Assembly (NCBI RefSeq): GCF_019195435.1
Contig: NZ_CP078069.1
Location: 806,001-870,000, forward strand
Direction: 5' to 3'
DNA: 64,000 nucleotides
Source of the DNA: Comamonas sp. NLF-1-9
GTDB lineage: Bacteria > Pseudomonadota > Gammaproteobacteria > Burkholderiales > Burkholderiaceae_C
The translations under genes and the position numbers were made by a program. A model generated the notes under the pieces. It saw only the letters and a list, made by a program, of their open reading frames with translations, had not been told where the DNA came from and did no database searches. Of the stretch, positions 1 to 64,000 are shown in pieces; position 1 is the stretch's first letter, and the number at the start of each line of letters is the position of its first letter.

Positions 1-208
1 CCAGCTCGGGCATCCCCAGCCCCAGGTCGATCAGGCCGTAGGCCGTATCGCCGTCGGCCGAGTCGAGCGAAGCGAGCAGCCAGGTGAGATGTGCGTCCGG
101 TGTGAACAGGCGCACCACGGGCAGCGGGTCGATGGCCTGACCGTCAGCACGGGCCTGGCCGTGGGCCAGCAGGCGCTGGCGCTCGTCCTCAGTGATGAGT
201 GGCTTCAT
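1..208 (-). CDS. DUF2958 domain protein, first copy (partial, 3' end outside window)
   Basis: Reading the minus strand from ATG at 208 gives about 69 residues beginning MKPLITEDERQRLLAHGQA and running out of the window while still open. It aligns well with the complete DUF2958 protein at 10263-10613: both have ITE/DEQR near the start, PVV.LFTPDA, TWLL and a D-LGLGMPE block. DUF2958 proteins are small, of unknown biochemical function, and common on integrative elements and plasmids. It is divergent from the XRE regulator at 432, across a region rich in inverted repeats. Family assignment is secure; role unknown. Confidence 0.8.
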   Translation of the reverse strand, partial: MKPLITEDERQRLLAHGQARADGQAIDPLPVVRLFTPDAHLTWLLASLDSADGDTAYGLIDLGLGMPEL

Positions 209-228
209 GGCGGTCTATTCCCAAGTCA

Positions 229-345
229 CAAATCTGCCCAAGCCTGAAAACGCAAAGCCGCATCGGCAGATTTGGGAAAAAGCACGATTGTGATTCCGTG
301 GCTTTGCGCCTTTGTGCAAATCCGCGGAGGCACGGATGCGGATTT
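229..345. promoter_or_regulatory. Divergent promoter region with two stacked inverted repeats
   Basis: CAAATCTGCC (229-238) is repeated inverted as GGCAGATTTG (265-274), and AAATCCGC (318-325) as GCGGATTT (338-345). The four arms share a half-site of the form AAATC(T/C)GC. They lie between a minus-strand DUF2958 gene and a plus-strand XRE regulator, so they may be binding sites for that regulator. Direct observation of repeats; function is inferred. Confidence 0.45.
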
Positions 346-431
346 CCGTAAAAACACAAAACAGTGAGGCGCCGATGAAAGAGTTAAAGATAACGTGGTT
401 TTAATTGTGCCGCGACTTGACGCTTCTGTCT

Positions 432-725
432 ATGCAGAAGCGATCCATTCAGCGCGGCCGACCGGCCGGCGCCACCACCTACGATGCCGAGTTGGCGCAA
501 GCCTTCGGCGCGGCGGTGCGCGCGTTGCGGACGGAACGCGGCATAGCGCAGGAATCGCTGGCGCACCTGGCTGGCATCGAACGCTCGCACATGGGCAAGG
601 TCGAGCGTGGCGAGCACATGCCCACGCTGGCGATCATCTTCAAGATCGCCGGCGCGCTCGAATGCAGCACGGCCGTGCTGATGAGCGAGGCTGAAAGCCA
701 GCTCGCGGCGGCGGCCCAGCCGTAG
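432..725 (+). CDS. XRE-family helix-turn-helix regulator
   Basis: A 97-residue protein, almost entirely one Cro/CI-type HTH: LRTERGIAQESLAHLAG, then SHMGKVERGEHMPTL as the recognition part, residues about 30-75. A short basic N-terminus (KRSIQRGRP) precedes it. I chose ATG at 432; the same frame is open to a TTG at 405 but that lacks support. The gene is divergent from a DUF2958 gene and is likely a local regulator of the integrative element. No ligand or partner domain is present, so it is probably a simple DNA-binding repressor. Confidence 0.75.
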   Translation: MQKRSIQRGRPAGATTYDAELAQAFGAAVRALRTERGIAQESLAHLAGIERSHMGKVERGEHMPTLAIIFKIAGALECSTAVLMSEAESQLAAAAQP

Positions 726-739
726 GCGCTGGCCCGGCC

Positions 740-862
740 GATCCGGCACAGCCGGTTCGGTGGTATCGAGGGGTGCCAAGCATCGCGCGGCGGGGATAGC
801 CCGCAGGGCTTTCCCCCGGAGGCAAGCGAAGCGCGCAGCGCCGCAGGCGCGAAGGCGTGAGC
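740..862. repeat. Island repeat type 2, copy 1 (hairpin-rich, non-coding)
   Basis: The segment around 790-835 (GGGATAGCCCGCAGGGCTTT followed by a GGAGGCAAGCGAAGCG block) is almost identical to 9845-9895. It contains a small palindrome (AGCCCGCAGGGCT) and GC-rich stems. It lies between the XRE gene and arsR. No open frame in it looks like a protein. Function unknown; either a structured RNA part or a recombination relic. Confidence 0.6.
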
Positions 863-926
863 AACTGTCTTGGAAGTCAAGCCTCGCGAGCTTGCAGGCT
901 TGATCCAGCCTAAGGGATTTTTCCAT

Positions 927-956
927 TTATTCAATGATTGTTGTATCCTTGAATAA
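927..956. promoter_or_regulatory. ArsR operator overlapping the arsR start
   Basis: A perfect 8-bp inverted repeat, TTATTCAA (927-934) and TTGAATAA (949-956), spaced 14 bp, runs into the arsR start codon (956-958). Its position and form fit an ArsR-family autoregulatory operator that blocks the promoter until arsenite or antimonite is bound. No Shine-Dalgarno sequence is seen before the start, so the transcript may be leaderless or weakly translated. Confidence 0.65.
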
Positions 957-1294
957 TGAATGAAGCCCAAGCTGTCTCTGCCCTAAGCGCACTGGCCCAT
1001 GCCCAGCGTCTGCGTGTGTTCCGAGCCCTGGTCGTCGCCGGCACCGAGGGCCTCACCCCCAGTGTCATGGCCGAGCAACTCGACGTAGCGCGCAACGCGC
1101 TGTCCTTCCACCTGAAGGAGCTGGCCCATGCCGGCCTCGTCACAGTTGAGCAGCAGGGCCGCAACCTAATCTACCGCGCTGACTTCTCGCAAATGAACGG
1201 GCTGCTCGGCTATCTGACCGAGCACTGCTGCCAGGGCAGCACCTGCGAAGTCCTCGAATCCCCCGACTCTTCCCGCGCCTGCACCTCCTGCTGA
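956..1294 (+). CDS. arsR: ArsR arsenite-responsive repressor
   Basis: A 112-residue winged-helix repressor of the ArsR/SmtB family. The DNA-binding helix region is MAEQLDVARNALSFHLKELAHAGLV (about 38-62), followed by the wing VTVEQQGRNLIYRA. The cysteine-rich tail (TEHCCQGSTCEV, then CTSC at the end) supplies candidate As(III) thiolate ligands; a vicinal Cys pair plus a third Cys near residue 100 is known in the ArsR subtype with a C-terminal site. It heads the arsenic operon and overlaps its own operator. First gene of a five-gene run with short spacers. Confidence 0.93.
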   Translation: MNEAQAVSALSALAHAQRLRVFRALVVAGTEGLTPSVMAEQLDVARNALSFHLKELAHAGLVTVEQQGRNLIYRADFSQMNGLLGYLTEHCCQGSTCEVLESPDSSRACTSC

Positions 1295-1306
1295 AAGGAT
1301 TCCTCC

Positions 1307-1753
1307 ATGAAACGCTTCCACGTCCACCTGCACGTCGATGACCTGAACCAGAGCATCGGCTTCTATTCGAAATTGTTCGCCGCGCAGCCGGCGCGCATCG
1401 AGAGTGACTATGCCAAATGGATGCTCGAAGACCCGCCGGTGAACTTCGCCATCTCCACGCGCGGCAGCAAGCCGGGCATCGACCACCTGGGCATCCAGAC
1501 CGACGACGCCGAAGAACTGGAGACCCTGAAGGCCCGCGCCGAAGCGGCCGACATGGCGCTGCTCGATGAAGGCACTACGACCTGCTGCTACGCGCGCAGC
1601 GAGAAGCACTGGATCACCGACCCGCAGGGCCTGGCCTGGGAGCATTTCCACACGCTGGGCAACATCCCGGTCTTCCATGAAGCCGCCCCGCCCAGTAAGT
1701 CGGCGTCTGCTCCAGCTTGCTGCCCTGTCTCCTCCCGCTCTTCCTGCTGCTAA
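1307..1753 (+). CDS. arsI: ArsI/CadI-type glyoxalase-fold arsenic resistance protein
   Basis: A 148-residue vicinal-oxygen-chelate fold protein. ArsI is an Fe(II) dioxygenase that breaks the carbon-arsenic bond of trivalent organoarsenicals. The expected residues are visible: His5/His7 near the start, His60 in GIDHLG, Glu112 in WEHFH, and a vicinal Cys93-Cys94 pair in TTTCCYA that binds the arsenical. The tail beyond residue 125 is a cysteine-rich, low-complexity extension (CCPVSSRSSCC). It lies 12 bp after arsR and 19 bp before arsC. CadI, a cadmium-induced relative, is the alternative name; the Cys pair and the arsenic operon favour ArsI. Confidence 0.82.
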   Translation: MKRFHVHLHVDDLNQSIGFYSKLFAAQPARIESDYAKWMLEDPPVNFAISTRGSKPGIDHLGIQTDDAEELETLKARAEAADMALLDEGTTTCCYARSEKHWITDPQGLAWEHFHTLGNIPVFHEAAPPSKSASAPACCPVSSRSSCC

Positions 1754-1772
1754 CTGCTGACGAAAGCCGCCC

Positions 1773-2270
1773 ATGACCACCAACACCGTCTACAACGCAC
1801 TGTTCATCTGCACGGGCAATTCGGCCCGTTCCATCCTCGCCGAAGGCATCCTCAACGATCTGGGTCAAGGCCGCTTTCGCGCCTACTCGGCGGGCAGCCA
1901 CCCCAAAGGCGAAGTGCATCCACTAGCACTCGCCACGCTGGAGCGGCTGCACATGCCGACCACCGGCTACCGCAGCAAGAGCTGGGACGAGTTCACGACA
2001 TCGGACGCCCCGGTGTTCGACTTCATCTTCACCGTATGCGACAACGCCGCCGGCGAAGCCTGCCCGCTCTGGCCCGGCAAGCCGGTGTCCGCACATTGGG
2101 GCGTGCCCGATCCCGCAGCGGTCGAAGGCTCCAAAGAGCAACGAAATAAGGCTTTCAAAGATGCCGCGCTGACCTTGCGCCGCCGCATCGAGCTGTTCCT
2201 GTCGCTGCCGCTGGCGCGGCTGGACGCCATGTCCTTGCAGCGCGAACTGCGTGACATCGGCAAACAGTGA
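1773..2270 (+). CDS. arsC: Arsenate reductase, low-molecular-weight phosphatase type
   Basis: A 165-residue cytoplasmic protein with the phosphatase P-loop CTGNSARS (residues 13-20), which binds arsenate as a phosphate mimic; family members reduce As(V) to As(III) with thioredoxin or a mycothiol/glutaredoxin system. Further family blocks are AYSAGSHPKGEVHP, TVCDNAAGEACPLWPG (second Cys pair) and HWGVPDPA. The C-terminal extension of about 30 residues is longer than in Staphylococcus ArsC. Its product arsenite would be the substrate of the ACR3 pump directly downstream. Confidence 0.92.
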   Translation: MTTNTVYNALFICTGNSARSILAEGILNDLGQGRFRAYSAGSHPKGEVHPLALATLERLHMPTTGYRSKSWDEFTTSDAPVFDFIFTVCDNAAGEACPLWPGKPVSAHWGVPDPAAVEGSKEQRNKAFKDAALTLRRRIELFLSLPLARLDAMSLQRELRDIGKQ

Positions 2271-2277
2271 GGTACCC

Positions 2278-3363
2278 ATGACCGCAGCGACTGAATCGGC
2301 CCGCTCCATGCCGGCCTCCCCGACCATGAGCGTGTTCGAGCGCTACCTGACGGTGTGGGTTTTCCTGTGCATCGTTGTCGGCATCGCGCTGGGCCAGTTC
2401 GCGCCCGGCGTGTTTCAGGCCATCGGCCACATGGAAGTAGCCCAGGTCAACTTGCCGGTGGGCCTGCTGATTTGGGTCATGATCATTCCCATGCTGCTCA
2501 AGGTGGACTTCGGCGCACTGGGCCAGGTCAGGCAGCACTGGCGCGGCATCGGCGTCACGCTGTTCATCAACTGGGCCGTCAAGCCCTTCTCGATGGCGCT
2601 GCTGGCGTGGATATTCATCCGCCACGCCTTCGCCGACGCGCTGCCCGCCGACCAGCTCGACAGCTATGTCGCCGGCCTGATCCTGCTGGCCGCCGCACCC
2701 TGCACGGCGATGGTGTTTGTCTGGAGCCGGCTCACGGGCGGCGACCCCGTGTTTACGCTGTCGCAAGTGGCGCTGAACGACACCATCATGGTGTTTGCCT
2801 TTGCACCCATCGTCGGCCTGCTGCTGGGCCTGTCGGCCATCACCGTGCCATGGGATACGCTGCTGGTGTCGGTGGCCCTTTACATCGTCATCCCCGTCAT
2901 CCTCGCGCAGGTCTGGCGTCGCGCCTTGCTGCGGCGAGGCCAGGCCGTGTTTGACCGCACCCTGGAGCGCATCGGCCCGCTGTCCATCGCGGCGCTGCTG
3001 CTCACGCTGGTGCTGCTGTTCGCCTTCCAGGGCCAGGCCATCCTGCAGCAGCCCCTGGTCATCGCCATGCTGGCGGTGCCGATCCTCATCCAGGTGTTCT
3101 TCAACTCCGGGCTGGCGTACTGGCTCAACCGCAAGGTGGGCGAGAAGCACAACATCGCCTGTCCTTCGGCGCTGATCGGCGCGAGCAACTTCTTCGAGCT
3201 GGCCGTGGCCGCCGCCATCAGCCTGTTCGGCTTCCAGTCCGGCGCGGCGCTGGCCACCGTGGTCGGCGTGCTGATCGAGGTGCCCGTCATGCTGCTGGTC
3301 GTGCGCGTGGTCAACCGCTCGCGCGGCTGGTACGAGGCCGGCCCGAACCCATCAACCCGATAA
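2278..3363 (+). CDS. acr3: ACR3-family arsenite efflux permease
   Basis: A 361-residue inner-membrane protein with about ten transmembrane segments. The conserved AAAPCTAMVFVWS block holds the essential cysteine of ACR3 pumps, and GGDPVFTLSQVALNDTIM follows as in the family. ACR3 exports As(OH)3 using the proton gradient. I chose ATG at 2278, preceded by GTGAGG; an in-frame ATG at 2251 would overlap arsC by 20 bp and lacks a ribosome site. The symbol arsB is often used in databases, but the sequence is ACR3 and not the ArsB family. Confidence 0.93.
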   Translation: MTAATESARSMPASPTMSVFERYLTVWVFLCIVVGIALGQFAPGVFQAIGHMEVAQVNLPVGLLIWVMIIPMLLKVDFGALGQVRQHWRGIGVTLFINWAVKPFSMALLAWIFIRHAFADALPADQLDSYVAGLILLAAAPCTAMVFVWSRLTGGDPVFTLSQVALNDTIMVFAFAPIVGLLLGLSAITVPWDTLLVSVALYIVIPVILAQVWRRALLRRGQAVFDRTLERIGPLSIAALLLTLVLLFAFQGQAILQQPLVIAMLAVPILIQVFFNSGLAYWLNRKVGEKHNIACPSALIGASNFFELAVAAAISLFGFQSGAALATVVGVLIEVPVMLLVVRVVNRSRGWYEAGPNPSTR

Positions 3364-3370
3364 CCACGAC

Positions 3371-3799
3371 ATGCCCATGAGCACTATCACGATCTATCAC
3401 AACCCCGCCTGCGGCACGTCGCGCAACACCCTGGGCCTGATCCGCAACAGCGGCGAAGAGCCCACGGTTATCGAATACCTGAAGTCACCCCCCGATCGCG
3501 CCACGCTGGTCAAGCTGCTGGCCGATGCAGGCCTGAGCGTGCGCGATGTGCTGCGCGAAAAAGGCACACCCTATGCCGAACTTGGCCTGGGCGATCCGAA
3601 ATGGACGGATGACCAGTTGCTCGATTTCATCGAGCAGCACCCCGTTCTCATGAACCGGCCCATCGTGGTCACGCCGCTGGGCACGCGCCTGTGCAGGCCA
3701 TCGGAAGCGGTGCTGGACATCCTGCCGCAGCCGCAGCGCGGCGCGTTCAACAAGGAAGATGGCGAAGCCGTGGTGGATGCGCAGGGGCGCCGCGTCTGA
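3371..3799 (+). CDS. arsC: Arsenate reductase, glutaredoxin-coupled type
   Basis: A 142-residue thioredoxin-fold protein of the Escherichia coli R773 ArsC type. The catalytic cysteine is Cys14 in HNPACGTSRN, and the arginines that bind arsenate lie in RDVLREKGTPY, MNRPIVVT and GTRLCRPSE. It is unrelated in sequence to the first arsC at 1773, so the operon carries two reductases drawing on different thiol systems. ATG at 3377 is an alternative start (MSTITIYHN). It closes the arsenic operon; a 68-bp gap separates it from padR. Confidence 0.93.
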   Translation: MPMSTITIYHNPACGTSRNTLGLIRNSGEEPTVIEYLKSPPDRATLVKLLADAGLSVRDVLREKGTPYAELGLGDPKWTDDQLLDFIEQHPVLMNRPIVVTPLGTRLCRPSEAVLDILPQPQRGAFNKEDGEAVVDAQGRRV

Positions 3800-3841
3800 A
3801 TACTTATTGCGCGCACGGCCAGGCGATGTGATGCTGATATC

Positions 3842-3867
3842 ATCGAATTTCGTTATCGTTATTCGAT
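3842..3867. promoter_or_regulatory. Candidate PadR operator
   Basis: ATCGAAT (3842-3848) and ATTCGAT (3861-3867) form a 7-bp inverted repeat with a 12-bp spacer, ending directly at the padR start codon. PadR repressors usually control their own promoter through such palindromes. The function is inferred from position. Confidence 0.5.
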
Positions 3868-4197
3868 ATGAAAGAAAAGCCAACACCCCGCGCCCTGGAG
3901 CACCACGACCTGCTGTCGGGGCTGATCCGCCTGCATGTGCTGCACCACGCGGCCGAGCAGGAGATCTACGGGCAATGGATGATCGACGAATTGGCTCATC
4001 ACGGCTATCGCCTGTCCCCAGGAACGCTGTACCCGATGCTGCACAAGATGGAGCGAGACGGCTACCTCATCTCGCGCCAGGAGCGTGAAGGGCGCACCGT
4101 GCGCAAGCTCTACTCGATCACGACCAAGGGCAAGGAAGGCTTGGCACTGGCCAAGGAGCGCATCCGGGAGTTCACCGGGGAGGCGATGCACAAATGA
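3868..4197 (+). CDS. PadR-family transcriptional regulator
   Basis: A 109-residue winged-helix protein: GQWMIDELAHHGYRLSPGTLYPMLHKMERDGYL is the PadR DNA-binding part, followed by the wing VRKLYSITTKGKE and a helical dimerisation tail. Its stop overlaps the chrA start (ATGA at 4194-4197), so the two are translationally coupled. That makes it the likely regulator of chromate efflux. The family is usually a repressor released by a small ligand; whether chromate is sensed cannot be told here. Confidence 0.88.
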   Translation: MKEKPTPRALEHHDLLSGLIRLHVLHHAAEQEIYGQWMIDELAHHGYRLSPGTLYPMLHKMERDGYLISRQEREGRTVRKLYSITTKGKEGLALAKERIREFTGEAMHK

Positions 4198-5423
4198 CCG
4201 ATTCCACCAACAACCCGCCAGGCGAAGCCGCTGCAGCACACGGTTCTCCCGCCGAAGTCTTTGGCGCCTTCCTCAAGCTGGGGCTGACCTCCTTTGGCGG
4301 GCCGATCGCGCATCTGGGCTATTTCCGCACGGAGTTCGTCGAACGCCGCCGCTGGCTGGATGACCGCAGCTACTCCGATCTGGTCGCCCTGTGCCAGTTC
4401 CTGCCGGGGCCGGCCAGCAGCCAGGTCGGCATGACACTGGGGCTGGGCCGCGCGGGCTGGCCGGGGCTGCTGGCCGCATGGGCCGGATTCACCTTGCCAT
4501 CGGCGATTGCGCTGATCCTATTCGCTCTCGGAATCGCCCAGTACCAGGGGCTGGCCCAGTCCGGTTGGGTGCATGGGCTGAAGGTCGTGGCCGTGGCCAT
4601 TGTGGCGCAAGCCGTATGGGGCATGGCCAAGTCGCTGTGCCCGGATCGACCGCGTGCCGCCCTGGCCATTCTGGCGGCGCTGCTGACTATGGTCCTGCCC
4701 TCGTCTGCGGGACAGGTCGTCGCCATCGCGGTAGCTGGAGTGCTGGGCTGGTGGAGGTTGGAGATTGCACAGCCCAGCGGCGGTCTGGCCCATAGCTACC
4801 CAGTCTCGCGCAAGCTGGGCACCGTGACGCTGCTGCTGTTCGCCACGCCGCTCGTCGGGCTCCCCCTTTGGGCCGCAGCCACGGGCTCGTCCACGATCGC
4901 ACTGCTGGAGGGGGTGTACCGCTCCGGCGCACTGGTCTTTGGTGGCGGGCACGTCGTGCTGCCGCTACTGCAAGCCACCGTGGTGCCCAGCGGCATCGTG
5001 AGCAATGCAGACTTCCTGGCCGGCTACGGTGCGGCGCAGGCCGTGCCAGGACCGCTATTCACATTCTCGGCCTATCTCGGCGCCATCGCCCAGGGGCCGC
5101 TGCACGGCTGGACAGGCGGTCTGGCGCTGCTGGGCACCATATTCCTCCCGGCCTTCTTCATGCTGGTAGGCGCGCTGCCGTTCTGGGAGGGGCTGCGCCA
5201 CCGCGCGGGCATCCAGACGGCCATGGCGGGCATCAATGCAGGCGTGGTCGGCATCCTGGTGTCCGCGCTGTATGACCCGGTGTGGACGGGTGCTATCCTC
5301 GGCAAGGGGGATTTTGGGCTGGCGTTGCTCTCGTTCGGATTGCTGACGGTGGGGCGCGTGCCACCAGCGCTGGTGGTGCTGCTGGCCGGCCTGTTGGGCT
5401 GGATCATGGCGATGGGTTTCTGA
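4194..5423 (+). CDS. chrA: ChrA chromate transporter
   Basis: A 409-residue inner-membrane protein of the CHR superfamily, with two homologous halves. The N-terminal half has the signature FGGPIAHLGYFRTEFVERRRWLDD and QFLPGPASSQVG; the second half repeats it as YRSGALVFGGGHVVLPLL and GYGAAQAVPGPLFTFSAYLG. Members export chromate and so protect against Cr(VI). Overlaps padR by 4 bp. The usual partner chrB is absent next to it; a broken chrB piece lies at 11080 in the same island. Confidence 0.93.
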   Translation: MTDSTNNPPGEAAAAHGSPAEVFGAFLKLGLTSFGGPIAHLGYFRTEFVERRRWLDDRSYSDLVALCQFLPGPASSQVGMTLGLGRAGWPGLLAAWAGFTLPSAIALILFALGIAQYQGLAQSGWVHGLKVVAVAIVAQAVWGMAKSLCPDRPRAALAILAALLTMVLPSSAGQVVAIAVAGVLGWWRLEIAQPSGGLAHSYPVSRKLGTVTLLLFATPLVGLPLWAAATGSSTIALLEGVYRSGALVFGGGHVVLPLLQATVVPSGIVSNADFLAGYGAAQAVPGPLFTFSAYLGAIAQGPLHGWTGGLALLGTIFLPAFFMLVGALPFWEGLRHRAGIQTAMAGINAGVVGILVSALYDPVWTGAILGKGDFGLALLSFGLLTVGRVPPALVVLLAGLLGWIMAMGF

Positions 5424-5479
5424 AGCCCATCGGCCGGGCCCGAGCCAGGACATAGTGACGCCACCTACCATCTAGAAAG

Positions 5480-5938
5480 TCATGTCGGCGCAAGCGGCTC
5501 ATTCTGTGGCTGCCCGGTTTTGACCATGGCATTCGTGATGACCAGCAACTTGCTCATGCAAGCCACGATGGCAACCTTTTTCGGCTTGCCAGCCTCGAGC
5601 AGATGCTCATAGCAATGCCGTATCACAGCGTTGTAGCGCATGGCGACGATGGCAGTCATGTGCAACGCACTCCTGATCGTGGCCCGCCTACCGCAAATAA
5701 TGCGTTTGCCGCGAGCCTGACCTGAGTCCAGATTCATCGGTGCGACACCCACCAGTGCGCAGATCTGCTTGGCCTTGAGCTGGCCAAGCTCCGGCAGCTC
5801 GGAAATCAGCGTCGCAGCCGTCGCTGGGCCGACGCCCTTGACGCTCTTGGGCAAGGTGGCCAGATTGAACTGGTGTTGAGCCAGGTGTTCCACAATCTTC
5901 CGATCCAGCGTCTCAAGCTGCGGCGAGAGCACATCCAC
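5480..5938 (-). pseudogene. IS110-family transposase remnant (C-terminal part)
   Basis: The 152 remaining residues match the C-terminal helix-hairpin-helix domain of IS110/IS116/IS902 transposases: LPKSVKGVGPATAATLISELPELGQL, then ICALVGVAPMNLDSGQARGKRIICGRRATIRSALHM. The N-terminal DEDD catalytic domain, about 180 residues, is missing; upstream the frame meets a stop within 20 codons. No intact transposase is therefore made. It separates the arsenic/chromate cargo from the ParB-DUF932 backbone block and may mark a deletion or insertion junction. Confidence 0.88.
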
Positions 5939-5959
5939 TTCCGCACTCGGATTTGCTTT

Positions 5960-6214
5960 TCACCGCGCCCAGGACGGAACGGCTTGGACGCGGTGCTGAT
6001 CGCGGTTATTCCTTCGTCTCGATGAGCCACCACACGGCACGCGGCAGGCGCGGCCCGTGATGGGGTGAATGTCGGTCAGGTCGGCGCGGGCTGACCAGCC
6101 CGAGGACGGGCGGTAGCCGCGCACGTCGCCTTCGCCGTGCCAGCGGCGGGCGCGCACCGTACCCGGGGCATAGGTCGCCGCCATGCGTGGGCGGCTGGTG
6201 GTGATGCGGGTCAT
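5960..6214 (-). CDS. Small conserved island protein, probably frameshifted at its C-terminus
   Basis: ATG at 6214 follows a good ribosome site (AGGAGAACACCCC) and opens an 84-codon frame starting MTRITTSRPRMAATYAPG. It is rich in Arg and Trp and has no domain I recognise. After GRACRVP the frame turns into an implausible Arg-rich tail, whereas the adjacent frame reads VWWLIETKE and stops at 6006. A single missing base near 6040 would explain this, so the protein may be damaged. It sits 62 bp after the ParB-like gene in the same direction. Confidence 0.5.
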   Translation of the reverse strand: MTRITTSRPRMAATYAPGTVRARRWHGEGDVRGYRPSSGWSARADLTDIHPITGRACRVPCGGSSRRRNNRDQHRVQAVPSWAR

Positions 6215-6276
6215 GGGGTGTTCTCCTTCCAGCGAAGTGCCCCGGTCGAGGCCGGGGCGCGTGCTGTCGGCGCGGG

Positions 6277-8328
6277 TCAAGCGGCCAGCGCCTGCGCGGG
6301 TTCATCCGCCATTGCTTCGGCATCCTTCGGCGCGTCGTCCTGCTCCTGCATGGCTTCCGGCGTTTCGGCCTTGAAGATGGCAGGCATCCAACCCGTACCG
6401 TTCGCCAGCTGTTCCGCTTCGCTGGCAATGTCGGCCTTCTTCAATTTCGCCAGCCGGTTGACGTGATCGGGCGCGTACTCGCCTACGGCTTGCAGGATCG
6501 CCGCCTTCGGAACGTGCTTGAAATAACCCTCCGCGCTCGGCGTCCACCATGCCGCCATGTCGAGGCCCACGGCCTGCGCCAGTTCCGCGCCGGGTTGGTG
6601 CGGCGTGGCGCGAGGCATCACCACGTCCACCGTGGAGGCTACGCACACGGCCAGTAGCTTGACGAGTTCGTCTTGCGACTTCGCAAGCAGCGCGGCGAAC
6701 AGTTCGGTGCTGTCCTGCGGCAAGGCTTCGCCTGCCACCTGTTGCAGTTCGCGCAGCGCCACGGCAGCAGACGATTCCGACCAGTCCGAGGCCATGCCTT
6801 CCAGCCGGTCTTGCACTTTCAGGCTCACGCCCAGCGGCAACGCATCATGACGGGGGCCGTAGTGCCTGCCGCGCAAAACGGTCTGCACCATGCCATGCAC
6901 CAGCGCGGCCAGCGCCACTTGCGGATGCCGTGCCACTTCGATTTGCAGCGCGGCGGTGCGGTGAGCGCTCAACCGCTGCGCCAGCTTGTCGGACATGGCG
7001 GCGGTCTTGGGCTGCTCGTCGTCCTCGCCTTCGTCGTCGTTCCCAGCATCCTCGCCGCTGAAACCCTGGCGCAAGCGTTCCAGCGTGCGCAGCGCCTTCG
7101 CTTCGGCTTCGCGCATCAGCCCGCGATGAATCACGGCCCGCCCGTTGCCATCGATGGTGACGATGGCACCGGCTGCGGCCTTCACGGTCGGGCTGTAGTC
7201 CTGCAAACCATCTTCCAACGCCTGCAACTGCTCGCCCACGGCTTCGCCTTCCTCTTGCAGCGCGTCGGCCTTGTCCTCGTCCTCGGCTTCCAGCGCATCA
7301 TCGAGGGTTTCGCCAATGGCTTGCACCTTGGCTTGCAGCTTTTCGATGCGCTGCGCTTCGCGCTTGGTCGGTTCGCGCCGCTCCCTCGGCGCACGCTGGA
7401 AGGCGTGCAGATCGGCATGGGTCACGCCCGGCGTGGCATCCACCCATGCCCAGCCTTCGGCCTTCACCTCGGCGGCGATGCCTGTCAGCCGGTCTTGCGC
7501 CAGCCTGTCCAGCAATGCGGCATCGGTCAGATACACGCCCGCGTCACCTTCCGCGAACAGGTCACGGCGCACGCCACCGCCTGCGGCTTCGTAGGCGCCC
7601 AGCCCGACGAAGCGCACCAGCGGATGCCGGTAGGCGTCGATTTCGCGCTCGGTGAGGCGGTCGCGCAGCGCGGACGGCTGGCGCTGCCACGTTGGCGCAT
7701 CGTAGAAGGCGCTTTCCTGCGCCGCGTGGTCATCGGTGATGGAAAGCGCCATCAACTGATCGAGCGTGACGGCATCGGCCCGGTAGTCGGCCATGAGGCG
7801 CGGCGAGACATTCGCCAGCTTCAAGCGGCGCTGCACCACCAGCGGCGTGACGCTGAAATCCGCCGCAATGTCCTCGATGGGTCGGCCTTCGGCCACCAGC
7901 GCGGCGAAGGCTTCAAACTGGTCTGCCGGGTGCATGGCTTCGCGCTGCACGTTCTCGGTGAGGCTGGCCGTGCGGGCCGTGCCATCGGCTACCTGCAAGC
8001 AAGGCACCTCCCAATCCTTGGCGATGCGGTGCTTTTTCGCCAGCAGCTTCAACGCGGCCAGCCTGCGGCCACCGGCCACGACTTCGTAGTGCTCACCATC
8101 GGCGGATGCAATCACGATCAGGTTTTGCAGCAGGCCCACGCGCTGAATGCTCGCGGCCAGTTCAGGGATGGACATGCGCGGGGTCTTGCGCACGTTGCGG
8201 CCCGTGGGGCGCAGCACCAGCCGCGACAGTGGAACCAGAATCAAGTTCTTGGTCGGGTCGGCGGCTTCCAGCGGGATAGCGGCGGCGGCATTGACGGCGC
8301 GGGCTTCGGTGTAGGTGATGGCGTTCAT
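6277..8328 (-). CDS. ParB/RepB-like protein of the integrative element
   Basis: A 683-residue protein. The N-terminal 200 residues carry a ParB/Spo0J-type nuclease-like domain: ELAASIQRVGLLQNLIVI, the VVAGGRRLAALKLL box and SLTENVQREAMHPADQFEAF, followed by an HTH region (IEDIAADFSVTPLVVQRRLKL). The middle holds an acidic, Glu/Asp-rich helical stretch (about 340-470), and the C-terminal third is unknown. Chromosomal ParB is about 300 residues and paired with ParA; here no ParA is next to it. Such long ParB-domain proteins are typical of ICEs and plasmids, probably for maintenance. ATG at 8328 has a GGAG site. Confidence 0.85.
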   Translation of the reverse strand: MNAITYTEARAVNAAAAIPLEAADPTKNLILVPLSRLVLRPTGRNVRKTPRMSIPELAASIQRVGLLQNLIVIASADGEHYEVVAGGRRLAALKLLAKKHRIAKDWEVPCLQVADGTARTASLTENVQREAMHPADQFEAFAALVAEGRPIEDIAADFSVTPLVVQRRLKLANVSPRLMADYRADAVTLDQLMALSITDDHAAQESAFYDAPTWQRQPSALRDRLTEREIDAYRHPLVRFVGLGAYEAAGGGVRRDLFAEGDAGVYLTDAALLDRLAQDRLTGIAAEVKAEGWAWVDATPGVTHADLHAFQRAPRERREPTKREAQRIEKLQAKVQAIGETLDDALEAEDEDKADALQEEGEAVGEQLQALEDGLQDYSPTVKAAAGAIVTIDGNGRAVIHRGLMREAEAKALRTLERLRQGFSGEDAGNDDEGEDDEQPKTAAMSDKLAQRLSAHRTAALQIEVARHPQVALAALVHGMVQTVLRGRHYGPRHDALPLGVSLKVQDRLEGMASDWSESSAAVALRELQQVAGEALPQDSTELFAALLAKSQDELVKLLAVCVASTVDVVMPRATPHQPGAELAQAVGLDMAAWWTPSAEGYFKHVPKAAILQAVGEYAPDHVNRLAKLKKADIASEAEQLANGTGWMPAIFKAETPEAMQEQDDAPKDAEAMADEPAQALAA

Positions 8329-8392
8329 GGTGGTTCTCCAATCGAGTGAAACAAGGAATGGAGGGGAAACCGCCCCTCCTGCGGGGGACGGG

Positions 8393-9220
8393 TCAGGCTT
8401 TCAACTGGCGCAGGCCATCGGCCAGCATCCACAAGGCGCGATTGAGGCGCACATCGGAATCAATGCCCTGTATCGGGCGGGTCTGCTGGCGGCGTCCGTT
8501 GGCGCTGCGGCCATGCAATCCGCCTTTGGTCAGGTTTTCTTGGGTGCGGTTGAACACGCTCCACAAGTCCGGGCGGCGGTCGTCGAACCGGCGCGGCATC
8601 AGGATTTGCGATTCGGTGATGGGCGCGGGCTTATTGTCGGTGGGGTCGTATTTGAGGGCCAGCGCGGCGCGTGCGAAGACTTCGGCCTCGCCATCGTCCA
8701 AGGTGATGCCGCGCATCAGGTCGCGGGATTCCTTCACGCGGTCGAAACCGCGCAGCACCTCGAACGCGCCTTCGATAACTTGGCCCGCCACGTCGCCCTT
8801 ATGGGGTACGCGCACGTCCGCCACGGTGTCACCGCAGACAAGGCCATTGCTGCACACGAAGCGGAACATTCCGGCCAGCATCTGATAGCTGCTCGTGCCA
8901 TCGTGCGAGTTCAGCAGGATGATTTCATTGGCTTCCGCGCCGTTGATCTGGCTGGCATGGCGCAGGCGCAGCATGTGTTTCGTGTGCTCGCGCTTGCCTT
9001 CATCGCGCACGCGGGTTTGCGTCACCATGAAAGGCTGAAACCCTTCCTTGCGAAGCTCGGTCAACACCGCTGCCGTAGGGATATAGGCGTACCGCTGCGA
9101 ACGGCTCTCATGCGGGGCATCCGCGAAGATGGACGGCGCTACACGGTGAATCTGGTCATCGGACAGCGGGTAGTCGCTGCGCAGCGCGGGGGAGTGGGAA
9201 GCGAAACGGGTTGCAAGCAT
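8393..9220 (-). CDS. DUF932 domain protein
   Basis: A 275-residue protein of the DUF932 family (phage/plasmid-like). Recognisable blocks are RYAYIPTAAVLTELRKEGFQPF, IILLNSHDGTSSYQMLAG and RFVCSNGLVCGD, then a helical C-terminal half with PITESQILMPRR. The family is widespread on ICEs, plasmids and phages; its biochemical role is not established. I chose ATG at 9220 (AGGAGAACGAC before it) over an in-frame upstream ATG. It follows a 700-base leader holding a conserved structured repeat. Probably co-transcribed with the ParB-like gene 64 bp downstream. Confidence 0.85.
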   Translation of the reverse strand: MLATRFASHSPALRSDYPLSDDQIHRVAPSIFADAPHESRSQRYAYIPTAAVLTELRKEGFQPFMVTQTRVRDEGKREHTKHMLRLRHASQINGAEANEIILLNSHDGTSSYQMLAGMFRFVCSNGLVCGDTVADVRVPHKGDVAGQVIEGAFEVLRGFDRVKESRDLMRGITLDDGEAEVFARAALALKYDPTDNKPAPITESQILMPRRFDDRRPDLWSVFNRTQENLTKGGLHGRSANGRRQQTRPIQGIDSDVRLNRALWMLADGLRQLKA

Positions 9221-9554
9221 GTCGTTCTCCTGACTTGGCTGTTGAAGAAAGCGCACACCGGATTCCTAGATTCGGAGCCCAGCCTTTCGGCTGTTCGGTG
9301 CGGTCGGCACGAAGAACCCGGTTGGCCCTGTTGCCACCGTCTTTCCTGAGTTCATCGCCCGCGACGGTCAGGAGCGCGCGGACGGGGCCGTCAAGGAGGA
9401 AAGCGCAGGGTTGGTGCGGCCCGCAGGCGCAGCCGAGGACACGGCCCTGCGCGCCTTGATGGCACACGGGAGCGGGCTACAGTCGCGGACAAGGTGATGA
9501 AGTCAGGGAAGACGGCTGGACAAGGCAACAGGCACCTTCCCGCCGACCGCACGG

Positions 9555-9712
9555 CAAGCGAAGCGCGCAGGCCCGAAGCTGGAAGCCGGGCCGGAGGCGT
9601 CAGCCGAGCGGAGCGAGGGAACGATGGAAGCCCAGCAGGGGCGAGACGCCGCAGGCGGCTCGATGCGCAGCACGACAGCGCGACCGGCCATCTCCCAGGT
9701 GGCCGGGGACGC
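9555..9712 (-). ncRNA. Candidate radC-motif leader RNA, copy A (upstream of DUF932)
   Basis: Read on the minus strand, this segment shares a long core with 10815-10955 and 14650-14800: GGCC..GGTCGCGCT, TGCTGCGCATCGAGCC, GTCTCGCCCC, GGGCTTCCATCG, CTGACGCC, and a GGCCCG/CGGGCC stem followed by CTGCGCGC. Stems are conserved while loops vary, as expected of a structured RNA. Each copy precedes a minus-strand island gene, one of them radC. The Rfam radC motif (RF01754) is known upstream of radC and antirestriction-type genes on mobile elements; I infer membership. Confidence 0.6.
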
Positions 9713-9789
9713 CCAGACTTCAAATCCGAATGGATAACAGGGTCAGGACGAGCGCACGCAAGGCATCGTGGATCTGCTGCGGATGCTGT

Positions 9790-9918
9790 CTGACCGATCC
9801 GGCGCACCCGGGTCGGCGGTGTTCAGGGGCGCCAAGCCTTGCGCGGCGGGGATAGCCCGCAGGGCTTTCCCCTGGAGGCAAGCGAAGCGTGCAGCGCCCC
9901 GGAAGGGGCGCGAAGGCA
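9790..9918. repeat. Island repeat type 2, copy 2
   Basis: Nearly identical to 740-862 over the central 70 bases (GGGATAGCCCGCAGGGCTTT and GGAGGCAAGCGAAGCG), then a second hairpin, GCGCCCC-GGAA-GGGGCGC. It lies directly downstream of the 92-aa gene on the minus strand, so it may end that transcript. No protein is evident. Confidence 0.6.
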
Positions 9919-10197
9919 TCAGGCCGAGTCTTCAGGCCGCAGGCAGGATTGCGCAACCGGCACCCACGGCGAAGTCGAGTTCAGCAGATAGCGCGCTCCA
10001 CGCGCGTAGTGACCCGAAAGCCCGATGGGCCGGTAGAACCTTGTGATGCGGCGATGGAACTGCACTCCGTATTCGTTGGTGTAGATCACCGCATCGCCGA
10101 TCTTGAAGCGCAGCGGCTGGCCGTTCTCCGGCGCAAAGGGCTTGAGCGCATCGTGCTGCGCAGTGATTTCGATGATGTAGTCGTGATGGCTGCTCAT
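9919..10197 (-). CDS. Conserved hypothetical island protein, 92 aa
   Basis: ATG at 10197 (GGAGATCAATGCC before it) opens a 92-residue frame starting MSSHHDYIIEITAQHDALK. The middle, RFKIGDAVIYTNEYGVQFHRRITRFYRP, looks like a small beta-barrel or SH3-like fold, but I do not recognise a named family. The end is PWVPVAQSCLRPED. It lies between the DUF932 leader and the DUF2958 gene, all on the minus strand, 65 bp after DUF2958, and so probably belongs to one island maintenance operon. Function unknown. Confidence 0.65.
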   Translation of the reverse strand: MSSHHDYIIEITAQHDALKPFAPENGQPLRFKIGDAVIYTNEYGVQFHRRITRFYRPIGLSGHYARGARYLLNSTSPWVPVAQSCLRPEDSA

Positions 10198-10262
10198 GGC
10201 ATTGATCTCCTGTGATGATCGAGAAAGCGCAAGGAGCGCCTTGCGGCGCTCCAAGAGCGAGG

Positions 10263-10613
10263 TCAGACGACGATCCGCCCGGCCAGCCGCGCATCGTGCG
10301 CGTAGGCGCTCAAGCGCTTCTCTGGGCGAAAGTGAAGATCGCGCTCGATCGGCAGGCCCAGCCTGCCGCGCACGCTCGCCAGCTCGCTCAAGCTGACCCA
10401 GCCGATTTCCGGCATCCCCAGTCCCAGGTCGCACAGCCCGAAAGCGTGGTCGTGGTCATCGGGATCAATCTCGGTCAGCAGCCAGGTCGCGCCGGCATCC
10501 GGCGTGAACAGCTTGACCACGGGCGCCGGATCGAAATCCGGGCTCTCCAAGGATTCGCGGCCGTTGGCCAGCAGCACGATGCGCTGCTCGTCGGTGATGA
10601 ATGCGTGGTTCAT
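10263..10613 (-). CDS. DUF2958 domain protein, second copy
   Basis: A 116-residue protein beginning MNHAFITDEQRIVLLANGRE, with PAPVVKLFTPDAGATWLLTEIDPDD, FGLCDLGLGMPEIGWVSLSEL and a C-terminal block RLGLPIERDLHFRPEKRLSAY, all typical of DUF2958. ATG at 10613 follows AGGAGTTCACC. It is a diverged paralog of the truncated copy at 1-208. The gene follows a 340-base leader with the conserved structured core. Role unknown; the family travels with DUF932 and ParB-domain genes on ICEs. Confidence 0.85.
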   Translation of the reverse strand: MNHAFITDEQRIVLLANGRESLESPDFDPAPVVKLFTPDAGATWLLTEIDPDDHDHAFGLCDLGLGMPEIGWVSLSELASVRGRLGLPIERDLHFRPEKRLSAYAHDARLAGRIVV

Positions 10614-10814
10614 GGTGAACTCCTGAAAGGTTGCCGGGCGGAATTGCCCAGCCCTTCCGGGGCACGGCGCAGCGCAAGCAGTCAGGGGTCGCAGACGGCC
10701 GGCAGGACGCAAGCGCCATTGGCGCGCAGCCCTTGACGGCGAGAACGCCGTGATACGGTGAAGGAAACAGCAAGACCGCCTACACCCCGCCCACTGCACA
10801 GACTCGGTTTTTGC

Positions 10815-10955
10815 GGCGAACGCAGCGCGCAGGCCCGGCACCAGCCGGGCCGCAGGCGTCAGCGATGGAAGCCCGAATGGGGCGAGACTCGCATGGCGAG
10901 GCTCAATGCGCAGCACGAGAGCGCGACCGGCCGATTCATCGGCCGGGGACGTGCC
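10815..10955 (-). ncRNA. Candidate radC-motif leader RNA, copy B (upstream of DUF2958)
   Basis: Second copy of the core described at 9555-9712. The terminal stem is GGCCGATGAATCGGCC read on the minus strand and the internal stem pairs GGCCCGGC with GCCGGGCC. Between the core and the DUF2958 start lies a further block shared only with copy C, including AACGCCGTGATACGGTGAAG (10744-10763, plus strand) and a GGGCGGAATTGCCC hairpin just before the ribosome site. Found upstream of the gene in transcript orientation. Confidence 0.6.
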
Positions 10956-11079
10956 ATTGCATTTTTTTGCCTGAGATTGCCCAGGCCGCACAGCAGAGAA
11001 TTTGTTGAGATAGCTACAGCATTACAGCAATCGTGACAGCCACCTTAAGCCTGCTGCCGCGCCTCTCCTCTCCGATTCC

Positions 11080-11440
11080 TGGCTGGCCCTCATCGTCAGC
11101 CTCCCATCCACCAGTGCCACGCCCCGCATGCGAATCTGGCGTGCCGTCAAAGCGCCGGGCTGTGCCGCCCTGCATGACGGCGCCTACTTGTTGCCAGCGC
11201 ACACGGAGCAGGCCGCGCAGTTGCAGGCCTAGCCGACGACGCCCTGCAGGAAGGCGGGCAAATCTGGCTGCTGCAGGTGCAGGCCATGCGACATGGCCGA
11301 ACAAAGCACCATCCAGGCCCTGTTCGACAGGACCACCGACTACACCCTTTGGCTGGAGGAACTGGCGCAAGCACGCGTGCGCCTACGAGGCCATTGCCTT
11401 CGCCGTGACCTTGCTTCCCACGCTGGCACGGCTGCGCAAC
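11080..11440 (+). pseudogene. chrB: chrB remnant (N-terminal third, two frameshifts)
   Basis: Three consecutive pieces read like the start of ChrB, the chromate-sensing regulator. Frame 1 from 11080 gives WLALIVSLPSTSATPRMRIW and KAPGCAALHDGAYLLP, then a stop at 11230. The next frame (11232-11288) gives ADDALQEGGQIWLLQVQA. Frame 1 resumes at 11290 with AEQSTIQALFDRTTDYTLWL before similarity ends near 11380. ChrB is about 300 residues; only about 100 remain, so it is dead. The fragment suggests a second chromate locus was once here. Confidence 0.7.
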
Positions 11441-11443
11441 ACC

Positions 11444-11836
11444 CTATAAGTGCGGCTTGAGTCCCCACCAACCTGCAGCGACCACGCCCAGCCATATCAA
11501 CACGATGAGCCCTATCCCGAACCGGCTCCTGGGCTTGGCACCGTTGGCTTGCATCCATGCGTCTGCCTGGCTGCGGCACGCCGCAAGGATGTCTGGAGGC
11601 AATAGTTTGACGGCCAGCCAGATCAGCGCGGGTAATAGCAGCATGTCATCCACGTAGCCCAGCACAGGAATGAAGTCCGGGATCAAGTCGAGAGGACTCA
11701 GCGCATAGGCCACCACAAAGACCCCGAGGGCCTTCGCGTACCAGGGGGTGCCGGGATGTTTGCCCGCAAACCACAGCGTCACGCCATCGCGCTTGATCCG
11801 CTTGGCCCAGGTTTTCAGGGACGTGCCGATACTCAT
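11444..11836 (-). CDS. YkvA-like DUF1232 membrane protein
   Basis: A 130-residue protein with the DUF1232 signature YALSPLDLIPDFIPVLGYVDDMLLLPALIWLAVKLLP, which contains two short hydrophobic segments, and a C-terminal transmembrane helix (IGLIVLIWLGVVAAGWW). Its ATG overlaps the dmeF stop by 4 bases, so it is translated with the efflux pump. YkvA-type proteins often accompany cation transport genes but have no defined activity. Confidence 0.82.
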   Translation of the reverse strand: MSIGTSLKTWAKRIKRDGVTLWFAGKHPGTPWYAKALGVFVVAYALSPLDLIPDFIPVLGYVDDMLLLPALIWLAVKLLPPDILAACRSQADAWMQANGAKPRSRFGIGLIVLIWLGVVAAGWWGLKPHL

Positions 11837-12825
11837 GCGGCCTGCCGCTGCACCTCGACCGTGACATGCGACAGCTCATGGATATGCGCGAGCAGTGCCT
11901 TGTAGTACGCAGGTTCCTGGGGCTCCTGAGCGATCAGCGAAACAATGGCCGCGAAATGCCCCGGTCCGACCTGCCACACATGCAGGTCGGCGATCTGACT
12001 CCCTGTCGGCTCCGTAGCTTCCCGGATCTCCTGTCGCACTTCCTCGCCTTCGGCCGCAGCATCAAGCAGCACGCTACCGGAATCCTGAATCAGCCCCCAT
12101 GACCAGCGAGCGATCACCAGCGCGCCGACCACGCCCATGACCGGATCGGCCCACAGCCAGCCGTAGTTGCGGCCGACCAGCAGCGCGACGATGGCCAGCA
12201 CGGAGGTCAGCGCATCGGCCAGGACGTGGATGTACGCGGCGCGCAAGTTGTTGTCTCGGCTGTGGCCATGCGCAGCATGATGAGCATCGTGCCCTTGGTC
12301 ATGGCCGTGCTCATGATCATGGTGGTGGTGATGGCCGTGATCATGACCATGGTGCGCATGGTCGTCTTTCAGCAGCCAAGCGCAGATCAGGTTGATGATC
12401 AGGCCCACGGCAGCCACGGCGATCGCCTGGTTGAAATCAATGTGGATCGGCTGGGTCAGCCGCACCAGGCTCTCCCAGGCGATCAGCAACGCGATCAAGG
12501 CCAGGACGATCGCGCTGGCGAAGCCGGCCAGATCGCCAAGCTTGCCGGTGCCGAAGGTAAAGCGCGGATTGCCCACCTGCTTGCGCGCGAAGCGGTAGGC
12601 CAGTGCGGTGATCAGCATCGCGCCGGCATGAGTGGACATGTGCCAGCCATCAGCTACCAGCGCCATCGAGCCGTAGATCGTGCCGGCAACGATTTCCACC
12701 AGCATCATGCTGGCCGTCAGCGCGATCACCAGCCACACCTTGCGCTCATTGCGCTGGTGGTCAGTGCCAAGGAAGAAATGGTCGTGTGCGGACTCGGCGA
12801 GTGGAGCGGTCGTGGCGTTGGTCAT
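11833..12825 (-). CDS. dmeF: DmeF-type cation diffusion facilitator (Co/Ni efflux)
   Basis: A 330-residue CDF transporter with six transmembrane helices. The paired metal-site motifs are ALVADGWHMSTHAG in helix 2 and YIHVLADALTS in helix 5. Between helices 4 and 5 lies a very His-rich loop of about 35 residues (15 or more His with Asp/Glu), and the N-terminus has HDHFF and DHQRNERKVW, all as in DmeF. CDFs exchange a divalent metal for protons. The regulator at 12866 is of the RcnR/DmeR type, which supports cobalt or nickel as substrate. Confidence 0.9.
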   Translation of the reverse strand: MTNATTAPLAESAHDHFFLGTDHQRNERKVWLVIALTASMMLVEIVAGTIYGSMALVADGWHMSTHAGAMLITALAYRFARKQVGNPRFTFGTGKLGDLAGFASAIVLALIALLIAWESLVRLTQPIHIDFNQAIAVAAVGLIINLICAWLLKDDHAHHGHDHGHHHHHDHEHGHDQGHDAHHAAHGHSRDNNLRAAYIHVLADALTSVLAIVALLVGRNYGWLWADPVMGVVGALVIARWSWGLIQDSGSVLLDAAAEGEEVRQEIREATEPTGSQIADLHVWQVGPGHFAAIVSLIAQEPQEPAYYKALLAHIHELSHVTVEVQRQAA

Positions 12826-12865
12826 GCATGATTTCCTGAATGGGGGCGCTCTGCGAGCGACAAGT

Positions 12866-13138
12866 TCATCTCATGTAAGCCCGAATGACTTCGATCATTT
12901 CCTCCCCGCCCTGGTGGCGCTCCTGGTCGTTCGACGGTGCCAGGACGTGTTCACGCAGATGATCTTCCATCACCTCGGCGGTCAAACCGCTGACCGCGCC
13001 GCGGACGGAAGCGATCTGGCGCAGTACCTCGACACAGGCCGCATCCGCCTCCAGGGCGCGCTCGATGCCTTCGAGCTGGCCCTTGATACGGCGGACACGC
13101 GCGATCAGCTTGGCTTTCTCACGGGAGGTGTGGGACAT
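12866..13138 (-). CDS. dmeR: DmeR/RcnR-type Co/Ni-sensing repressor
   Basis: A 90-residue all-helical protein of the CsoR/RcnR family. The metal ligands known for RcnR, His3, Cys35, His60 and His64, are all present at the same positions (MSH, AACVEVL, EDHLREH), which points to Co(II)/Ni(II) rather than copper or formaldehyde sensing. The N-terminal helix KLIARVRRIKGQLEGIERAL contacts DNA. It heads the dmeR-dmeF-ykvA unit, 40 bp before dmeF. Confidence 0.9.
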   Translation of the reverse strand: MSHTSREKAKLIARVRRIKGQLEGIERALEADAACVEVLRQIASVRGAVSGLTAEVMEDHLREHVLAPSNDQERHQGGEEMIEVIRAYMR

Positions 13139-13152
13139 AGCGACAGGTGATT

Positions 13153-13171
13153 TATAGACTAGTGGACTATA
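13153..13171. promoter_or_regulatory. Candidate DmeR operator
   Basis: TATAG (13153-13157) and CTATA (13167-13171) flank a nine-base centre containing ACTAGTGG, just upstream of the dmeR start on the minus strand. RcnR/DmeR operators are AT-rich inverted arms around a short G/C tract, which this resembles only loosely. An AT-rich promoter-like stretch (ATATTATATTAA) adjoins it. Confidence 0.45.
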
Positions 13172-13282
13172 TTATATTAAGAAGGAGGATAGGTTGAAAC
13201 CAATGCCCTTAAGACATGGGCGAGGCACCCGCCGCAGCCGAGAGATCAAGCCGAGAGATCAAAACGCACCGGATTACAATCG

Positions 13283-13450
13283 CGGCGTCATTGGGGAGTA
13301 GCTAACCGCCGTCCTGGCGGGGCTGATGTCAACACACTTGACCCGCAGGTCATGGCGTCAGCAGTTTCCGAACCCGGCAAGACCTTTGACCACAACGCCT
13401 CCGACTTGGCCGGGGATGCGTGGTGGTCAATCGTCAGTACCCGGCCAGGG
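13283..13450 (+). ncRNA. yybP-ykoY manganese riboswitch
   Basis: The leader has the two hallmark pieces of the yybP-ykoY motif: TTGGGGAGTAGC near its 5' end (13291-13302) and GGCAAGACCTTTGACC later (from 13376), with GTCATGGCGTCAGCA between them. A -10 box TACAAT lies at 13275-13280. The class binds Mn(II) and switches on Mn exporters. It sits directly before a TMEM165-type transporter gene, a known target class. Boundaries are approximate. Confidence 0.88.
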
Positions 13451-13457
13451 AACCAAC

Positions 13458-14036
13458 ATGGAATCGCTACTCGTCTCCACCGGAGTCGTCGCCCTCGCAG
13501 AAATCGGCGACAAGACCCAACTCCTCGCCTTCATCCTCGCCGCACGCTTCAAGAAGCCCGTGCCGATCATCCTTGGCATCCTGGCCGCGACGATCGTGAA
13601 CCATGGTCTCGCGGGTGCGCTGGGCGCCTGGATTACTGGCGCCGTGAGTCCCGCGATTCTTCGCTGGGTGCTGGGCGCTTCGTTCATCGGTATGGCGATC
13701 TGGACGCTGATTCCAGACAAGATCGAGGAGGAAGAAACCCAAGTCGCCAAGCGTTTCGGCGTCTTCGGGGCGACGCTGATCACTTTCTTCCTGGCCGAGA
13801 TGGGCGACAAGACGCAGATTGCCACCGTCGCGATGGCCGCCCATTACGCAACGCCGCTGCTGGTGGTGATCGGCACGACCCTGGGCATGCTGATCGCGGA
13901 CGTGCCCGCCGTGTTCGTGGGCGATAAGCTGGCCAACAAAATCCCAATGAAGCTGGTGCATTCGATCGCCGCGGGCGTCTTCGCGGTGCTGGGCATTGCA
14001 ACCCTGCTGGGCGCGGGCGCCAAACTGGGCCTCTGA
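13458..14036 (+). CDS. TMEM165/GDT1-family manganese exporter
   Basis: A 192-residue membrane protein with six predicted helices made of two halves, each carrying the family signature: ALAEIGDKTQLLAF (residues 12-25) and FLAEMGDKTQIATV. The acidic and polar residues of these E-x-G-D-K-T motifs bind the cation. Bacterial members export Mn(II). ATG at 13458 was chosen because it is the first start after the riboswitch; longer frames would run through the RNA. Regulation by the upstream riboswitch is inferred. Confidence 0.9.
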   Translation: MESLLVSTGVVALAEIGDKTQLLAFILAARFKKPVPIILGILAATIVNHGLAGALGAWITGAVSPAILRWVLGASFIGMAIWTLIPDKIEEEETQVAKRFGVFGATLITFFLAEMGDKTQIATVAMAAHYATPLLVVIGTTLGMLIADVPAVFVGDKLANKIPMKLVHSIAAGVFAVLGIATLLGAGAKLGL

Positions 14037-14208
14037 GCAATTCAGCCCCGCGCGCAGGGCAAGTGCGCTCGCAGAAAACGAACTTTCAGTTATGAAGTCG
14101 TGGTTTTTTAAATTATTTCCTTGAGAGCCGATTCACGCACAGGAGAAGGCGCCGTGCAATCCGGCGCTGCATCCGGTCGATCGCTACGGCAAGCGCAAGG
14201 ACAGGCTC

Positions 14209-14446
14209 AACTACGAATCGAGGAACAGCACCGCGAACACCTCATGCGCGAAGCCGGCCAGCTTGGCGCACAGATACTCCTTGACCGCCGCCGGCGAAGT
14301 GAACTGACGCACCTCACTGCAACTTGCGCTTGATAGTCTGGCGCACGACCTCCAGGATCTGGTCGGTGGTCGCCAGCAGGTAGCGGCCCTGTGCGTCACG
14401 CACCATCAGCGATGGCATCGAACGAGGAAAAGGACAGTTGCGACAT
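14209..14446 (-). pseudogene. radC: radC remnant (frameshifted and truncated)
   Basis: ATG at 14446 (GGAG site) starts MSQLSFSSFDA and is then lost. The next frame continues LMVRDAQGRYLLATTDQILE and VRQTIKRKLQ; a second shift gives SPAAVKEYLCAKLAGFAHEV and FAVLFLDS, then a stop at 14211. These pieces, in order, are the N-terminal half of the RadC (JAB/MPN-type) protein found on ICEs. The catalytic region with the HNHPSG motif is missing. It is therefore inactive. It is preceded by leader copy C, which ties that RNA to radC. Confidence 0.75.
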
Positions 14447-14649
14447 ATCGTGCTCCGGTTGCTCGGGCGGAATTGCCCGGAACCATGGCCAGCGCAGCGC
14501 AAATAATCAAAGATCGAAGACGGCCGCCAGCCGCAAGCGCGCCTGCACGCGCAGCCATTGACTGCGAGAACGCCGTGATACGGTGAAGGTGACAGCAAGA
14601 CCACCCACACCCCACCCGTTGCATGCACTCGGTATTTGGTGTCGCAGTA

Positions 14650-14800
14650 AGCGCAGCGCGCAGGCCCGGATCAACGAACCGGGCCTGAGGCGTCAGCCGA
14701 GTGAAGCGAGGCAACGATGAAAGCCCGACAAGGGCGAGACGCCGCAAGCGGCTCGATGTGCGCAAGCGCGACGATGGCGGGACGCCCAGGTTCGGGCGGG
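14650..14800 (-). ncRNA. Candidate radC-motif leader RNA, copy C (upstream of radC remnant)
   Basis: Third copy of the core. The GGCCCGGnnCCGGGCC-type stem, GGGCTTTCATCG, GTCTCGCCC and CACATCGAGCC are readable on the minus strand. The block 14565-14600 (AACGCCGTGATACGGTGAAG) and the GGGCGGAATTGCCC hairpin (14464-14477) match copy B. As it precedes radC itself, this copy is the strongest argument for the radC motif assignment. The gene below is now broken, so this copy may be free of selection. Confidence 0.62.
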
Positions 14801-14870
14801 AAACAGTGTGAACCGGGGGATTGTCGTAACGGTGATACGAGAATCGTCGGGCGTTTCCCTGCCTCGGCCT

Positions 14871-15191
14871 TCAGGCCGCATGCACGGACGGCGACGAGGT
14901 CAACGGCTGCACCGCTAGGCGCAGGCCCATCGCCTTGAGGATGGCGGTCAGGCTGTTCAGGGCCGGATTGCCCTTCGGCGACAGCGTGCGGTAAAGCTGT
15001 GTCGGATTCAGGTGCGCCTGTTCCGCCACCACCTGCACGCCACCGACCGCCTGCGCGAGCTGGCGCAGCACGATCATCAACTCGGCCTGGTCGCCATCGG
15101 CCAGGATGCCGTTGATGACTTCGAGCGCCAGCGCCGGATCGCTGCGGTACAGCTCAGCCATCGCCTCGTCATGGGGTCTGCTTCTCATCAT
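14871..15191 (-). CDS. Antitoxin of a toxin-first type II module (HI1420-like)
   Basis: A 106-residue protein with a C-terminal HTH: VVAEQAHLNPTQLYRTLSPKGNPALNSLTAILKAMGLRLAV, the pattern of the probable addiction-module antidote family. The N-terminal half would wrap the toxin. It overlaps the toxin gene by 20 bases in the toxin-then-antitoxin order typical of this group. Likely stabilises the island; the HTH suggests it also represses the operon. Confidence 0.85.
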   Translation of the reverse strand: MMRSRPHDEAMAELYRSDPALALEVINGILADGDQAELMIVLRQLAQAVGGVQVVAEQAHLNPTQLYRTLSPKGNPALNSLTAILKAMGLRLAVQPLTSSPSVHAA

Positions 15192-15519
15192 CCAATCTCC
15201 GTTGCCAGTCCTGCCAATAGCCTACCGCCCGGTCGATGTCTGCATCCTGTGTGCGCTTGTCGCCGCCGCACAACAGCAACACCAGCCGCTGGCCCGCCAG
15301 CCCGTAATACACCCGGTAGCCCGGCCCCAAGTCGATGCGCAACTCCCACACGCCATCACGACAGAACTTGTGATCGCCGAAGTTGCCTTGCTCGACGCGG
15401 GCCACGCGCCGGATGACCGCCACCTTGGCCTGCATATCGCGCAAGCGGCGCAACCAGTCGGTGTAGAGATCCTTCTGCCCGTCCGCCGTCAGGTAATGCT
15501 CGATTCGGTACATGATCAT
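15169..15519 (-). CDS. RelE/HigB-like toxin (HI1419 type)
   Basis: A 116-residue basic protein with the family blocks LYTDWLRRLRDMQAKVAVIRRVAR, GVWELRIDLGPGYRVYYGL and LVLLLCGGDKRTQDADI. These are the phage-derived Gp49-like/RelE-fold toxins, usually ribosome-dependent mRNA nucleases. ATG at 15519 or the second ATG at 15513 (MYRIEH) are both possible starts. A related but distinct pair is present at 41166-41764. Confidence 0.87.
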   Translation of the reverse strand: MIMYRIEHYLTADGQKDLYTDWLRRLRDMQAKVAVIRRVARVEQGNFGDHKFCRDGVWELRIDLGPGYRVYYGLAGQRLVLLLCGGDKRTQDADIDRAVGYWQDWQRRLDDEKQTP

Positions 15520-15617
15520 TTTCGTTTATAGACGAATACGGGTCAAGAGGTGTGAAAACGTCGGGATGGGATGCCCGGCCCGGCTTGGCAGCGTTATGAC
15601 AGGCCGGGCACCGCCGT

Positions 15618-17015
15618 TCAAGCGGTAGGCGCCGGCGTGTCAGCCCGCTTCGTGCCAGGAGGTACGGCGCGCGTCGGAGCCTTGCGATGGCGATAGGGAC
15701 GGTAGTTGCCCTGGCTGGTACGAGTCTTCTCGCCGACTACGATGGCGGAGGTCGGGGTCGCGGCTGCTTGCACAGGCGTTGGCGCCGGCACCGGAGCGGG
15801 AGCCGCGTCCGTCGGCACAGGAGTCGGCGTAGCCGGCGCCTGGCCGCCAATGGCACCCCTGCGCAAGGTTGCCACTTTCTCGGCTGCGGCACGCAACGGA
15901 TCATCCTCCGTATGTACATATGTCATGAACTGCGTGACTGTCTTGTGCGCGGTCAGCGCCATGCCAACCTTGATGGGGATACCGGAGTTGGCAATGTCGG
16001 TAGCCGCGCGATGGCGAATGCCGTGCGTTCCGACGTGCGGCACTTCCGCACGGCCCAAGATCCGCTTCCACCCGTTGTAGTACGTGCTGTCGGGCAAAGG
16101 CTGCTTGGCATCGAAGATTGCCGGGCACACATAGGGCGAGTCGTCGATGCGGGGCGCATTGGACAGCAGTTGATAGGCCGCTTCGCTCATCGGCTTGGAC
16201 ATATCGCCGGTCTTGCTGTCGGGCCACGCGACGCGGCGATTCTCGAAATCGACCCAGGCCCATTCCAGCGTGCGGATTTCCGTCATGCGTGCAGAAAATT
16301 CGAATTGCAGACGAACCGCCAACGTCACGGTTGGATGTTCAAGCCCCTCGGCATCTGCGCGGTCGAGATAGGCATAGAGACGCGCCAACTCATCATTGTT
16401 GATATACCGCGTCTCGCCGTCTTCCCGGTACTTGGGGACATGGCGGCACGGATTGGAGCCGTCGGGCCGGTAGCCCCACACCTCGGCCATGTTGAACATT
16501 TTGCGCAGACAGGCCAGAACCCGATTGGCCGTGACGCCGATCTTCGCCTTGTCCTTCATCAGTGCCGTGATGTGCACCCTCGTTACGTCGGGCACCTTGA
16601 GCTTGCCCAGCGCAGGCAGGATGTGACGGTCGATGTAGCCTTGGTACGAGTCCACCGTCCGGGGCTTGTTGCGCGGCTTGGAGTATTCCTCGATGAACTG
16701 TCCACACAGTTCCTTGACCGTGGGAGCCATGCGCGCGGCCAGCTTGGCAGCGCTTGGGTCGTCGCCCTTGCGCACATCGGCCAGCCAGTCCTGGGCAATC
16801 GACCGGGCCTGCTCGACAGTCAGTTCGCCAAATTGGCCGATCTTCGGCTTGCGGCGCTCGCCCCAGTTCGTGCGGTACTGGAGCATGAAGACCTTGCGGC
16901 CGTGAGCGGTGACCTTGCAGAGGAAGCCGGGGACAATGGTGTCCCGCAGTTCGTAGTCCTTGCCGGTGACTCCAGCCGCATCAACGGCGGATTTGGTGAG
17001 CTTGATCTTAGCCAT
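15618..17015 (-). CDS. int: Tyrosine integrase of the island (DUF4102 arm-binding type)
   Basis: A 465-residue site-specific recombinase. Residues 1-90 are the arm-binding DUF4102 domain (KLTKSAVDAAGVTGKDYELRDT, then a GRKVFMLQYRT block), followed by a SAM-like core-binding domain and the catalytic domain with ARMTEIRTLEW (first Arg), HGIRHRAATDIA (His-x-x-Arg) and a final THKTV-like stretch ending in the nucleophile of MTYVH. The last 75 residues are a Pro/Ala-rich and then basic tail, longer than usual. ATG at 17015 has an AGGAGG site. It lies 177 bp from the tRNA-Leu scar, its expected target. Confidence 0.93.
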   Translation of the reverse strand: MAKIKLTKSAVDAAGVTGKDYELRDTIVPGFLCKVTAHGRKVFMLQYRTNWGERRKPKIGQFGELTVEQARSIAQDWLADVRKGDDPSAAKLAARMAPTVKELCGQFIEEYSKPRNKPRTVDSYQGYIDRHILPALGKLKVPDVTRVHITALMKDKAKIGVTANRVLACLRKMFNMAEVWGYRPDGSNPCRHVPKYREDGETRYINNDELARLYAYLDRADAEGLEHPTVTLAVRLQFEFSARMTEIRTLEWAWVDFENRRVAWPDSKTGDMSKPMSEAAYQLLSNAPRIDDSPYVCPAIFDAKQPLPDSTYYNGWKRILGRAEVPHVGTHGIRHRAATDIANSGIPIKVGMALTAHKTVTQFMTYVHTEDDPLRAAAEKVATLRRGAIGGQAPATPTPVPTDAAPAPVPAPTPVQAAATPTSAIVVGEKTRTSQGNYRPYRHRKAPTRAVPPGTKRADTPAPTA

Positions 17016-17192
17016 GACGCCTCCTAGTTCGAGATCGAACGCAGGAACCAGCCAAGAGCCACGGCATCGGAAGGTGTGCCGCAATCGGTCTGGTCTAGGC
17101 GTAAGGTTAAACGGGACTAACTCCCCGGAAAACCAAGCGCAGCAAGGCTATGCAGGTTCCAGCGTAGTCTTATGCTAGTCTCGGGAGTCAAT

Positions 17193-17245
17193 CTCAAAAT
17201 CCCCCGCCGCGAGGCGTGCCGGTTCGAGTCCGGCCCCGGGCACCA
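17193..17245 (+). other. attR: 3' half of tRNA-Leu(CAA)
   Basis: From CTCAAAATCCCC (17193) to the CACCA end (17245) the sequence is the 3' half of a tRNA-Leu: anticodon CAA with loop, variable arm, T arm GCCGG-TTCGAGT-CCGGC, and acceptor strand CCCGGGC plus ACCA. No D arm, no 5' acceptor GCCCGGG and no matching 5' anticodon stem precede it. This is the classic scar of integration into a tRNA 3' end. It marks the island-chromosome boundary; the intact tRNA must lie left of the window. Confidence 0.85.
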
Positions 17246-17375
17246 CAAAGCTGCAAGACTGCACCTGCGCGCGCACGTGCAGTTTTTTTGTGCCCGTTTC
17301 GTGCCCGTCGCATGCCCTTGTCCACGCGGGCGTTTGCTGCGTAAGATGTAGCTGTCTACGCAAGCTGGATCAACG

Positions 17376-18635
17376 ATGGAGCCCGATTTGTCTCAAAACT
17401 CCGCGCCGGGTGCCCTGGCAGGCATCAAGGTGCTGGATTTGTCGCGCGTGCTGGCCGGCCCCTGGTGCACCCAGATTCTTGCCGACCTCGGGGCGGACGT
17501 GGTCAAGATCGAGCGCCCCGGCGTGGGCGACGACACGCGCCACTGGGGTCCGCCCTTCCTGCGCGACGCAGACGGCCAGCCGACCGGGCAGGCAAGCTAC
17601 TACAGCGCCTGCAACCGCAACAAGCGCTCGGTCACGCTCGACATCGCCCAGCCGCGGGCGCAGCAACTGCTGCGCGACTTTGCGGCCCGGGCCGACGTGC
17701 TGGTGGAAAACTTCAAGGTCGGCGGGCTGGCGCGCTACGGGCTCGATTACGACAGCCTCAAGGCGCTCAATCCGCGGCTGATCTACTGCTCGATCACCGG
17801 CTTCGGTCAGGACGGGCCTTACGCCCGCCGCGCCGGCTACGACCTGATGGTGCAGGCCGCCTGCGGCCTGATGGACATCACCGGCCAGCCCGACGGCGCG
17901 CCGGGCGGCGGGCCGCTGAAGACGGGTGTGGCGGTGGTCGACTTGTTCACCGGGCTGTATGCAAGCAACGCCATCCTGGCCGCACTGCATGCACGCGCGC
18001 GCACGGGCCTGGGCCAGTACATCGACACCGCCTTGCTGGACGTGGGCGTGGCCATGCTTGCCAATCAGGCGGCGGGTTTTCTGGCCACGGGCGAGACGCC
18101 GCTGCGCGCGGGCAACGTGCACCCGAGTCTTGCGCCCTACCAGGACTTTGCGACGCGCGACGGGCGCGTGCTGCTGGCCATAGGCAACGACGGGCAGTTT
18201 GCGCGCTTTTGCCAGGCTGCGGGGCAGCCCGCCTGGGCGCGCGACGCGCGCTTTGCCACCAATACCGCGCGGGTGCACCACCGCGCCGAGCTGCTGGCGC
18301 TGCTGCAACCTTTGCTGCGCACCCGTGGCACCGACGAATGGATTGCGCTGCTGCAGGACCAGGCCGTGCCCTGTGGGCCGATCAATTCCGTCGCCCAGGC
18401 CTTTGCCGACCCGCAGGTGCGCCACCGCGGCTTGCGCGTGGATCTGCCGCGCCAGGCGCCGGGCGACGCCGTGTCCGTGGTTTCGACCGTCGCCAGCCCC
18501 ATGCGCCTGTCGCACACGCCGGTGCGCTACCACCGCGCGCCGCCGGTGCTCGGCGAGCACACTGAAGAAGTGCTGGCCGAATGGGGTCTGGACGCGGCCG
18601 AGATTGCCCGGTTGCGCGCACAAGGTGTGCTCTGA
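17376..18635 (+). CDS. CaiB/BaiF-family CoA-transferase
   Basis: A 419-residue class III CoA-transferase. Diagnostic blocks are GIKVLDLSRVLAGPWCTQILADLGADVVKIERPG at the N-terminus, DVLVENFKVGGLARYGLDY, YCSITGFGQDGPYARRAGYDLMVQA and KTGVAVVDLFTGLYA, the last holding the catalytic Asp that forms the acyl-CoA anhydride. The C-terminal part has PVRYHRAPPVLGEHTEEVL. It moves CoA between carboxylic acids; the substrate cannot be told. First chromosomal gene right of the integration site. Confidence 0.92.
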   Translation: MEPDLSQNSAPGALAGIKVLDLSRVLAGPWCTQILADLGADVVKIERPGVGDDTRHWGPPFLRDADGQPTGQASYYSACNRNKRSVTLDIAQPRAQQLLRDFAARADVLVENFKVGGLARYGLDYDSLKALNPRLIYCSITGFGQDGPYARRAGYDLMVQAACGLMDITGQPDGAPGGGPLKTGVAVVDLFTGLYASNAILAALHARARTGLGQYIDTALLDVGVAMLANQAAGFLATGETPLRAGNVHPSLAPYQDFATRDGRVLLAIGNDGQFARFCQAAGQPAWARDARFATNTARVHHRAELLALLQPLLRTRGTDEWIALLQDQAVPCGPINSVAQAFADPQVRHRGLRVDLPRQAPGDAVSVVSTVASPMRLSHTPVRYHRAPPVLGEHTEEVLAEWGLDAAEIARLRAQGVL

Positions 18636-18712
18636 TGCGCCGCTTCAGGTAAAGAACTGGTAAAACCTGGCTCGGCGCGTCAACTTTTGGCGCGCCCGCA
18701 CGTCAGACACCC

Positions 18713-19243
18713 ATGCCCTACCCTGTCTTCACCCGCTTTGCCCGTCCGCTGTCCGCGATCACGGCGGTGCTGTTTGCACTGCTGGCGAGCGCTTGCGCGG
18801 TTCCCGTCAACGACGGCTACGCTTACGGCTACGGCTATGACCCCTACGGCGGCTATGCAACCACCTACCCGTCCACCGTGTACGACCCCGGTCCGGCCGT
18901 GGTCTACGGCGCGCCGCCCGTGGTATTTGGCAGCCAGATCTGGCTGAGTTCGAGCGAACGCCAGGGCCGGCGCTGGCAGCGAGACGGCTGGAGGGATCGC
19001 GACGGCCAAGGCGGCAGATGGCAGGGCCACGGGCGTGAGCACGACCGCGGCCAGGACCGCGGGCCAGGCCGCGGGCAGTGGAACCACGACGCCGGCCGCG
19101 GGGATCGCGGCCATGCGCGCCCCGCGCCGCCAGCGCTGCAGCGCCAGCCTTCCTGGAGGCCAGAGGGCCGCCAGGACTGGCAGAACGGCCACCGGGGCGA
19201 CGGCCCGCGCGCTCCCGGCAGCATCATGCGCGAGATGCCCTGA
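18713..19243 (+). CDS. Small lipoprotein with Gly/Arg-rich tail
   Basis: A 176-residue protein with a signal peptide ending in the lipobox LASAC (Cys28), so probably a lipoprotein. The mature part begins with a Tyr/Gly-rich stretch (GYAYGYGYDPYGGYATTY), then a short conserved-looking VVYGAPPVVFGSQIW block, and ends in a basic Arg/Gly/Asp/His-rich tail. I recognise no catalytic domain. It is followed after 12 bp by another exported protein, so the two may be co-expressed. Confidence 0.7.
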   Translation: MPYPVFTRFARPLSAITAVLFALLASACAVPVNDGYAYGYGYDPYGGYATTYPSTVYDPGPAVVYGAPPVVFGSQIWLSSSERQGRRWQRDGWRDRDGQGGRWQGHGREHDRGQDRGPGRGQWNHDAGRGDRGHARPAPPALQRQPSWRPEGRQDWQNGHRGDGPRAPGSIMREMP

Positions 19244-19255
19244 GAGGTCTGAACC

Positions 19256-19894
19256 ATGCGCCGGCCTGGCTGCTGGAGCTCTCGCGCCCTGCTGTGCGGG
19301 GCCGTGCTGGCATTGTGGTCACCGCTTGCTTCATCACAAGTGCTGCGCTGCACCGACCCGGTGAGCGGCAAGATCAGTTACACCGACGGCAGTTGCGACC
19401 CCGGCCAGGCGCGCAAGGAAGTCGCGCCCAAGCCCAGCGACGAAGAGCTTGCGCGCCAGAACGCCCAGGCCGAAGAGGCCTTGCGTCTGCGCCGTGCCCG
19501 GCAAGAGAGCGACGACGCTGCCGCGCCCGCCCGCAGCCTGCAAGCCCCCGCGGCCACGGCGCCGGACCCGGCGCAGTCACCGCAATGCGCGCAGGCCAAG
19601 GCCGAACTGCAGGCGGCGCTGGCGCGCGACATCACGCTCTACGACACCAACACCCGCATCGCCCAGGCGCGCCAGGCGATGGAGCTCGCCTGCCTCACAC
19701 CCGATGAATACGCCCGCGCCCAGGCGCGCCACGGCAACCGCGCGGTGTATGAAGTGCCCGCTTATGCGCCGCCGGTGATCGTCGTGCCGCCGGCGCGCCC
19801 GCACCGCCCGCACCAGGAGCCGCCGCGCCCCAAGATGCTGCGCTGCGACGTGTTTCGTTGCTACGACCAGCAGGGCAAGACCTACCCGCGCTGA
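19256..19894 (+). CDS. DUF4124-domain exported protein
   Basis: A 212-residue protein with an N-terminal signal sequence (ALLCGAVLALWSPLASSQ) and then VLRCTDPVSGKISYTDGSCD, the DUF4124 pattern of a short Cys-containing beta module. A helical middle rich in Ala, Gln and Glu follows, then a Pro-rich segment and a final MLRCDVFRCYDQQGKTYPR, which looks like a second Cys pair. Probably periplasmic; function unknown. Its last 13 bases overlap the convergent gene on the minus strand. Confidence 0.75.
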   Translation: MRRPGCWSSRALLCGAVLALWSPLASSQVLRCTDPVSGKISYTDGSCDPGQARKEVAPKPSDEELARQNAQAEEALRLRRARQESDDAAAPARSLQAPAATAPDPAQSPQCAQAKAELQAALARDITLYDTNTRIAQARQAMELACLTPDEYARAQARHGNRAVYEVPAYAPPVIVVPPARPHRPHQEPPRPKMLRCDVFRCYDQQGKTYPR

Positions 19895-20814
19895 GCGGCG
19901 GCGTCGGCCTGCAGGCCGTCGCGCACCGTCGGGTAGCGCAGCAACAGGCCCAGCTCGCCGCGCATGCGCCGGGTGTCGAGGCGGCGCGACTGCGACAGAA
20001 AATCCAGCAGTGACGCCGGCAGTTGCCGCGCCGCCTGCGCCCGCTCGACGCGCGGCACACGCGCCAGGCCGTAGAGCTCGGCGACGAGGTCCAGGTATTC
20101 GCCCATGCGCAGGCCGCTGTCGTCGGCGACGTGGTAGATGCGCTGCGCCCCGCCCTGCCACAGCGCGCGTACGCAGGCACGCGCCAGGTCGTCGGCGTGG
20201 ATGTGGTTGATGAAAACGTCGTCTTCAGGGCGCAGCGTCGGGCTGGCCTGGGCGACGCGCTCGCGCGGGGTGACGCCGCGCCGGTCTGGCGCATAGATGC
20301 CGGGCACGCGCAGCAGGCTCACACGGCCGGTCTGGCGGCCCCAGGCGCGCAGCGTGGTTTCGGCGTCCAGGCGGCGCCAGGCGCGGTCGCTGGCCGGCGC
20401 GGGGGTCCGCACCTCGGTGACCACGGCGCCGGCGCAGTCGCCATACACCCCGGTAGTCGAGATGTAGACCAGCGCCTGCAGCGCGCCGCGCCGGCGCAGC
20501 GCCTGCACCAGCGCCCGGGTGCGCGCGTCCCGCCTGCCGCGCGGCGCGGGCGGCGCCAGGTGCAGCACGCGCGTGGCCAAGCCGGCCAGGCGCGCCAGGC
20601 TGGCCGCGTCGTCCAGATTGCCCGCAAGCGGCACCACCCCTGCGGCGCGCAGCGCCTGCCGGCGCTCGGGCGATGCGCTGAGCGCCAGCACCCTTGAGCC
20701 GCGAGCGAGCAAGCGCGCGGCGCGCAGCCCGATGTCGCCGCAGCCGACGATGAGCACGCGGCTGCGCCGAAAGCGCGAGGGCAGGCAACCCAGAGGGTAT
20801 TGACGCACAGGCAA
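19882..20814 (-). CDS. NAD-dependent epimerase/dehydratase family protein (YeeZ-like)
   Basis: A 310-residue short-chain dehydrogenase of the extended type. The Rossmann motif is VLIVGCGDIGLRAARLL (residues 20-36), followed by VYISTTGVYGDCAG, which holds the Tyr/Ser region, and NHIHADDLARACV further on. The first 17 residues may not be translated; an in-frame downstream start is possible. Substrate unknown, as in other YeeZ relatives. Confidence 0.82.
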   Translation of the reverse strand: MPVRQYPLGCLPSRFRRSRVLIVGCGDIGLRAARLLARGSRVLALSASPERRQALRAAGVVPLAGNLDDAASLARLAGLATRVLHLAPPAPRGRRDARTRALVQALRRRGALQALVYISTTGVYGDCAGAVVTEVRTPAPASDRAWRRLDAETTLRAWGRQTGRVSLLRVPGIYAPDRRGVTPRERVAQASPTLRPEDDVFINHIHADDLARACVRALWQGGAQRIYHVADDSGLRMGEYLDLVAELYGLARVPRVERAQAARQLPASLLDFLSQSRRLDTRRMRGELGLLLRYPTVRDGLQADAAAQRG

Positions 20815-20861
20815 AATCGATCATCCCGCAGTCAGACAACTGTCCCACAGCATAGCCGCCC

Positions 20862-21914
20862 ATGTCCGCATCCGATTCCGTCTTTCAGGTCCACGTCCAG
20901 CCCAGCGGGCGCAGTTTTGCGGTCCAGGCCGATGAAACCGTGCTGGCCGCCGCCATCCGCCAGAACATTCCCATGCCCTACGGCTGCAAGGATGGCGCCT
21001 GCGGTTCGTGCAAATGCCGCCTGGTCAGCGGCCAGACGCAGATGCGCGAGCATTCCAGCCACGCCCTCGGCGCCGACGAGGCCGCGCGCGGCCTGGTGCT
21101 GGCCTGCAGCACCTTTGCCCAATCGGACCTGGTGATCTACAGCGAGCAGGTGACGGACGCCAACAGTTTCCCGGTGCGCAAGTTCCCGGTGCGGGTAAAT
21201 GCGCTGCAGCGCGTGACGGATGACGTGATCATCGCCCGCATGGGTCTGCCCAATGGCGCCAACTTTGGCTACTTTGCCGGGCAGTATGTGGAGTTCATCC
21301 TGCGCGACGGCAGCCGCCGGGCCTATTCGATTGCCAATGCGCCGCACACCCAGGAGGCCGCGCCGGGGCTGGAGCTGCACCTGCGCCACACGCCCGGCGG
21401 GCGCTTTACCGACCATGCCTTCAGCGCGATGAAGGAAAAAGACATCCTGCGCATCGAAGGGCCCTTCGGCAGCTTTCGCCTGCACGAAGACAGCGACAAA
21501 CCCATGGTGCTGCTGGCTTCGGGCACCGGCATGGCGCCGATCAAGGCCTTGATCGAGCATCTGCAGTTCAGCGAAAGCCGGCGCCCGGCCACGCTCTACT
21601 GGGGCGTGCGCCGACCGGCAGACCTGTACCTGGATGCCTGGGTGCGCGAGCGGCTGGCGCAAATGCCGCAGCTGGCCTACGTTCCCGTGGTCTCCGACGC
21701 CCTGCCCGAAGACGCCTGGAGCGGGCGCGCCGGCCTGGTGCACCAGGCGGTGCTGGACGACTTTGCCGATCTTCGCGGCCACGAGGTCTATGCCTGCGGC
21801 AGCCCGCTGATGGTGGACGCCGCGCGCGCCAGCTTTACCGCCGAGCGTGGCCTGCCCGAGGGCGCCTTCTTTGCCGACGCCTTTCTTACCGAAGCGGACA
21901 AGCAGCGCGGTTGA
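20862..21914 (+). CDS. Ferredoxin-NAD(P)H reductase, CDP-6-deoxy-glucoseen reductase-like
   Basis: A 350-residue three-domain electron carrier. Residues 1-95 are a plant-type [2Fe-2S] ferredoxin with PYGCKDGACGSCKC and a fourth Cys in VLACSTF; then an FAD domain (RAYSIANAP) and an NAD domain (LLASGTGMAPIKALIEHL, YACGSPLMVDAA). The layout matches AscD/Fre-type oxygenase reductases. In this position in Burkholderiales the protein is usually annotated as CDP-6-deoxy-delta-3,4-glucoseen reductase, though its true partner is not known. Confidence 0.9.
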   Translation: MSASDSVFQVHVQPSGRSFAVQADETVLAAAIRQNIPMPYGCKDGACGSCKCRLVSGQTQMREHSSHALGADEAARGLVLACSTFAQSDLVIYSEQVTDANSFPVRKFPVRVNALQRVTDDVIIARMGLPNGANFGYFAGQYVEFILRDGSRRAYSIANAPHTQEAAPGLELHLRHTPGGRFTDHAFSAMKEKDILRIEGPFGSFRLHEDSDKPMVLLASGTGMAPIKALIEHLQFSESRRPATLYWGVRRPADLYLDAWVRERLAQMPQLAYVPVVSDALPEDAWSGRAGLVHQAVLDDFADLRGHEVYACGSPLMVDAARASFTAERGLPEGAFFADAFLTEADKQRG

Positions 21915-21934
21915 GACGGCGGGCCTGCGCTTTC

Positions 21935-22030
21935 GTCTTCAAAACGATAGCTGGTAGCGCCTGTCAGCGAACGGTTCGAGATGCATTTATATCTGAAAAC
22001 GTTTTAGCTAGTGCGCTAGCAGCTATTTAT
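21935..22030. repeat. Dispersed agcgct/agctat repeat as inverted pair
   Basis: AAAACGATAGCTGGTAGCGC near 21940 is matched inverted by GCGCTAGCAGCTATTTATTTT ending near 22032. The pair can fold into a long imperfect hairpin between two convergent genes and could act as a bidirectional terminator. Related single copies occur elsewhere in the window. Confidence 0.6.
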
Positions 22031-22517
22031 TTTGCTGTGGCTCCTGCATCCACTCCGCGGGCGCCGCGAGCTTTTCGATGCGCTGCCCGGCCAGCTCGGC
22101 CAGGCGCGCGGCGTCGACCGCCTGCGGCGCCAGCTCGGCCAGCGGCAGCAGCACGAAGGCGCGCTCGTTCATGCGCGGGTGCGGCAGGCGCAGCTCTTCG
22201 GTATCGAGCCGCAGAGCGTCATAGAGCAGCAGATCGAGATCCAGCGTGCGTGGAGCGTTGCGGTAGGGGCGCTCACGCCCGGCGGCGTTTTCCAGCGCCT
22301 GCAGCGCGTGCAGCAGCGCCAGCGGCTGCAGGGCGGTCTCCAGCAGGACGACGGCGTTGAGGTAGTCGGGCCCGCCCGCATCCACTGGCGCGCTGCGGTA
22401 GAGCGAGGAGACGGCCAGCAGCCGCGTCTGCGCCAGCGCCGCGAGCGCCTGCACCGCGCGGCGCAGGCTGGCCCGGGCGTCGCCCAGGTTGGCGCCCAGG
22501 CCGATGCAGGCCTTCAC
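22023..22517 (-). CDS. folK: 2-amino-4-hydroxy-6-hydroxymethyldihydropteridine pyrophosphokinase
   Basis: A 164-residue enzyme that moves pyrophosphate from ATP to hydroxymethyl-dihydropterin in folate synthesis. Signatures: [21 protein letters not shown] at the start, [43 protein letters not shown] (the ATP and Mg site) and [22 protein letters not shown] chose GTG at 22517, which overlaps the pcnB stop (GTGA), as the family starts right before IGLGAN. The C-terminal few residues run into the dispersed repeat. Confidence 0.93.
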
Positions 22518-24049
22518 GGCTCGCGCGGGCTGCCCTGGCTGCCGTCGGCGCCTGCGGGCTTGCGCCGGCGTCGGCGGCGCTTTCTGGGCGCGGACGCGGG
22601 CTCTGCATCGCCCTCGGCGCCGGCGTCGGGCTCGGGGGCGTTGCTGGCGCTGCGCTGCGGGCCGCTCTTGCGCTGGCGCGAGCGCTGGCGCTGCTCTTCG
22701 CGCAGCTGGTCGAGCATGTCGTTGCGCCGCTCTTCGTCGGCCAGCGAGAACTGCTGCCACCAGCTCACCAGTTCTTCGGCCACCTCGCCGCTGTCGGCGC
22801 GCAGGCGCAGGAAATCAAAGCCCGCGCGAAAGCGGATGTGCGCCACCATGCTGTGCGCGCCGTGGCCGGTGCGCCGTTCAAAGCGCGGCTGCATGACCCA
22901 GATCTCGCGCATGTCGGCGGCCAGCTTGCCGCGCCCGGACACGTCGCCTATGCGCTGGGCAAACACCTCGTCGATCGCCGCCTGCAGCGCCGGAAACGGG
23001 TGCTCGCCGGCCGCCAGATGGCGCTCCCAGCCGGCCTTGACGTCGGGCCAGAGCACGCACGAGAGCAGAAAGCTCGGCGCCACCGCCTTGCCTTCCTTCA
23101 CGCGCCGGTCGGTGTCTTGCAGCACGCCGCGCACCAGGGGCAGCTCGGCGCGCTCGACGACGATGTCCAGCAGCGGATAGATGCCCTTTTCCAGCCCCAG
23201 CTTCTTGAGCTGCGCCACCGACGCAAGCGCGTGCCCGGTCTGCAGCAGCTTGAGCATCTCGTCGAACAGCCGGCTCTGCGGGACTTCGCGCAGCAGGTGC
23301 TCGCAGGCCACCAGCGGCCTGGCGGTGCGCGGCTCCAGCGTGAAGCCGAGCGCGTCGAGCTTGGCGGCAAAACGCGCGGCGCGGATGATGCGCACCGGGT
23401 CCTCGTGGTAGCGCAGCTCGGGGTCGCCGATCATGCGCAGCACGCGCTTTTGCGCGTCCTGTATGCCCTTGTGGTAGTCGACCACGATCTGCGTCTGCGG
23501 GTCGTAATACATCGCGTTGACCGTGAAGTCGCGCCGCGCCGCATCCTCTTCCTGCGGCCCCCAGACGTTGTCGCGCAGCACCCGCCCCGACGCATCCACC
23601 GCGTGGCGCATGCCCGAGAGCTCGGCCTTGCTGGTCTTTTCGTTGCCCTGCACGTGTTCGGCCGCCGCATGGTCGAGGTAGGCGCGAAAGGTCGACACCT
23701 CGATCACCTCGTGCTCGCGCCCGCGCCCATGCACCACGTGGACGATGCGAAAGCGCCGCCCGATGATGAAGGCCCGCCTGAAGAGCGCCTTGACCTGCTC
23801 GGGCGTGGCGTCGGTGGCCACGTCGAAATCCTTGGGCTTGAGGCCCAGCAACAGGTCGCGCACCGCGCCGCCGACGATGTAGGCCTCGTGCCCCGCCTTC
23901 TTGAGCGTGCTCACCACCTCAAGGGCCCGCCGGTCCACCAGCGCCGGGTCGATGTGGTGCACGCTGGCCGGCACCTCCTCGCGCTTGCCGAAGCGGTGTT
24001 TCGCGCCGGCGCGTTTGCCCAGCAGTTTGTCTATGAAGGTCTTGATCAT
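22514..24049 (-). CDS. pcnB: Poly(A) polymerase I
   Basis: A 511-residue nucleotidyltransferase that adds 3' poly(A) tails and promotes RNA decay. The head has [27 protein letters not shown] (catalytic Asp pair) and [13 protein letters not shown]; then the RNA-binding [12 protein letters not shown] block. The last 60 residues are a basic tail with Arg runs ([11 protein letters not shown]), as in PcnB of this order. ATG at 24049 overlaps the stop of the HAD gene (ATGA), so translation is coupled. Confidence 0.94.
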
Positions 24050-24753
24050 GGGGTTTCGTCGAACAAATCCAGTATGGGCCAATGGCGCTCGCGCGCAATC
24101 GCGCGCAGGCGCTCGTCGGGGTTGGTGGCCACGGGGTGGTCCACGCGCTCGAGCAGCGGCAAGTCGTTGATCGAGTCGCTGTAGAAGGTCGATTCGGTCT
24201 GCGCGAGGCTCAGCCCGCGCTCCTGCAACCACTGCTGCAGGCGCACGACCTTGCCTTCGCGCATCGAGGGCACACCGAGAATCTCGCCGCTGTACCAGTC
24301 TTCGGCATCGCGCGCCAGCTCCACCGCAATCAGGTGCTCCACGCCCAGCGCCTGCGCTATGGGGCGCGTGACGAACTCGTTGGTCGCGGTCACCAGCACC
24401 ACGGTGTCGCCCTGCGCGCGGTGGCGCGCCAGCAGCGCCAGCGCAGCGGGGCGGATGGCCGGCGCGATCACCGTCTGCATGAACTGCGCACGCGCCGCCT
24501 CGGCCGCCGCGCGGCCGCGCTGGCGCAGCGCTTCGGTGGCAAAGCGCACGTAGTCGTGCACGTCCAGGCGCCCGGCCTGGTAGGCCTCGAAAAAGGCCTG
24601 GTTGCGCCGCCCGAAGGCCTCGCGCTCGCACCAGCCCAGACGGATGGTGAACTCACCCCATTCGTAGTCCGAATCCAGCGGCAGCAGCGTGTGGTCCAGG
24701 TCGAACAGCGCCAGGCGCGGTCGGGGCGTGGGTGTGGCGATTGCGGCGGTCAA
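24046..24753 (-). CDS. HAD-superfamily IB hydrolase (SerB-like)
   Basis: A 235-residue phosphatase of the HAD-IB subfamily: FDLDHTLLPLDSD (nucleophile and acid Asp), VTATNEFVTRPIAQALGV (second motif) and STFYSDSINDLPLLE (Mg-binding Asp pair). I chose a TTG start at 24753 that overlaps the hda stop (TTGA), because the frame before it is low-complexity and within hda. Substrate not known; related proteins act on phosphoserine or phosphorylated sugars. The conserved spot between hda and pcnB is typical of Comamonadaceae. Confidence 0.85.
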   Translation of the reverse strand: MTAAIATPTPRPRLALFDLDHTLLPLDSDYEWGEFTIRLGWCEREAFGRRNQAFFEAYQAGRLDVHDYVRFATEALRQRGRAAAEAARAQFMQTVIAPAIRPAALALLARHRAQGDTVVLVTATNEFVTRPIAQALGVEHLIAVELARDAEDWYSGEILGVPSMREGKVVRLQQWLQERGLSLAQTESTFYSDSINDLPLLERVDHPVATNPDERLRAIARERHWPILDLFDETP

Positions 24754-25457
24754 GGGGTTTGTGCCATGGTGGGTTCGTCCTGCAGCATGGCGCGCAGCAG
24801 GGCCAGCGTGATCAGGCGCTGGGTGCGCAGCGCAAAGCGGTCCAGGCGTTCGAGCAGCCGCACCTGGCTGCCCAGGTCGCGCGCAAAGTGCACCCGCATG
24901 TAGTCGAGCACTTCCGCGCTCAGCGCGATGCCTTGCTGCGCCGCTTGGCGCTGCAGCACTTGGCGGCACTGGGCCTCGTCCAGCGCCTCGAGCCGAAACA
25001 CGTGGCCCCAGCCCAGGCGGCTGCGCAAGTCTTCGCGCAGCGGCAGGTCCGCGGGCGGCAGGCGCCCGGCGGCCAGCACCGGCCGCGCCGCGCCGCTGGC
25101 GGGGTTGCCGGCGTTGATGAACCAGTTGAAGGCGGCGGCCTGCTGGCGCGCGTCGTAGCGGTGCACATCATCGAGCGCAACCGCGTCCCAGCCCTCGTTG
25201 AAAGCGCCCGGGTCGCTGCTTTTTGCATCCATCCAACCTACCCTGGCACCGGCATTGCCCAGCGCCAGCACCGCCGCGCGCAGCAGGTGCGACTTGCCCG
25301 TGCCCTGCTCGCCCCAGAGGTAAACGGGGGCGGTGGGCTGCGCCGGCGCCTGCAGCATGCCCTGGATGTGCTGCCACGCCTGGCGGTTGCCCGCCACGAG
25401 GAAGTTCTCCATCGTCGGGCCGGCGGCCACGCCGATATCCAGCACCAGCTGCTTCAT
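24750..25457 (-). CDS. hda: DnaA inactivator protein Hda
   Basis: A 235-residue AAA+ protein resembling DnaA domain III without its DNA-binding domain. Walker A is GEQGTGKSHLLRA, Walker B AVALDDVHRY, and the sensor/box VII region DLRSRLGWGHVFRLEALDE. The N-terminal MKQLVLDIGVAAGPTMENFLVAGN includes the clamp-binding QLVLDI stretch. With the beta clamp it stimulates ATP hydrolysis by DnaA and prevents re-initiation. First gene of the hda-HAD-pcnB-folK unit. Confidence 0.93.
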   Translation of the reverse strand: MKQLVLDIGVAAGPTMENFLVAGNRQAWQHIQGMLQAPAQPTAPVYLWGEQGTGKSHLLRAAVLALGNAGARVGWMDAKSSDPGAFNEGWDAVALDDVHRYDARQQAAAFNWFINAGNPASGAARPVLAAGRLPPADLPLREDLRSRLGWGHVFRLEALDEAQCRQVLQRQAAQQGIALSAEVLDYMRVHFARDLGSQVRLLERLDRFALRTQRLITLALLRAMLQDEPTMAQTP

Positions 25458-25722
25458 GGCAGAGGCCGTCTGCGGTTCGGGACCGGGGTGATGTGCATGA
25501 AAAAGGCGGGCGCTGCGCCGCGGCAAGTGCCTGCGGGGGTTCGGGTTTTGCTGAAACGGCGATTCTAGGGCGCTGCCGCCTCGCGCCCCAAGCGGCGCTG
25601 CGCCAGCGTGGCGCACGGGCGCAGCGCCCAAGGCGAAGCGCGCGGGGCTTGTTCAGCCTTGTCCTAGAATTGCGCCCTTCCCCGTGCAACCGCCCGATGC
25701 CGCTTGCGGCGCGCCCCTTTTC
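25458..25722. other. Intergenic region hda/purM with half of a palindromic element
   Basis: A 265-bp divergent gap. Near 25653-25676 GGGGCTTGTTCAGCCTTGTCCTAG strongly resembles the right terminus of the element at 50423-50594, as an isolated half. A -10-like TAGAAT (25671) precedes purM. Nothing protein-coding was seen. Confidence 0.5.
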
Positions 25723-26772
25723 ATGAGCCGTTTTGCCGCGCAGCCCCCGATTTCCTACAAAGACGCCGGCGTCGACATCGATGCCGGCGATGCTCTGGTA
25801 GAGCGCATCAAGCCGCTGGCAAAAAAGACGCTGCGCGAGGGCGTGATGGCCGGCATCGGCGGCTTTGGCGCGCTGTTTGAAGTGCCCAGGCGCTACCAGG
25901 AGCCGGTGCTGGTTTCGGGCACCGATGGCGTGGGCACCAAGCTCAAACTGGCGTTCGAGTGGAACATGCACGACGGCGTGGGCATAGACCTCGTGGCCAT
26001 GAGCGTCAACGACGTGCTGGTGCAAGGCGCCGAGCCGCTCTTTTTTCTCGACTATTTCGCCTGCGGCAAGCTCGACGTCGATACCGCCGCGACCGTGGTC
26101 GGCGGCATTGCGCGCGGCTGCGAGCTTTCGGGCTGCGCGCTGATCGGCGGCGAAACGGCCGAGATGCCCGGCATGTACCCCGAGGGTGAATACGACCTGG
26201 CGGGCTTCGCCGTCGGCGTGGTCGAAAAATCCAGGATCCTCAGTGGCGATCGGGTAGAGGCGGGTGACGTGGTGCTGGGCCTGGCCTCCAGCGGCGTGCA
26301 CTCCAACGGTTTTTCGCTCGTGCGCAAATGCATTGAGCGCGCGGGCAGCGCGCTGCCCGCCATGCTCGACGGCCAGCCGTTTCGCCAGGCCGTGATGCAG
26401 CCCACGCGGCTGTACGTCAAGAGCGTGCTGGCGGCGTTTGCCGCGCACGAGGGCGCGATCAAGGCCCTGGCCCACATCACCGGCGGCGGTCTGCTGGAGA
26501 ACATCCCGCGCGTGCTGCCCGCGCACCTTGCCGCCCATCTCGTGGCCGGCAGTTGGCCGCGCAGCGAGCTTTTTGCCTGGCTGCAGGCCACGGCGGGCGT
26601 GGACGAGGTCGAGATGAACCGCACCTTCAACAACGGCATAGGCATGGTGGTGGTGGTCGCGCCGCAGGCGGCCGCGCAGGTGAGCGCCACGCTGCAGGCG
26701 CAGGGCGAGAGCGTCCACGTCATCGGGGTGGTCGGCCCGCGCGCCGGGGGCGCTGCCGTGACCATCGCCTGA
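25723..26772 (+). CDS. purM: Phosphoribosylformylglycinamidine cyclo-ligase (AIR synthetase)
   Basis: A 349-residue ATP-dependent enzyme of purine synthesis that closes the imidazole ring to give AIR. Blocks seen: [69 protein letters not shown] core, [37 protein letters not shown] and [13 protein letters not shown]. Length and ends are standard. ATG at 25723 matches the family start; a longer frame upstream is not supported. Confidence 0.96.
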
Positions 26773-26805
26773 GCCGGCGCGCGCCCCGCCACGACGGATA
26801 CCCGC

Positions 26806-27825
26806 TTGAACCGCTTTCCCGACGCCGCCGCTTCGCGCATCGTGGTCGCAAGCCATGTGCTCATGGTCGGCGCGCTGCTGCTCATCATGCACTTTGGCCT
26901 GCTCGCCGGGCTGCTCAGCGCCTGCCTGGGCTTTTTGCTGACGCGCTGGCTGGTCAGGGTCTTTGGCGGGGTGCAGCCGCAATTGCCCTTCAAGGTGGAG
27001 AACCTGGCGGCGGCGCTGGTCATGTTTGCGCCGCTGCTGCTGCTGGCGATGGCGCTGTCGCGCTCGCGCAGCTACATCATCGGCGCGCCGCTGCAGTACC
27101 GCGAGCTGCTGGACTTTCTCGCCCACACGGTGCTGGAGCTGCGCGAGAAGCTGCCGCCAGAGATAGGCGACCAGTTGCCCGAAGGCGCGGCCGAGATCCA
27201 GCGCGCGCTGGCGAGCTACCTGGGCGCCAAGGCCGGCGCCCTGGCCAGTGCGGGCCGCGCCTGGCTGGGTGGGCTGCTATATGCATACGTGGGCGGCATC
27301 GTCGGCGCGCTCGCGGCGATCGGCCATCCCGGGCCGGGGCGCGGGCCGCTGGTGCAGCAACTCACGGTGCGCGCGTCGCGCCTGGGCGAGGCCTTTCGCC
27401 AGATCGTTGCCGCGCAGTTCTGGATTGCGGCCTTCAACACCACGCTCACCGCCATCTTCCTGCTGCTGGTGCTGCCGTTGTGGGGCCAGAAACTGCCTTA
27501 CACCGCGATGCTGATCACGCTGACCTTCGTCGGCGGCCTGATTCCCATCGTCGGCAATCTGGTGTGCAACGCGGTCATCACCCTGGTCGGGCTTTCGGTC
27601 TCGCCGGTCACCGCGGCGGCCTGCCTGGCCTTCCTGATCCTGATCCACAAGGCCGAATACGTGATCAACGCGCGTGTCGTCGGCCAGCGCACGCACATTC
27701 GCGTGTGGGAGCTGCTCACCGTGCTGTTCGTCGCCGAGGCCATATACGGCCCGGCCGGGCTGGTGGCGGCGCCGCTGCTCTACGCCTACGCCAAGAAGGA
27801 GCTCGCGGCCGCCCGGCTGGTCTGA
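26806..27825 (+). CDS. AI-2E family (PerM/YdiK-like) membrane transporter
   Basis: A 339-residue inner-membrane protein with about eight helices. Family blocks are LPLWGQKLPYTAMLITLTFVGGLIPIVGNLV, HKAEYVINARVVGQRTHIRVWE, and a final LVAAPLLYAYAKKEL. The group includes AI-2 exporter TqsA and cation/proton antiporters, so substrate is uncertain. The start is TTG at 26806; ATG codons appear later but would cut the first helix. It follows purM by 33 bp and is commonly linked to it and hda in this family. Confidence 0.87.
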   Translation: MNRFPDAAASRIVVASHVLMVGALLLIMHFGLLAGLLSACLGFLLTRWLVRVFGGVQPQLPFKVENLAAALVMFAPLLLLAMALSRSRSYIIGAPLQYRELLDFLAHTVLELREKLPPEIGDQLPEGAAEIQRALASYLGAKAGALASAGRAWLGGLLYAYVGGIVGALAAIGHPGPGRGPLVQQLTVRASRLGEAFRQIVAAQFWIAAFNTTLTAIFLLLVLPLWGQKLPYTAMLITLTFVGGLIPIVGNLVCNAVITLVGLSVSPVTAAACLAFLILIHKAEYVINARVVGQRTHIRVWELLTVLFVAEAIYGPAGLVAAPLLYAYAKKELAAARLV

Positions 27826-27913
27826 AGCCGCCGAGCTTGGCCGCTGGCCACGCGCGGGCCCTATCCTGCATAATCAAAGCTGTCATTTCACAACAACACC
27901 AGCAGGAAAGCAC

Positions 27914-28306
27914 ATGACTGTTCTCGTCGCGTACGTACCCCGCCCGGAAGGCCAGGCTGCACTGGACAAGGGCATAGAACTTGCAACCCAGAACAACGAA
28001 CAGCTGGTGGTCATCAACGCCGGCCCCGGCGGGCGCAGCGAAGACCCCAACGTCGTCTCCGGCTACGAGGTCGAGCGCGTCGAGGAGCGCCTTGCCTCCC
28101 TGCCCATCAAGGCCGAGCTCAAGGTTTTCGTGCGCGGCAACAGCGCGATCGAGGAAATCGAGGAGCTGGTGCAAACCCTGCCGGTGAGCGTGCTGGTGAT
28201 CGGTCTGCGCAAGCGCAACCCCGTGGGCAAGCTGCTGCTGGGCAGCATGGCGCAGGAAATCCTGCTCAACGTGCCCTGCCCCGTGCTGGCGGTCAAGGCG
28301 GACTGA
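27914..28306 (+). CDS. Universal stress protein, UspA family
   Basis: A 130-residue single-domain protein starting MTVLVAYVPRPEGQAALDKG. The end has the ATP-binding signature G-R-KRNPVGKLLLGSMAQEILLNVPCPVLAV. ATP-binding USPs are cytoplasmic and help under starvation or stress. It has its own spacing from the upstream transporter (88 bp) and is followed 10 bp later by a strong terminator. Confidence 0.9.
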   Translation: MTVLVAYVPRPEGQAALDKGIELATQNNEQLVVINAGPGGRSEDPNVVSGYEVERVEERLASLPIKAELKVFVRGNSAIEEIEELVQTLPVSVLVIGLRKRNPVGKLLLGSMAQEILLNVPCPVLAVKAD

Positions 28307-28315
28307 TCCGCCACG

Positions 28316-28346
28316 CGCCGCCCCCGATGCGCGGGCGGCGTTTTTT
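28316..28346 (+). terminator. Rho-independent terminator after the universal stress gene
   Basis: CGCCGCCC (28316-28323) pairs with GGGCGGCG (28333-28340), loop of nine, followed by TTTTTT (28341-28346). It also separates the convergent SirB1-family gene. Confidence 0.9.
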
Positions 28347-29185
28347 CACTCCCCGGCCAGGCGCCGTATCAGCGTCTGCACCTCGGGCGCATCGGTGGCC
28401 TGGGGCACGTGGTCCAGATAGGTCTGCAGGTCGGACGCGGCCCGCTCGTCGTCGCCCGCCTCGATGTGCGCCATGCCGCGGTCGCGCCATTCGCTCCAGG
28501 CTTCGGGGTCGAGCACCAGCATGCGGTCTTGCACCGCGATGAGGCGCGGCCAGTCCTGGTTGCCGCGATGGATTTCCTTGAGGTTGCGCAGCATGCGCGC
28601 CACGATGTCGCGCGCCGACGCCGCCTGCAGGTACAGCGCCAGCGGCAGCTCTTCGTCGGTGTCGTCGTTCAGGAACTTGCGCAGCGGCTCGAGCTGCTCG
28701 GCGATCTCTTCGGGTGAGAGCGATTTGCCGCTCAAGGGGTCAAGCACCACGTAGCCGTCGGGCAGGCGCACCTTGAGCAGGAAATGCCCGGGAAACGACA
28801 CGCCATCGGCCTTGAGCTTGATGCCGCGGGCGAGCTCCAGCCAGAGCACCGCGAGCGACACCGGTATGCCCATGCGCGTGCGCAGCACCTCGTGCAGATA
28901 GCTGTTTTGTACCGCGTAGTAGTCGTTGCGGTTGCCGCAAAAGCCGAGCTCGGCGTAGAAAAAATGGTGCAGCATGCGCAGCCGGGTCAAGGGCCCTGCA
29001 TCCGCGGGCAGGCGATTTTTCAGGCGCAGCAGCAGCGTGTCCACCTCGGTGGCCAGCGCCTGCAGATCCAGCTGCGGTTCATCGTCCTGGGCAATGCTGG
29101 CGACGGTTTCCAGCAGCGGCATGGCGTCGCCGCTGCGCACCAGCGTGGCGAAGTATTCAAGAGGAGTAGGGGCAGCCCATTTCAT
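28346..29185 (-). CDS. SirB1/transglutaminase-like tetratricopeptide protein
   Basis: A 279-residue protein of the SirB1 family. The N-terminal two thirds are a transglutaminase-like fold: LRMLHHFFYAELGFCGNRNDYYAVQNSYLHEVLRTRMGIPVSLAVLWLELARGIKLKADGVSFPGHFLL in pieces, holding the Cys and His of the family; the C-terminal part is TPR-like (DEAWSEWRDRGMAHIEAGDDERAASDLQTYLDH-type). Overlaps the murJ stop by ATGA and is therefore coupled to it. Function not established. Confidence 0.86.
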   Translation of the reverse strand: MKWAAPTPLEYFATLVRSGDAMPLLETVASIAQDDEPQLDLQALATEVDTLLLRLKNRLPADAGPLTRLRMLHHFFYAELGFCGNRNDYYAVQNSYLHEVLRTRMGIPVSLAVLWLELARGIKLKADGVSFPGHFLLKVRLPDGYVVLDPLSGKSLSPEEIAEQLEPLRKFLNDDTDEELPLALYLQAASARDIVARMLRNLKEIHRGNQDWPRLIAVQDRMLVLDPEAWSEWRDRGMAHIEAGDDERAASDLQTYLDHVPQATDAPEVQTLIRRLAGE

Positions 29186-30750
29186 CAGCGACGCGCAAAT
29201 TGCGCCCATTTCAATCCCGAGGCGGCAAGCACCCCGAAGTACGCCACGGCCGAACCCAGCAGTACGGCCGCCAGCAATGCCACGCGGTGCAAGGGGCGTG
29301 CCTGCAGCGCAATCCAGTCGAAATGCGCGGCGCTCCAGGCCAGCAGCAGCGCCAGCGCCGCCGCCGCCAAGGCCACGCGCAGCAGCAAGGCAGGCCAGCC
29401 GGGGCGCGGCTGGTAGCGCCCCGAGCGCCGCAGACCGAACAGCAGCCAGGCGGCGTTGACCAGCGCGCCCAGAGCAATGGACAGCGCAAGACCGGCATGC
29501 GCCAGCCAGGGCACGAGCGCGGCGTTGAGCAGCTGCGTGACGACCAGCACCACAATGGCAATGCGCACCGGAGTGCGCATGTCCTGGCTGGCGTAATAAC
29601 CCGGGGCCAGCACCTTTACGGCCACCAGCCCCACCAAGCCGACACCATAACCCATCAGCGCGGCGGCAATGCGCAGCACGTCGGCGTCGCCCAGCGCGCC
29701 GTAGTGAAACAGCGTGGCCACCAGCGGGCGCGCCAGCACCAGCAGGCCGACGGCGCAAGGCACGGCCAGCAGCACCACCATGCGCAGGCCCCAGTCCAGC
29801 ATGGCCGAATACTGCGCGCCGTCGCCCCGTGCCAGCGCGCCCGACAGCTGCGGCGCCAGCACCACGCCCAGCGCCACGCCAAGCAAGGCCGTGGGGAATT
29901 CCATCAGGCGGTCGGCGTAGAACAGCCAGGTGACGCTGCCGGGCGCGAGGTAGGAGGCGATCTGGGTGTTGATCATCAGCGACAGCTGCGCCACCCCCAC
30001 CCCGAGCACCGCCGGCGCCATCAGACTGAGGATGCGCCGCACGCCCGGGTCTCTCCAGGCCGCCAGGATGCGCGCCGGCAGCAAGTGCACGCGCGGCAGC
30101 AGGCGCAGGCGCCGCAGCGCCGCCAGCTGCACCGCGAGCTGCAACAGCCCGCCGCCCATGACACCGCCGACCATGGCGAAAATGGGCTGCACGCCTTGCG
30201 CCGCGAGCCAGGGCGCGCCCCACCAGGCCGCGGCAATCATGCACAGGTTGAGCAGCACCGGCGTGACGGCCGGCACGGCAAAGCGCTTCCAGGTGTTGAG
30301 GATGCCCGCCGCAAACGCCACCAGCGACATGAAGCCGATGTAGGGAAACATCCAGCGCGTCATGAAAATGGCGGCATCGAAACCCGCCGGGTCTTGGCGC
30401 AGACCGCTGGCCAGCGCCCAGACCAGCAGCGGCGCGCCCAGCATGCCCGCCACGCTGGTCAGCACCAGGGCGCACAGCAGCGCCGTGCCCACCGCATCGA
30501 TCAGCCTGCGGGTGTCGGCCACGCCGTGGCGCTCGCGGTGCGCGGCAAGCACCGGCACGAAGGCCTGGCTGAACGCGCCTTCGGCAAACAGGCGGCGAAA
30601 CAGATTGGGGATGCGAAACGCGACGTTGAAGGCGTCGGTGAAGATGGTCGCGCCAAAGACGGCCGCCATCAGCAGGTCGCGCGCCAGGCCGGTGATGCGC
30701 GAGGCCAGGGTCAGCAACGAGACGGTAGAAGCGGCTTTGAGCAGAGACAC
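29185..30750 (-). CDS. murJ: Lipid II flippase MurJ
   Basis: A 521-residue inner-membrane protein with 14 hydrophobic helices. Family blocks: SRITGLARDLLMAAVFGATIFTDAFNVAFRIPNLFRRLFAEGAFSQAFVP in the first two helices (with the conserved Arg and Asp), AYLAPGSVTWLFYADRLMEFP-like region, and KVLAPGYYASQDMRTPVRIA. It moves the peptidoglycan precursor lipid II to the periplasm. I chose GTG at 30750 (VSLLKAAST), because the upstream residues overlap the rpsT promoter region. Divergent from rpsT. Confidence 0.94.
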   Translation of the reverse strand: MSLLKAASTVSLLTLASRITGLARDLLMAAVFGATIFTDAFNVAFRIPNLFRRLFAEGAFSQAFVPVLAAHRERHGVADTRRLIDAVGTALLCALVLTSVAGMLGAPLLVWALASGLRQDPAGFDAAIFMTRWMFPYIGFMSLVAFAAGILNTWKRFAVPAVTPVLLNLCMIAAAWWGAPWLAAQGVQPIFAMVGGVMGGGLLQLAVQLAALRRLRLLPRVHLLPARILAAWRDPGVRRILSLMAPAVLGVGVAQLSLMINTQIASYLAPGSVTWLFYADRLMEFPTALLGVALGVVLAPQLSGALARGDGAQYSAMLDWGLRMVVLLAVPCAVGLLVLARPLVATLFHYGALGDADVLRIAAALMGYGVGLVGLVAVKVLAPGYYASQDMRTPVRIAIVVLVVTQLLNAALVPWLAHAGLALSIALGALVNAAWLLFGLRRSGRYQPRPGWPALLLRVALAAAALALLLAWSAAHFDWIALQARPLHRVALLAAVLLGSAVAYFGVLAASGLKWAQFARR

Positions 30751-30780
30751 CGGCGCGAGTGTATGCGCCGCGCGCGGGCG

Positions 30781-30809
30781 TTGTGAAACCGCGCGCAATA
30801 AATTACAAT
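30781..30809 (+). promoter_or_regulatory. rpsT promoter
   Basis: TTGTGA (30781-30786), 17-bp spacer, TACAAT (30804-30809): a good sigma-70 type promoter 47 bp upstream of the S20 start. Confidence 0.7.
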
Positions 30810-30855
30810 GCCCGGTTTTGCGACATCATCCACAGACACCACAAGGAATACTTTC

Positions 30856-31155
30856 ATGGCATCAGGCAAGCCAGTCAAGAAGAACCCGCGCCTTGCGTCG
30901 GGCCGCAAGCGCGCGCGCCAGAACGTCAAGCTCAATGCGCACAACACCTCGCTGCGCTCCAGGTATCGCACCTTCGTGAAGAACGTCGAAAAGGCCGTTC
31001 TCACGGGCGACAAGGCCAAGGCAAGTGAAGCCTTCGCCAAGGCGCAGTCGGTCATCGACTCCATCGCCGACAAGGGCATCTTCCACAAGAACAAGGCCGC
31101 TCGCGACAAGAGCCGCCTGTCCGCCAAGGTCAAGGCCCTGGCCAACGCAGCCTGA
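30856..31155 (+). CDS. rpsT: 30S ribosomal protein S20
   Basis: A 99-residue very basic protein: [45 protein letters not shown] and the end [24 protein letters not shown]20 binds 16S rRNA early in small-subunit assembly. Slightly longer than the 87-90 residues of gammaproteobacteria, as usual for this order. It has its own promoter and terminator. Confidence 0.97.
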
Positions 31156-31226
31156 GTCTTACAGGTTGCACGCACGGGCGCCCCGGCGCCTGCCGTTTGT
31201 AACGGGTGCGCTGTCGCAGAAACAGG

Positions 31227-31251
31227 AAAACCGCCCCAAGGCGGTTTTTTT
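31227..31251 (+). terminator. Rho-independent terminator after rpsT
   Basis: AACCGCC (31229-31235), loop CCAA, GGCGGTT (31240-31246) and a run of T to 31251. Preceded by A-rich sequence, so it may also act for the opposite strand. Confidence 0.9.
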
Positions 31252-31297
31252 GTGCCCCGGTGCCGGTGGGCTGCGAACTGCTGCTTGCGCTTTGGCC

Positions 31298-31612
31298 TCA
31301 GCGCTTGTCCAGCAGGCAGGCTTCGCTCACCTGCAGGTCGTTGTCGCGCGCGAAGTTCATCACGAAGTCCCAGGCCATGGGTTCGTGCTCGCGCAGCTCG
31401 GTGCTGACCACCACGCAGCTGACGCCGTTGACGCTGGTGGGCACGCACCAGGGGGAATAGCTCAGATGTGCCTGCGGCGACGAGGACGCTCCGCCGGGGC
31501 GAAACTGTCCCATCACGCCTGCCAGCCGCTCGGCCCAATCGCTGGGGCGAAAGCGCCTGCCGTCGCGCGTTACGCCCTGGATGAAAAATTCTTGGTGGGT
31601 GGTTGCAACCAT
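31298..31612 (-). CDS. DUF3579 family protein
   Basis: A 104-residue protein starting MVATTHQEFFIQGVTRDGRRFRPSDWAERLAGVMGQF, the DUF3579 pattern, and ending VMNFARDNDLQVSEACLL. The family is found mainly in Betaproteobacteria next to argD/argF and rpsT, as here; no activity is known. ATG at 31612 was preferred over a longer frame that runs into the argD promoter region. Confidence 0.85.
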   Translation of the reverse strand: MVATTHQEFFIQGVTRDGRRFRPSDWAERLAGVMGQFRPGGASSSPQAHLSYSPWCVPTSVNGVSCVVVSTELREHEPMAWDFVMNFARDNDLQVSEACLLDKR

Positions 31613-31791
31613 CAATGCACGGCAGCGGTGAAGATGCCTGCTGCAGGCTGCAGCAGCAAACCGCCCATTGTAACTCTTATACAAGAGTTGAACCCCGAGG
31701 CCAGACTGCATGCACGCTGCGGACGCAGGCGCCTAGAATCACAAGCTTTTTCCCGCAGGTCTTTGCGCCTGCGCCTGTCCGGAGATATTGC

Positions 31792-32988
31792 ATGAACGCA
31801 CCCACTGCTGCCACGGCCTCGCATGTGATGAACACCTACAACCGGGTGCCCGTCGCGCTGGAGCGAGGCAAGGGTGTGCGCGTCTGGGACGTGAACGGCA
31901 AGGAATACCTGGATGCGCTCGCCGGCATTGCGGTGAGCACGCTAGGGCACGACCACCCCAGGCTGGTGCCGGCGCTGCAAGAGCAGCTGGCCAAGCTGAT
32001 CCACTGCTCCAATTACTACCAGGTGCCGGGGCAGGAGCGCCTGGCGGCGCTGCTGTGCGAGCGTGCGCACATGGACAAGGTGTTCTTCTGCAGCACTGGC
32101 CTCGAGGCAAACGAGGCGGCGATCAAGATCGCCCTCAAGCACGGCGTAGACCAGGGTGTTGAGCGCCCGCGCATCGTGGTCTATGAGCACGCCTTCCATG
32201 GCCGCTCCATCGCGACCATGGCGGCAACGGCCAACCCCAAGGTGCGCGACGGATTTGGCGCCCTGCCCGACTGGTTCGTGCGCGTGCCGGTGGACGACGT
32301 CGCGGCGCTGGAGGCCGCGGCGGCGCAGCACCCCGACATCGTCGCGGTGATGATGGAGCCGATCCAGGGCGAAGGCGGCCTGCATCCGGTGGACCCGGTC
32401 TACATGCAGCAGGTGCGCAAGCTCTGCAACGCCCGGGGCTGGCTGATGATGCTCGACGAGATCCAGTGCGGCATGGGACGCACCGGCAAGTGGTTTGCCC
32501 ATCAGTGGGCCGACATCGTGCCCGACGTGATGAGCATGGCCAAGGGCCTGGCTTCCGGCGTGCCGGTGGGCGCGGTGCTGGCGCGCGGCAGCGCCGCCGA
32601 GGTGCTGCAGCCGGGCAACCACGGCACCACCTTTGGCGGCAACCCGCTGGCGATGCGCGCCGGGGTGGAGACCATCACCATCATGGAAGAAGACGGCTTG
32701 CTCGCCAACGCCAGCGCCGTGGGCGAATACCTGCGCGCCCGCCTGGGCGAAGCCCTGGCAGACATCAAGGCCGTCACCCAGGTGCGCGGGCGCGGCCTGA
32801 TGATAGGCGTGGAGCTGGACCGCCCGTGTGGCGCGCTCATAGGCATGGCGGCGCAGGCCGGGCTGCTGATTTCCGTCACCGCCGAGCGCGTGATCCGCAT
32901 CGTGCCGCCGCTCATCCTCACGCGCGCCGATGCCGACGAGATCGTCGCCAGGCTCAACCCGGTGGTGCGCAGCTTCCTGTCGCAGTAA
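31792..32988 (+). CDS. argD: Acetylornithine aminotransferase
   Basis: A 398-residue class III PLP aminotransferase making acetylornithine from N-acetylglutamate semialdehyde in arginine synthesis. Visible: DALAGIAVSTLGHDHP, CSTGLEANEAAIKIAL, AFHGRS, the EPIQGEGGLHP block, LDEIQCGMGRTGKWFAHQ and the PLP-binding lysine in MAKGLASG. The enzyme may also act in lysine or proline routes. Followed 12 bp later by argF. Confidence 0.94.
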   Translation: MNAPTAATASHVMNTYNRVPVALERGKGVRVWDVNGKEYLDALAGIAVSTLGHDHPRLVPALQEQLAKLIHCSNYYQVPGQERLAALLCERAHMDKVFFCSTGLEANEAAIKIALKHGVDQGVERPRIVVYEHAFHGRSIATMAATANPKVRDGFGALPDWFVRVPVDDVAALEAAAAQHPDIVAVMMEPIQGEGGLHPVDPVYMQQVRKLCNARGWLMMLDEIQCGMGRTGKWFAHQWADIVPDVMSMAKGLASGVPVGAVLARGSAAEVLQPGNHGTTFGGNPLAMRAGVETITIMEEDGLLANASAVGEYLRARLGEALADIKAVTQVRGRGLMIGVELDRPCGALIGMAAQAGLLISVTAERVIRIVPPLILTRADADEIVARLNPVVRSFLSQ

Positions 32989-33000
32989 ACAAGGCACACC

Positions 33001-33930
33001 ATGAAGCATTACCTGCAATTCAGCGACTTCAGCGCCGACGACTACGCCTACCTGTTTGCCCGCACCGCGCTGATCAAGCGCAAGTTCAAGAGCTACGAAA
33101 AATACCACCCGCTGGTAGACCGCACCCTGGCCATGATCTTCGAGAAGGCGAGCACGCGCACCCGCGTGAGCTTCGAAGCCGGCATGGGCCAGCTTGGCGG
33201 CACCGTGGTCAACCTGACCAGCACCGACAGCCAGCTGGGCCGCTCAGAATCGATCGAGGACACCGCGCGCGTCATCAGCCGCATGACCGACATCGTGATG
33301 ATCCGCACCTTTGGCCAGGATCGCCTGGAGCGCTTTGCCGCGCATTCGCGCGTGCCGGTGATCAATGGCCTGACCAATGAATTCCACCCCTGCCAGATCA
33401 TGGCCGACCTGTTCACCTACATCGAGCATCGCGGCAGCATTGCCGGCAAGGTGGTCGCCTGGGTGGGCGACGGCAACAACATGGCCAACACCTGGTTGCA
33501 GGCGGCCGATCTGCTGGGTTTTACCGTGCACCTGAGTACACCCAGCGGCTATGAGGTCGATGAGAAACTGGCCTTTGGCGAGCGCCAGGCGCGCGCGGGC
33601 TGCTACAAGATTTTCAAAGACCCCAGACAGGCCTGCCAGGGTGCCGACCTGGTGACTACCGACGTCTGGACCAGCATGGGCTACGAGGCCGAGAACGAAG
33701 CCCGGCGCAAGGCCTTTGCCGACTGGTGCGTGGACGAGGCGATGATGGCCGCGGCCAAGCCAGACGCCCTCTTCATGCACTGCCTGCCCGCGCACCGTGG
33801 TGAGGAAGTGAGCGCCGAGGTCATCGACGGCCCGCAGTCCGTCGTCTGGGACGAGGCGGAAAACCGCATGCACGTGCAAAAGGCCATCATGGAATACCTG
33901 CTGCTCGGACGCATCAGCGAGCAGCCCTGA
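33001..33930 (+). CDS. argF: Ornithine carbamoyltransferase
   Basis: A 309-residue enzyme making citrulline from ornithine and carbamoyl phosphate. The carbamoyl-phosphate loop is EKASTRTRVSFEAGM, the second site HPCQIMADL, the ornithine loop DVWTSMGYE and the active-site motif FMHCLPAHRGEE, all intact. In an operon with argD. Standard length. Confidence 0.96.
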   Translation: MKHYLQFSDFSADDYAYLFARTALIKRKFKSYEKYHPLVDRTLAMIFEKASTRTRVSFEAGMGQLGGTVVNLTSTDSQLGRSESIEDTARVISRMTDIVMIRTFGQDRLERFAAHSRVPVINGLTNEFHPCQIMADLFTYIEHRGSIAGKVVAWVGDGNNMANTWLQAADLLGFTVHLSTPSGYEVDEKLAFGERQARAGCYKIFKDPRQACQGADLVTTDVWTSMGYEAENEARRKAFADWCVDEAMMAAAKPDALFMHCLPAHRGEEVSAEVIDGPQSVVWDEAENRMHVQKAIMEYLLLGRISEQP

Positions 33931-34011
33931 GCTTCTGTCCGCTGGCCAGCCTGGACGGCGCGGCCCGCAGCGGGCGCGCACCGGCATCCAGCGAAGGCGC
34001 GCAGCTTCAGC

Positions 34012-34569
34012 TCAAGCGCCGCCCGGCGCCGGCGAAACAGCCGGATAGGTGATGCTCGCGCCCTCCCCCACCAGCGCTCCGGCGGACAGGTGCGCGGCGT
34101 CGAGCTTGTCCGGCGGCATGATGTGCCAGACCGTCTCGTCACGCGCCAGCAGATGGTCGGTGACGATGCGGCGATGGCAGCGCCACCACAGCACCTCGGA
34201 GCACATCATCGCGCAGCGCTGCTTGCGCCCGAGCTCGATCAAATGCGCCAGGCCATCGGCAAATGCCGGCGTGCAGGCGTAGTCGGCATAGCGGTGAAAA
34301 CTGGCGTTCTCCCACCAGGCATTGGTCTCGCGCGGCACGCCCGCGGTCTTGCTCCGTAGCCCGCCCAGCAGTGCCACGTGCTCGTAATCGAGGCCATGCT
34401 GCGCCAGGCCCTCGGCCAGCGCCTCGCGGTTGAACTGGGGGTAGCGGCGCGAACCGGGCAGGCTGCGGATGTCCACCACCCGCTGTACGCCCGGCCCGCG
34501 CAGCAGGGCGACGAATTCCTCCAGGCTGTGCGTGGAGTGGCCGACACTGAAGAACGGCAGCTTCACCAT
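34012..34569 (-). CDS. DUF488 family protein
   Basis: A 185-residue protein: FFSVGHSTHSLEEFVALLRGPGVQRVVDIRSLPGSRRYPQFN, then HVALLGGLRSKTAGVP, MCSEVLWWRCHRRIVTDHLLA and HIMPPDKLDAAHLSAGA. These are the DUF488 motifs, with the conserved Arg/Cys of an unknown activity. ATG at 34569 (MVKLPFF) has GGAG 7 bases upstream; a longer frame to 34623 is possible but unlikely. Confidence 0.87.
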   Translation of the reverse strand: MVKLPFFSVGHSTHSLEEFVALLRGPGVQRVVDIRSLPGSRRYPQFNREALAEGLAQHGLDYEHVALLGGLRSKTAGVPRETNAWWENASFHRYADYACTPAFADGLAHLIELGRKQRCAMMCSEVLWWRCHRRIVTDHLLARDETVWHIMPPDKLDAAHLSAGALVGEGASITYPAVSPAPGGA

Positions 34570-34627
34570 GGCAGTGCTCCGGCCAGCCAAGGCCTGGCGC
34601 GACGGCGATACAGGGCGTGACAATTCT

Positions 34628-34686
34628 CAGTCAAATCGGCCTCAAACGCTTGTCCACACACCGCTGACAGCTATTGAATCGAGAGC
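34628..34686. repeat. Dispersed agcgct/agctat repeat, single copy
   Basis: CTCAAACGCTTGTC near 34632 and GCTGACAGCTATTGA to 34677 match the inverted or direct parts of repeats near 21935, 40930 and 41825. It fills the gap between fumC and the DUF488 gene and may serve in termination. Confidence 0.5.
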
Positions 34687-36075
34687 TTATCGCCCCACCA
34701 TCTTGCCCGGCACCACCCATTCGTCGAACTGCTCTGCCGTGAGAAAACCCAGCTCCAGCGCCGATTCGCGCAGGCTGGTGCCATCGTGGTGCGCCTTCTT
34801 GGCGATCTTGGCGGCCTTTTCGTAGCCGATGTGGGTGTTGAGCGCCGTCACCAGCATCAGCGAGCGCTGCACCAATTCGGCAATGCGCGCGCGGTTCGGC
34901 TCTATGCCTACTGCGCAGTGGTCGTTGAAGCTCAGCATGCCGTCGGCCAGCAGGCGCACGCTCTGCAAAAAGTTGTACGCAATCATGGGCCGAAACACGT
35001 TCAGCTCGAAGTTGCCGCTGGCGCCACCCACGTTGATCGCCACGTCGTTGCCCAGCACCTGGGCGGCCAGCATGGTCAGCGCCTCGCACTGCGTGGGGTT
35101 GACCTTGCCCGGCATGATGGAAGAGCCAGGCTCGTTCTCGGGAATCGTGATCTCGCCGATGCCGCTCCTGGGCCCGCTGGCCAGCCAGCGCACGTCGTTG
35201 GCGATCTTCATCAGGCTGGCCGCCAGCGTCTTGAGCGCACCATGCGCATGCACCAGCGCGTCGCACGACGCGAGCGACTCGAACTTGTTGGGCGAAGTCA
35301 CGAAGGGCAGCCCGCTCAAACGCGACAGCTCTGCCGCCACCTGCTCGGCATAACCCTTGGGAGCGTTGAGCCCGGTGCCCACCGCCGTGCCGCCCAGCGC
35401 CAGTTCGCTCAAGTGCGGCAGCGCTGCGCGGATGTGCGCTTCGCCATGCGCAAGCTGCGCGGCCCAGCCCGAGATCTCCTGCCCCAGCGTGAGCGGCGTC
35501 GCGTCCTGCAAGTGGGTGCGGCCTATCTTCACGATGTCGTCAAACGCCTTGGCTTTGGCTGCCAGCGTCGCGTGAAGCTTCTGGATGGCGGGCAGCAGCT
35601 GGTGCGTGATTGCCTCTACCGCCGCCACGTGCATCGCCGTCGGGAAGACGTCGTTGCTCGACTGGCTCTTGTTCACATCGTCGTTGGGGTGCACCAGGCG
35701 CCCTTCCCCGCGCTCGCCGCCCATCAATTCGCTGGCGCGGTTGGCCAGCACCTCGTTGACGTTCATGTTGGTTTGCGTACCCGAGCCGGTCTGCCAGACC
35801 ACCAGCGGGAATTCGTCGGGGTGCTTGCCCGCGAGCACCTCGTCGGCGGCGGCGATGATGGCCCTGGTCTTCTTCTCGTCCAGCAAGCCCAGCGCGTGGT
35901 TCACCTGCGCCGAGGCCTTCTTCACGGTCACCAGCGCGCGAATGATCTCGGCCGGCTGGTGCTCGCCGCTGATCGCGAAGTTGATCTTGGAGCGCTGCGT
36001 TTGCGCGCCCCACAGCCGCTCGGCAGGCACCTCCACATTGCCCAGGGTGTCGTGTTCGATGCGGGTAGCCGCCAT
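34687..36075 (-). CDS. fumC: Fumarate hydratase class II
   Basis: A 462-residue, iron-free tetrameric fumarase that interconverts fumarate and malate. The active-site pieces are [51 protein letters not shown] and the signature [15 protein letters not shown]. No oxygen-sensitive cluster is used, unlike its neighbour at 36343. The two face away from each other with a 267-bp intergenic region in between. Confidence 0.96.
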
Positions 36076-36342
36076 GGTGGTTCTCCTCGGGTTCCAAAGA
36101 CGTTCTCGATTGGACTGCAATTGGCTGACGCCTGCATAACAGCGGGTACTTGCCCGCAACCGCTGGTTGGCGACCTTGCAGGGGCGTATTCGCGCCGCAT
36201 CAACATCCGGCAGCGCATCGCCTACGAAATCTTCTCCCACGAGAAGACGGTTCGCCTCCTGCGCATGTGGACGCACTCCGAATGGCGACAGCAAGCCTCT
36301 TGCGATAATCCGCAGTTGTTTCGTCCTGTAAATACTCCCTCC

Positions 36343-37908
36343 ATGACCACGATCATCCGCTACGACGACCTGGTGGAATCCATCGCCGCCGCGCTGCAGT
36401 TCATCAGCTACTACCACCCCACGGACTACATCCAGCATCTGGTGCGGGCCTACGAGCGCGAAGAAAGCCCCGCCGCCAAGGACGCCATGGCGCAAATCCT
36501 CACCAACAGCAAGATGAGCGCGATGGGCCATCGCCCGATCTGCCAGGACACGGGCATCGTCAACGTCTTCCTGAAGATTGGCATGGACGTGCGCTTCGAG
36601 GGCTTTGCCGCAGGCCAAAGCGTGGAAGACGCGGTCAACGAAGGCACGCGCCGCGCCTATCTGTTCGCAGACAACACCTTGCGCGCCAGCGTCGTGGCCG
36701 ACCCGCTGTTTGCGCGCAAGAACACCAGGGACAACACCCCCGCCGTCACCCACGTGCAAATGGTGCCCGGCCACACGTTGGACGTGACCGTCGCGGCCAA
36801 GGGCGGCGGCAGCGAGAACAAGTCCAAGCTGGCGATGCTCAACCCCGGCGACAGCCTGGTGGACTGGGTGCTGAAAACCGTGCCCACGATGGGCGCCGGC
36901 TGGTGCCCGCCGGGCATGCTGGGCATTGGCGTGGGCGGCACCGCGGAAAAAGCCGCGCTGCTGGCCAAGGAAAGCCTGATGGAAGACCTGAACATGTACG
37001 AACTGCAGCAGCGCGCGAGCCGCGGCGACAAGCTCAGCCAGGTGGAAGAACTGCGCCTGGAACTGCATGAAAAGGTCAACGCCCTGGGCATAGGCGCGCA
37101 AGGCCTGGGGGGCCTGGCCACGGTGCTGGACGTAAAGATCGCCCTCTACCCCACGCACGCCGCCAGCAAACCCGTGGCCATGATCCCCAATTGCGCCGCC
37201 ACCCGCCATGCGCATCTGGTGCTCGACGGCTCGGGCCCCGCCTACCTGACGCCGCCCAGCCTGGACATCTACCCCAAGCTCGACTGGGCGCCCAACTACG
37301 CCGAATCGCGCCGCGTGGACCTGAACCAACTCACGCGCGAGGAAGTGGCAAGCTGGAGGTCGGGTGAGCGCATCTTGCTGTCCGGCAAGATGCTCACCGG
37401 CCGCGACGCCGCGCACAAGCGCATCCAGGGGTTGCTCGCCAAGGGCGAAAAACTGCCGGTGGACTTCACCAACCGGGTCATCTATTACGTCGGCCCGGTC
37501 GATCCGGTAGGCGATGAGATCGTCGGCCCCGCCGGCCCCACCACCAGCACGCGCATGGACCCGTTCACCGAGATGATGCTCGCGCAAACCGGCCTGATCG
37601 CCATGATCGGCAAGGCCGACCGTGGCCCCGAGGCCATCGCTGCCATCCAGAAGCACCAGAGTGCCTACCTGATGGCCGTCGGCGGCGCCGCCTACCTGGT
37701 CAGCAAGGCCATCAAGCACGCCCGCGTGGTGGCGTTTGAAGACCTGGGCATGGAGGCGATCTATGAATTCGACGTGGTCGACATGCCTGTGACCGTCGCC
37801 GTGGACGCCACCGGCACCAGCCAGCACATCACCGGCCCGGCCGAATGGCAAAAGCGCATCGCGGCGAACATGGCCAGGAGCTATACCGCAAGCAAGGCGG
37901 CGGTTTGA
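36343..37908 (+). CDS. fumA: Fumarate hydratase class I (iron-sulfur)
   Basis: A 521-residue [4Fe-4S] enzyme with both alpha and beta domains fused. Cluster cysteines are likely those of [21 protein letters not shown] and [21 protein letters not shown]; the C-terminal beta domain has [42 protein letters not shown] in family style. It does the same reaction as fumC. Class I is oxygen-sensitive but works under iron-replete conditions, so the divergent pair suggests environmental switching. ATG at 36343 matches the family start. Confidence 0.93.
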
Positions 37909-37931
37909 GCGCCTGTCATCTCGTTCACCGT

Positions 37932-37955
37932 AAAGCCGCCCCTGGGCGGCTTTTT
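37932..37955 (+). terminator. Rho-independent terminator after the class I fumarase
   Basis: AAGCCGCCC (37933-37941), a two-base CT loop and GGGCGGCTT (37944-37952), ending in TTTTT. Placed 24 bp after the stop codon. Confidence 0.88.
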
Positions 37956-38177
37956 CAATGTCGAGCCAGCGCAGCCCAATGCCTGGCACGTGCCGCAAGC
38001 GCCGCGAATTTGCTGCCTGCAGCCGGTTCGGCGCAGAGGCTCAGCTCTGCCGAGCCGCAGACAGCGGACACCGGGGTTCCTTTTGCGCAGGGCGGCATGC
38101 CTCTTGCTGATGACGGTCGCTGTGAACCGTGGCTCAGCTTGAAGCGGCGGCGTTTTCGAACACGACATAATTGAAAC

Positions 38178-38681
38178 ATGCAATTCCTGCCAACAGACTG
38201 GTCGCGCATATTCGCGCTCGAAACTCCGCTCGGCGAGCTTTTGCTTCGCGCAGCGGTTTTGTACTTTGGCATTCTTTTTCTGATGCGCATCATGCCCCGG
38301 CGCACAGGCGGCGAGTTGGCGACCATGGATTTGGTGCTGATTCTGCTCATTACCGAAGCGGCGTCCCATTCACTGGGAGACTATACGGCGCTTCCCGATG
38401 GCGTTTTCATGATCCTCGTCATCATGGGGTTCAATTATCTTGTCAATGCTCTCAGCTACCGCGTCAAATTCATCGAGCGTCTGGTTTCGCTGCCCCCGTT
38501 GCAAGTTATCCGTGATGGCCGGCTGCTGCGCCGCAACATGCGGCGCGAATTTCTCACGGAAGAGGAGCTGATGAGTTATCTGCGGCAGCAAGGCATAGAC
38601 AAGATTGACGATGTAAAAGCAGCATATATTGAGGGCGAAGGGAAGGTGACGGTCATCGAGAAAAAGAGCGCAGGCAAATAA
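38178..38681 (+). CDS. DUF421 (YetF-like) membrane protein
   Basis: A 167-residue protein with three N-terminal helices followed by a cytoplasmic domain. Family blocks: LFLMRIMPRRTGGELATMDLVLILLITEAASHSL, NALSYRVKFIERLVSLPPLQVIRDGRLLRRNMRREFLTEEELMSYLRQQGI and the end VKAAYIEGEGKVTVIEKK. DUF421 proteins affect spore or stress phenotypes in other bacteria but have no defined activity. It is less GC-rich than its neighbours and opens the variable pocket. Confidence 0.85.
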   Translation: MQFLPTDWSRIFALETPLGELLLRAAVLYFGILFLMRIMPRRTGGELATMDLVLILLITEAASHSLGDYTALPDGVFMILVIMGFNYLVNALSYRVKFIERLVSLPPLQVIRDGRLLRRNMRREFLTEEELMSYLRQQGIDKIDDVKAAYIEGEGKVTVIEKKSAGK

Positions 38682-38839
38682 AATCCCGGCAAGGGCAGCT
38701 CGGCCTGGTTCGGGTAACGGGCGTTATGTTCGGCTTCTGATGAAAACAAATTGGGCGGCTATTTCATTGCGCAAACCGAGGGGCGGAAAAAAAGCGACTT
38801 CGAGCTTGTACCTAAGCAGCCGATTCAGGAGGAAATTCC

Positions 38840-39286
38840 ATGGGCTATGAAGTTCAAATCACGCGCGGGCACGCTTCGCTTGCCGGGGACGGCGGAGGTA
38901 TTACCATGGAGGATTGGAATGCCTACCTGTCTTCCGACGCAGACATGCGCCTTGATGGTTACGCGCAGGCGAATCTTGAAGACGGCGAGGTGCTGCGGCT
39001 GGAAGGCGAAGGGATCGCGGTCTGGACTGCGTACTCCGGGCACGAAGACGATGGCAACATGGCGTGGTTCTGCTTTGACCGCGGCGCAATCACTGTCAAC
39101 AATCCGGATGCAGAGATACTTCAGAAGATGTTCGCGATCGCTCGGGCTTTGCGTGCGCGCGTCGTGGGCGAAGAAGGCGAAGAGTACGGCGAAGACGGCA
39201 CCATGCTCACACCAAACCCTGCTGCCGCATTGACCCGCAGTGCTGAAACCATGCCGCCCAAACGCCCCTGGTGGAAGATTTTCTGA
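38840..39286 (+). CDS. Hypothetical protein, 148 aa
   Basis: ATG at 38840 follows AGGAGGAAATTCC. The acidic product begins MGYEVQITRGHASLAGDGG, includes MEDWNAYLSSDADMRLDGYA, VWTAYSGHEDDGNMAWFCFD and ends PPKRPWWKIF. I recognise no family with certainty; the pattern of Trp and an acidic middle suggests a small soluble protein. Composition is less GC-biased than the surrounding core genes, fitting recent acquisition. It stops 5 bases before the cupin start. Confidence 0.7.
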   Translation: MGYEVQITRGHASLAGDGGGITMEDWNAYLSSDADMRLDGYAQANLEDGEVLRLEGEGIAVWTAYSGHEDDGNMAWFCFDRGAITVNNPDAEILQKMFAIARALRARVVGEEGEEYGEDGTMLTPNPAAALTRSAETMPPKRPWWKIF

Positions 39287-39291
39287 TTGCC

Positions 39292-39636
39292 ATGCACGCC
39301 GTTTCCATTACCAACGCAGAGCATTATCTTTGGGGCGAAGGCTGTGACGGCTGGCGTTTCCTCAAAGACCCGAATTGCCACGTGATCCGCGAGCGGGTGC
39401 CGCCCGGCAAGGCGGAAACGCGGCACGTCCACGCCAAGGCCCAGCAGTTTTTCTACATCTTGGCCGGCCGCGCCGCCATCGAAATTGACGGCCAGCAATT
39501 GCAGCTTTGCGCGGGCGAAGGTGTCCATGTGCCGGCCGGCAAGCCGCACCGCTTCATGAATCCGTTTTCTGAGGCGGTCGAGTTCCTGGTCATTTCCAAC
39601 CCGACGACGCGCGGCGATCGCAAGGACTTGGCATAA
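39292..39636 (+). CDS. Cupin-domain protein
   Basis: A 114-residue single cupin. Motif 1 is VPPGKAETRHVHAKAQQFFYILAGRAAIEIDG (His ligands in RHVHAKAQQ) and motif 2 CAGEGVHVPAGKPHRFMNP with the third His. Small cupins bind a metal and often act on small molecules. I chose ATG at 39292; GTG at 39271 would overlap the previous gene. Substrate not known. Confidence 0.82.
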   Translation: MHAVSITNAEHYLWGEGCDGWRFLKDPNCHVIRERVPPGKAETRHVHAKAQQFFYILAGRAAIEIDGQQLQLCAGEGVHVPAGKPHRFMNPFSEAVEFLVISNPTTRGDRKDLA

Positions 39637-39769
39637 GCCAAAGGACCGCGCCCGCTTGCCGCTCACTGGTTCGATCACAGAAGCACGCTGTGGCGTCTGG
39701 CGGCCGCGCTGCATGGATGGCGGTTATGGAATATGCTGCGTGCCCCCTGTCCTGCAGTCTGTCGCCGCG

Positions 39770-40318
39770 ATGGTGCCCGCCAAAACATCCGTGTTCTCCG
39801 CCAAGATATTGCGCCCCGTAGCGCAGAGCGACGACGGCTGCTGGGCGTTTGTGCTGCTGCCCGAGGCGGCAAGCAAGACTTTGCCGCGGCGGGGCAGAAC
39901 GTCGGTTGCCGGCAAGCTCAACGGCCAGGCATTTCAGGCGACTCTCGAGCCGGACGGGCAGCTTGGACACTGGCTGCGGATCGACCGCGCGCTGCGTGCA
40001 GCCGCCGCCGCCGATTTCGGGGATACGGTGAGCATTGAAATCGCCCCGCTCAAACCCGAGCCCGAACCGGCGCTGCCCGAAGACCTGCGCCAGGCGCTCG
40101 ATGCCTGCCCGCAGGCCAAAGCGGTCTGGAACGCGACCACAACCCTGGCGCGTGTGGACTGGGTGCATTGGGTGGAATCGGCAAAACAGGCGACGACGCG
40201 GCAAACCCGTATCGCCAAGGCCTGCGACATGCTCGCCCAGGGCAAGAAGCGCGTGTGCTGTTTTGACCCCTCGGGTTACTACAGCAAGAGCCTGTCCGCC
40301 CCTGAGGCAATGCCCTGA
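39770..40318 (+). CDS. YdeI-like / DUF1905 protein
   Basis: A 182-residue protein. The N-terminal 95 residues match DUF1905 (FSAKILRPVAQSDDGCWAFVLLPEAASKTLPRRGRTSVAGKLNG in pieces) and the C-terminal half matches the YdeI-type bacteriocin-protection fold: ALPEDLRQALDACPQAKAVWNATTTLARVDWVHWVESAKQ and TRIAKACDMLAQGKKRVCCFD. Function is inferred only from names of relatives. ATG at 39770 was chosen; the frame stays open upstream without family similarity. Confidence 0.78.
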   Translation: MVPAKTSVFSAKILRPVAQSDDGCWAFVLLPEAASKTLPRRGRTSVAGKLNGQAFQATLEPDGQLGHWLRIDRALRAAAAADFGDTVSIEIAPLKPEPEPALPEDLRQALDACPQAKAVWNATTTLARVDWVHWVESAKQATTRQTRIAKACDMLAQGKKRVCCFDPSGYYSKSLSAPEAMP

Positions 40319-40469
40319 CCATGACCGCAGCCCCGCGCCCCTGCCGCTGCGCTTGGCCGATGGACTGATTGGCCGATGTCGCCCAAGCGCCCTGCCCTCA
40401 CTTCAGCACCGACGAGATCGCGGCACCAGCGGGCGCTCGCCCTTCCTTCTTCGCCATCGAAACCCTGCC

Positions 40470-40901
40470 ATGCCCCATGACGGCGCCCTCGCCCTGTCCC
40501 TTGGCGGCTCTTTCAGCTTGATTGCCGCGCTTGCGCACCTGGCGTGCATCGGCATCGGCCCGCAGGCCTATCGGTTCATGGGCGCCGGAGAGCGCGCGGC
40601 GCGTGCGGCCGAGCGTGGGGACAGGGTGCTGACGCTCTCGACGCTGGGCATCGCAGCGGTGCTGGCGCTCTGGGCCTTGTTTGCCTTCAGCGCCGCAGGC
40701 TTGGTAGTGCGGTTGCCGCTGACGCGCTGGGTGCTGCTGGCGGTCAGCGCAGCCTATCTGGCACGCGCGCTGGCGTTCCCGCGCCTGCGCTCCGCCTTTC
40801 CAGGCAATTCGCGCACATTCTGGTGGGTGTCTTCAGGCGTCTGCCTCGTCGCGGGCGCCTTGCATGCCTACGGGCTGGCGCGGCTCTGGAGCAGCCTGTA
40901 G
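40470..40901 (+). CDS. Small four-helix membrane protein
   Basis: A 143-residue hydrophobic protein with four helices: SLIAALAHLACIGIG, LTLSTLGIAAVLALWALFAF, RWVLLAVSAAYLARALAF and WWVSSGVCLVAGALHAYGLA. No named family is recognised with certainty. Composition resembles core genes. Likely an inner-membrane protein of unknown role within the variable pocket. Confidence 0.6.
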   Translation: MPHDGALALSLGGSFSLIAALAHLACIGIGPQAYRFMGAGERAARAAERGDRVLTLSTLGIAAVLALWALFAFSAAGLVVRLPLTRWVLLAVSAAYLARALAFPRLRSAFPGNSRTFWWVSSGVCLVAGALHAYGLARLWSSL

Positions 40902-40924
40902 CAGACAAAAGGCGCCAGGGTTTT

Positions 40925-41082
40925 GAGTCTTTTATGCCGAAAACGCTGGCTGGTCAAGCGCTATCAGCTATCTTTTCAGGAGTCAAAGCCCCAGCGCCAG
41001 GTGCGCCTCCTCGGTCATCATGGACCGGTCCCAGGGCGGGTCGAAGACGATGTTTACCGTCACTTCCTCGATGTGCGGCAGG
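40925..41082. repeat. Direct repeat flanking the toxin-antitoxin module, left copy
   Basis: Matches 41822-41980. It consists of a dispersed agcgct/agctat segment (AACGCTGGCTGGTCAAGCGC, AGCTATCTTTTCAGGAGTCA) followed by about 100 bases equal to the 3' end of sufT, diverging after GCGGCAGG. Differences inside the coding part are mostly synonymous. Confidence 0.8.
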
Positions 41083-41111
41083 CGCACGGCCACGTTGGGC
41101 CCAGCGCCTGG
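40983..41111 (-). pseudogene. sufT 3'-end duplicate
   Basis: On the minus strand the segment encodes VAVRLPHIEEVTVNIVFDPP and WDRSMMTEEAHLALGL before a stop at 40983, matching the C-terminus of SufT (41881-42441) residue for residue except RIEE to HIEE and the sequence upstream of it. No start codon or N-terminal part is present. It is a dead fragment of a paralog or a diverged duplication left of the toxin-antitoxin module. Confidence 0.75.
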
Positions 41112-41124
41112 GCATGAACGGAAA

Positions 41125-41142
41125 AGTCAACTATAGTTGACT
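41125..41142. promoter_or_regulatory. Perfect 18-bp palindrome, operator of the toxin-antitoxin module
   Basis: AGTCAACTATAGTTGACT is a perfect palindrome 24 bp before the TTG toxin start. The HTH antitoxin encoded two genes downstream would bind it as a dimer for autoregulation. A TTGACT element inside may double as a -35 box. Confidence 0.75.
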
Positions 41143-41165
41143 GATGCGCAAGCATGGTTTAGCCT

Positions 41166-41468
41166 TTGACGGTGTACGAAGTCCTCAAAAGCAGCACGTT
41201 CGACAGCTGGCTCCGTGGCCTGCGTGACCGAGACGCGAAAGCCAGGATCGAGGTTCGCATCAGGCGTCTTTCTCTTGGGAATCCCGGCCAGTTTCGGGCG
41301 CTCAAAGAAGGCGTCAATGAGCTCAAGATCGATCACGGCCCCGGCTACCGCGTCTATTACACGTTCAAGGGCAAGACGCTGATCCTGTTGCTTTGCGGCG
41401 GGGACAAGTCCTCGCAAGGCAAGGACATACGACTCGCCATGGATATCGCCGCTTCCTGGGAGAACTGA
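41166..41468 (+). CDS. RelE/HigB-like toxin, second module
   Basis: A 100-residue protein with STFDSWLRGLRDRDAKARIEVRIRRL, the core KEGVNELKIDHGPGYRVYYTFKGKTLILLLCGGDKSSQ, as in the phage-derived Gp49-like/HI1419 toxins. Starts are non-ATG: TTG at 41166 or GTG at 41172 (VYEVLKS). It resembles the island toxin at 15169 in the GPGYRVYY and LLLCGGDK blocks but differs elsewhere, so the two modules are paralogous rather than recent copies. Confidence 0.87.
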   Translation: MTVYEVLKSSTFDSWLRGLRDRDAKARIEVRIRRLSLGNPGQFRALKEGVNELKIDHGPGYRVYYTFKGKTLILLLCGGDKSSQGKDIRLAMDIAASWEN

Positions 41469-41470
41469 GC

Positions 41471-41764
41471 ATGGCCAAAGCCAAAGAAACCTTCACCCGC
41501 TACGACACCGCCGACTATCTCGAGACCGAAGAAGACATTGCGGCCTATCTCACCGCTTGCGCTGAAGAAGATGATCCGGCGCTCTTTCTTGCCGCCCTGG
41601 GCGATGTGGCGCGTGCCCGCAATATCACCCAGCTCGCTGCCCAAACTGGCCTGACCCGCATGGGCCTCTACAAGGCTTTGTCTGGCACGGGCAATCCGAG
41701 CTTCGCTACCGTCAGCAAGGTGGCGCACGCCCTGGGGCTGAGAATCACGGTAGCTGCTGCCTAG
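41471..41764 (+). CDS. Antitoxin of second module (HTH, HI1420-like)
   Basis: A 97-residue protein starting two bases after the toxin stop. N-terminal ETFTRYDTADYLETEEDIAAYLTACAEED would bind the toxin; the C-terminal HTH is QLAAQTGLTRMGLYKALSGTGNPSFATVSKVAHALGLRI. It likely represses its operon at the palindrome 41125-41142. Together with the toxin it is an addiction-type module in a chromosomal pocket, not on the integrase island. Confidence 0.88.
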   Translation: MAKAKETFTRYDTADYLETEEDIAAYLTACAEEDDPALFLAALGDVARARNITQLAAQTGLTRMGLYKALSGTGNPSFATVSKVAHALGLRITVAAA

Positions 41765-41821
41765 CCTGGTCGGTGGCGCGCAAAGCGTGCGTGGCGCAGG
41801 AACGAGCAAGCAATGATAATT

Positions 41822-41980
41822 GGAACGATTTTGGCCGCAAACGCTTGCTGGTCAATCGCTAACAGCTATCGTTTCAGGAGTCAAAGCCCCAGCGCCAGGT
41901 GCGCTTCTTCGGTCATCATGGACCGGTCCCAGGGCGGGTCGAAGACGATGTTTACCGTCACTTCCTCGATGCGCGGCAGG
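41822..41980. repeat. Direct repeat flanking the toxin-antitoxin module, right copy
   Basis: Right-hand partner of 40925-41082: AAACGCTTGCTGGTCAATCG, AGCTATCGTTTCAGGAGTCA and the real 3' end of sufT. Spacing between copies is about 740 bp, enclosing the operator, toxin and antitoxin. Confidence 0.8.
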
Positions 41981-42441
41981 TTCAGCAGCTTGTCGTTGAC
42001 TTCATTGGCGATGACCTCGCCCATGCCGCAGCCCGGCGCGGTGAGCGTCATGTCGATGGTGATGCGCAGCTTGCCGGCTTCTTGTTCGTAGGGTTCGAGC
42101 TCGCACTTGTAGATCAGGCCCAGGTCCACGATGTTGACCGGGATCTCGGGGTCGTAGCAGGTGTGCAGTTGCTCGTCGATCAGGCGGCGGATTTCCTCGT
42201 CGGTGGTGTCGTCGCCGTCGTGTTCCACCGTCATGGCTTCGGGCTGGTCCTTGCCGATGGCGTCGGCATCGGCGCCGCCAAGGCGCACCAGGCGCCCTTC
42301 GACCAGCAGCGTGAACGAGGTGCCCAGCGCCTGGGTGATTTCGGCCCAGGTGCCTTCCTGCAGTTCGTAGGGCGTGCCGTAGGGCACGAGCTCGCCGACG
42401 ACGTCGCGCCGCAGCAAGACCGATTCGCGTGAACGCGCCAT
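41881..42441 (-). CDS. sufT: Fe-S assembly protein SufT (DUF59/MIP18-like)
   Basis: A 186-residue protein. The N-terminal half is a SufT-specific region (RRDVVGELVPYGTPYELQEG, TQALGTSFTLLVEGRLVRL) and the C-terminal half is the DUF59 fold with DPEIPVNIVDLGLIYKCEL, TLTAPGCGMGEVIANEV (conserved Cys) and VNIVFDPPWDRSMM. It helps mature Fe-S proteins. It closes the suf operon, 3 bp after sufU. Confidence 0.92.
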   Translation of the reverse strand: MARSRESVLLRRDVVGELVPYGTPYELQEGTWAEITQALGTSFTLLVEGRLVRLGGADADAIGKDQPEAMTVEHDGDDTTDEEIRRLIDEQLHTCYDPEIPVNIVDLGLIYKCELEPYEQEAGKLRITIDMTLTAPGCGMGEVIANEVNDKLLNLPRIEEVTVNIVFDPPWDRSMMTEEAHLALGL

Positions 42442-42444
42442 TTC

Positions 42445-42912
42445 CTATGCTCCTGAATGCGATGTTTCGGTGGTGGCCGTGCCGCCCTGGCCGGCGATGG
42501 CGTGCATCAGCGCGTGCCAGCCCAGCAGCGCGCACTTGATGCGGCTGGGGTAGCGGCGTACCGCAGACAGCGCCACGAGCTTGCCGATTTCCACTTCTTC
42601 GGGCTCGACTTCGCCGGTCAGCACCGCGCGGAAATGGCCTTGCAATTGCCTGGCCAGCTGTACGTCCTTGCCCTTGATGGCCTCGGTCATCATGGAACTC
42701 GATGCCATGCAGATGGCGCAGGCCTGGCCGTTGAAGGCGATGTTCCTGATGTGCTCGCCCTCGAGCTCCAGCTCCACTGCGATCTTGTCGCCGCACGAGG
42801 GGTTGGTGCCCTGCGCCTGGTGCGTGGGGTGCGCAAGATGCCCGAAGTTGCGCGGCGCACGCTTGTGCTCCATCACGATTTGCTGGTAGAGGTCGTCTTC
42901 GGCGCTGCTCAT
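42445..42912 (-). CDS. sufU: SufU-type iron-sulfur scaffold/sulfur-transfer protein
   Basis: A 155-residue NifU-N fold protein with the three Zn/sulfur cysteines in NPSCGDKIAVEL, GQACAICMASSSMM and RIKCALLGWHAL; the last is Cys127. SufU takes sulfur from SufS or acts as scaffold. It overlaps sufS by 4 bases (ATGA). SufU with SufS is best known from Gram-positives but occurs in this family. Confidence 0.92.
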   Translation of the reverse strand: MSSAEDDLYQQIVMEHKRAPRNFGHLAHPTHQAQGTNPSCGDKIAVELELEGEHIRNIAFNGQACAICMASSSMMTEAIKGKDVQLARQLQGHFRAVLTGEVEPEEVEIGKLVALSAVRRYPSRIKCALLGWHALMHAIAGQGGTATTETSHSGA

Positions 42913-44174
42913 CGCAAGGCTTTCACTGCGTAGGACACGGCCGTGATCAGCCGGTCCACTTCTTCGTGCGTGTTGTAGATCGCAAACGAGGCGCGCGTGG
43001 TCGGCCCCTGCACCAATTGGTCGAGCAGCGGCTGGGCACAGTGGTGGCCGGTGCGCACCGCAATGCCGCGCTCGTCGAGCAGCGTGCCGATGTCGTGCGG
43101 ATGGGCGTCGCGTGCGACGAAGGACACCAGTGCGGACTGCACCGCGTGCGGGGCGAGTACGCGCACGCCCTCGATGGTCTGCAGCCCGGCCAGCGCGTGC
43201 GTGCGCAGCGCGTGCACATGGGCGTCGATGGCGCTGCGGCCCTGGGCTTCGATGAACCTGGCCGCCGCCGCCAGGCCTACCGCTCCGCCGACGTTGGGCG
43301 TGCCGCCTTCCAGGCGCGCGGGCAGTGGCGCCCAGCCGGCATCTTCGTAGCTGACCCAGTCGACCATGTCGCCGCCCAGGCGCAGCGGGTACAGGCGTTC
43401 GAGCGCTGCGCGCCGACCGACGATGGCGCCGCTGCCCATGGGCCCGTACATCTTGTGGCCGGAAAAGACCAGGTAGTCGCAGGCTATGGCGCTCACATCG
43501 GGCACGGCGTGGCTCGCGACCTGGGCCGCGTCCAGCACCGTGAGCGCGCCGGCTTCAGCGGCCAGGCGCAGCATGGCCTCATAGGGCGGGCGCTCGCCGC
43601 TGGCGTTGGCGCAGGCGGTGATGGCAAACACCCGGGTGCGCGGCGAGAGCAGCTGGCGCAAACCGGACTCGTGCACCCGGCCCTCGTCGTCCGCGCGCAG
43701 GATGCGCAGCTGCGCGCCGGTGCGCCGGGCGGCGTGTTGCCAGGGGATGATGTTGGCGTGGTGCTCCAGGCCGCTGACGATGATCTCGTCGCCCTCGCGC
43801 AGCCAGGCGTGTTCGGGGCCGCCGGCCCACAGGCCGCTTGCGATGGTGTTCAGCGCCTCGGTGGTGCCGGAGGTGAAGATCAGCTCATGCTCGGCGCCCG
43901 CGCCGAAGAAGCGCTTGAGCACCGCGCGCGCTCCGTCGAAGGCGTCGGTGGCGCGCTGGCTCAGCGTGTGCACGCCGCGGTGAATGTTGGCGCGGTCGTG
44001 CGATTCAAAGGCGCGCATGGCGTCGATGACCGCGAGCGGCATCTGGGTGGTGGCGCCATTGTCCAAGTAGGCCAGCGGGTGGCCGTGCACCTGCTGGTGC
44101 AGCACCGGAAACTGGGCGCGCACCGTGGGCAGATCCAGGCTCGTGGCAGCGGCAAACCCCTGCTGCTTACCCAC
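42909..44174 (-). CDS. sufS: Cysteine desulfurase SufS
   Basis: A 421-residue class V PLP enzyme. LAYLDNGATTQMPLAVIDAM at the N-terminus, THTLSQRATDAF-like helix, TSGTTEALNTIA, VSGLEHHANIIPWQ, the PLP lysine in VFSGHKMYGPMGSG and active-site Cys in AVRTGHHCAQPLLDQ. It takes sulfur from cysteine for SufU/SufBCD. I chose GTG at 44174, overlapping the sufD stop by 8 bases; longer frames read through sufD. Confidence 0.94.
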   Translation of the reverse strand: MGKQQGFAAATSLDLPTVRAQFPVLHQQVHGHPLAYLDNGATTQMPLAVIDAMRAFESHDRANIHRGVHTLSQRATDAFDGARAVLKRFFGAGAEHELIFTSGTTEALNTIASGLWAGGPEHAWLREGDEIIVSGLEHHANIIPWQHAARRTGAQLRILRADDEGRVHESGLRQLLSPRTRVFAITACANASGERPPYEAMLRLAAEAGALTVLDAAQVASHAVPDVSAIACDYLVFSGHKMYGPMGSGAIVGRRAALERLYPLRLGGDMVDWVSYEDAGWAPLPARLEGGTPNVGGAVGLAAAARFIEAQGRSAIDAHVHALRTHALAGLQTIEGVRVLAPHAVQSALVSFVARDAHPHDIGTLLDERGIAVRTGHHCAQPLLDQLVQGPTTRASFAIYNTHEEVDRLITAVSYAVKALR

Positions 44175-45375
44175 GGGCGGGCTCCTCCAGCACGCCCCAT
44201 TGGCGCTCGACCGCGTCGTGCAGCCAAGGGCCATCCAGCCACTGCAGCAGCGGGGAATCGTGCTGCTGCATGGTGTCGCCCAGGCAGCGGCTGAGCGCGG
44301 CGCGTGCCATGCCTTCGATGATGAGCGAGCGCGCGGTCGGTTCGTCCAGACCGCGCTGGCGCGCGTAGAACAGCGCGTCCTCGGGCAGCATGCCCCAGGT
44401 AGCGCCGTGCACCGCCTTGACCGCGTCGTGCAGGATCTCCAGGTGCGGGCGCAGCTGCATGTGCGGGCGGCCCTGCAGGGCAACGCCATTGAGCCGCTGG
44501 AACACGTCGGCCTCGTCGGCGCCGGGCGCGATGCGCGCATAGGCGTTGGCCACGGTCTTGGCGTTGCCGCTGGCCAGGGTCAGCGTCTCCACCTGGTGGC
44601 GCGTGTGCGCGACCTGCAGGTCGCCGTACATCTGGTAGTCCAGCGCCTTGCCGGCCGTCAACACCAGGCCGGCGTGGCGCGACTCCGCCCCCTTGCCTTG
44701 CAGCGCCACGGTGTTGCGTTGCAGGTGGTAGCTGCTGCCCACGCAGGCCAGGGCCTGCGCGTAGTGCGCGTCGGCCGCCAGCGCCACATGCACGTGGTGG
44801 GCGATGCGGTCTGCGGCCGCGGGCGTGACCACGCGCAGGTGCTGCATGTGGCTGCCCCGGGCCAGACGGATATGGGCCACGAGGTTTTGCGAAATGCCCT
44901 CGGCCACATCGGCCTGGGTGTGGGTTTCGAGCAGCACCAGTTGCGCGCCCTCTTGCACGTCGACGACCAGCATGGGCGCCTCGGCCGCGCTGGTGGCGCC
45001 GTGCTGCAGGTGCAGTACCGTGGGCGCGGCGCCCGCGGCCACGCTCAGGCGCAGGCCGCCGGTGCACAGCGCGCGGTGCGCCCAGGCAAACGGGGCGGCG
45101 CGGTCGTCGTCGGGCTTGGGCAGGCCTTCAAACAGCGCGGCGCGCTCGGCCGGCTGCAGCGCGTCGAGGAAACGCGCATCGACGCCGTCCATGCCCTGCT
45201 CCTGCAGCTGCCAGCCGTGGCGAGCTGCGGGGGCAGCGGCAGCGCCCGCGGGCGCGAGCCAGCGCTCCAGCGGTGGCGGTGGCAGGGCACGAAAGTGTTC
45301 GCTGCGCCGCCCGGGCCACACCAGGGCCTGGGCCTTTTCGCGGGCGCTTTCCCGCAGCACGCGGACCTGCTCCAT
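44167..45375 (-). CDS. sufD: SufD, Fe-S assembly complex subunit
   Basis: A 402-residue protein of the SufB/SufD family: a right-handed beta-helix core with EGISQNLVAHIRLARGSHMQHL, KALDYQMYGDLQVAHTRHQVETLTL, LQGRPHMQLRPHLEILHDAVKAVHGATWG and LSRCLGDTMQQHDSPLL-type end. It pairs with SufB on the SufC ATPase. The N-terminal 150 residues are variable, as in the family. Confidence 0.9.
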   Translation of the reverse strand: MEQVRVLRESAREKAQALVWPGRRSEHFRALPPPPLERWLAPAGAAAAPAARHGWQLQEQGMDGVDARFLDALQPAERAALFEGLPKPDDDRAAPFAWAHRALCTGGLRLSVAAGAAPTVLHLQHGATSAAEAPMLVVDVQEGAQLVLLETHTQADVAEGISQNLVAHIRLARGSHMQHLRVVTPAAADRIAHHVHVALAADAHYAQALACVGSSYHLQRNTVALQGKGAESRHAGLVLTAGKALDYQMYGDLQVAHTRHQVETLTLASGNAKTVANAYARIAPGADEADVFQRLNGVALQGRPHMQLRPHLEILHDAVKAVHGATWGMLPEDALFYARQRGLDEPTARSLIIEGMARAALSRCLGDTMQQHDSPLLQWLDGPWLHDAVERQWGVLEEPARG

Positions 45376-45377
45376 GG

Positions 45378-46160
45378 TCAGGCCTCCGCGGTCGCGGCAA
45401 GGCCGGCGGCGTGCTGCTTGAAGCCGCTGCGCGCAATGCTGCGCGCGAGCTCCATGTCACCGCGCTCGGCGATCGTGCCCTCGCCCAGGCGCAGCACCGC
45501 GTCGGGATGCAGCGATTCGATCATCTGCAGGTAGTGCGAGATGATGATGAAGGCCGTACCTTCGGCGCGCATGCGCTCGACCAGCTTGACCACTGCGCGC
45601 ACGCCGTCGACGTCCATGCCCGAGTCGATCTCGTCGAGCACGGCCAGCTTGGGCTGCATGAGCGACAGCTGCAGCAGCTCGTTGCGCTTTCTCTCGCCGC
45701 CCGAAAAGCCTTCGTTCACCGGGCGGCTGAGCATGGTGGCGGGCAGGCCCAGATCCTTGGCCGCGGCCTTGGCACCCGAGAGGAAGTCGAAGGCATCCTG
45801 CGGCTCTTCGCCGCGCGCCTGGCGCACCGCGTTGATGGCCGTGCGGATAAAGAGGTTGTTCTTCACGCCGGGCACGTCCGGGGGCGCCTGGAAGGAGACG
45901 AACAGGCCGGCGCGCGCGCGCTCATGCGCCTGCATGGCCAGCAGGTCTTGCCCGTCCAGCAGCGCCTGGCCCGACACCGTCTGGTATTGCGGATGTCCGG
46001 CCAGCGCCAGACCCAGCGTGCTCTTGCCGCTGCCGTTGGCGCCCATCAGCACCAGCAGCTCGCCAGGCTGCACATCGAGCGTGACGGACTGCAGCACGGT
46101 GCGCTCGCCGATGTCCACGCGCAGCGCGCGCAGTTGCAGGAGGGCGGAATTGGAACTCAT
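45378..46160 (-). CDS. sufC: SufC ATPase
   Basis: A 260-residue ABC-type ATPase. Walker A is MGANGSGKSTLG, the ABC signature FSGGERKRNELLQL, Walker B LAVLDEIDSGMDVD, and H-loop IIISHYLQMI. SufC drives conformational change of SufBD during cluster assembly. It follows sufB by 49 bp and precedes sufD by 2 bp. Confidence 0.95.
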   Translation of the reverse strand: MSSNSALLQLRALRVDIGERTVLQSVTLDVQPGELLVLMGANGSGKSTLGLALAGHPQYQTVSGQALLDGQDLLAMQAHERARAGLFVSFQAPPDVPGVKNNLFIRTAINAVRQARGEEPQDAFDFLSGAKAAAKDLGLPATMLSRPVNEGFSGGERKRNELLQLSLMQPKLAVLDEIDSGMDVDGVRAVVKLVERMRAEGTAFIIISHYLQMIESLHPDAVLRLGEGTIAERGDMELARSIARSGFKQHAAGLAATAEA

Positions 46161-46209
46161 CTTCTATCTTTCCTGAGTCAGCGATTCAAAACGGAGCCGC
46201 GGTCGGCGC

Positions 46210-47703
46210 TCAGCCGACCGAGCCTTCGAGCGACACGGCGAGCAGCGCCTTGGCTTCCAGCGCGAATTCCATCGGCAGCTCTTCGAGCACCGCCTGGCAG
46301 AAGCCGCCGACGATCAGCGCCGTGGCCTCTTCGGGGTCTATGCCGCGCTGCTGGCAGTAGAACAGGCGCTCTTCGGAGATGCGCGTGGTGGTGGCTTCGT
46401 GCTCCACTACCGCGTCGGGGCGGGCGGTGTCGATGTAGGGGAAGGTGTGCGCGCCGCAGTCGGTGCCGATCAGGAGCGAGTCGCACTGGGTGTGGTTGCG
46501 CGCGCCTTCTGCGCCGGGGTTGATGCGCACCAGGCCGCGGTAGCTGTTTTGCGCATTGCCCGCGCTGATGCCCTTGGAGACGATGCGGCTCTTGGTGTTC
46601 TTGCCCAGGTGCACCATCTTGGTGCCGGTGTCGGCCTGCTGGAAGTGGTTGGAGACGGCGATCGAATAGAACTCGCCGCTCGATTCATCGCCGCGCAGGA
46701 TCACGCTGGGGTACTTCCAGGTCACGGCCGAGCCGGTTTCTATCTGCGTCCAGGCGATGCGCGAGCGCTTGCCCGCCGCCATGCCGCGCTTGGTCACGAG
46801 GTTGTAGATGCCGCCCACGCCGTTCTCGTCGCCGGGGTACCAGTTCTGCACCGTCGAATACTTGATGAAGGCGTCGTCGTGGGCGATCAGCTCGACCACG
46901 GCGGCGTGCAGCTGGTTCTCGTCGCGCTGCGGCGCGGTGCAGCCTTCGAGGTAGCTCACGTCGCTGCCCTCTTCCGCGATGATCAGAGTGCGTTCGAACT
47001 GGCCCGAGTTGGCCGCGTTGATGCGAAAGTAGGACGACAACTCCATAGGGCAGTGCACGCCCTTGGGGATGTAGACAAACGACCCGTCGGAAAACACCGC
47101 CGAGTTGAGCGCGGCAAAATAATTGTCGCCCGGCGGCACCACGGTGCCGAGGTACTTCTCGATCAGCTCGGGGTGGTGCTCGACCGCATAGGAAAACGAG
47201 CAGAAGATCACGCCGACGTCGGCAAGCTGCTTGCGAAACGTGGTGCCGACCGAGACCGAGTCGAACACCGCATCGACCGCCACGCCCGCGAGCGCCGCGC
47301 GCTCGTGCAGCGGCACGCCGAGCTTTTCATAGGTTTCCAGCAGCTTGGGGTCGACCTCGTCCAGGCTCTTGGGCTTGTCCTTGGCGGACTTGGGCGCGTT
47401 GTAGTAGCTGATGGCCTGGTAGTCGATTTCCGACATCTTCAGGTAGGGCCAGGTCGGCGCTTCCATCTTGAGCCAGCGCTCGTAGGCGGCAAGGCGCCAG
47501 TTCAGCAGGAAGGCGGGTTCCTTCTTCTTGCGCGAAATCGCACGGATGGTGTCTTCGTTCAGGCCGGGCGGCAGGGAGTCGGACTCGATGTCGGTGACAA
47601 AGCCGTACTGGTAGCTGCGCTGCAAGGCCTGGGTGAGCGCCGCGTCCTGCGGTTTGTCTTCGGTGGCCACGGGGGTGCCTGCGTTGTCGGCTGATTCAAG
47701 CAT
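46210..47703 (-). CDS. sufB: SufB, Fe-S scaffold subunit
   Basis: A 497-residue protein with the SufB signatures [51 protein letters not shown]-like [37 protein letters not shown] and [29 protein letters not shown]. First gene of sufBCDSUT; no regulator gene is attached. A 17-bp palindrome lies 31 bp upstream. Confidence 0.95.
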
Positions 47704-48026
47704 GTCACTCGCAAGAGGAAGAGAGCGTTAAATATGCATATCATATGCATCTTTAGCGGCGGGGACGCCCTCAGGGTTTTGTTTGGCCGCTATCGGAATG
47801 GGGACAAAGCGCGCTGCCACAAGACGCCGCGCCGCCCTCTTTTGGCGCCCGCTGCCGGGCCGCCTGCCGCAGCGGGGCAAGAGCCGTGCGCGGGGCCTGT
47901 GTGCCGGCCGCTTGCACACACGGCGCCGCGCCCGATCAAGCTCACAAGCTGGCCGGCCCTCGGCCTGCCCGCTCTTGCGTCCCCGGGCAACGCGGCCTTG
48001 AGGCCGCGCTGCCCGAACAGGACATT
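47704..48026. other. suf promoter region and icd downstream region
   Basis: A 323-bp gap. The first 50 bases hold the suf palindrome and a possible ribosome site (AAGAGGAAGAG reads on the plus strand; on the minus strand there is CTCTTCCTCTTGCGAGTGAC before ATG). Beyond that I see only GC-rich sequence, with a hairpin GCGGCC-TTGA-GGCCGC (47994-48009) just after the icd stop that lacks a T run. Confidence 0.5.
47734..47750. promoter_or_regulatory. 17-bp palindrome upstream of sufB
   Basis: ATGCATAT-C-ATATGCAT, a perfect 8-bp inverted repeat with one central base, 31 bp upstream of the sufB start. Position suits an operator for an Fe-S or iron regulator of the suf operon; no matching regulator is in the window. 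Unlike the E. coli Fur or IscR boxes in sequence. Confidence 0.55.
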
Positions 48027-50261
<2,235 letters not shown>

Positions 50262-50393
50262 CGTTCAAATTCTCCAAAGGACAAGGGGGCGGGCGGCCCG
50301 CGGTGGGACGTGGCATCGGTGCCAACGTTTCATGATATCGGAGTCGCCTTTCACAAGGCGAAATCCGCCCGCCCGGGCTGGACAATAGGCAAG

Positions 50394-50426
50394 AAAAAAG
50401 GTCCCGGGCCATTGGCCGGGGACCTT
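50394..50426 (-). terminator. Rho-independent terminator (minus strand, for sodB)
   Basis: Read on the minus strand, AAGGTCCCCGGCC pairs with GGCCCGGGACCTT around an AAT loop, followed by TTTTT. It ends transcription entering from sodB before icd. Confidence 0.8.
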
Positions 50427-50594
50427 AGGGCAACGCTGAACAAGCCCCTCGCGCGTCGCGCATCCCAGTCTGGGGCGGTCTGCTGCGTTGCAAATCCTCG
50501 CAATAGCTTCGGCTATTGCTGCGGTTTGCGCCTTGCAGCCCATCCCCAGGCTGGGCGCGCGCCATCACGGGGGCTTGTTCAGCGTTGCCTTAGG
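50423..50594. mobile_element. Palindromic MITE-like element M1
   Basis: Terminal inverted repeats of at least 20 perfect bases (GGGGCTTGTTCAGCGTTGCC on the right at 50570-50589; its complement at the left, 50429-50448) enclose an inner hairpin GCAATAGCTTCGGCTATTGC (50501-50520) flanked by TTGCAAATCCTCGC-type sequence. No coding capacity. It shares its inner design with 56839-57003. It lies between sodB and its terminator. Confidence 0.75.
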
Positions 50595-50630
50595 GGCCAG
50601 CGCCGGGTCTGGCCCGGCGCCGCAGCGCGT

Positions 50631-51212
50631 TCAGGCGAAATTGCTTTCGGCGAAATCCCAGTTGATCAGGTGGTCGAGCACCGTCTCGACGAACTTCGGG
50701 CGGGCGTTGCGGTAGTCGATGTAGTAGGCATGCTCCCACACGTCCACGGTGAGCAGCGGCTTGTCGGCCGTGGTCAGCGGCGTGCCGGCATTGCTGGTGT
50801 TGACGATGTCCACGCTGCCATCGCTCTTTTTCACGAGCCAGGTCCAGCCCGATCCGAAGTTGCCGCCGGCACTCTTGAGGAAGGCTTCGCGGAAGGCCGC
50901 GTAGCTGCCCCACTTGGCTTCGATCGCCTTGGCCAGGGCGCCGTGCGGCTCGCCGCCGCCGCTGGGCTTCATGCAATGCCAGAAGAAGGTGTGGTTCCAG
51001 ACCTGGGCGGCGTTGTTGAAGATGCCGCCGCTGGACTTCTTGACGATCTCCTCGAGCGTCATGTTCTCGAACTCGGTGCCCTCTTGCAGCTTGTTCAGAT
51101 TGGTCACATAGCCGTTGTGGTGCTTGCCGTAGTGAAACTCCAGCGTCTCCTTGCTGATGTGCGGAGCCAGGGCGTCCAGGGCGTAGGGCAGGCTGGGTAG
51201 TACGTGGTGCAT
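50631..51212 (-). CDS. sodB: Superoxide dismutase (Fe type)
   Basis: A 193-residue cytoplasmic enzyme. Metal ligands are in [13 protein letters not shown] (His27), NHTFFWHCM (His), and [13 protein letters not shown] (Asp and His). The [11 protein letters not shown] and [10 protein letters not shown] blocks suit the Fe/Mn family; iron is favoured by the short length and typical sequence, but metal choice cannot be proved by eye. Confidence 0.94.
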
Positions 51213-51326
51213 GGGGGTGTTCCTTTCCTTCGATTGGTGGTTGCATCGACGCTGCGCAGGCGCAGCACAACCAGGCCATTGTAGGAACTTGCTCTCGTTC
51301 GCGCCGGCCCGGGCCGCGCGGCGGCT

Positions 51327-52655
51327 TCAGAACAGGCGCGGCGGCTGCACCGTGAGCTCCAGCGCGCCCTCGGCCAGCTCGGCGTGCACGGCCTGGCCGG
51401 TGCGCACCTGGCGCGCGCGCACCACGACCTGGCCATGCTCGTCGCTCAGCAGCGCATAGCCGCGTGCCAGCACCAGGCGCGGATCCAGCAGGGTCAGGCG
51501 CGTGTGCAGCCCCTGCAGCCGCTCGCTTTGCGTCTGCAGGTGCCGCTGCAGGCTGCGCGCAAAGTCTTGCCCGCGCGCCTGCAGCGCCTGCGCCGACAAG
51601 CCCAGGCGCAGTTGCAGCGCGTGGCGCAGCCGCTGCTCCCGCTGGCTCAGTTGCAGGCCGGCGTCGGCGATGAAGCCCGAGGGCCGCCCAAGCCGGCCCG
51701 CCGCGCCGTCCAGGCGCTGGTGCTGCCCGTCGAGCTGGTCCAGCAGCGCGCCGCGCAGGCGCTCGCCGGCCAGCGCCAGCGCGGCGAGCTCTTCGCTGCG
51801 CACCGGCGCGACCAGCTCGGCCGCGGCGGTGGGCGTGGGCGCGCGCAGATCGGCGCAGAAGTCGGCAATCGTGAAGTCGGTTTCATGGCCGACGCCGCAG
51901 ACCAGCGGCACTGGGCTTTGCACGATGGTGTGCGCGAGCTGCTCGTCGTTGAAGGCCCAGAGGTCTTCCATGGAGCCGCCGCCGCGCACCAGCAGGATGG
52001 CGTCCAGCGGCGGGTGTTCCATGGTGTTTTCGGCTGCTTGGCCTTGCCTGCCTTGCGCCAGCAGATACAAATTTGATAGTGCAGCGCACAGGCTGGCGGC
52101 CGCCCCCTCGCCCTGCACCTGGGCCGGCGCGAACACCACAGGCAGGTGCGGCGCGCGGCGCGCCAGGGTGCTGGCCACGTCGTGCAGCGCGGCCGCGCCG
52201 CGCGAGGTCACCAGGCCTATGGCGCGCGGCATGCGCACCAGCGCCCGCTTGCGCGCCGCATCGAATAGGCCCTGGGCCTGCAGCCTGGCCTTCAGGCGCA
52301 GGAATTGCTCGAACAGCGCGCCCTGCCCCACGGGCTGCAGGTGCTGCACGACGAGCTGCAGGTCGCCGCGCCCTTCGTAGACGCTCAGGCTCGCCTGGGC
52401 TTGCACCAGCTGGCCGTCGCGCGGTACGAAGTCGAGCTGGCTTGCGGCGCGGCGAAACATGGCGCAGCGCAACTGGCCGCTGGCGTCCTTCAGGGTGAAA
52501 TAGCAGTGCCCGCTGGCCGCGCGCGAAAAGCCCGCGAGTTCGCCGCGCACCAGCACCGGGTTGAAGCGCGCCTGCAAGGCCTGCGCCACGGCGCGGCACA
52601 GCGCGCCAACTTCCCAGATCAGCGGCGTCGCGGCTTGCTCGGAGGGCTCAAACAT
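51327..52655 (-). CDS. xseA: Exodeoxyribonuclease VII large subunit
   Basis: A 442-residue nuclease subunit. The N-terminal OB domain has VLVRGELAGFSRAASGHCYFTLKD; the catalytic part has IGLVTSRGAAALHDV, LLVRGGGSMEDLWAFNDE and VCGVGHETDFTIADFCADLRAPTPTAAAE; a long coiled coil follows. It degrades single-stranded DNA with XseB, which is not next to it. An insert around residues 190-212 (SNLYLLAQGRQGQAAENT) comes from a dispersed repeat at 52020-52090. Confidence 0.95.
   Translation of the reverse strand: MFEPSEQAATPLIWEVGALCRAVAQALQARFNPVLVRGELAGFSRAASGHCYFTLKDASGQLRCAMFRRAASQLDFVPRDGQLVQAQASLSVYEGRGDLQLVVQHLQPVGQGALFEQFLRLKARLQAQGLFDAARKRALVRMPRAIGLVTSRGAAALHDVASTLARRAPHLPVVFAPAQVQGEGAAASLCAALSNLYLLAQGRQGQAAENTMEHPPLDAILLVRGGGSMEDLWAFNDEQLAHTIVQSPVPLVCGVGHETDFTIADFCADLRAPTPTAAAELVAPVRSEELAALALAGERLRGALLDQLDGQHQRLDGAAGRLGRPSGFIADAGLQLSQREQRLRHALQLRLGLSAQALQARGQDFARSLQRHLQTQSERLQGLHTRLTLLDPRLVLARGYALLSDEHGQVVVRARQVRTGQAVHAELAEGALELTVQPPRLF
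52030..52092. repeat. Dispersed repeat within xseA coding sequence
   Basis: The segment containing AGCAGATACAAATTTGATAG and TGCAGCGCACAGGCTGG resembles the agcgct/agctat family found between genes. It is in frame and has not broken xseA. Confidence 0.4.
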
Positions 52656-52997
52656 AGGCGGGACAAGGCTTTGCGCGCGGTGCGCGGGCGCAAACCATCC
52701 ACAGCGGCGCGGCCAGCCGCGGCCGGCGCCTGCATCCGCAAGTCATAGCAGCGGCGCCATGGGTGTTCATGCAAGTTGTTGATTCAACAGGGTTTTTTGG
52801 TGCACATTTTTTGTGCAATGTGGTCAAAGCGCCTGCCGATGCGCGCTTGCGGCGCTTGTTCCGGTATTTGCCCACAAAGTTATCCACAGCAACGGTGGAT
52901 GACCGCAGGGCGCTGGCGGGGCTGTGGCGCGCGCGCCGGACGGCCAGGGTGCCTGCGTCATAATCGCCGGCTGACATCCAAACGCGCGGAGTGAGCA
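52656..52997. other. Divergent intergenic region xseA/exbB
   Basis: 342 bp with no gene. TGCACA-N5-TGTGCA (52801-52817) is a small inverted repeat next to T-rich DNA, and a perfect DnaA box TTATCCACA stands at 52880-52888. Promoters for xseA and exbB should lie here; I could not fix them. Confidence 0.5.
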
Positions 52998-53648
52998 TTG
53001 CTTTCGATCATACAAGCCTCGGGTTGGCCGATCTGGCCGCTCATCGCCTGCTCCGTCGTGGCCTTGGCGCTGATCATCGAGCGCTTCATTTCGCTGCAAA
53101 CCCGGCGCGTGGCGCCGCCCAAGCTGCTCGATGAGGCGATTGCCGTCACCAGCCGCAGCCTGCCTGCGCCCGACGTGGTCAAGCAGCTGGAACAGAACAG
53201 CGCGCTTGGCGAGGTGCTGGCCAGCGGCATACGGCGGCTGGCGGGCAACCCGCGCAGCTCCGAAGAGGACTTGCGCGCGGCCATGCAGGACCAGGGTCGT
53301 TCGGTGGCGCATCGGCTGGAGAGGTACCTGAACGCGCTGGGCACCATCGCCTCGGCCGCGCCGCTGCTGGGGCTGCTGGGCACGGTGGTCGGCATGATAG
53401 AGATCTTCGGCGCGCAGGCCGGGGCCGGCGCCGTGGGGCATGTGGCCGGCGGCGGCAACCCGGCGCAGCTCGCGCACGGCATCTCGATGGCCTTGTACAA
53501 CACGGCCTTCGGCCTGATCATCGCAATTCCGGCGCTGTTCTTCTGGAAGTATTTCCGCAGCCGCGTGGACGCCTACACGCTGCAGCTGGAGCTCGCTGCC
53601 GAGCAGTTCGTGCGTCACCTCGGCCAGATCGGCCGGCGCCAGCTGTAG
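52998..53648 (+). CDS. exbB: MotA/TolQ/ExbB proton channel protein
   Basis: A 216-residue inner-membrane protein with three helices. IIQASGWPIWPLIACSVVALALIIERFISL near the start and LGTIASAAPLLGLLGTVVGMIEIF, then GISMALYNTAFGLIIAIPALFFWKYF form the channel helices. With ExbD it passes proton-motive energy to TonB-type systems. TTG start at 52998 with GGAG before it. Precedes exbD by 12 bp in a stable betaproteobacterial cluster. Confidence 0.9.
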   Translation: MLSIIQASGWPIWPLIACSVVALALIIERFISLQTRRVAPPKLLDEAIAVTSRSLPAPDVVKQLEQNSALGEVLASGIRRLAGNPRSSEEDLRAAMQDQGRSVAHRLERYLNALGTIASAAPLLGLLGTVVGMIEIFGAQAGAGAVGHVAGGGNPAQLAHGISMALYNTAFGLIIAIPALFFWKYFRSRVDAYTLQLELAAEQFVRHLGQIGRRQL

Positions 53649-53660
53649 GCGGAGCCGGCG

Positions 53661-54089
53661 ATGGACTTTCGGGCTGGCAAGACGCGCGAAGAGCCGCGCA
53701 TCGACCTGATTCCCTTCATCGACGTGCTGCTGGTGATCCTGATCTTTCTCATGCTCACCACTACCTACAGCCGCTTCACCGAACTGCAGCTGACCCTGCC
53801 GGTGGCCGACACCCAGCAGATGCGCGAGCGCCCGCGCGAGCTGACGGTGGCCGTGGCGGCCGACGGGCGTTATGCGGTGAACAAGACCGCGCTGGCCGGT
53901 CGCGGCGTGGGCGAGCTGGCCCAGGCGCTGCAGGCGGCCGCGCCGGCGGGCGGCGACAGCGTGCTGATCATCAGCGCCGACGCGATGGCGCCGCACCAGG
54001 CGGTCATCACCGTGATGGAGGCGGCCCGCCGGGTGGGCCTGGCGCAGGTGACCTTCGCTACCCAGACTTCCGGGGCGCAGGAGCGCTGA
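53661..54089 (+). CDS. exbD: ExbD/TolR biopolymer transport protein
   Basis: A 142-residue protein with one N-terminal helix, [23 protein letters not shown], containing the conserved Asp in IDVLL, and a periplasmic domain ([20 protein letters not shown]). It pairs with ExbB. It is 4 bp before lpxK. Confidence 0.91.
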
Positions 54090-54093
54090 GGGC

Positions 54094-55116
54094 GTGGCCC
54101 AGCGTCTGCGCCGCGCCTGGCAGCACAAGGGCGCGCTGGCGCGGCTGCTCTGGCCCCTGTCCCTGCTCTACCGCGCGCTGACGGCGCTGCGCCGCGCGCT
54201 TCATCGCCGCGGCTGGCTGCGCCGCAGCACGCTCGGCGTGCCCGTCGTCGTGGTGGGCAATGTGGTGGCCGGCGGCGCGGGCAAGACGCCGGTGGTGATC
54301 GCGCTGGTGCAGCACTTGCAGGCCAGAGGCTGGCGCCCGGGCATCGTCTCGCGCGGCCATGGGCGGCGCACGCGCGACTGCCGCGAGGTGCGCGCTACCA
54401 GCGCACCCGCCGAGGTGGGTGATGAGCCGCTGCTGCTGGCGCGGCGCACCGGCGTGCCGGTCTTCGTGGCCGCGCGGCGCGCCGATGCCGGGCGCGCGCT
54501 GCTGGCGGCGCACCCGGACTGCAACATCCTGGTCTGCGACGACGGACTGCAGCATCTGGCGCTGGCGCGCAAGCTGGAAATTTGCGTCTTCAGCGAGACC
54601 GGCGTGGGCAATGGCTGGCTGCTGCCCGCCGGCCCGCTGCGCGAGGCCTGGCCGCGACCGGTGGATGCGCTGCTCTACCACGGCGCGCCCCCCGTCCCGG
54701 CGGGCAGCGCGCCCGCGTTTGCGCTGCGGCGCACGCTGGCGCCCTGCGTGGTGAATGCGGCGGGCGAGCAATTGCCCTTGCAGCGCCTGCGCGGCCAGCC
54801 GCTGCATGCGCTGGCGGGCGTGGCCGCGCCCGAGGCCTTCTTTGCCATGCTGCGCGCGCGCGGTCTGACGCTGGAGCGCACCGAGAGCCTGCCGGACCAC
54901 TTTGCTTTCGATAGCTGGCAGCGCCCGTCAGGCAAGGGTTTGATCCTGATTTGTACCGAAAAAGACGCGGTCAAGCTCTGGCGCCTGCACCCCGAGGCTT
55001 GGGCGGCGCCCTTGCAGGTCGAGCTCGATCCGGCATTCTTCGCCTGGCTGGACGCGCGCCTGGCGCCACTATCATCGACCCCAGCCGGAGAAAGCCATGG
55101 ACCCGAAACTGCTTGA
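54094..55116 (+). CDS. lpxK: Tetraacyldisaccharide 4'-kinase
   Basis: A 340-residue inner-membrane-associated kinase of lipid A synthesis. Walker A is [20 protein letters not shown]; then [49 protein letters not shown] and [18 protein letters not shown] near the end. GTG start at 54094. The segment [13 protein letters not shown] (54905-54945) derives from the dispersed agcgct/agctat repeat and lies in frame. Confidence 0.93.
54905..54950. repeat. Dispersed repeat within lpxK coding sequence
   Basis: TTTCGATAGCTGGCAGCGCC followed by GTCAGGCAAGGGTTTGAT has the form of the intergenic agcgct/agctat repeats. It sits in frame near the 3' end of lpxK. Confidence 0.45.
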
Positions 55117-55285
55117 ACTGCTGGTGTGCCCCGTGACCAAGGGGCCGCTCACTTACGACCGCGAGCGCCAGGAGCTGGTCTCGCACAGCGCGCGCCTGGC
55201 CTATCCGGTGCGCGACGGCATCCCCGTCCTGCTCGAGACCGAAGCGCGCACGCTCAGCGACGACGAGCTGGAAAAGAAGCCGTGA
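55097..55285 (+). CDS. Trm112-family protein
   Basis: A 62-residue protein: [30 protein letters not shown], then [20 protein letters not shown]. It is of the YcaR/Trm112 type, which in other organisms binds methyltransferases. The first 20 bases overlap lpxK; its stop overlaps the kdsB start (GTGA). Of the zinc cysteines only one (Cys11) is seen. Confidence 0.9.
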
Positions 55286-56073
55286 GCGCGGCGGCCTTCA
55301 CCGTCGTCATCCCCGCGCGGCTGGCCTCCAGCCGCCTGCCGCGCAAGCCCCTGGCCGACATCGCCGGCAAGCCCATGGTGGTGCGCGTGGCCGAGCGCGC
55401 GCTGCAAAGCGCCGCCGCGCAGGTCTGGGTGGCGGCCGACGCGCCCGAGATCATCGACGCCTGCCAGGCCCACGGCGTGCAGGCGCTGCCCACGCGCGCC
55501 GACCACGCCAGCGGCAGCGACCGTCTGGCCGAAGCCTGCGCGCTGCTGGGCCTGCCCGAGGATGCGGTGGTGGTGAACGTGCAGGGCGACGAGCCGCTGA
55601 TGGCGCCCGGCCTGATCGATGCCGTCGCGGCCCTGATGCAGCGCCACGCGCACTGCCCCATGGGCACGGCCGCACATCCGATCGCCAGCGCCGCCGACTT
55701 TGCCAACCCCAACGTGGTCAAGGTGGTGCTCGATGCCCGGGGCCGCGCCAGCTACTTCAGCCGCGCGCCCATCCCGCATGCACGCGGCGCGCAGCCGGGC
55801 GGCGCCTGGTGGCAGGATGCGGCCGCCGCCGGGCTGGCGCCGCTGCACCACATCGGCATCTACAGCTACCGCGCGGGCTTCGTGCAGACCTTTGCACGCC
55901 TGGCGCCCGCGCCCACCGAGCAGCTCGAGCAGCTCGAGCAGCTGCGCGCGCTCTGGCACGGCCATGCGATCGCGGTGCACGTGACCACCACGGCCCCCGG
56001 CGCGGGTGTGGATACGCCGCAGGACCTGGAGCGCGTGCGCGCCCTGTTTGCCGCCGGCGGCGCACCTGCCTGA
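55282..56073 (+). CDS. kdsB: 3-deoxy-manno-octulosonate cytidylyltransferase
   Basis: A 263-residue enzyme that activates Kdo as CMP-Kdo for lipopolysaccharide. Motifs: [71 protein letters not shown] and [17 protein letters not shown] start at 55282, overlapping the Trm112 stop. An unusual triple EQL (tandem GAGCAGCTC at 55917-55943) lengthens the conserved [14 protein letters not shown] loop by one or two units. Confidence 0.94.
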
Positions 56074-56168
56074 GAGGGCGCCCTGTAAGCGGGGCGCCAG
56101 CGCACGCGTGCTATTCTCAAACGCTGTTCACGCACGGCCTGGCGCGTGCGGCCCGATTTCAAAACTGA

Positions 56169-56838
<670 letters not shown>

Positions 56839-56840
<2 letters not shown>

Positions 56841-57003
56841 GAGCTTGAGAGGCAATCCCCCATGCCCGCTCTGCACGCCAAAACACCACCACTCTTGGTT
56901 GCAAATACTCGCCATGGCCCCAGCCATGACTGCGTTTTGCATCTCGATGGGCGGCGTTTTGACGCGCCTTTCGGGCACGGACAATTTCCTCGCAAGCTCT
57001 GAG
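56839..57003. mobile_element. Palindromic MITE-like element M2
   Basis: Imperfect terminal repeats (GAGAGCTTGAGAGGCAAT left; ATTTCCTCGCAAGCTCTGAG right) enclose TTGCAAATACTCGCCATGGC...GCCATGACTGCGTTTTGC, the same layout as M1 at 50423-50594 though the arms differ. It begins at the adk stop codon and may provide its terminator. No coding capacity. Confidence 0.65.
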
Positions 57004-57026
57004 GCGCCGGCGCGCAGGCTGCGCGC

Positions 57027-57977
57027 TCAGGCTTGCTGCATCAAGTCGAGCATCAGGCTGATGCGCGCCTTGACCGGGCTCAGGCCCTCGGCGTCGCGCC
57101 AGGGCCGGCCCGCGATCGCCGCCATGTGCCCGAGCGGGCAGCGCGAGGCAATGCGCACCTGCACCCCGGCATCCACCGCACGCGCGAGCGCCGGCTGCAG
57201 CGCCTGATGCAGCGTGCCGTTGCCGGTCGCGGCGACGACGATGCCGCGTACCCCGCCGGCCACCATCCAGTCGATCAGCGCGCCGTCGGCCCCGGCGTGG
57301 CTCAGGGCGATCTCCACCCGCGGCCAGGGCGCTTGATTGAAGGCGCGCGATTGCAGCAAGGCGCCGTGGCGCGGTGCGCCGGCCGCGGGCGCCGCACCGT
57401 GCGCCCAGCGCAACTGCCCGGCCTCCACCCAGCCGAGCGGGCCGCTGCCCAGCGAGGCAAACGCGTCGAGCCGCTGCGGATGCAGCTTGCTCACCGCGCG
57501 GGCGCCGTGCACCGTGCCGAGCGCGGACACCAGCACGCCGCGCGCCTGCGGGTGCGCGGCCAGCAACACCGCGTCCAGCAGGTTCTGCGGGCCGTCGGAC
57601 AGCAGCGCGGTGGCCGGGCGCATCGCGCAGGTCAACACCACGGGCTTGTCCGCGGGCAGCAGCTCGTGCAGCAGCCAGGCGCTCTCTTCCAGCGTGTCCG
57701 TGCCGTGCGTGACGACGATGCCGGCCACCTGCGCGTCGGCCAGCAGCTCGGCGCAGCGCCGCGCAAGGCGCAGCCAGGTGGCGTGGTCCATGTCCTTGCT
57801 GTCGATCTGCGCGAGCTGCTCGGCTTGCAGCGCCATGCCGGCGGCCTGCTGCAGGCCCGGCACCGCCTGCACCAGCGCGTCTACGCCCAGTTGCGCGGCC
57901 AGGTAGGCATGGCCACCGGCCGCGCCGGTGCCGGCAATGGTGCCGCCGGTGCCGAGGATGACGATCTTTTTGTCCAT
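57027..57977 (-). CDS. ansA: L-asparaginase
   Basis: A 316-residue amidohydrolase. The first catalytic Thr is in LGTGGTIAGTG and the second site in VVTHGTDTLEESAWLLHE, with CAMRPATALLSDGPQNLLDAV following. No signal peptide, so probably the cytoplasmic form. Divergent from lexA; the 88-bp gap contains two SOS boxes that could also act on this gene. Symbol is by family only. Confidence 0.9.
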   Translation of the reverse strand: MDKKIVILGTGGTIAGTGAAGGHAYLAAQLGVDALVQAVPGLQQAAGMALQAEQLAQIDSKDMDHATWLRLARRCAELLADAQVAGIVVTHGTDTLEESAWLLHELLPADKPVVLTCAMRPATALLSDGPQNLLDAVLLAAHPQARGVLVSALGTVHGARAVSKLHPQRLDAFASLGSGPLGWVEAGQLRWAHGAAPAAGAPRHGALLQSRAFNQAPWPRVEIALSHAGADGALIDWMVAGGVRGIVVAATGNGTLHQALQPALARAVDAGVQVRIASRCPLGHMAAIAGRPWRDAEGLSPVKARISLMLDLMQQA

Positions 57978-57999
57978 GGTGCTTGCAACTTTCTCAAAA

Positions 58000-58015
58000 C
58001 TGTCGAAAAATACAG
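58000..58015. promoter_or_regulatory. LexA (SOS) box 1
   Basis: CTGT-CGAAAAAT-ACAG fits the CTGT-N8-ACAG LexA consensus. It lies 23 bp from the ansA start and 51 bp from the lexA start. Confidence 0.8.
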
Positions 58016-58018
58016 CTA

Positions 58019-58034
58019 CTGTATCGATACACAG
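58019..58034. promoter_or_regulatory. LexA (SOS) box 2
   Basis: CTGT-ATCGATAC-ACAG, a second consensus LexA site with centre 19 bp from box 1 and 32 bp from the lexA start. Tandem boxes suit tight autoregulation of lexA. Confidence 0.85.
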
Positions 58035-58065
58035 TCACTGACCTGTAGCCCATCCGGAGCATTTC

Positions 58066-58740
58066 ATGACCGACCAGCCCAAACTCACCGGCCGCCAGCA
58101 GCAGATCCTGGAACTGGTAGAGCGCGCCATCGCCCAGACCGGCGCGCCGCCCACGCGCGCCGAGATCGCGCAGCAGCTGGGCTTCAAGTCGGCCAACGCG
58201 GCGGAAGAGCACTTGAAGGCGCTCGCGCGCAAGGGCGTGATCGAGCTGCTCAGCGGTACCTCGCGCGGCATACGCCTGCGCGCCAGCGCGCTGCGCCAGA
58301 TCCATGCCGAGCGCGGCGTGCAGCTCGGCCTGCCGATGGCGGGGCTGGCCCAGCTCACGCTGCCGCTCATCGGCCGCGTGGCCGCCGGTTCGCCGATTCT
58401 CGCGCAGGAGCACGTCGACCAAAGCTACACCATAGAAGGCTCGCTGTTCGCGCACAAGCCGGACTATCTGCTCAAGGTGCGTGGCATGTCCATGCGCGAC
58501 GCCGGCATCATGGATGGCGACCTGCTCGCGGTGCAGGCCACGCACGAGGCGCGCAGCGGCCAGATCGTGGTCGCGCGCCTGGGCGACGAGGTCACCGTCA
58601 AACGCCTGCGCCGTAGCGGCGGCCAGATCGAGCTGTTGCCGGAAAACCCCGACTACCCGGTGATCCGGGTGCACCCCGGCGAGCCATTCGAGATCGAAGG
58701 CCTGGCGGTCGGCTTGATACGCAACACCATGCTGATGTAG
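58066..58740 (+). CDS. lexA: SOS repressor LexA
   Basis: A 224-residue repressor. Winged [35 protein letters not shown] near the N-terminus; the self-cleavage bond follows in RVAAGSPIL (Ala-Gly); the catalytic Ser is in [14 protein letters not shown] and Lys in [10 protein letters not shown]. Autoregulated through the two upstream boxes. Confidence 0.97.
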
Positions 58741-58872
58741 GGCATGGCCGGCACGGCCCCGGGTGGCGGGCGTCTGGCCGGGCACGCTGCATGCGCCAGC
58801 GCGCTCGGTCAACCCTGGGGCGTGCTTTTCCTGTGGCAATCCTGCCTGTGTTCAAACCCTGTGGAGTCTCAC

Positions 58873-59121
58873 ATGCAGCTTGTTCAGTCCGGTCAGCGCC
58901 CGCTGCCTCTTTTTTCCCCGGCCCCGCACGGCAAGGTGCTCGCGCTGCGGCCAGTCGCGCGCCAGCGCCCCGCTGCACCCGCCCCTGTGCCGGCGCGGCC
59001 CTCGGCGCACCGGCCGCTGCGCCTGGTGCTGCGGCATGCGGACGATGGTTCCTGCCGGCTGATGGCTTCGGGCCGGCTGGCCGATGTCTGCGCCGAACTC
59101 AATCGCCTGGCGCTGGGCTGA
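58873..59121 (+). CDS. Hypothetical protein downstream of lexA, 82 aa
   Basis: ATG at 58873 (GGAGTCTCAC before it) gives MQLVQSGQRPLPLFSPAPHG, a Pro/Ala/Arg-rich middle, and a more structured end, LRLVLRHADDGSCRLMASGRLADVCAELNRLALG. The position after lexA recalls small SOS genes such as sulA or imuA leaders, but no such motif is seen. I do not recognise a family. The C-terminal 35 residues look like a small folded unit. Confidence 0.55.
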   Translation: MQLVQSGQRPLPLFSPAPHGKVLALRPVARQRPAAPAPVPARPSAHRPLRLVLRHADDGSCRLMASGRLADVCAELNRLALG

Positions 59122-59199
59122 GGTGCGGCAGTCGCGGGCCTGGGCGCAACGCGGCAAGAGGCCCACCAAGGCAGCCGCAGGCCAGCCGGCGCCGCTGCA

Positions 59200-62100
59200 T
59201 CAGAGTTGCAACTGGGCCCAGATCTTGTCCAGACGCTTGCTGCTTGCGGGGTAAGGGGTGCGCAGCTCTTGCGCAAAAAAGCCCACGCGCAGCTCTTGCA
59301 GCATCCAGCGGTATTCCTGCATGCGCGCGTCTTCCTGGCCCTTGCGTTCGGCAAACAGGCGCCAGTAGCGCTGCTCCAGCGGTTGCAGCTCGCGCGTCCT
59401 GGCTTCGTCGCGCGCGGGGTCGGCGCGCAGCTTGTCCAGGCGCAGCACGATGGCCTTGAGATAGCGCGGGTAGTGCTGCAATTGCGCCCAGGGGGTGTCG
59501 AGCAGGAAGTTCTTGTTCATCAGGATCTGCAGTTGCCGGCCTGTGTCTTGCGTGGCCAGCGGGGCGTTGCGCGTTTCCTTGATCTTGCGCTGGGCCAGTG
59601 CGTACTCTTGCAGGATGGCGGCGCACAGGCGCGCCACTTCGTTGGCAATCAGGGTCAGGCGCGCGCGCCCTTCCTGGATGCGCTGGGCAAATTCCTGCGC
59701 GTTCACCGGCAGCGGCGGCTGCAGGAAGGCGCGCTCAAGCGCCAGGTCGATGATCTGCTTTTGCAGCTCCTCCTGCGTGCCCAGCGGCATGTAGGCCACG
59801 GCCATGCGCTGCAGGTCGGGGATGTTTTTGGCCAGGTATTTGAGCGCGTCCCTGATCTGCAGCGCCACCAGGCGCCGCAGGCCCACCAGGTGGCGCGCGG
59901 CTGCCAGCTCGGGCTCGTCGAACACTTCGATGCCCACGCCCTCGCCACGGTCGATCAAGGCCGGAAAGCCGACCAGACTCTGGTTGCCGCGCTGGATTTC
60001 CAGCAGCTCGGGCAGCTCGCCAAAGGTCCATGCGGTGTAGAGCGCATCGGCCTGTCCGGGCGCGGGTTTCTCATTTTCAGGAGCTGCTGGCGCTTGATTG
60101 GCAACGATTTCATATGGTTTAGTGCCTGAAACCGGCTTGGAATCTGCGCCAGCAGCTATCTTCAATGAAGCAAGCGCCTGAAACGCCCCGCGCGCCTGGC
60201 CGCCCCACTGCGCCTTGAGCGTGGCCAGTTGCCGGCCTTGCCCGAGCTGGCGGCCGTGCTCGTCCACCACGCGAAAGTTCATGAACAAGTGCGGGCTGAG
60301 CATGTCGAGCTTGAAGTCGGCGAGCTTGATGTCCAGCCCGGTTTCCTCGCGCGCCTGCTTGAGCAGCACGTCCAGCAAACCGCCTTGCTCGCGCCCGCCG
60401 CGCGAGAGCAGCAGATCGGCCAGGCGCCGGGCGTTTTCCGCCAGCGGCACGAAGCGGCTGCGCGGGCGCTGGGGCAGGCTTTTGAGCAGTGCCTGGATCT
60501 TGTCCTTGAGCATGCCCGGCACCAGCCACTGCGCGTCCTCTTCGCTCGCCTGGTTCAGGGCAAACAGCGGCAGCGTCAGCGTCACGCCGTCGCGCGCGTC
60601 GCCGGGAGCGTGCAGGTAGCTGGCGGCGCAGTCCACGCCGCCCAGGCGCACGAGTTTGGGGAAGCGCTCGGTGGTGATGCCCGCGGCCTCGTGGCGCATC
60701 AGCTCTTCGCGCGTGATGCGCAACAGCTGCGGCTCGGCCTTGACCGCCTGGCGAAACCATTTGTCGAAGGTCGCGCCGCTGTAGATGCCTTCGGGAATCG
60801 CCTGGTCGTAGAAGGCGTAGATCAGCTCGTCGTCCACCAGCACGTCTTGGCGGCGGCTCTTGTGCTCGAGCTCTTGCACCTTGTGCACCGCCTTGCGGTT
60901 GGCGGCGAGAAAGGGCCAGTCGCTGTCCCATTCGCCCTCGACCAGCGCGCGGCGGATGAAGAGCTGGCGCGCCTCGTGCGGGTCCACGCGGCCATAGCTC
61001 ACGGCCCGGTGGTTGTAGACCACCAGACCGTAGAGCGTGGCGCGCTCGAGCGCGATCACGTCCGCCTGCTTCTTGCTCCAGTGCGGCTCCAGCAGCTGCT
61101 TCTTCAAAAGGTGCGCGCCCACCTCCTCCAGCCACTGCGGCTCGATCGCGGCAATGCCGCGCCCGTACAGGCGCGAGGTCTGCACCTGCTCGGCCGCAAC
61201 GATCCAGCGCCCCGGTTTTTTGGACAGGTGCGCGCCCGGGTGCGGATAAAACCGGATGCCGTGCGCGCCCAGCCAGGCGTCCGCGTCTTCGCCCTTGAAG
61301 CCGATGTTGCCCAGCAGCCCCGCGAGCATGGACAAATGCACTGCCTCATAGCCCGCAGGCTCGGTGTTGAGCGCCCAGCGTTGCTCGCGCACCACGGTGA
61401 GCAACTGGCTGTGGATGTCGCGCCACTCGCGCACCCGGCGCAGGTTCAGGTAGTTCCTGCGCAGCAGCTGCTCCCATTGGCGGTTGCTCAGCTTGTGGGT
61501 GTCGCCTGGCGGGGAGATGGCTTGAGCGCCCTTGGCGGAAGATTCGTTGTCCGGGGGGCGTCCGCCCCCACCCCTGCCCTCCCCCAGAGGGGGAGGGAGC
61601 GAACTTCCGCTGCTCTGGTCTGCGCTCCTTCCCCCTCTGGGGGAAGGTTGGGATGGGGGCAAACCGCGCTTTTCCACCGGCAAAAACGCCTGGCTGCGCG
61701 CATGCGCCGCCGCAGTCTGCCCCGCAGCCGCCATCTCCCGGCGCGACTGCGCCACCAGCTTGCCCCCGCGCGCGTCGTGCAGCCAGTTCCACAGGCGCAC
61801 GTAGCCGCTGAACTCGCTCTTTTCGTCGTCGAACTTGGCGTGCGCCTGGTCCGCCTGAGCCTGGGCCTCCAGCGGGCGGTCGCGCACGTCCTGCACCGAC
61901 AGCGCGGCGGCAATCACCAGCACCTCGGCGAGCGCGCCCCGGCCGCGCGCCTCCACGATCATGCGGCCCACGCGCGGGTCCAGCGGCAGGCGGGCGAGCT
62001 CGCGCCCCATGGGCTGCAGCGCGCCCTGCTCGTCGACCGCGCCCAGCTCTTGCAAGAGCTGGTAGCCGTCGGCGATCGCCCGGCCCGAGGGCGCTTCGAG

Positions 62101-63318
62101 AAAGGGGAAATTGACCACGTCGCCAAGGCCGAGCGACTTCATGCGCAGGATTACACCGGCCAGCGACGAGCGCAGGATTTCGGGGTCGGTGAAGCGCTCG
62201 CGCTGCGCGAAATCCTCTTCGCCGTACAGCCGGATGCAAATGCCATTGGCCACGCGCCCGCAGCGCCCGGCGCGCTGGTTGGCCGCCGCCTGGCTGATGG
62301 GCTCGACCAGCAGTTGCTCTACCTTGCTTCTGAAAGAATAGCGCTTGACGCGCGCCATACCTGCGTCAATCACGTATTTGATGCCGGGCACCGTGAGCGA
62401 GGTTTCGGCCACGTTGGTCGCCAGTACGATGCGGCGCGCGCCGTGGTGCTCGAAGATGCGCTCCTGCTCGGCCTGCGACAGGCGCGAAAAGAGCGGCAAG
62501 ACCTCGGCGCTGCGCAGCAGCGGCTGGTGTTGCAAATGCTTTTTCAGATGGTCGGCCGCCTCGCGGATCTCGCGCTCGCCGGGCAGAAACACCAGGATGT
62601 CGCCGCCGCGCCCGGCGCCCGCCCCGCCCCAGAGTTCATCGACCGCGTCGGCAATCGCGTCGTTCAGGTCGTAGTCCTTCTTCTCCTCCCAGGGGCGCCA
62701 GCGCAGCTCCACCGGCCAGGTGCGCCCCGACACCATGATGACCGGCGCGGGCTCTCCGGCGGGGCTGGCAAAGTGGCGCGCAAACCGCTCGGCATCGATG
62801 GTGGCCGAGGTCACCACCACCTTCAGATCGGGGCGGCGCGGCAGGATCTGCTTGAGGTAGCCGAGCAGAAAATCGATGTTCAGGCTGCGTTCGTGCGCCT
62901 CGTCGATGATCAGCGTGTCGTACGCCTTGAGCAGCGGGTCGCCCTGGGTCTCGGCCAGCAGGATGCCGTCGGTCATCAGCTTGATCGAGGCGCCCTTGTG
63001 CAGCGTGTCGGCAAAGCGCACCTTGTAGCCCACCACCTCGCCCAGCGGGGTGTTCAGCTCCTGGGCGATGCGCTTGGCCACGCTGCTGGCTGCGATGCGC
63101 CGCGGCTGCGTGTGGCCTATCAGGCGGCCCGGCCGCCCCTCGGGCGCATTGCAGCGCCCGCGCCCGAGGGCGAGAGCCATCTTGGGCAGTTGCGTGGTCT
63201 TGCCGGAGCCGGTTTCGCCGCAGACGATGACGACCTGGTGCTCGCGCATCGCCTCCATGATGTCCTCGCGGCGGGCAGAGACGGGAAGGGATTCGGGAAA
63301 GCGGATATCTGGCGCCAT
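59200..63318 (-). CDS. hrpA: ATP-dependent RNA helicase HrpA (DEAH box)
   Basis: A 1372-residue helicase. Walker A GETGSGKTTQLPKM, DEAH motif IIDEAHERSLNIDFLLGYL, SAT motif TSATIDAERFARHF, and QRAGRCGRV. Beyond the helicase core, HA2/OB-type and the HrpA-specific C-terminal regions are present. Two in-frame inserts come from repeats: one around 61549-61670 (GLPPSQPSPRGG, SLPPPLGEGRGGGG) and one around 60060-60175 (SLKIAAGADSKPVSGTKPYE). ATG at 63318 was chosen; frame extends upstream without similarity. Confidence 0.95.
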   Translation of the reverse strand: MAPDIRFPESLPVSARREDIMEAMREHQVVIVCGETGSGKTTQLPKMALALGRGRCNAPEGRPGRLIGHTQPRRIAASSVAKRIAQELNTPLGEVVGYKVRFADTLHKGASIKLMTDGILLAETQGDPLLKAYDTLIIDEAHERSLNIDFLLGYLKQILPRRPDLKVVVTSATIDAERFARHFASPAGEPAPVIMVSGRTWPVELRWRPWEEKKDYDLNDAIADAVDELWGGAGAGRGGDILVFLPGEREIREAADHLKKHLQHQPLLRSAEVLPLFSRLSQAEQERIFEHHGARRIVLATNVAETSLTVPGIKYVIDAGMARVKRYSFRSKVEQLLVEPISQAAANQRAGRCGRVANGICIRLYGEEDFAQRERFTDPEILRSSLAGVILRMKSLGLGDVVNFPFLEAPSGRAIADGYQLLQELGAVDEQGALQPMGRELARLPLDPRVGRMIVEARGRGALAEVLVIAAALSVQDVRDRPLEAQAQADQAHAKFDDEKSEFSGYVRLWNWLHDARGGKLVAQSRREMAAAGQTAAAHARSQAFLPVEKRGLPPSQPSPRGGRSADQSSGSSLPPPLGEGRGGGGRPPDNESSAKGAQAISPPGDTHKLSNRQWEQLLRRNYLNLRRVREWRDIHSQLLTVVREQRWALNTEPAGYEAVHLSMLAGLLGNIGFKGEDADAWLGAHGIRFYPHPGAHLSKKPGRWIVAAEQVQTSRLYGRGIAAIEPQWLEEVGAHLLKKQLLEPHWSKKQADVIALERATLYGLVVYNHRAVSYGRVDPHEARQLFIRRALVEGEWDSDWPFLAANRKAVHKVQELEHKSRRQDVLVDDELIYAFYDQAIPEGIYSGATFDKWFRQAVKAEPQLLRITREELMRHEAAGITTERFPKLVRLGGVDCAASYLHAPGDARDGVTLTLPLFALNQASEEDAQWLVPGMLKDKIQALLKSLPQRPRSRFVPLAENARRLADLLLSRGGREQGGLLDVLLKQAREETGLDIKLADFKLDMLSPHLFMNFRVVDEHGRQLGQGRQLATLKAQWGGQARGAFQALASLKIAAGADSKPVSGTKPYEIVANQAPAAPENEKPAPGQADALYTAWTFGELPELLEIQRGNQSLVGFPALIDRGEGVGIEVFDEPELAAARHLVGLRRLVALQIRDALKYLAKNIPDLQRMAVAYMPLGTQEELQKQIIDLALERAFLQPPLPVNAQEFAQRIQEGRARLTLIANEVARLCAAILQEYALAQRKIKETRNAPLATQDTGRQLQILMNKNFLLDTPWAQLQHYPRYLKAIVLRLDKLRADPARDEARTRELQPLEQRYWRLFAERKGQEDARMQEYRWMLQELRVGFFAQELRTPYPASSKRLDKIWAQLQL
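60060..60178. repeat. Dispersed repeat pair inside hrpA
   Basis: AGGAGCTGCTGGCGCTTGAT (60079-60098) and GCCAGCAGCTATC around 60148 with AAGCGCCTGAAA (60171) form an inverted pair of the agcgct/agctat family. It is in frame and adds about 40 residues to HrpA. Confidence 0.55.
61565..61659. repeat. Palindromic repeat inserted in hrpA
   Basis: Two 36-base arms, 61565-61600 and 61624-61659, are inverted copies with about five mismatches, each containing CCCCCAGAGGGGG or its complement. The 23-base loop is GAACTTCCGC-TGCTCTGGTC-TGC. The insert keeps the hrpA frame and encodes Pro/Gly-rich peptide on the minus strand. Confidence 0.8.
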
Positions 63319-63542
63319 GAAGCACCCGATTATCCCAAGCCCTGCGCCGCAGCGCCGGCACTCTGCGCGCGCCCGGGACCGGCGCAGCACCCCGAGCCCG
63401 TCGGCGCCCGCCCTGCGGGAGCGCAAATGCGACGCTGTAACACCTTGACGCCCGCCGGCGCACCCCTCTTGCCTATGATGCCGCGGCCCGCCCGGCGCCA
63501 GCGCCGTGCGCAGGGGGCACCAATGCAATGAGGGAGGACAAG

Positions 63543-64000
63543 ATGCACAAACACCTGTGGCTCGCGCTCATGCTGGCCGCGGCGCTCGTCGGCGGCTGCG
63601 GCGGAGGCTCTTCGGCGGAGCCGCCCGCTCCAAGCCCGGCGCCGGCGCCGGCTCCCACGCCCACGCCCACGCCCACGCCCACGCCAACGCCAACACCGAC
63701 ACCGACACCGACACCCATCCCGCCCAGCGCAGATCTGTTCGTGCCGCCCGCAGCACAGGGCGCGGTCGATGTCCAGCTGCACCCAGGCGCCACGGTGCGC
63801 GCCGGTAGCACGGTGCTGCTCGCCTTCGGGCTGCCGTTTCCGCGCGGTTTCGTGAGCGACCCCGCGCAGATCCGGGTGAGCGACGTCCAGGGCGGAGAAA
63901 TTCCCTCTGCGGTGCAGGTGCTCGCGCCCTGGCGCAGCCTGGGCGCGGCGGCGGGCGCCGGCTCGATTCGCGCGGCCCTGATCTACATCGAGTACCGCTT
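63543..64000 (+). CDS. Lipoprotein with Thr-Pro repeat linker (partial, runs off the window)
   Basis: ATG at 63543 opens a frame that is still open at 64000 (152 codons). The signal peptide MHKHLWLALMLAAALVGGC ends in a lipobox (LVGGC). A Pro/Ala stretch leads to ten consecutive Thr-Pro pairs, then a globular-looking part beginning PPSADLFVPPAAQGAVDVQL, with RAGSTVLLAFGLPFPRGFVS and QIRVSDVQGGEIPSAVQVL. It is likely a surface-exposed or secreted lipoprotein with a beta-rich domain; the family is not recognised. Confidence 0.75.
   Translation, partial: MHKHLWLALMLAAALVGGCGGGSSAEPPAPSPAPAPAPTPTPTPTPTPTPTPTPTPTPIPPSADLFVPPAAQGAVDVQLHPGATVRAGSTVLLAFGLPFPRGFVSDPAQIRVSDVQGGEIPSAVQVLAPWRSLGAAAGAGSIRAALIYIEYR

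Follow-up and report, generated by a model that had tools for sequence, protein, structure and literature searches.

Three hairpin-rich segments of a Tn4371-type ICE as probable leading-region single-stranded DNA elements of the Frpo/ssi type

What is the role of three similar, hairpin-rich segments that each stand before a different gene of one mobile element? They lie in a 64,000-nt stretch of the Comamonas sp. NLF-1-9 genome (the window), and an initial annotation had read them as structured leader RNAs, perhaps of the radC motif. The segments are indeed homologous and all on the minus strand, the edges given here being those of our covariance model (R1). Core A, an array of mini-hairpins supported by covariation (below), spans 9553-9714 (R1, 116.9 bits), core B 10815-10954 (118.5 bits) and core C, in which the P1/P2 part is shortened, 14646-14787 (81.4 bits); all three were in the training set of R1. 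With A as query against the 3.03-Mb genome, blastn ranked C first (82%; E=1.2e-29) and B second (72%; E=1.4e-13), followed by a match at E=0.0015; A and C are 84% alike over 113 nt, ungapped. Two fainter R1 matches, also on the minus strand (821-968, E=1.3e-4; 9877-9998, E=0.0024), are absent from the initial annotation.

As had been described, each core lies upstream of a different island gene. A is followed by an imperfect rod hairpin of ~210 nt and a stretch up to the start codon of a DUF932 gene (together 9221-9552), by the DUF932 gene itself (8393-9220; PF06067, E=2.4e-56) and by a ParB-like gene (6277-8328; PF02195, E=5e-7), and the DUF932 gene is followed by the ParB-like gene in other ICEs too (L022-L024). 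Downstream of B is a DUF2958 gene (10263-10613; PF11171, E=6.4e-44). Downstream of C is a radC remnant, the broken N-terminal part of the gene (14314-14446), whose piece 14314-14412 shows 61% identity over 31 aa to the intact RadC of ICE L023, a protein that matches PF04002. An integrase gene (15618-17021; PF00589, PF13356) stands at the end of the ICE. All of these are on the minus strand, as are a block common to B and C downstream of their cores (10723-10813 and 14548-14638; 86% over 91 nt), which is also present in other ICEs, and the GGGCGGAATTGCCC hairpin before the ribosome site of each (10636-10649 for B, 14465-14478 for C), recognised by sequence and kept in ICE relatives. A two-strand consensus fold of the block, run on 27 rows including stray A-type rows, gave nothing usable as a shared structure.

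The stems of A, B and C are real. Among 86 distinct relatives, aligned by fitting to the covariance model and hence with a bias towards it, both sides had changed in 25 of the 29 pairs; shuffling gave 14.2 such pairs and reached 25 in 0 of 500 trials, and sliding the partner by one column lowered the paired cells from 94.3% to 45.7-49.1%. This strongly positive covariation bears out the conserved stems of the initial annotation and establishes the fold, but not that the fold is one of RNA. Nor does the fold belong to the radC motif, RF01754, with which the segments had tentatively been linked: a covariance scan found no match at the gathering threshold in the window and none at E<=10 in the 6.5 kb around the three segments. 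Only the name speaks for this link, since a radC gene adjoins one of the three copies (C), but with no covariance match on A, B or C we give membership practically no chance. Rfam families were likewise absent from the cores of 9 further loci at the gathering threshold and of 13 at E<=1.

The loops point to the strand opposite to the sense strand, which is the strand predicted to be transferred (the T-strand). Among the 192 triloop hairpins of 47 clusters, 108 have TNC on the sense strand, that is, GNA on the T-strand, and 1 has GNA on the sense strand; the shuffle controls gave 8.5% and 2.4%, respectively. The pair C-G closes 179 of the 208 TNC loops in the 86 cores, and stable DNA GNA loops, known as ultra-stable mini-hairpins, are described as preferring just this closing pair (PMC4686876, PMC5815330). 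The cores thus resemble d(GNA) mini-hairpins in loop rule and closing pair, although the latter are a physical motif and not a genetic element. Held-out cores behaved in the same way, with 247 TNC and 15 GNA loops of 476. As DNA, the T-strand folds better in 81 of the 86 cores (4 worse, 1 tie) and in 99 of 101 held-out ones. The rule is followed weakly by tetraloops (TNNC in 23 of 134; shuffles 7.7%), and A, B and C themselves have few GNA/GNNA loops (3/7, 1/6 and 1/5, respectively). Outside the cores, counted on stems of 4 or more, the TNC:GNA ratio was 11:2 in the leading region and 6:7 in the relaxase-trb region of ICE L024, 7:2 and 3:2 in the leading and tra regions of R388, 4:3 and 4:4 in those of R46, and 5:5 and 3:0 in those of F, which is suggestive of a polarity beyond the cores in the ICE and R388 only. 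Wobble pairs do not favour the T-strand over the sense strand: two conserved pairs are sense G.T in 63 and 67 of the 86 cores and would be A.C mismatches on the T-strand, and at the other pairs sense G.T is at least as frequent as sense A.C (42 against 33 cells).

Would the sense strand instead be transcribed, so that a riboswitch-like, protein-binding or attenuator RNA acts on each downstream gene? The two conserved G.T pairs fit RNA, most downstream genes are co-directional, and in ICEs L022-L024 the start codon follows the core at a nearly constant distance, 197-200 nt for radC, DUF2958 and a 130-aa gene and 340-345 nt for DUF932; in the held-out set this distance peaks near 200 and near 298 nt. 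Against this, a scan for sigma-70 matches in the 600 nt either side of five R46/R388 cores placed the best one 408-454 nt downstream of the core in four of the five; these downstream promoters score 10.5-11.5 of 12.5, and the best upstream match scores 9. Moreover, of the 42 annotated copies, 6 lack a listed co-directional gene within 2 kb and another lacks one in the 494 nt visible, and four copies end at most 79 nt from the 3' end of stbC and point at it. Even when RNA parameters are used, the better fold is that of the opposite strand in 65 of 86 cores and that of the sense strand in 20, and the cores carry no Rfam match. TNC loops are not known to have any merit in RNA other than as UNCG, a form that few of the stems here could adopt in register. 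Because the promoters of R46 and R388 lie mostly downstream, some copies have no gene to lead, and both the GNA loops and the lower folding energy fall on the opposite strand, we regard the leader RNA of the initial annotation as unlikely. A sigma-70 promoter inside the core was also considered and rejected, the best scores in 15 cores being only 5.5-7 of 12.5. In the ICE, a linear scan gave no outstanding promoter on either side of the cores, so that a leader RNA keeps some probability there, and a consensus scan of 8900-15000 gave one promoter-like site, as in shuffles, away from A, B and C.

The cores also share an orientation. In 21 of 21 plasmid records with the motif and a detected relaxase, all 60 of 60 cores are on the strand of the relaxase gene, and 49 of the 60 lie within 18 kb upstream of it. 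We take this upstream side as the leading side of oriT, on the assumption that oriT is just upstream of the relaxase gene. The window's own ICE has the same arrangement: its relaxase ORF is at 798777-801248 of the genome on the minus strand, and all three cores (815553-820787) are upstream on that strand. The neighbours of cores include ssb, the ardA/ardB regulon, methylases, psiA, anti-CRISPRs and DUF932. The suspicion in the initial annotation that a single design before several backbone genes of one mobile element is connected with transfer holds, for a real family with three copies here, although its radC motif and probably its leader RNA do not. Conjugative plasmids made up 1414 of 1592 matches, a raw share, without a baseline, to which we give no weight as proof.

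A closer parallel is found in plasmid F. R1, here trained without F, matched a 24-kb part of F twice at E<=10, at 58091-58205 (E=1e-8) and 63479-63594 (E=1e-6); ssb and the gene preceding DUF932 follow these cores at a distance of 437 nt. The single-stranded DNA promoters Frpo1 and Frpo2 (ssiD type) are described as lying before ygeA/ygeB and ssb, respectively, about 5 kb apart, and as needed, by deletion, for early expression (PMC9849209); by gene order and a 5.4-kb spacing the two cores appear to fit the Frpo2 and Frpo1 places as described there. Compared end to end, the two cores agree at 94.9%, against 43-57% in the sequence upstream of them. With blastn, the only match between the cores and F Frpo was one of 33 nt to B (E=0.002); it is the covariance model that detects the core at both places. 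F Frpo and A-C appear to share a leading-region position and an orientation, and A also shares with F a long rod following the core and a DUF932 gene, which in F belongs to the gene pair behind one of the cores.

The rods themselves are less alike. A consensus fold of the region downstream of A over 11 ICEs (RNA parameters) gave -133 kcal/mol with 103 pairs, 74 of them in the rod, and as DNA its folding z was -7.3 on the T-strand and -3.8 on the sense strand (20 shuffles). F's two regions reached -7.4 and -6.3 on the T-strand, the Frpo2 region being equally extreme on the sense strand (-7.1), and one coding control had -3.7. Core A alone (T-strand, -1.0) and the region behind an R388 core (-1.2) did not exceed shuffles in stability. 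Unlike F Frpo, B and C have no rod (z +0.7), and A's rod has no sequence similarity to that of F, a blastn search with the latter coming up empty in both the window and ICE L024. All 11 of 11 ICE rods retain TTGAC(G/A) but no recognisable -10, and the ICE differs from F in having no clear -35/-10 pair. A linear scan gave no good promoter in F's own Frpo regions either.

The core is also present in the leading regions of IncN and IncW plasmids. The CUP repeats of IncN (pKM101/R46) are a related case: R46 has three cores, all of which point at the oriT side, and two of them lie 502 and 548 nt upstream of ccg genes. Since the R46 cores fall within the CUP regulon, and CUP repeats are described as carrying a promoter and ArdK sites (PMC6289460, PMC5371602), the core might be a double-stranded operator or recombination repeat that binds a plasmid repressor and is spread by homologous recombination. 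The R46 promoter, however, is more than 400 nt downstream of the core, which sets the core apart from the repeats as described, and compensatory changes in so many pairs would not be expected of a duplex site, making this very improbable. ColIb-P9 is a classic Frpo/ssi plasmid, and no significant core was found in the 50 kb searched (E 0.4-0.5); its leading region does hold F-like pieces, from the P7 end of the core (32-37 nt) and from the rod (79-118 nt), but the whole core is not recognised. The same T-strand evidence would suit a primase ssi site, at which host DnaG or an element-borne primase primes the complementary strand and gene expression is secondary. Frpo-type sites reportedly also prime DNA synthesis in vitro (PMC7690428, PMC7736820), and copies adjoining stbC, with no gene behind them, would serve such a role. 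Yet most copies stand singly before a leading gene or operon, and an element often has 3-5 of them, more than priming would require; we consider this reading unlikely.

We conclude, at a probability of roughly two in three, that A, B and C are leading-region ssDNA elements of the Frpo/ssi type in a Tn4371-type ICE. The T-strand, by prediction the window's plus strand and the template for the genes, would enter the recipient during transfer, and there the core would fold, as ssDNA in vivo, into a row of very stable mini-hairpins, joined at A by the long rod beside it. The folded site may mark where host machinery starts RNA on the incoming strand, the reader being presumably RNA polymerase rather than a primase, and core and rod may divide the labour. 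The result would be early expression of the adjacent gene (DUF932, DUF2958 and formerly RadC), possibly with a primer for the second strand as a further output, as for Frpo in F.

How far does the family extend? With A as query (blastn, E<=1e-8), 19 of 300 sampled genomes of the order matched. R1 at E<=1e-6 with strict filters matched 6 of 369 genomes in the class and 6 of 299 in the phylum, of which 2 and 3, respectively, were from the window's own family and one genome outside that family appeared in both lists. Burkholderiales, Pseudomonas, Xanthomonas and ICEs are within the reach of R1. A text pattern of the core matched 16 stretches in 2.9 million viral contigs, and blastn with one core matched 0 of 50,697 phage records. 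F's rod, searched by blastn at E 1e-6, occurs in at least 5000 plasmid records, with 1 from Pseudomonas among the 5000 matches listed. For F and a few enterobacterial plasmids, single-stranded promoters are well established. Two surveys of Frpo/ssi sites are described as using blastn at E 1e-6 with known sequences (PMC11541004, PMC12826799), the former also using structure and promoter boxes to propose new candidates in a few islands; 13 of these candidates were added in the latter. A tentative extension, to which we give somewhat less than even odds, is that F (Frpo), IncN (CUP regulon), IncW, many MOBF/MOBP plasmids and Tn4371-type ICEs have in common one ancestral GNA-loop ssDNA module on the transferred strand, a general entry signal that conjugative elements of Proteobacteria would set before the anti-defence and establishment genes they express first, distinct from the rod-shaped ssDNA promoter joined to it in F and in copy A. 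The core is probably a widespread DNA signal that helps an incoming element to switch on its first genes while its DNA is single-stranded. With a structure-aware model of it, leading regions can be called and new anti-defence genes sought in a strand-specific way, and the question of how ICEs express genes before second-strand synthesis becomes testable.

When segment A (9553-9714) was used as a blastn query against the whole genome, it recovered segment C (14646-14787) at E=1.2e-29 and segment B (10815-10954) at E=1.4e-13, with the next match at only E=0.0015, so that the three are true homologues, as the initial annotation had claimed. They lie on the integrase end of an ICE, where the order is integrase, toxin-antitoxin pair, C with the radC remnant, a metal-transport insert, B with DUF2958, A with DUF932, and ParB, the same as in annotated relatives (L022-L024). 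The ICE extends leftwards beyond the window, with a ParA-like ORF (genome 802606-803244, minus) and a relaxase ORF (genome 798777-801248, minus); a Hydrogenophaga relative carries this gene set too, with rep, parA, relaxase, traG and trb after it. From gene order and a literature listing we take the element to be of the Tn4371 type. Its metal-transport insert carries, between B and C, a yybP-ykoY manganese riboswitch (RF00080; 13277-13454, plus strand, cmscan 90.8 bits) that precedes an ORF near 13458-14036. Behind B/C-type cores stands a block, GTCTTGCTGT..CCTTCACCGTATCAC (10723-10813, 14548-14638 and ICE relatives), which hardly varies among the rows picked for it. At the window edge, two stretches within 93-201 resemble parts of the DUF2958 gene (10495-10603) at 78% and 73%, and what is presumably an arsenic operon (956-5423) comes next.

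A covariance model of the core (R1; 138 positions, 29 pairs) was built from 25 sequences, namely A, B and C together with relatives from ICEs and plasmids that blastn had recovered. Over 81 loci it gave 112 matches at E<=1e-4, 86 of them distinct, with 94.3% of paired cells intact. The conserved stems of the initial annotation are borne out by covariation: both sides change in 25 of 29 pairs (303 such cells vs 90.5 in shuffles), and the covariation score is 0.337, where shuffles give 0.107 and slid partners no more than 0.071, in a set that includes the training sequences and an alignment fitted to R1. P3, for example, reads CGAG-C-[stem]-T-CTCG around a freely changing stem, and P6 is GGCCC/GGGCC in some cores and GCGCC/GGCGC in others. 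The proposed identity with the Rfam radC motif (RF01754) was not upheld: at gathering scores the riboswitch was the one cmscan match in the window, and 9000-15500 gave no radC motif even at E<=10. Elsewhere, the cores of nine further loci (gathering) and of thirteen (E<=1) were uncovered by any listed Rfam match. Two fainter R1 matches, 821-968 (minus, E=1.3e-4) and 9877-9998 (minus, E=0.0024), which lie close to, or overlap with, an 89% repeat (738-842 / 9794-9898), are probably decayed or partial core copies. Similar weak matches stand before DUF932 in L022 and L024.

Plasmid F had no part in the training of R1. Run on 24 kb of F with a limit of E<=10, the model gave two matches: 58091-58205 (E=1e-8) and 63479-63594 (E=1e-6). 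A start codon follows each after 437 nt, in one case that of ssb and in the other that of the gene preceding DUF932. Excerpts of Couturier et al. (PMC9849209) locate two single-stranded DNA promoters, Frpo2 in front of ssb and Frpo1 in front of ygeA and ygeB, ~5 kb apart and 92% identical, and report that the genes behind them lose early expression when Frpo is deleted. Judging by gene order and the 5.4-kb distance, we infer that the two matches mark the Frpo1 and Frpo2 sites. The F cores share 94.9% identity from end to end, and similarity between the two copies is 43-57% per 60 columns upstream of the core and 73-100% downstream, showing that the core opens the F repeat; the 328 bp given for Frpo in excerpts of two reviews (PMC8744291, PMC7690428) may or may not take in the core. 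A sub-threshold match (E=0.5) also stands, oriented as expected, before ardA of ColIb-P9 (L128, 33719-33852, plus).

The loops point to DNA folding on the T-strand, which is transferred in conjugation and is predicted to be the one opposite the sense strand of the downstream genes. Among 192 triloop hairpins with stems of at least 3 pairs (47 clusters at 85% identity, loops at equivalent positions being non-independent), 108 are TNC on sense, so that the opposite strand reads GNA, and a single one is GNA on sense, against 8.5% and 2.4% in shuffles. Tetraloops give a weaker signal (TNNC in 23 of 134 vs 7.7% in shuffles; GNNA in 2). C-G closes 179 of the 208 TNC triloops in the 86 cores, and C-G-closed GNA loops are described as ultra-stable DNA mini-hairpins in excerpts of PMC4686876 and PMC5815330. 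Held-out cores (101 distinct) have 247 TNC and 15 GNA among 476 triloops, as raw counts with no shuffle control, and the 21 held-out clusters that stay below 85% similarity to every earlier core have 34 and 2 among 85. DNA folding energy is lower on the T-strand in 81 of the 86 cores (sense 4, tie 1), in 99/101 held-out cores and in 20/21 of those clusters. Contrary to a T-strand fold, two pairs are mostly sense G.T (63/86 and 67/86 cores); wobbles elsewhere, summed by hand, are even (42 sense G.T vs 33 sense A.C). The window copies themselves are poor in GNA/GNNA loops by a greedy count (A 3/7, B 1/6, C 1/5).

The strand of the cores relative to the relaxase agrees across the plasmids in which both were detected. 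R1 under strict filters found a core in 24 of 26 whole plasmid records (picked from blastn hits, R46 and R388 by name; eight gave or shared training sequences), without a match in a Variovorax and a Bosea plasmid. Two Pfam families detected a relaxase in 21 of these 24 (the W01 match and a second W02 match fall below the Pfam cut-off), and all 60 cores in the 21 records are on its strand. By hand, and round the circle where needed, 49 of the 60 were placed 3-18 kb upstream of a relaxase, taken here as the leading side; W26, among the 49, is equally near on the relaxase's other side. Three of the other 11 are in pSMC2, where TraI is far from oriT but traM is nearby, and eight are far from the relaxase (three weak ones in W05, one each in W11, W14, W09, W17 and W19). 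Since several records have common backbones, we estimate the independent number to be nearer eleven than 21. All three cores of the ICE agree with its relaxase in strand and placement.

The initial annotation had read the segments as leader RNAs. The well-annotated R46 and R388 speak against this: for four of five cores the best sigma-70 match is 408-454 nt downstream, before the gene, scoring 10.5 or 11.5 of 12.5 against <=9 upstream and <=6.5 inside the core, in a scan of 600 nt either side that leaves room for read-through from further upstream. The fifth core, adjoining stbC in R46, has a best score of just 8.5 on both sides, and neither flank of the ICE's own cores has a promoter that stands out. 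Counting by hand from annotation tables, we found the next co-directional gene at 197-672 nt in 32 of 42 cores and at 946-1504 nt in 3 (a 43rd core, third in L070, at the record end, was left out); six have none listed within 2 kb, which is no proof as plasmid gene tables are incomplete, and the L048 core at 5463 has none in the 494 nt visible. Four MOBF plasmids have a core <=79 nt from the 3' end of stbC and pointing at it (L057 22048-22164; L048 5463-5585; L054 2972-3111; L061 7145-7285). Apart from that in L048, these are without a listed co-directional gene within 2 kb, and such a copy can hardly be a gene leader. In a P. aeruginosa plasmid (L069 2407-4087), the anti-CRISPR genes acrE1 and acrF3 shortly precede a core.

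At E<=1e-3, one core as blastn query matched 1592 of 72,556 plasmid records and none of 50,697 phage records. A text pattern of the core had at least 118 hits among 84,980 genomes. To judge by their titles, most of the 80 loci listed belong to Burkholderiales, Pseudomonas/Stutzerimonas and Stenotrophomonas, and a few come from MAGs with odd labels. In these loci R1 identified 128 cores, 103 with at least 1.3 kb behind. The 86 distinct longest ORFs starting 60-900 nt behind those 103 comprise DUF932 (36), RadC (14), DUF2958 (7), SSB (2) and N6-methylase (2), the rest being single or without family; because the pattern came from ICE-like copies, this sample is skewed towards them.

Between A and DUF932, though not behind B or C, lies a long rod hairpin. 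It holds 74 of 103 consensus pairs from 11 ICEs, which are 91% alike, so that just 3 pairs (one in the rod) change on both sides. With 20 shuffles each, the A rod region gave z -7.3 as T-strand DNA and -3.8 as sense, and F's regions gave T-strand values of -7.4 and -6.3 and sense values of -5.8 and -7.1; F's rod is thus not strand-specific, and A's has no sequence similarity to it. Regions behind the R46 and R388 cores gave -3.7 and -1.2, and as three coding controls gave 0.2, 0.5 and -3.7, values near -4 mean little. Cores alone reach T-strand z of -1.0 (A), -3.6 (B), -2.5 (C) and -2.8 (F). TTGAC(G/A) is kept in 11/11 ICE rods and a -10 is not. The missing -10 weighs little, as F's regions likewise yield no good match in a scan of this type.

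Taken together, A, B and C are most likely leading-region single-stranded DNA elements that would work like Frpo; since no promoter boxes turned up and two of the three lack the rod, we do not file them as Frpo members. PMC11541004 has a supplementary list of putative Frpo sequences, and the main texts of the open-access literature yielded no published description of a common mini-hairpin module. What appears to be new is that F's Frpo places, the IncN CUP regulon, IncW and Tn4371-type ICEs share one covarying mini-hairpin module.
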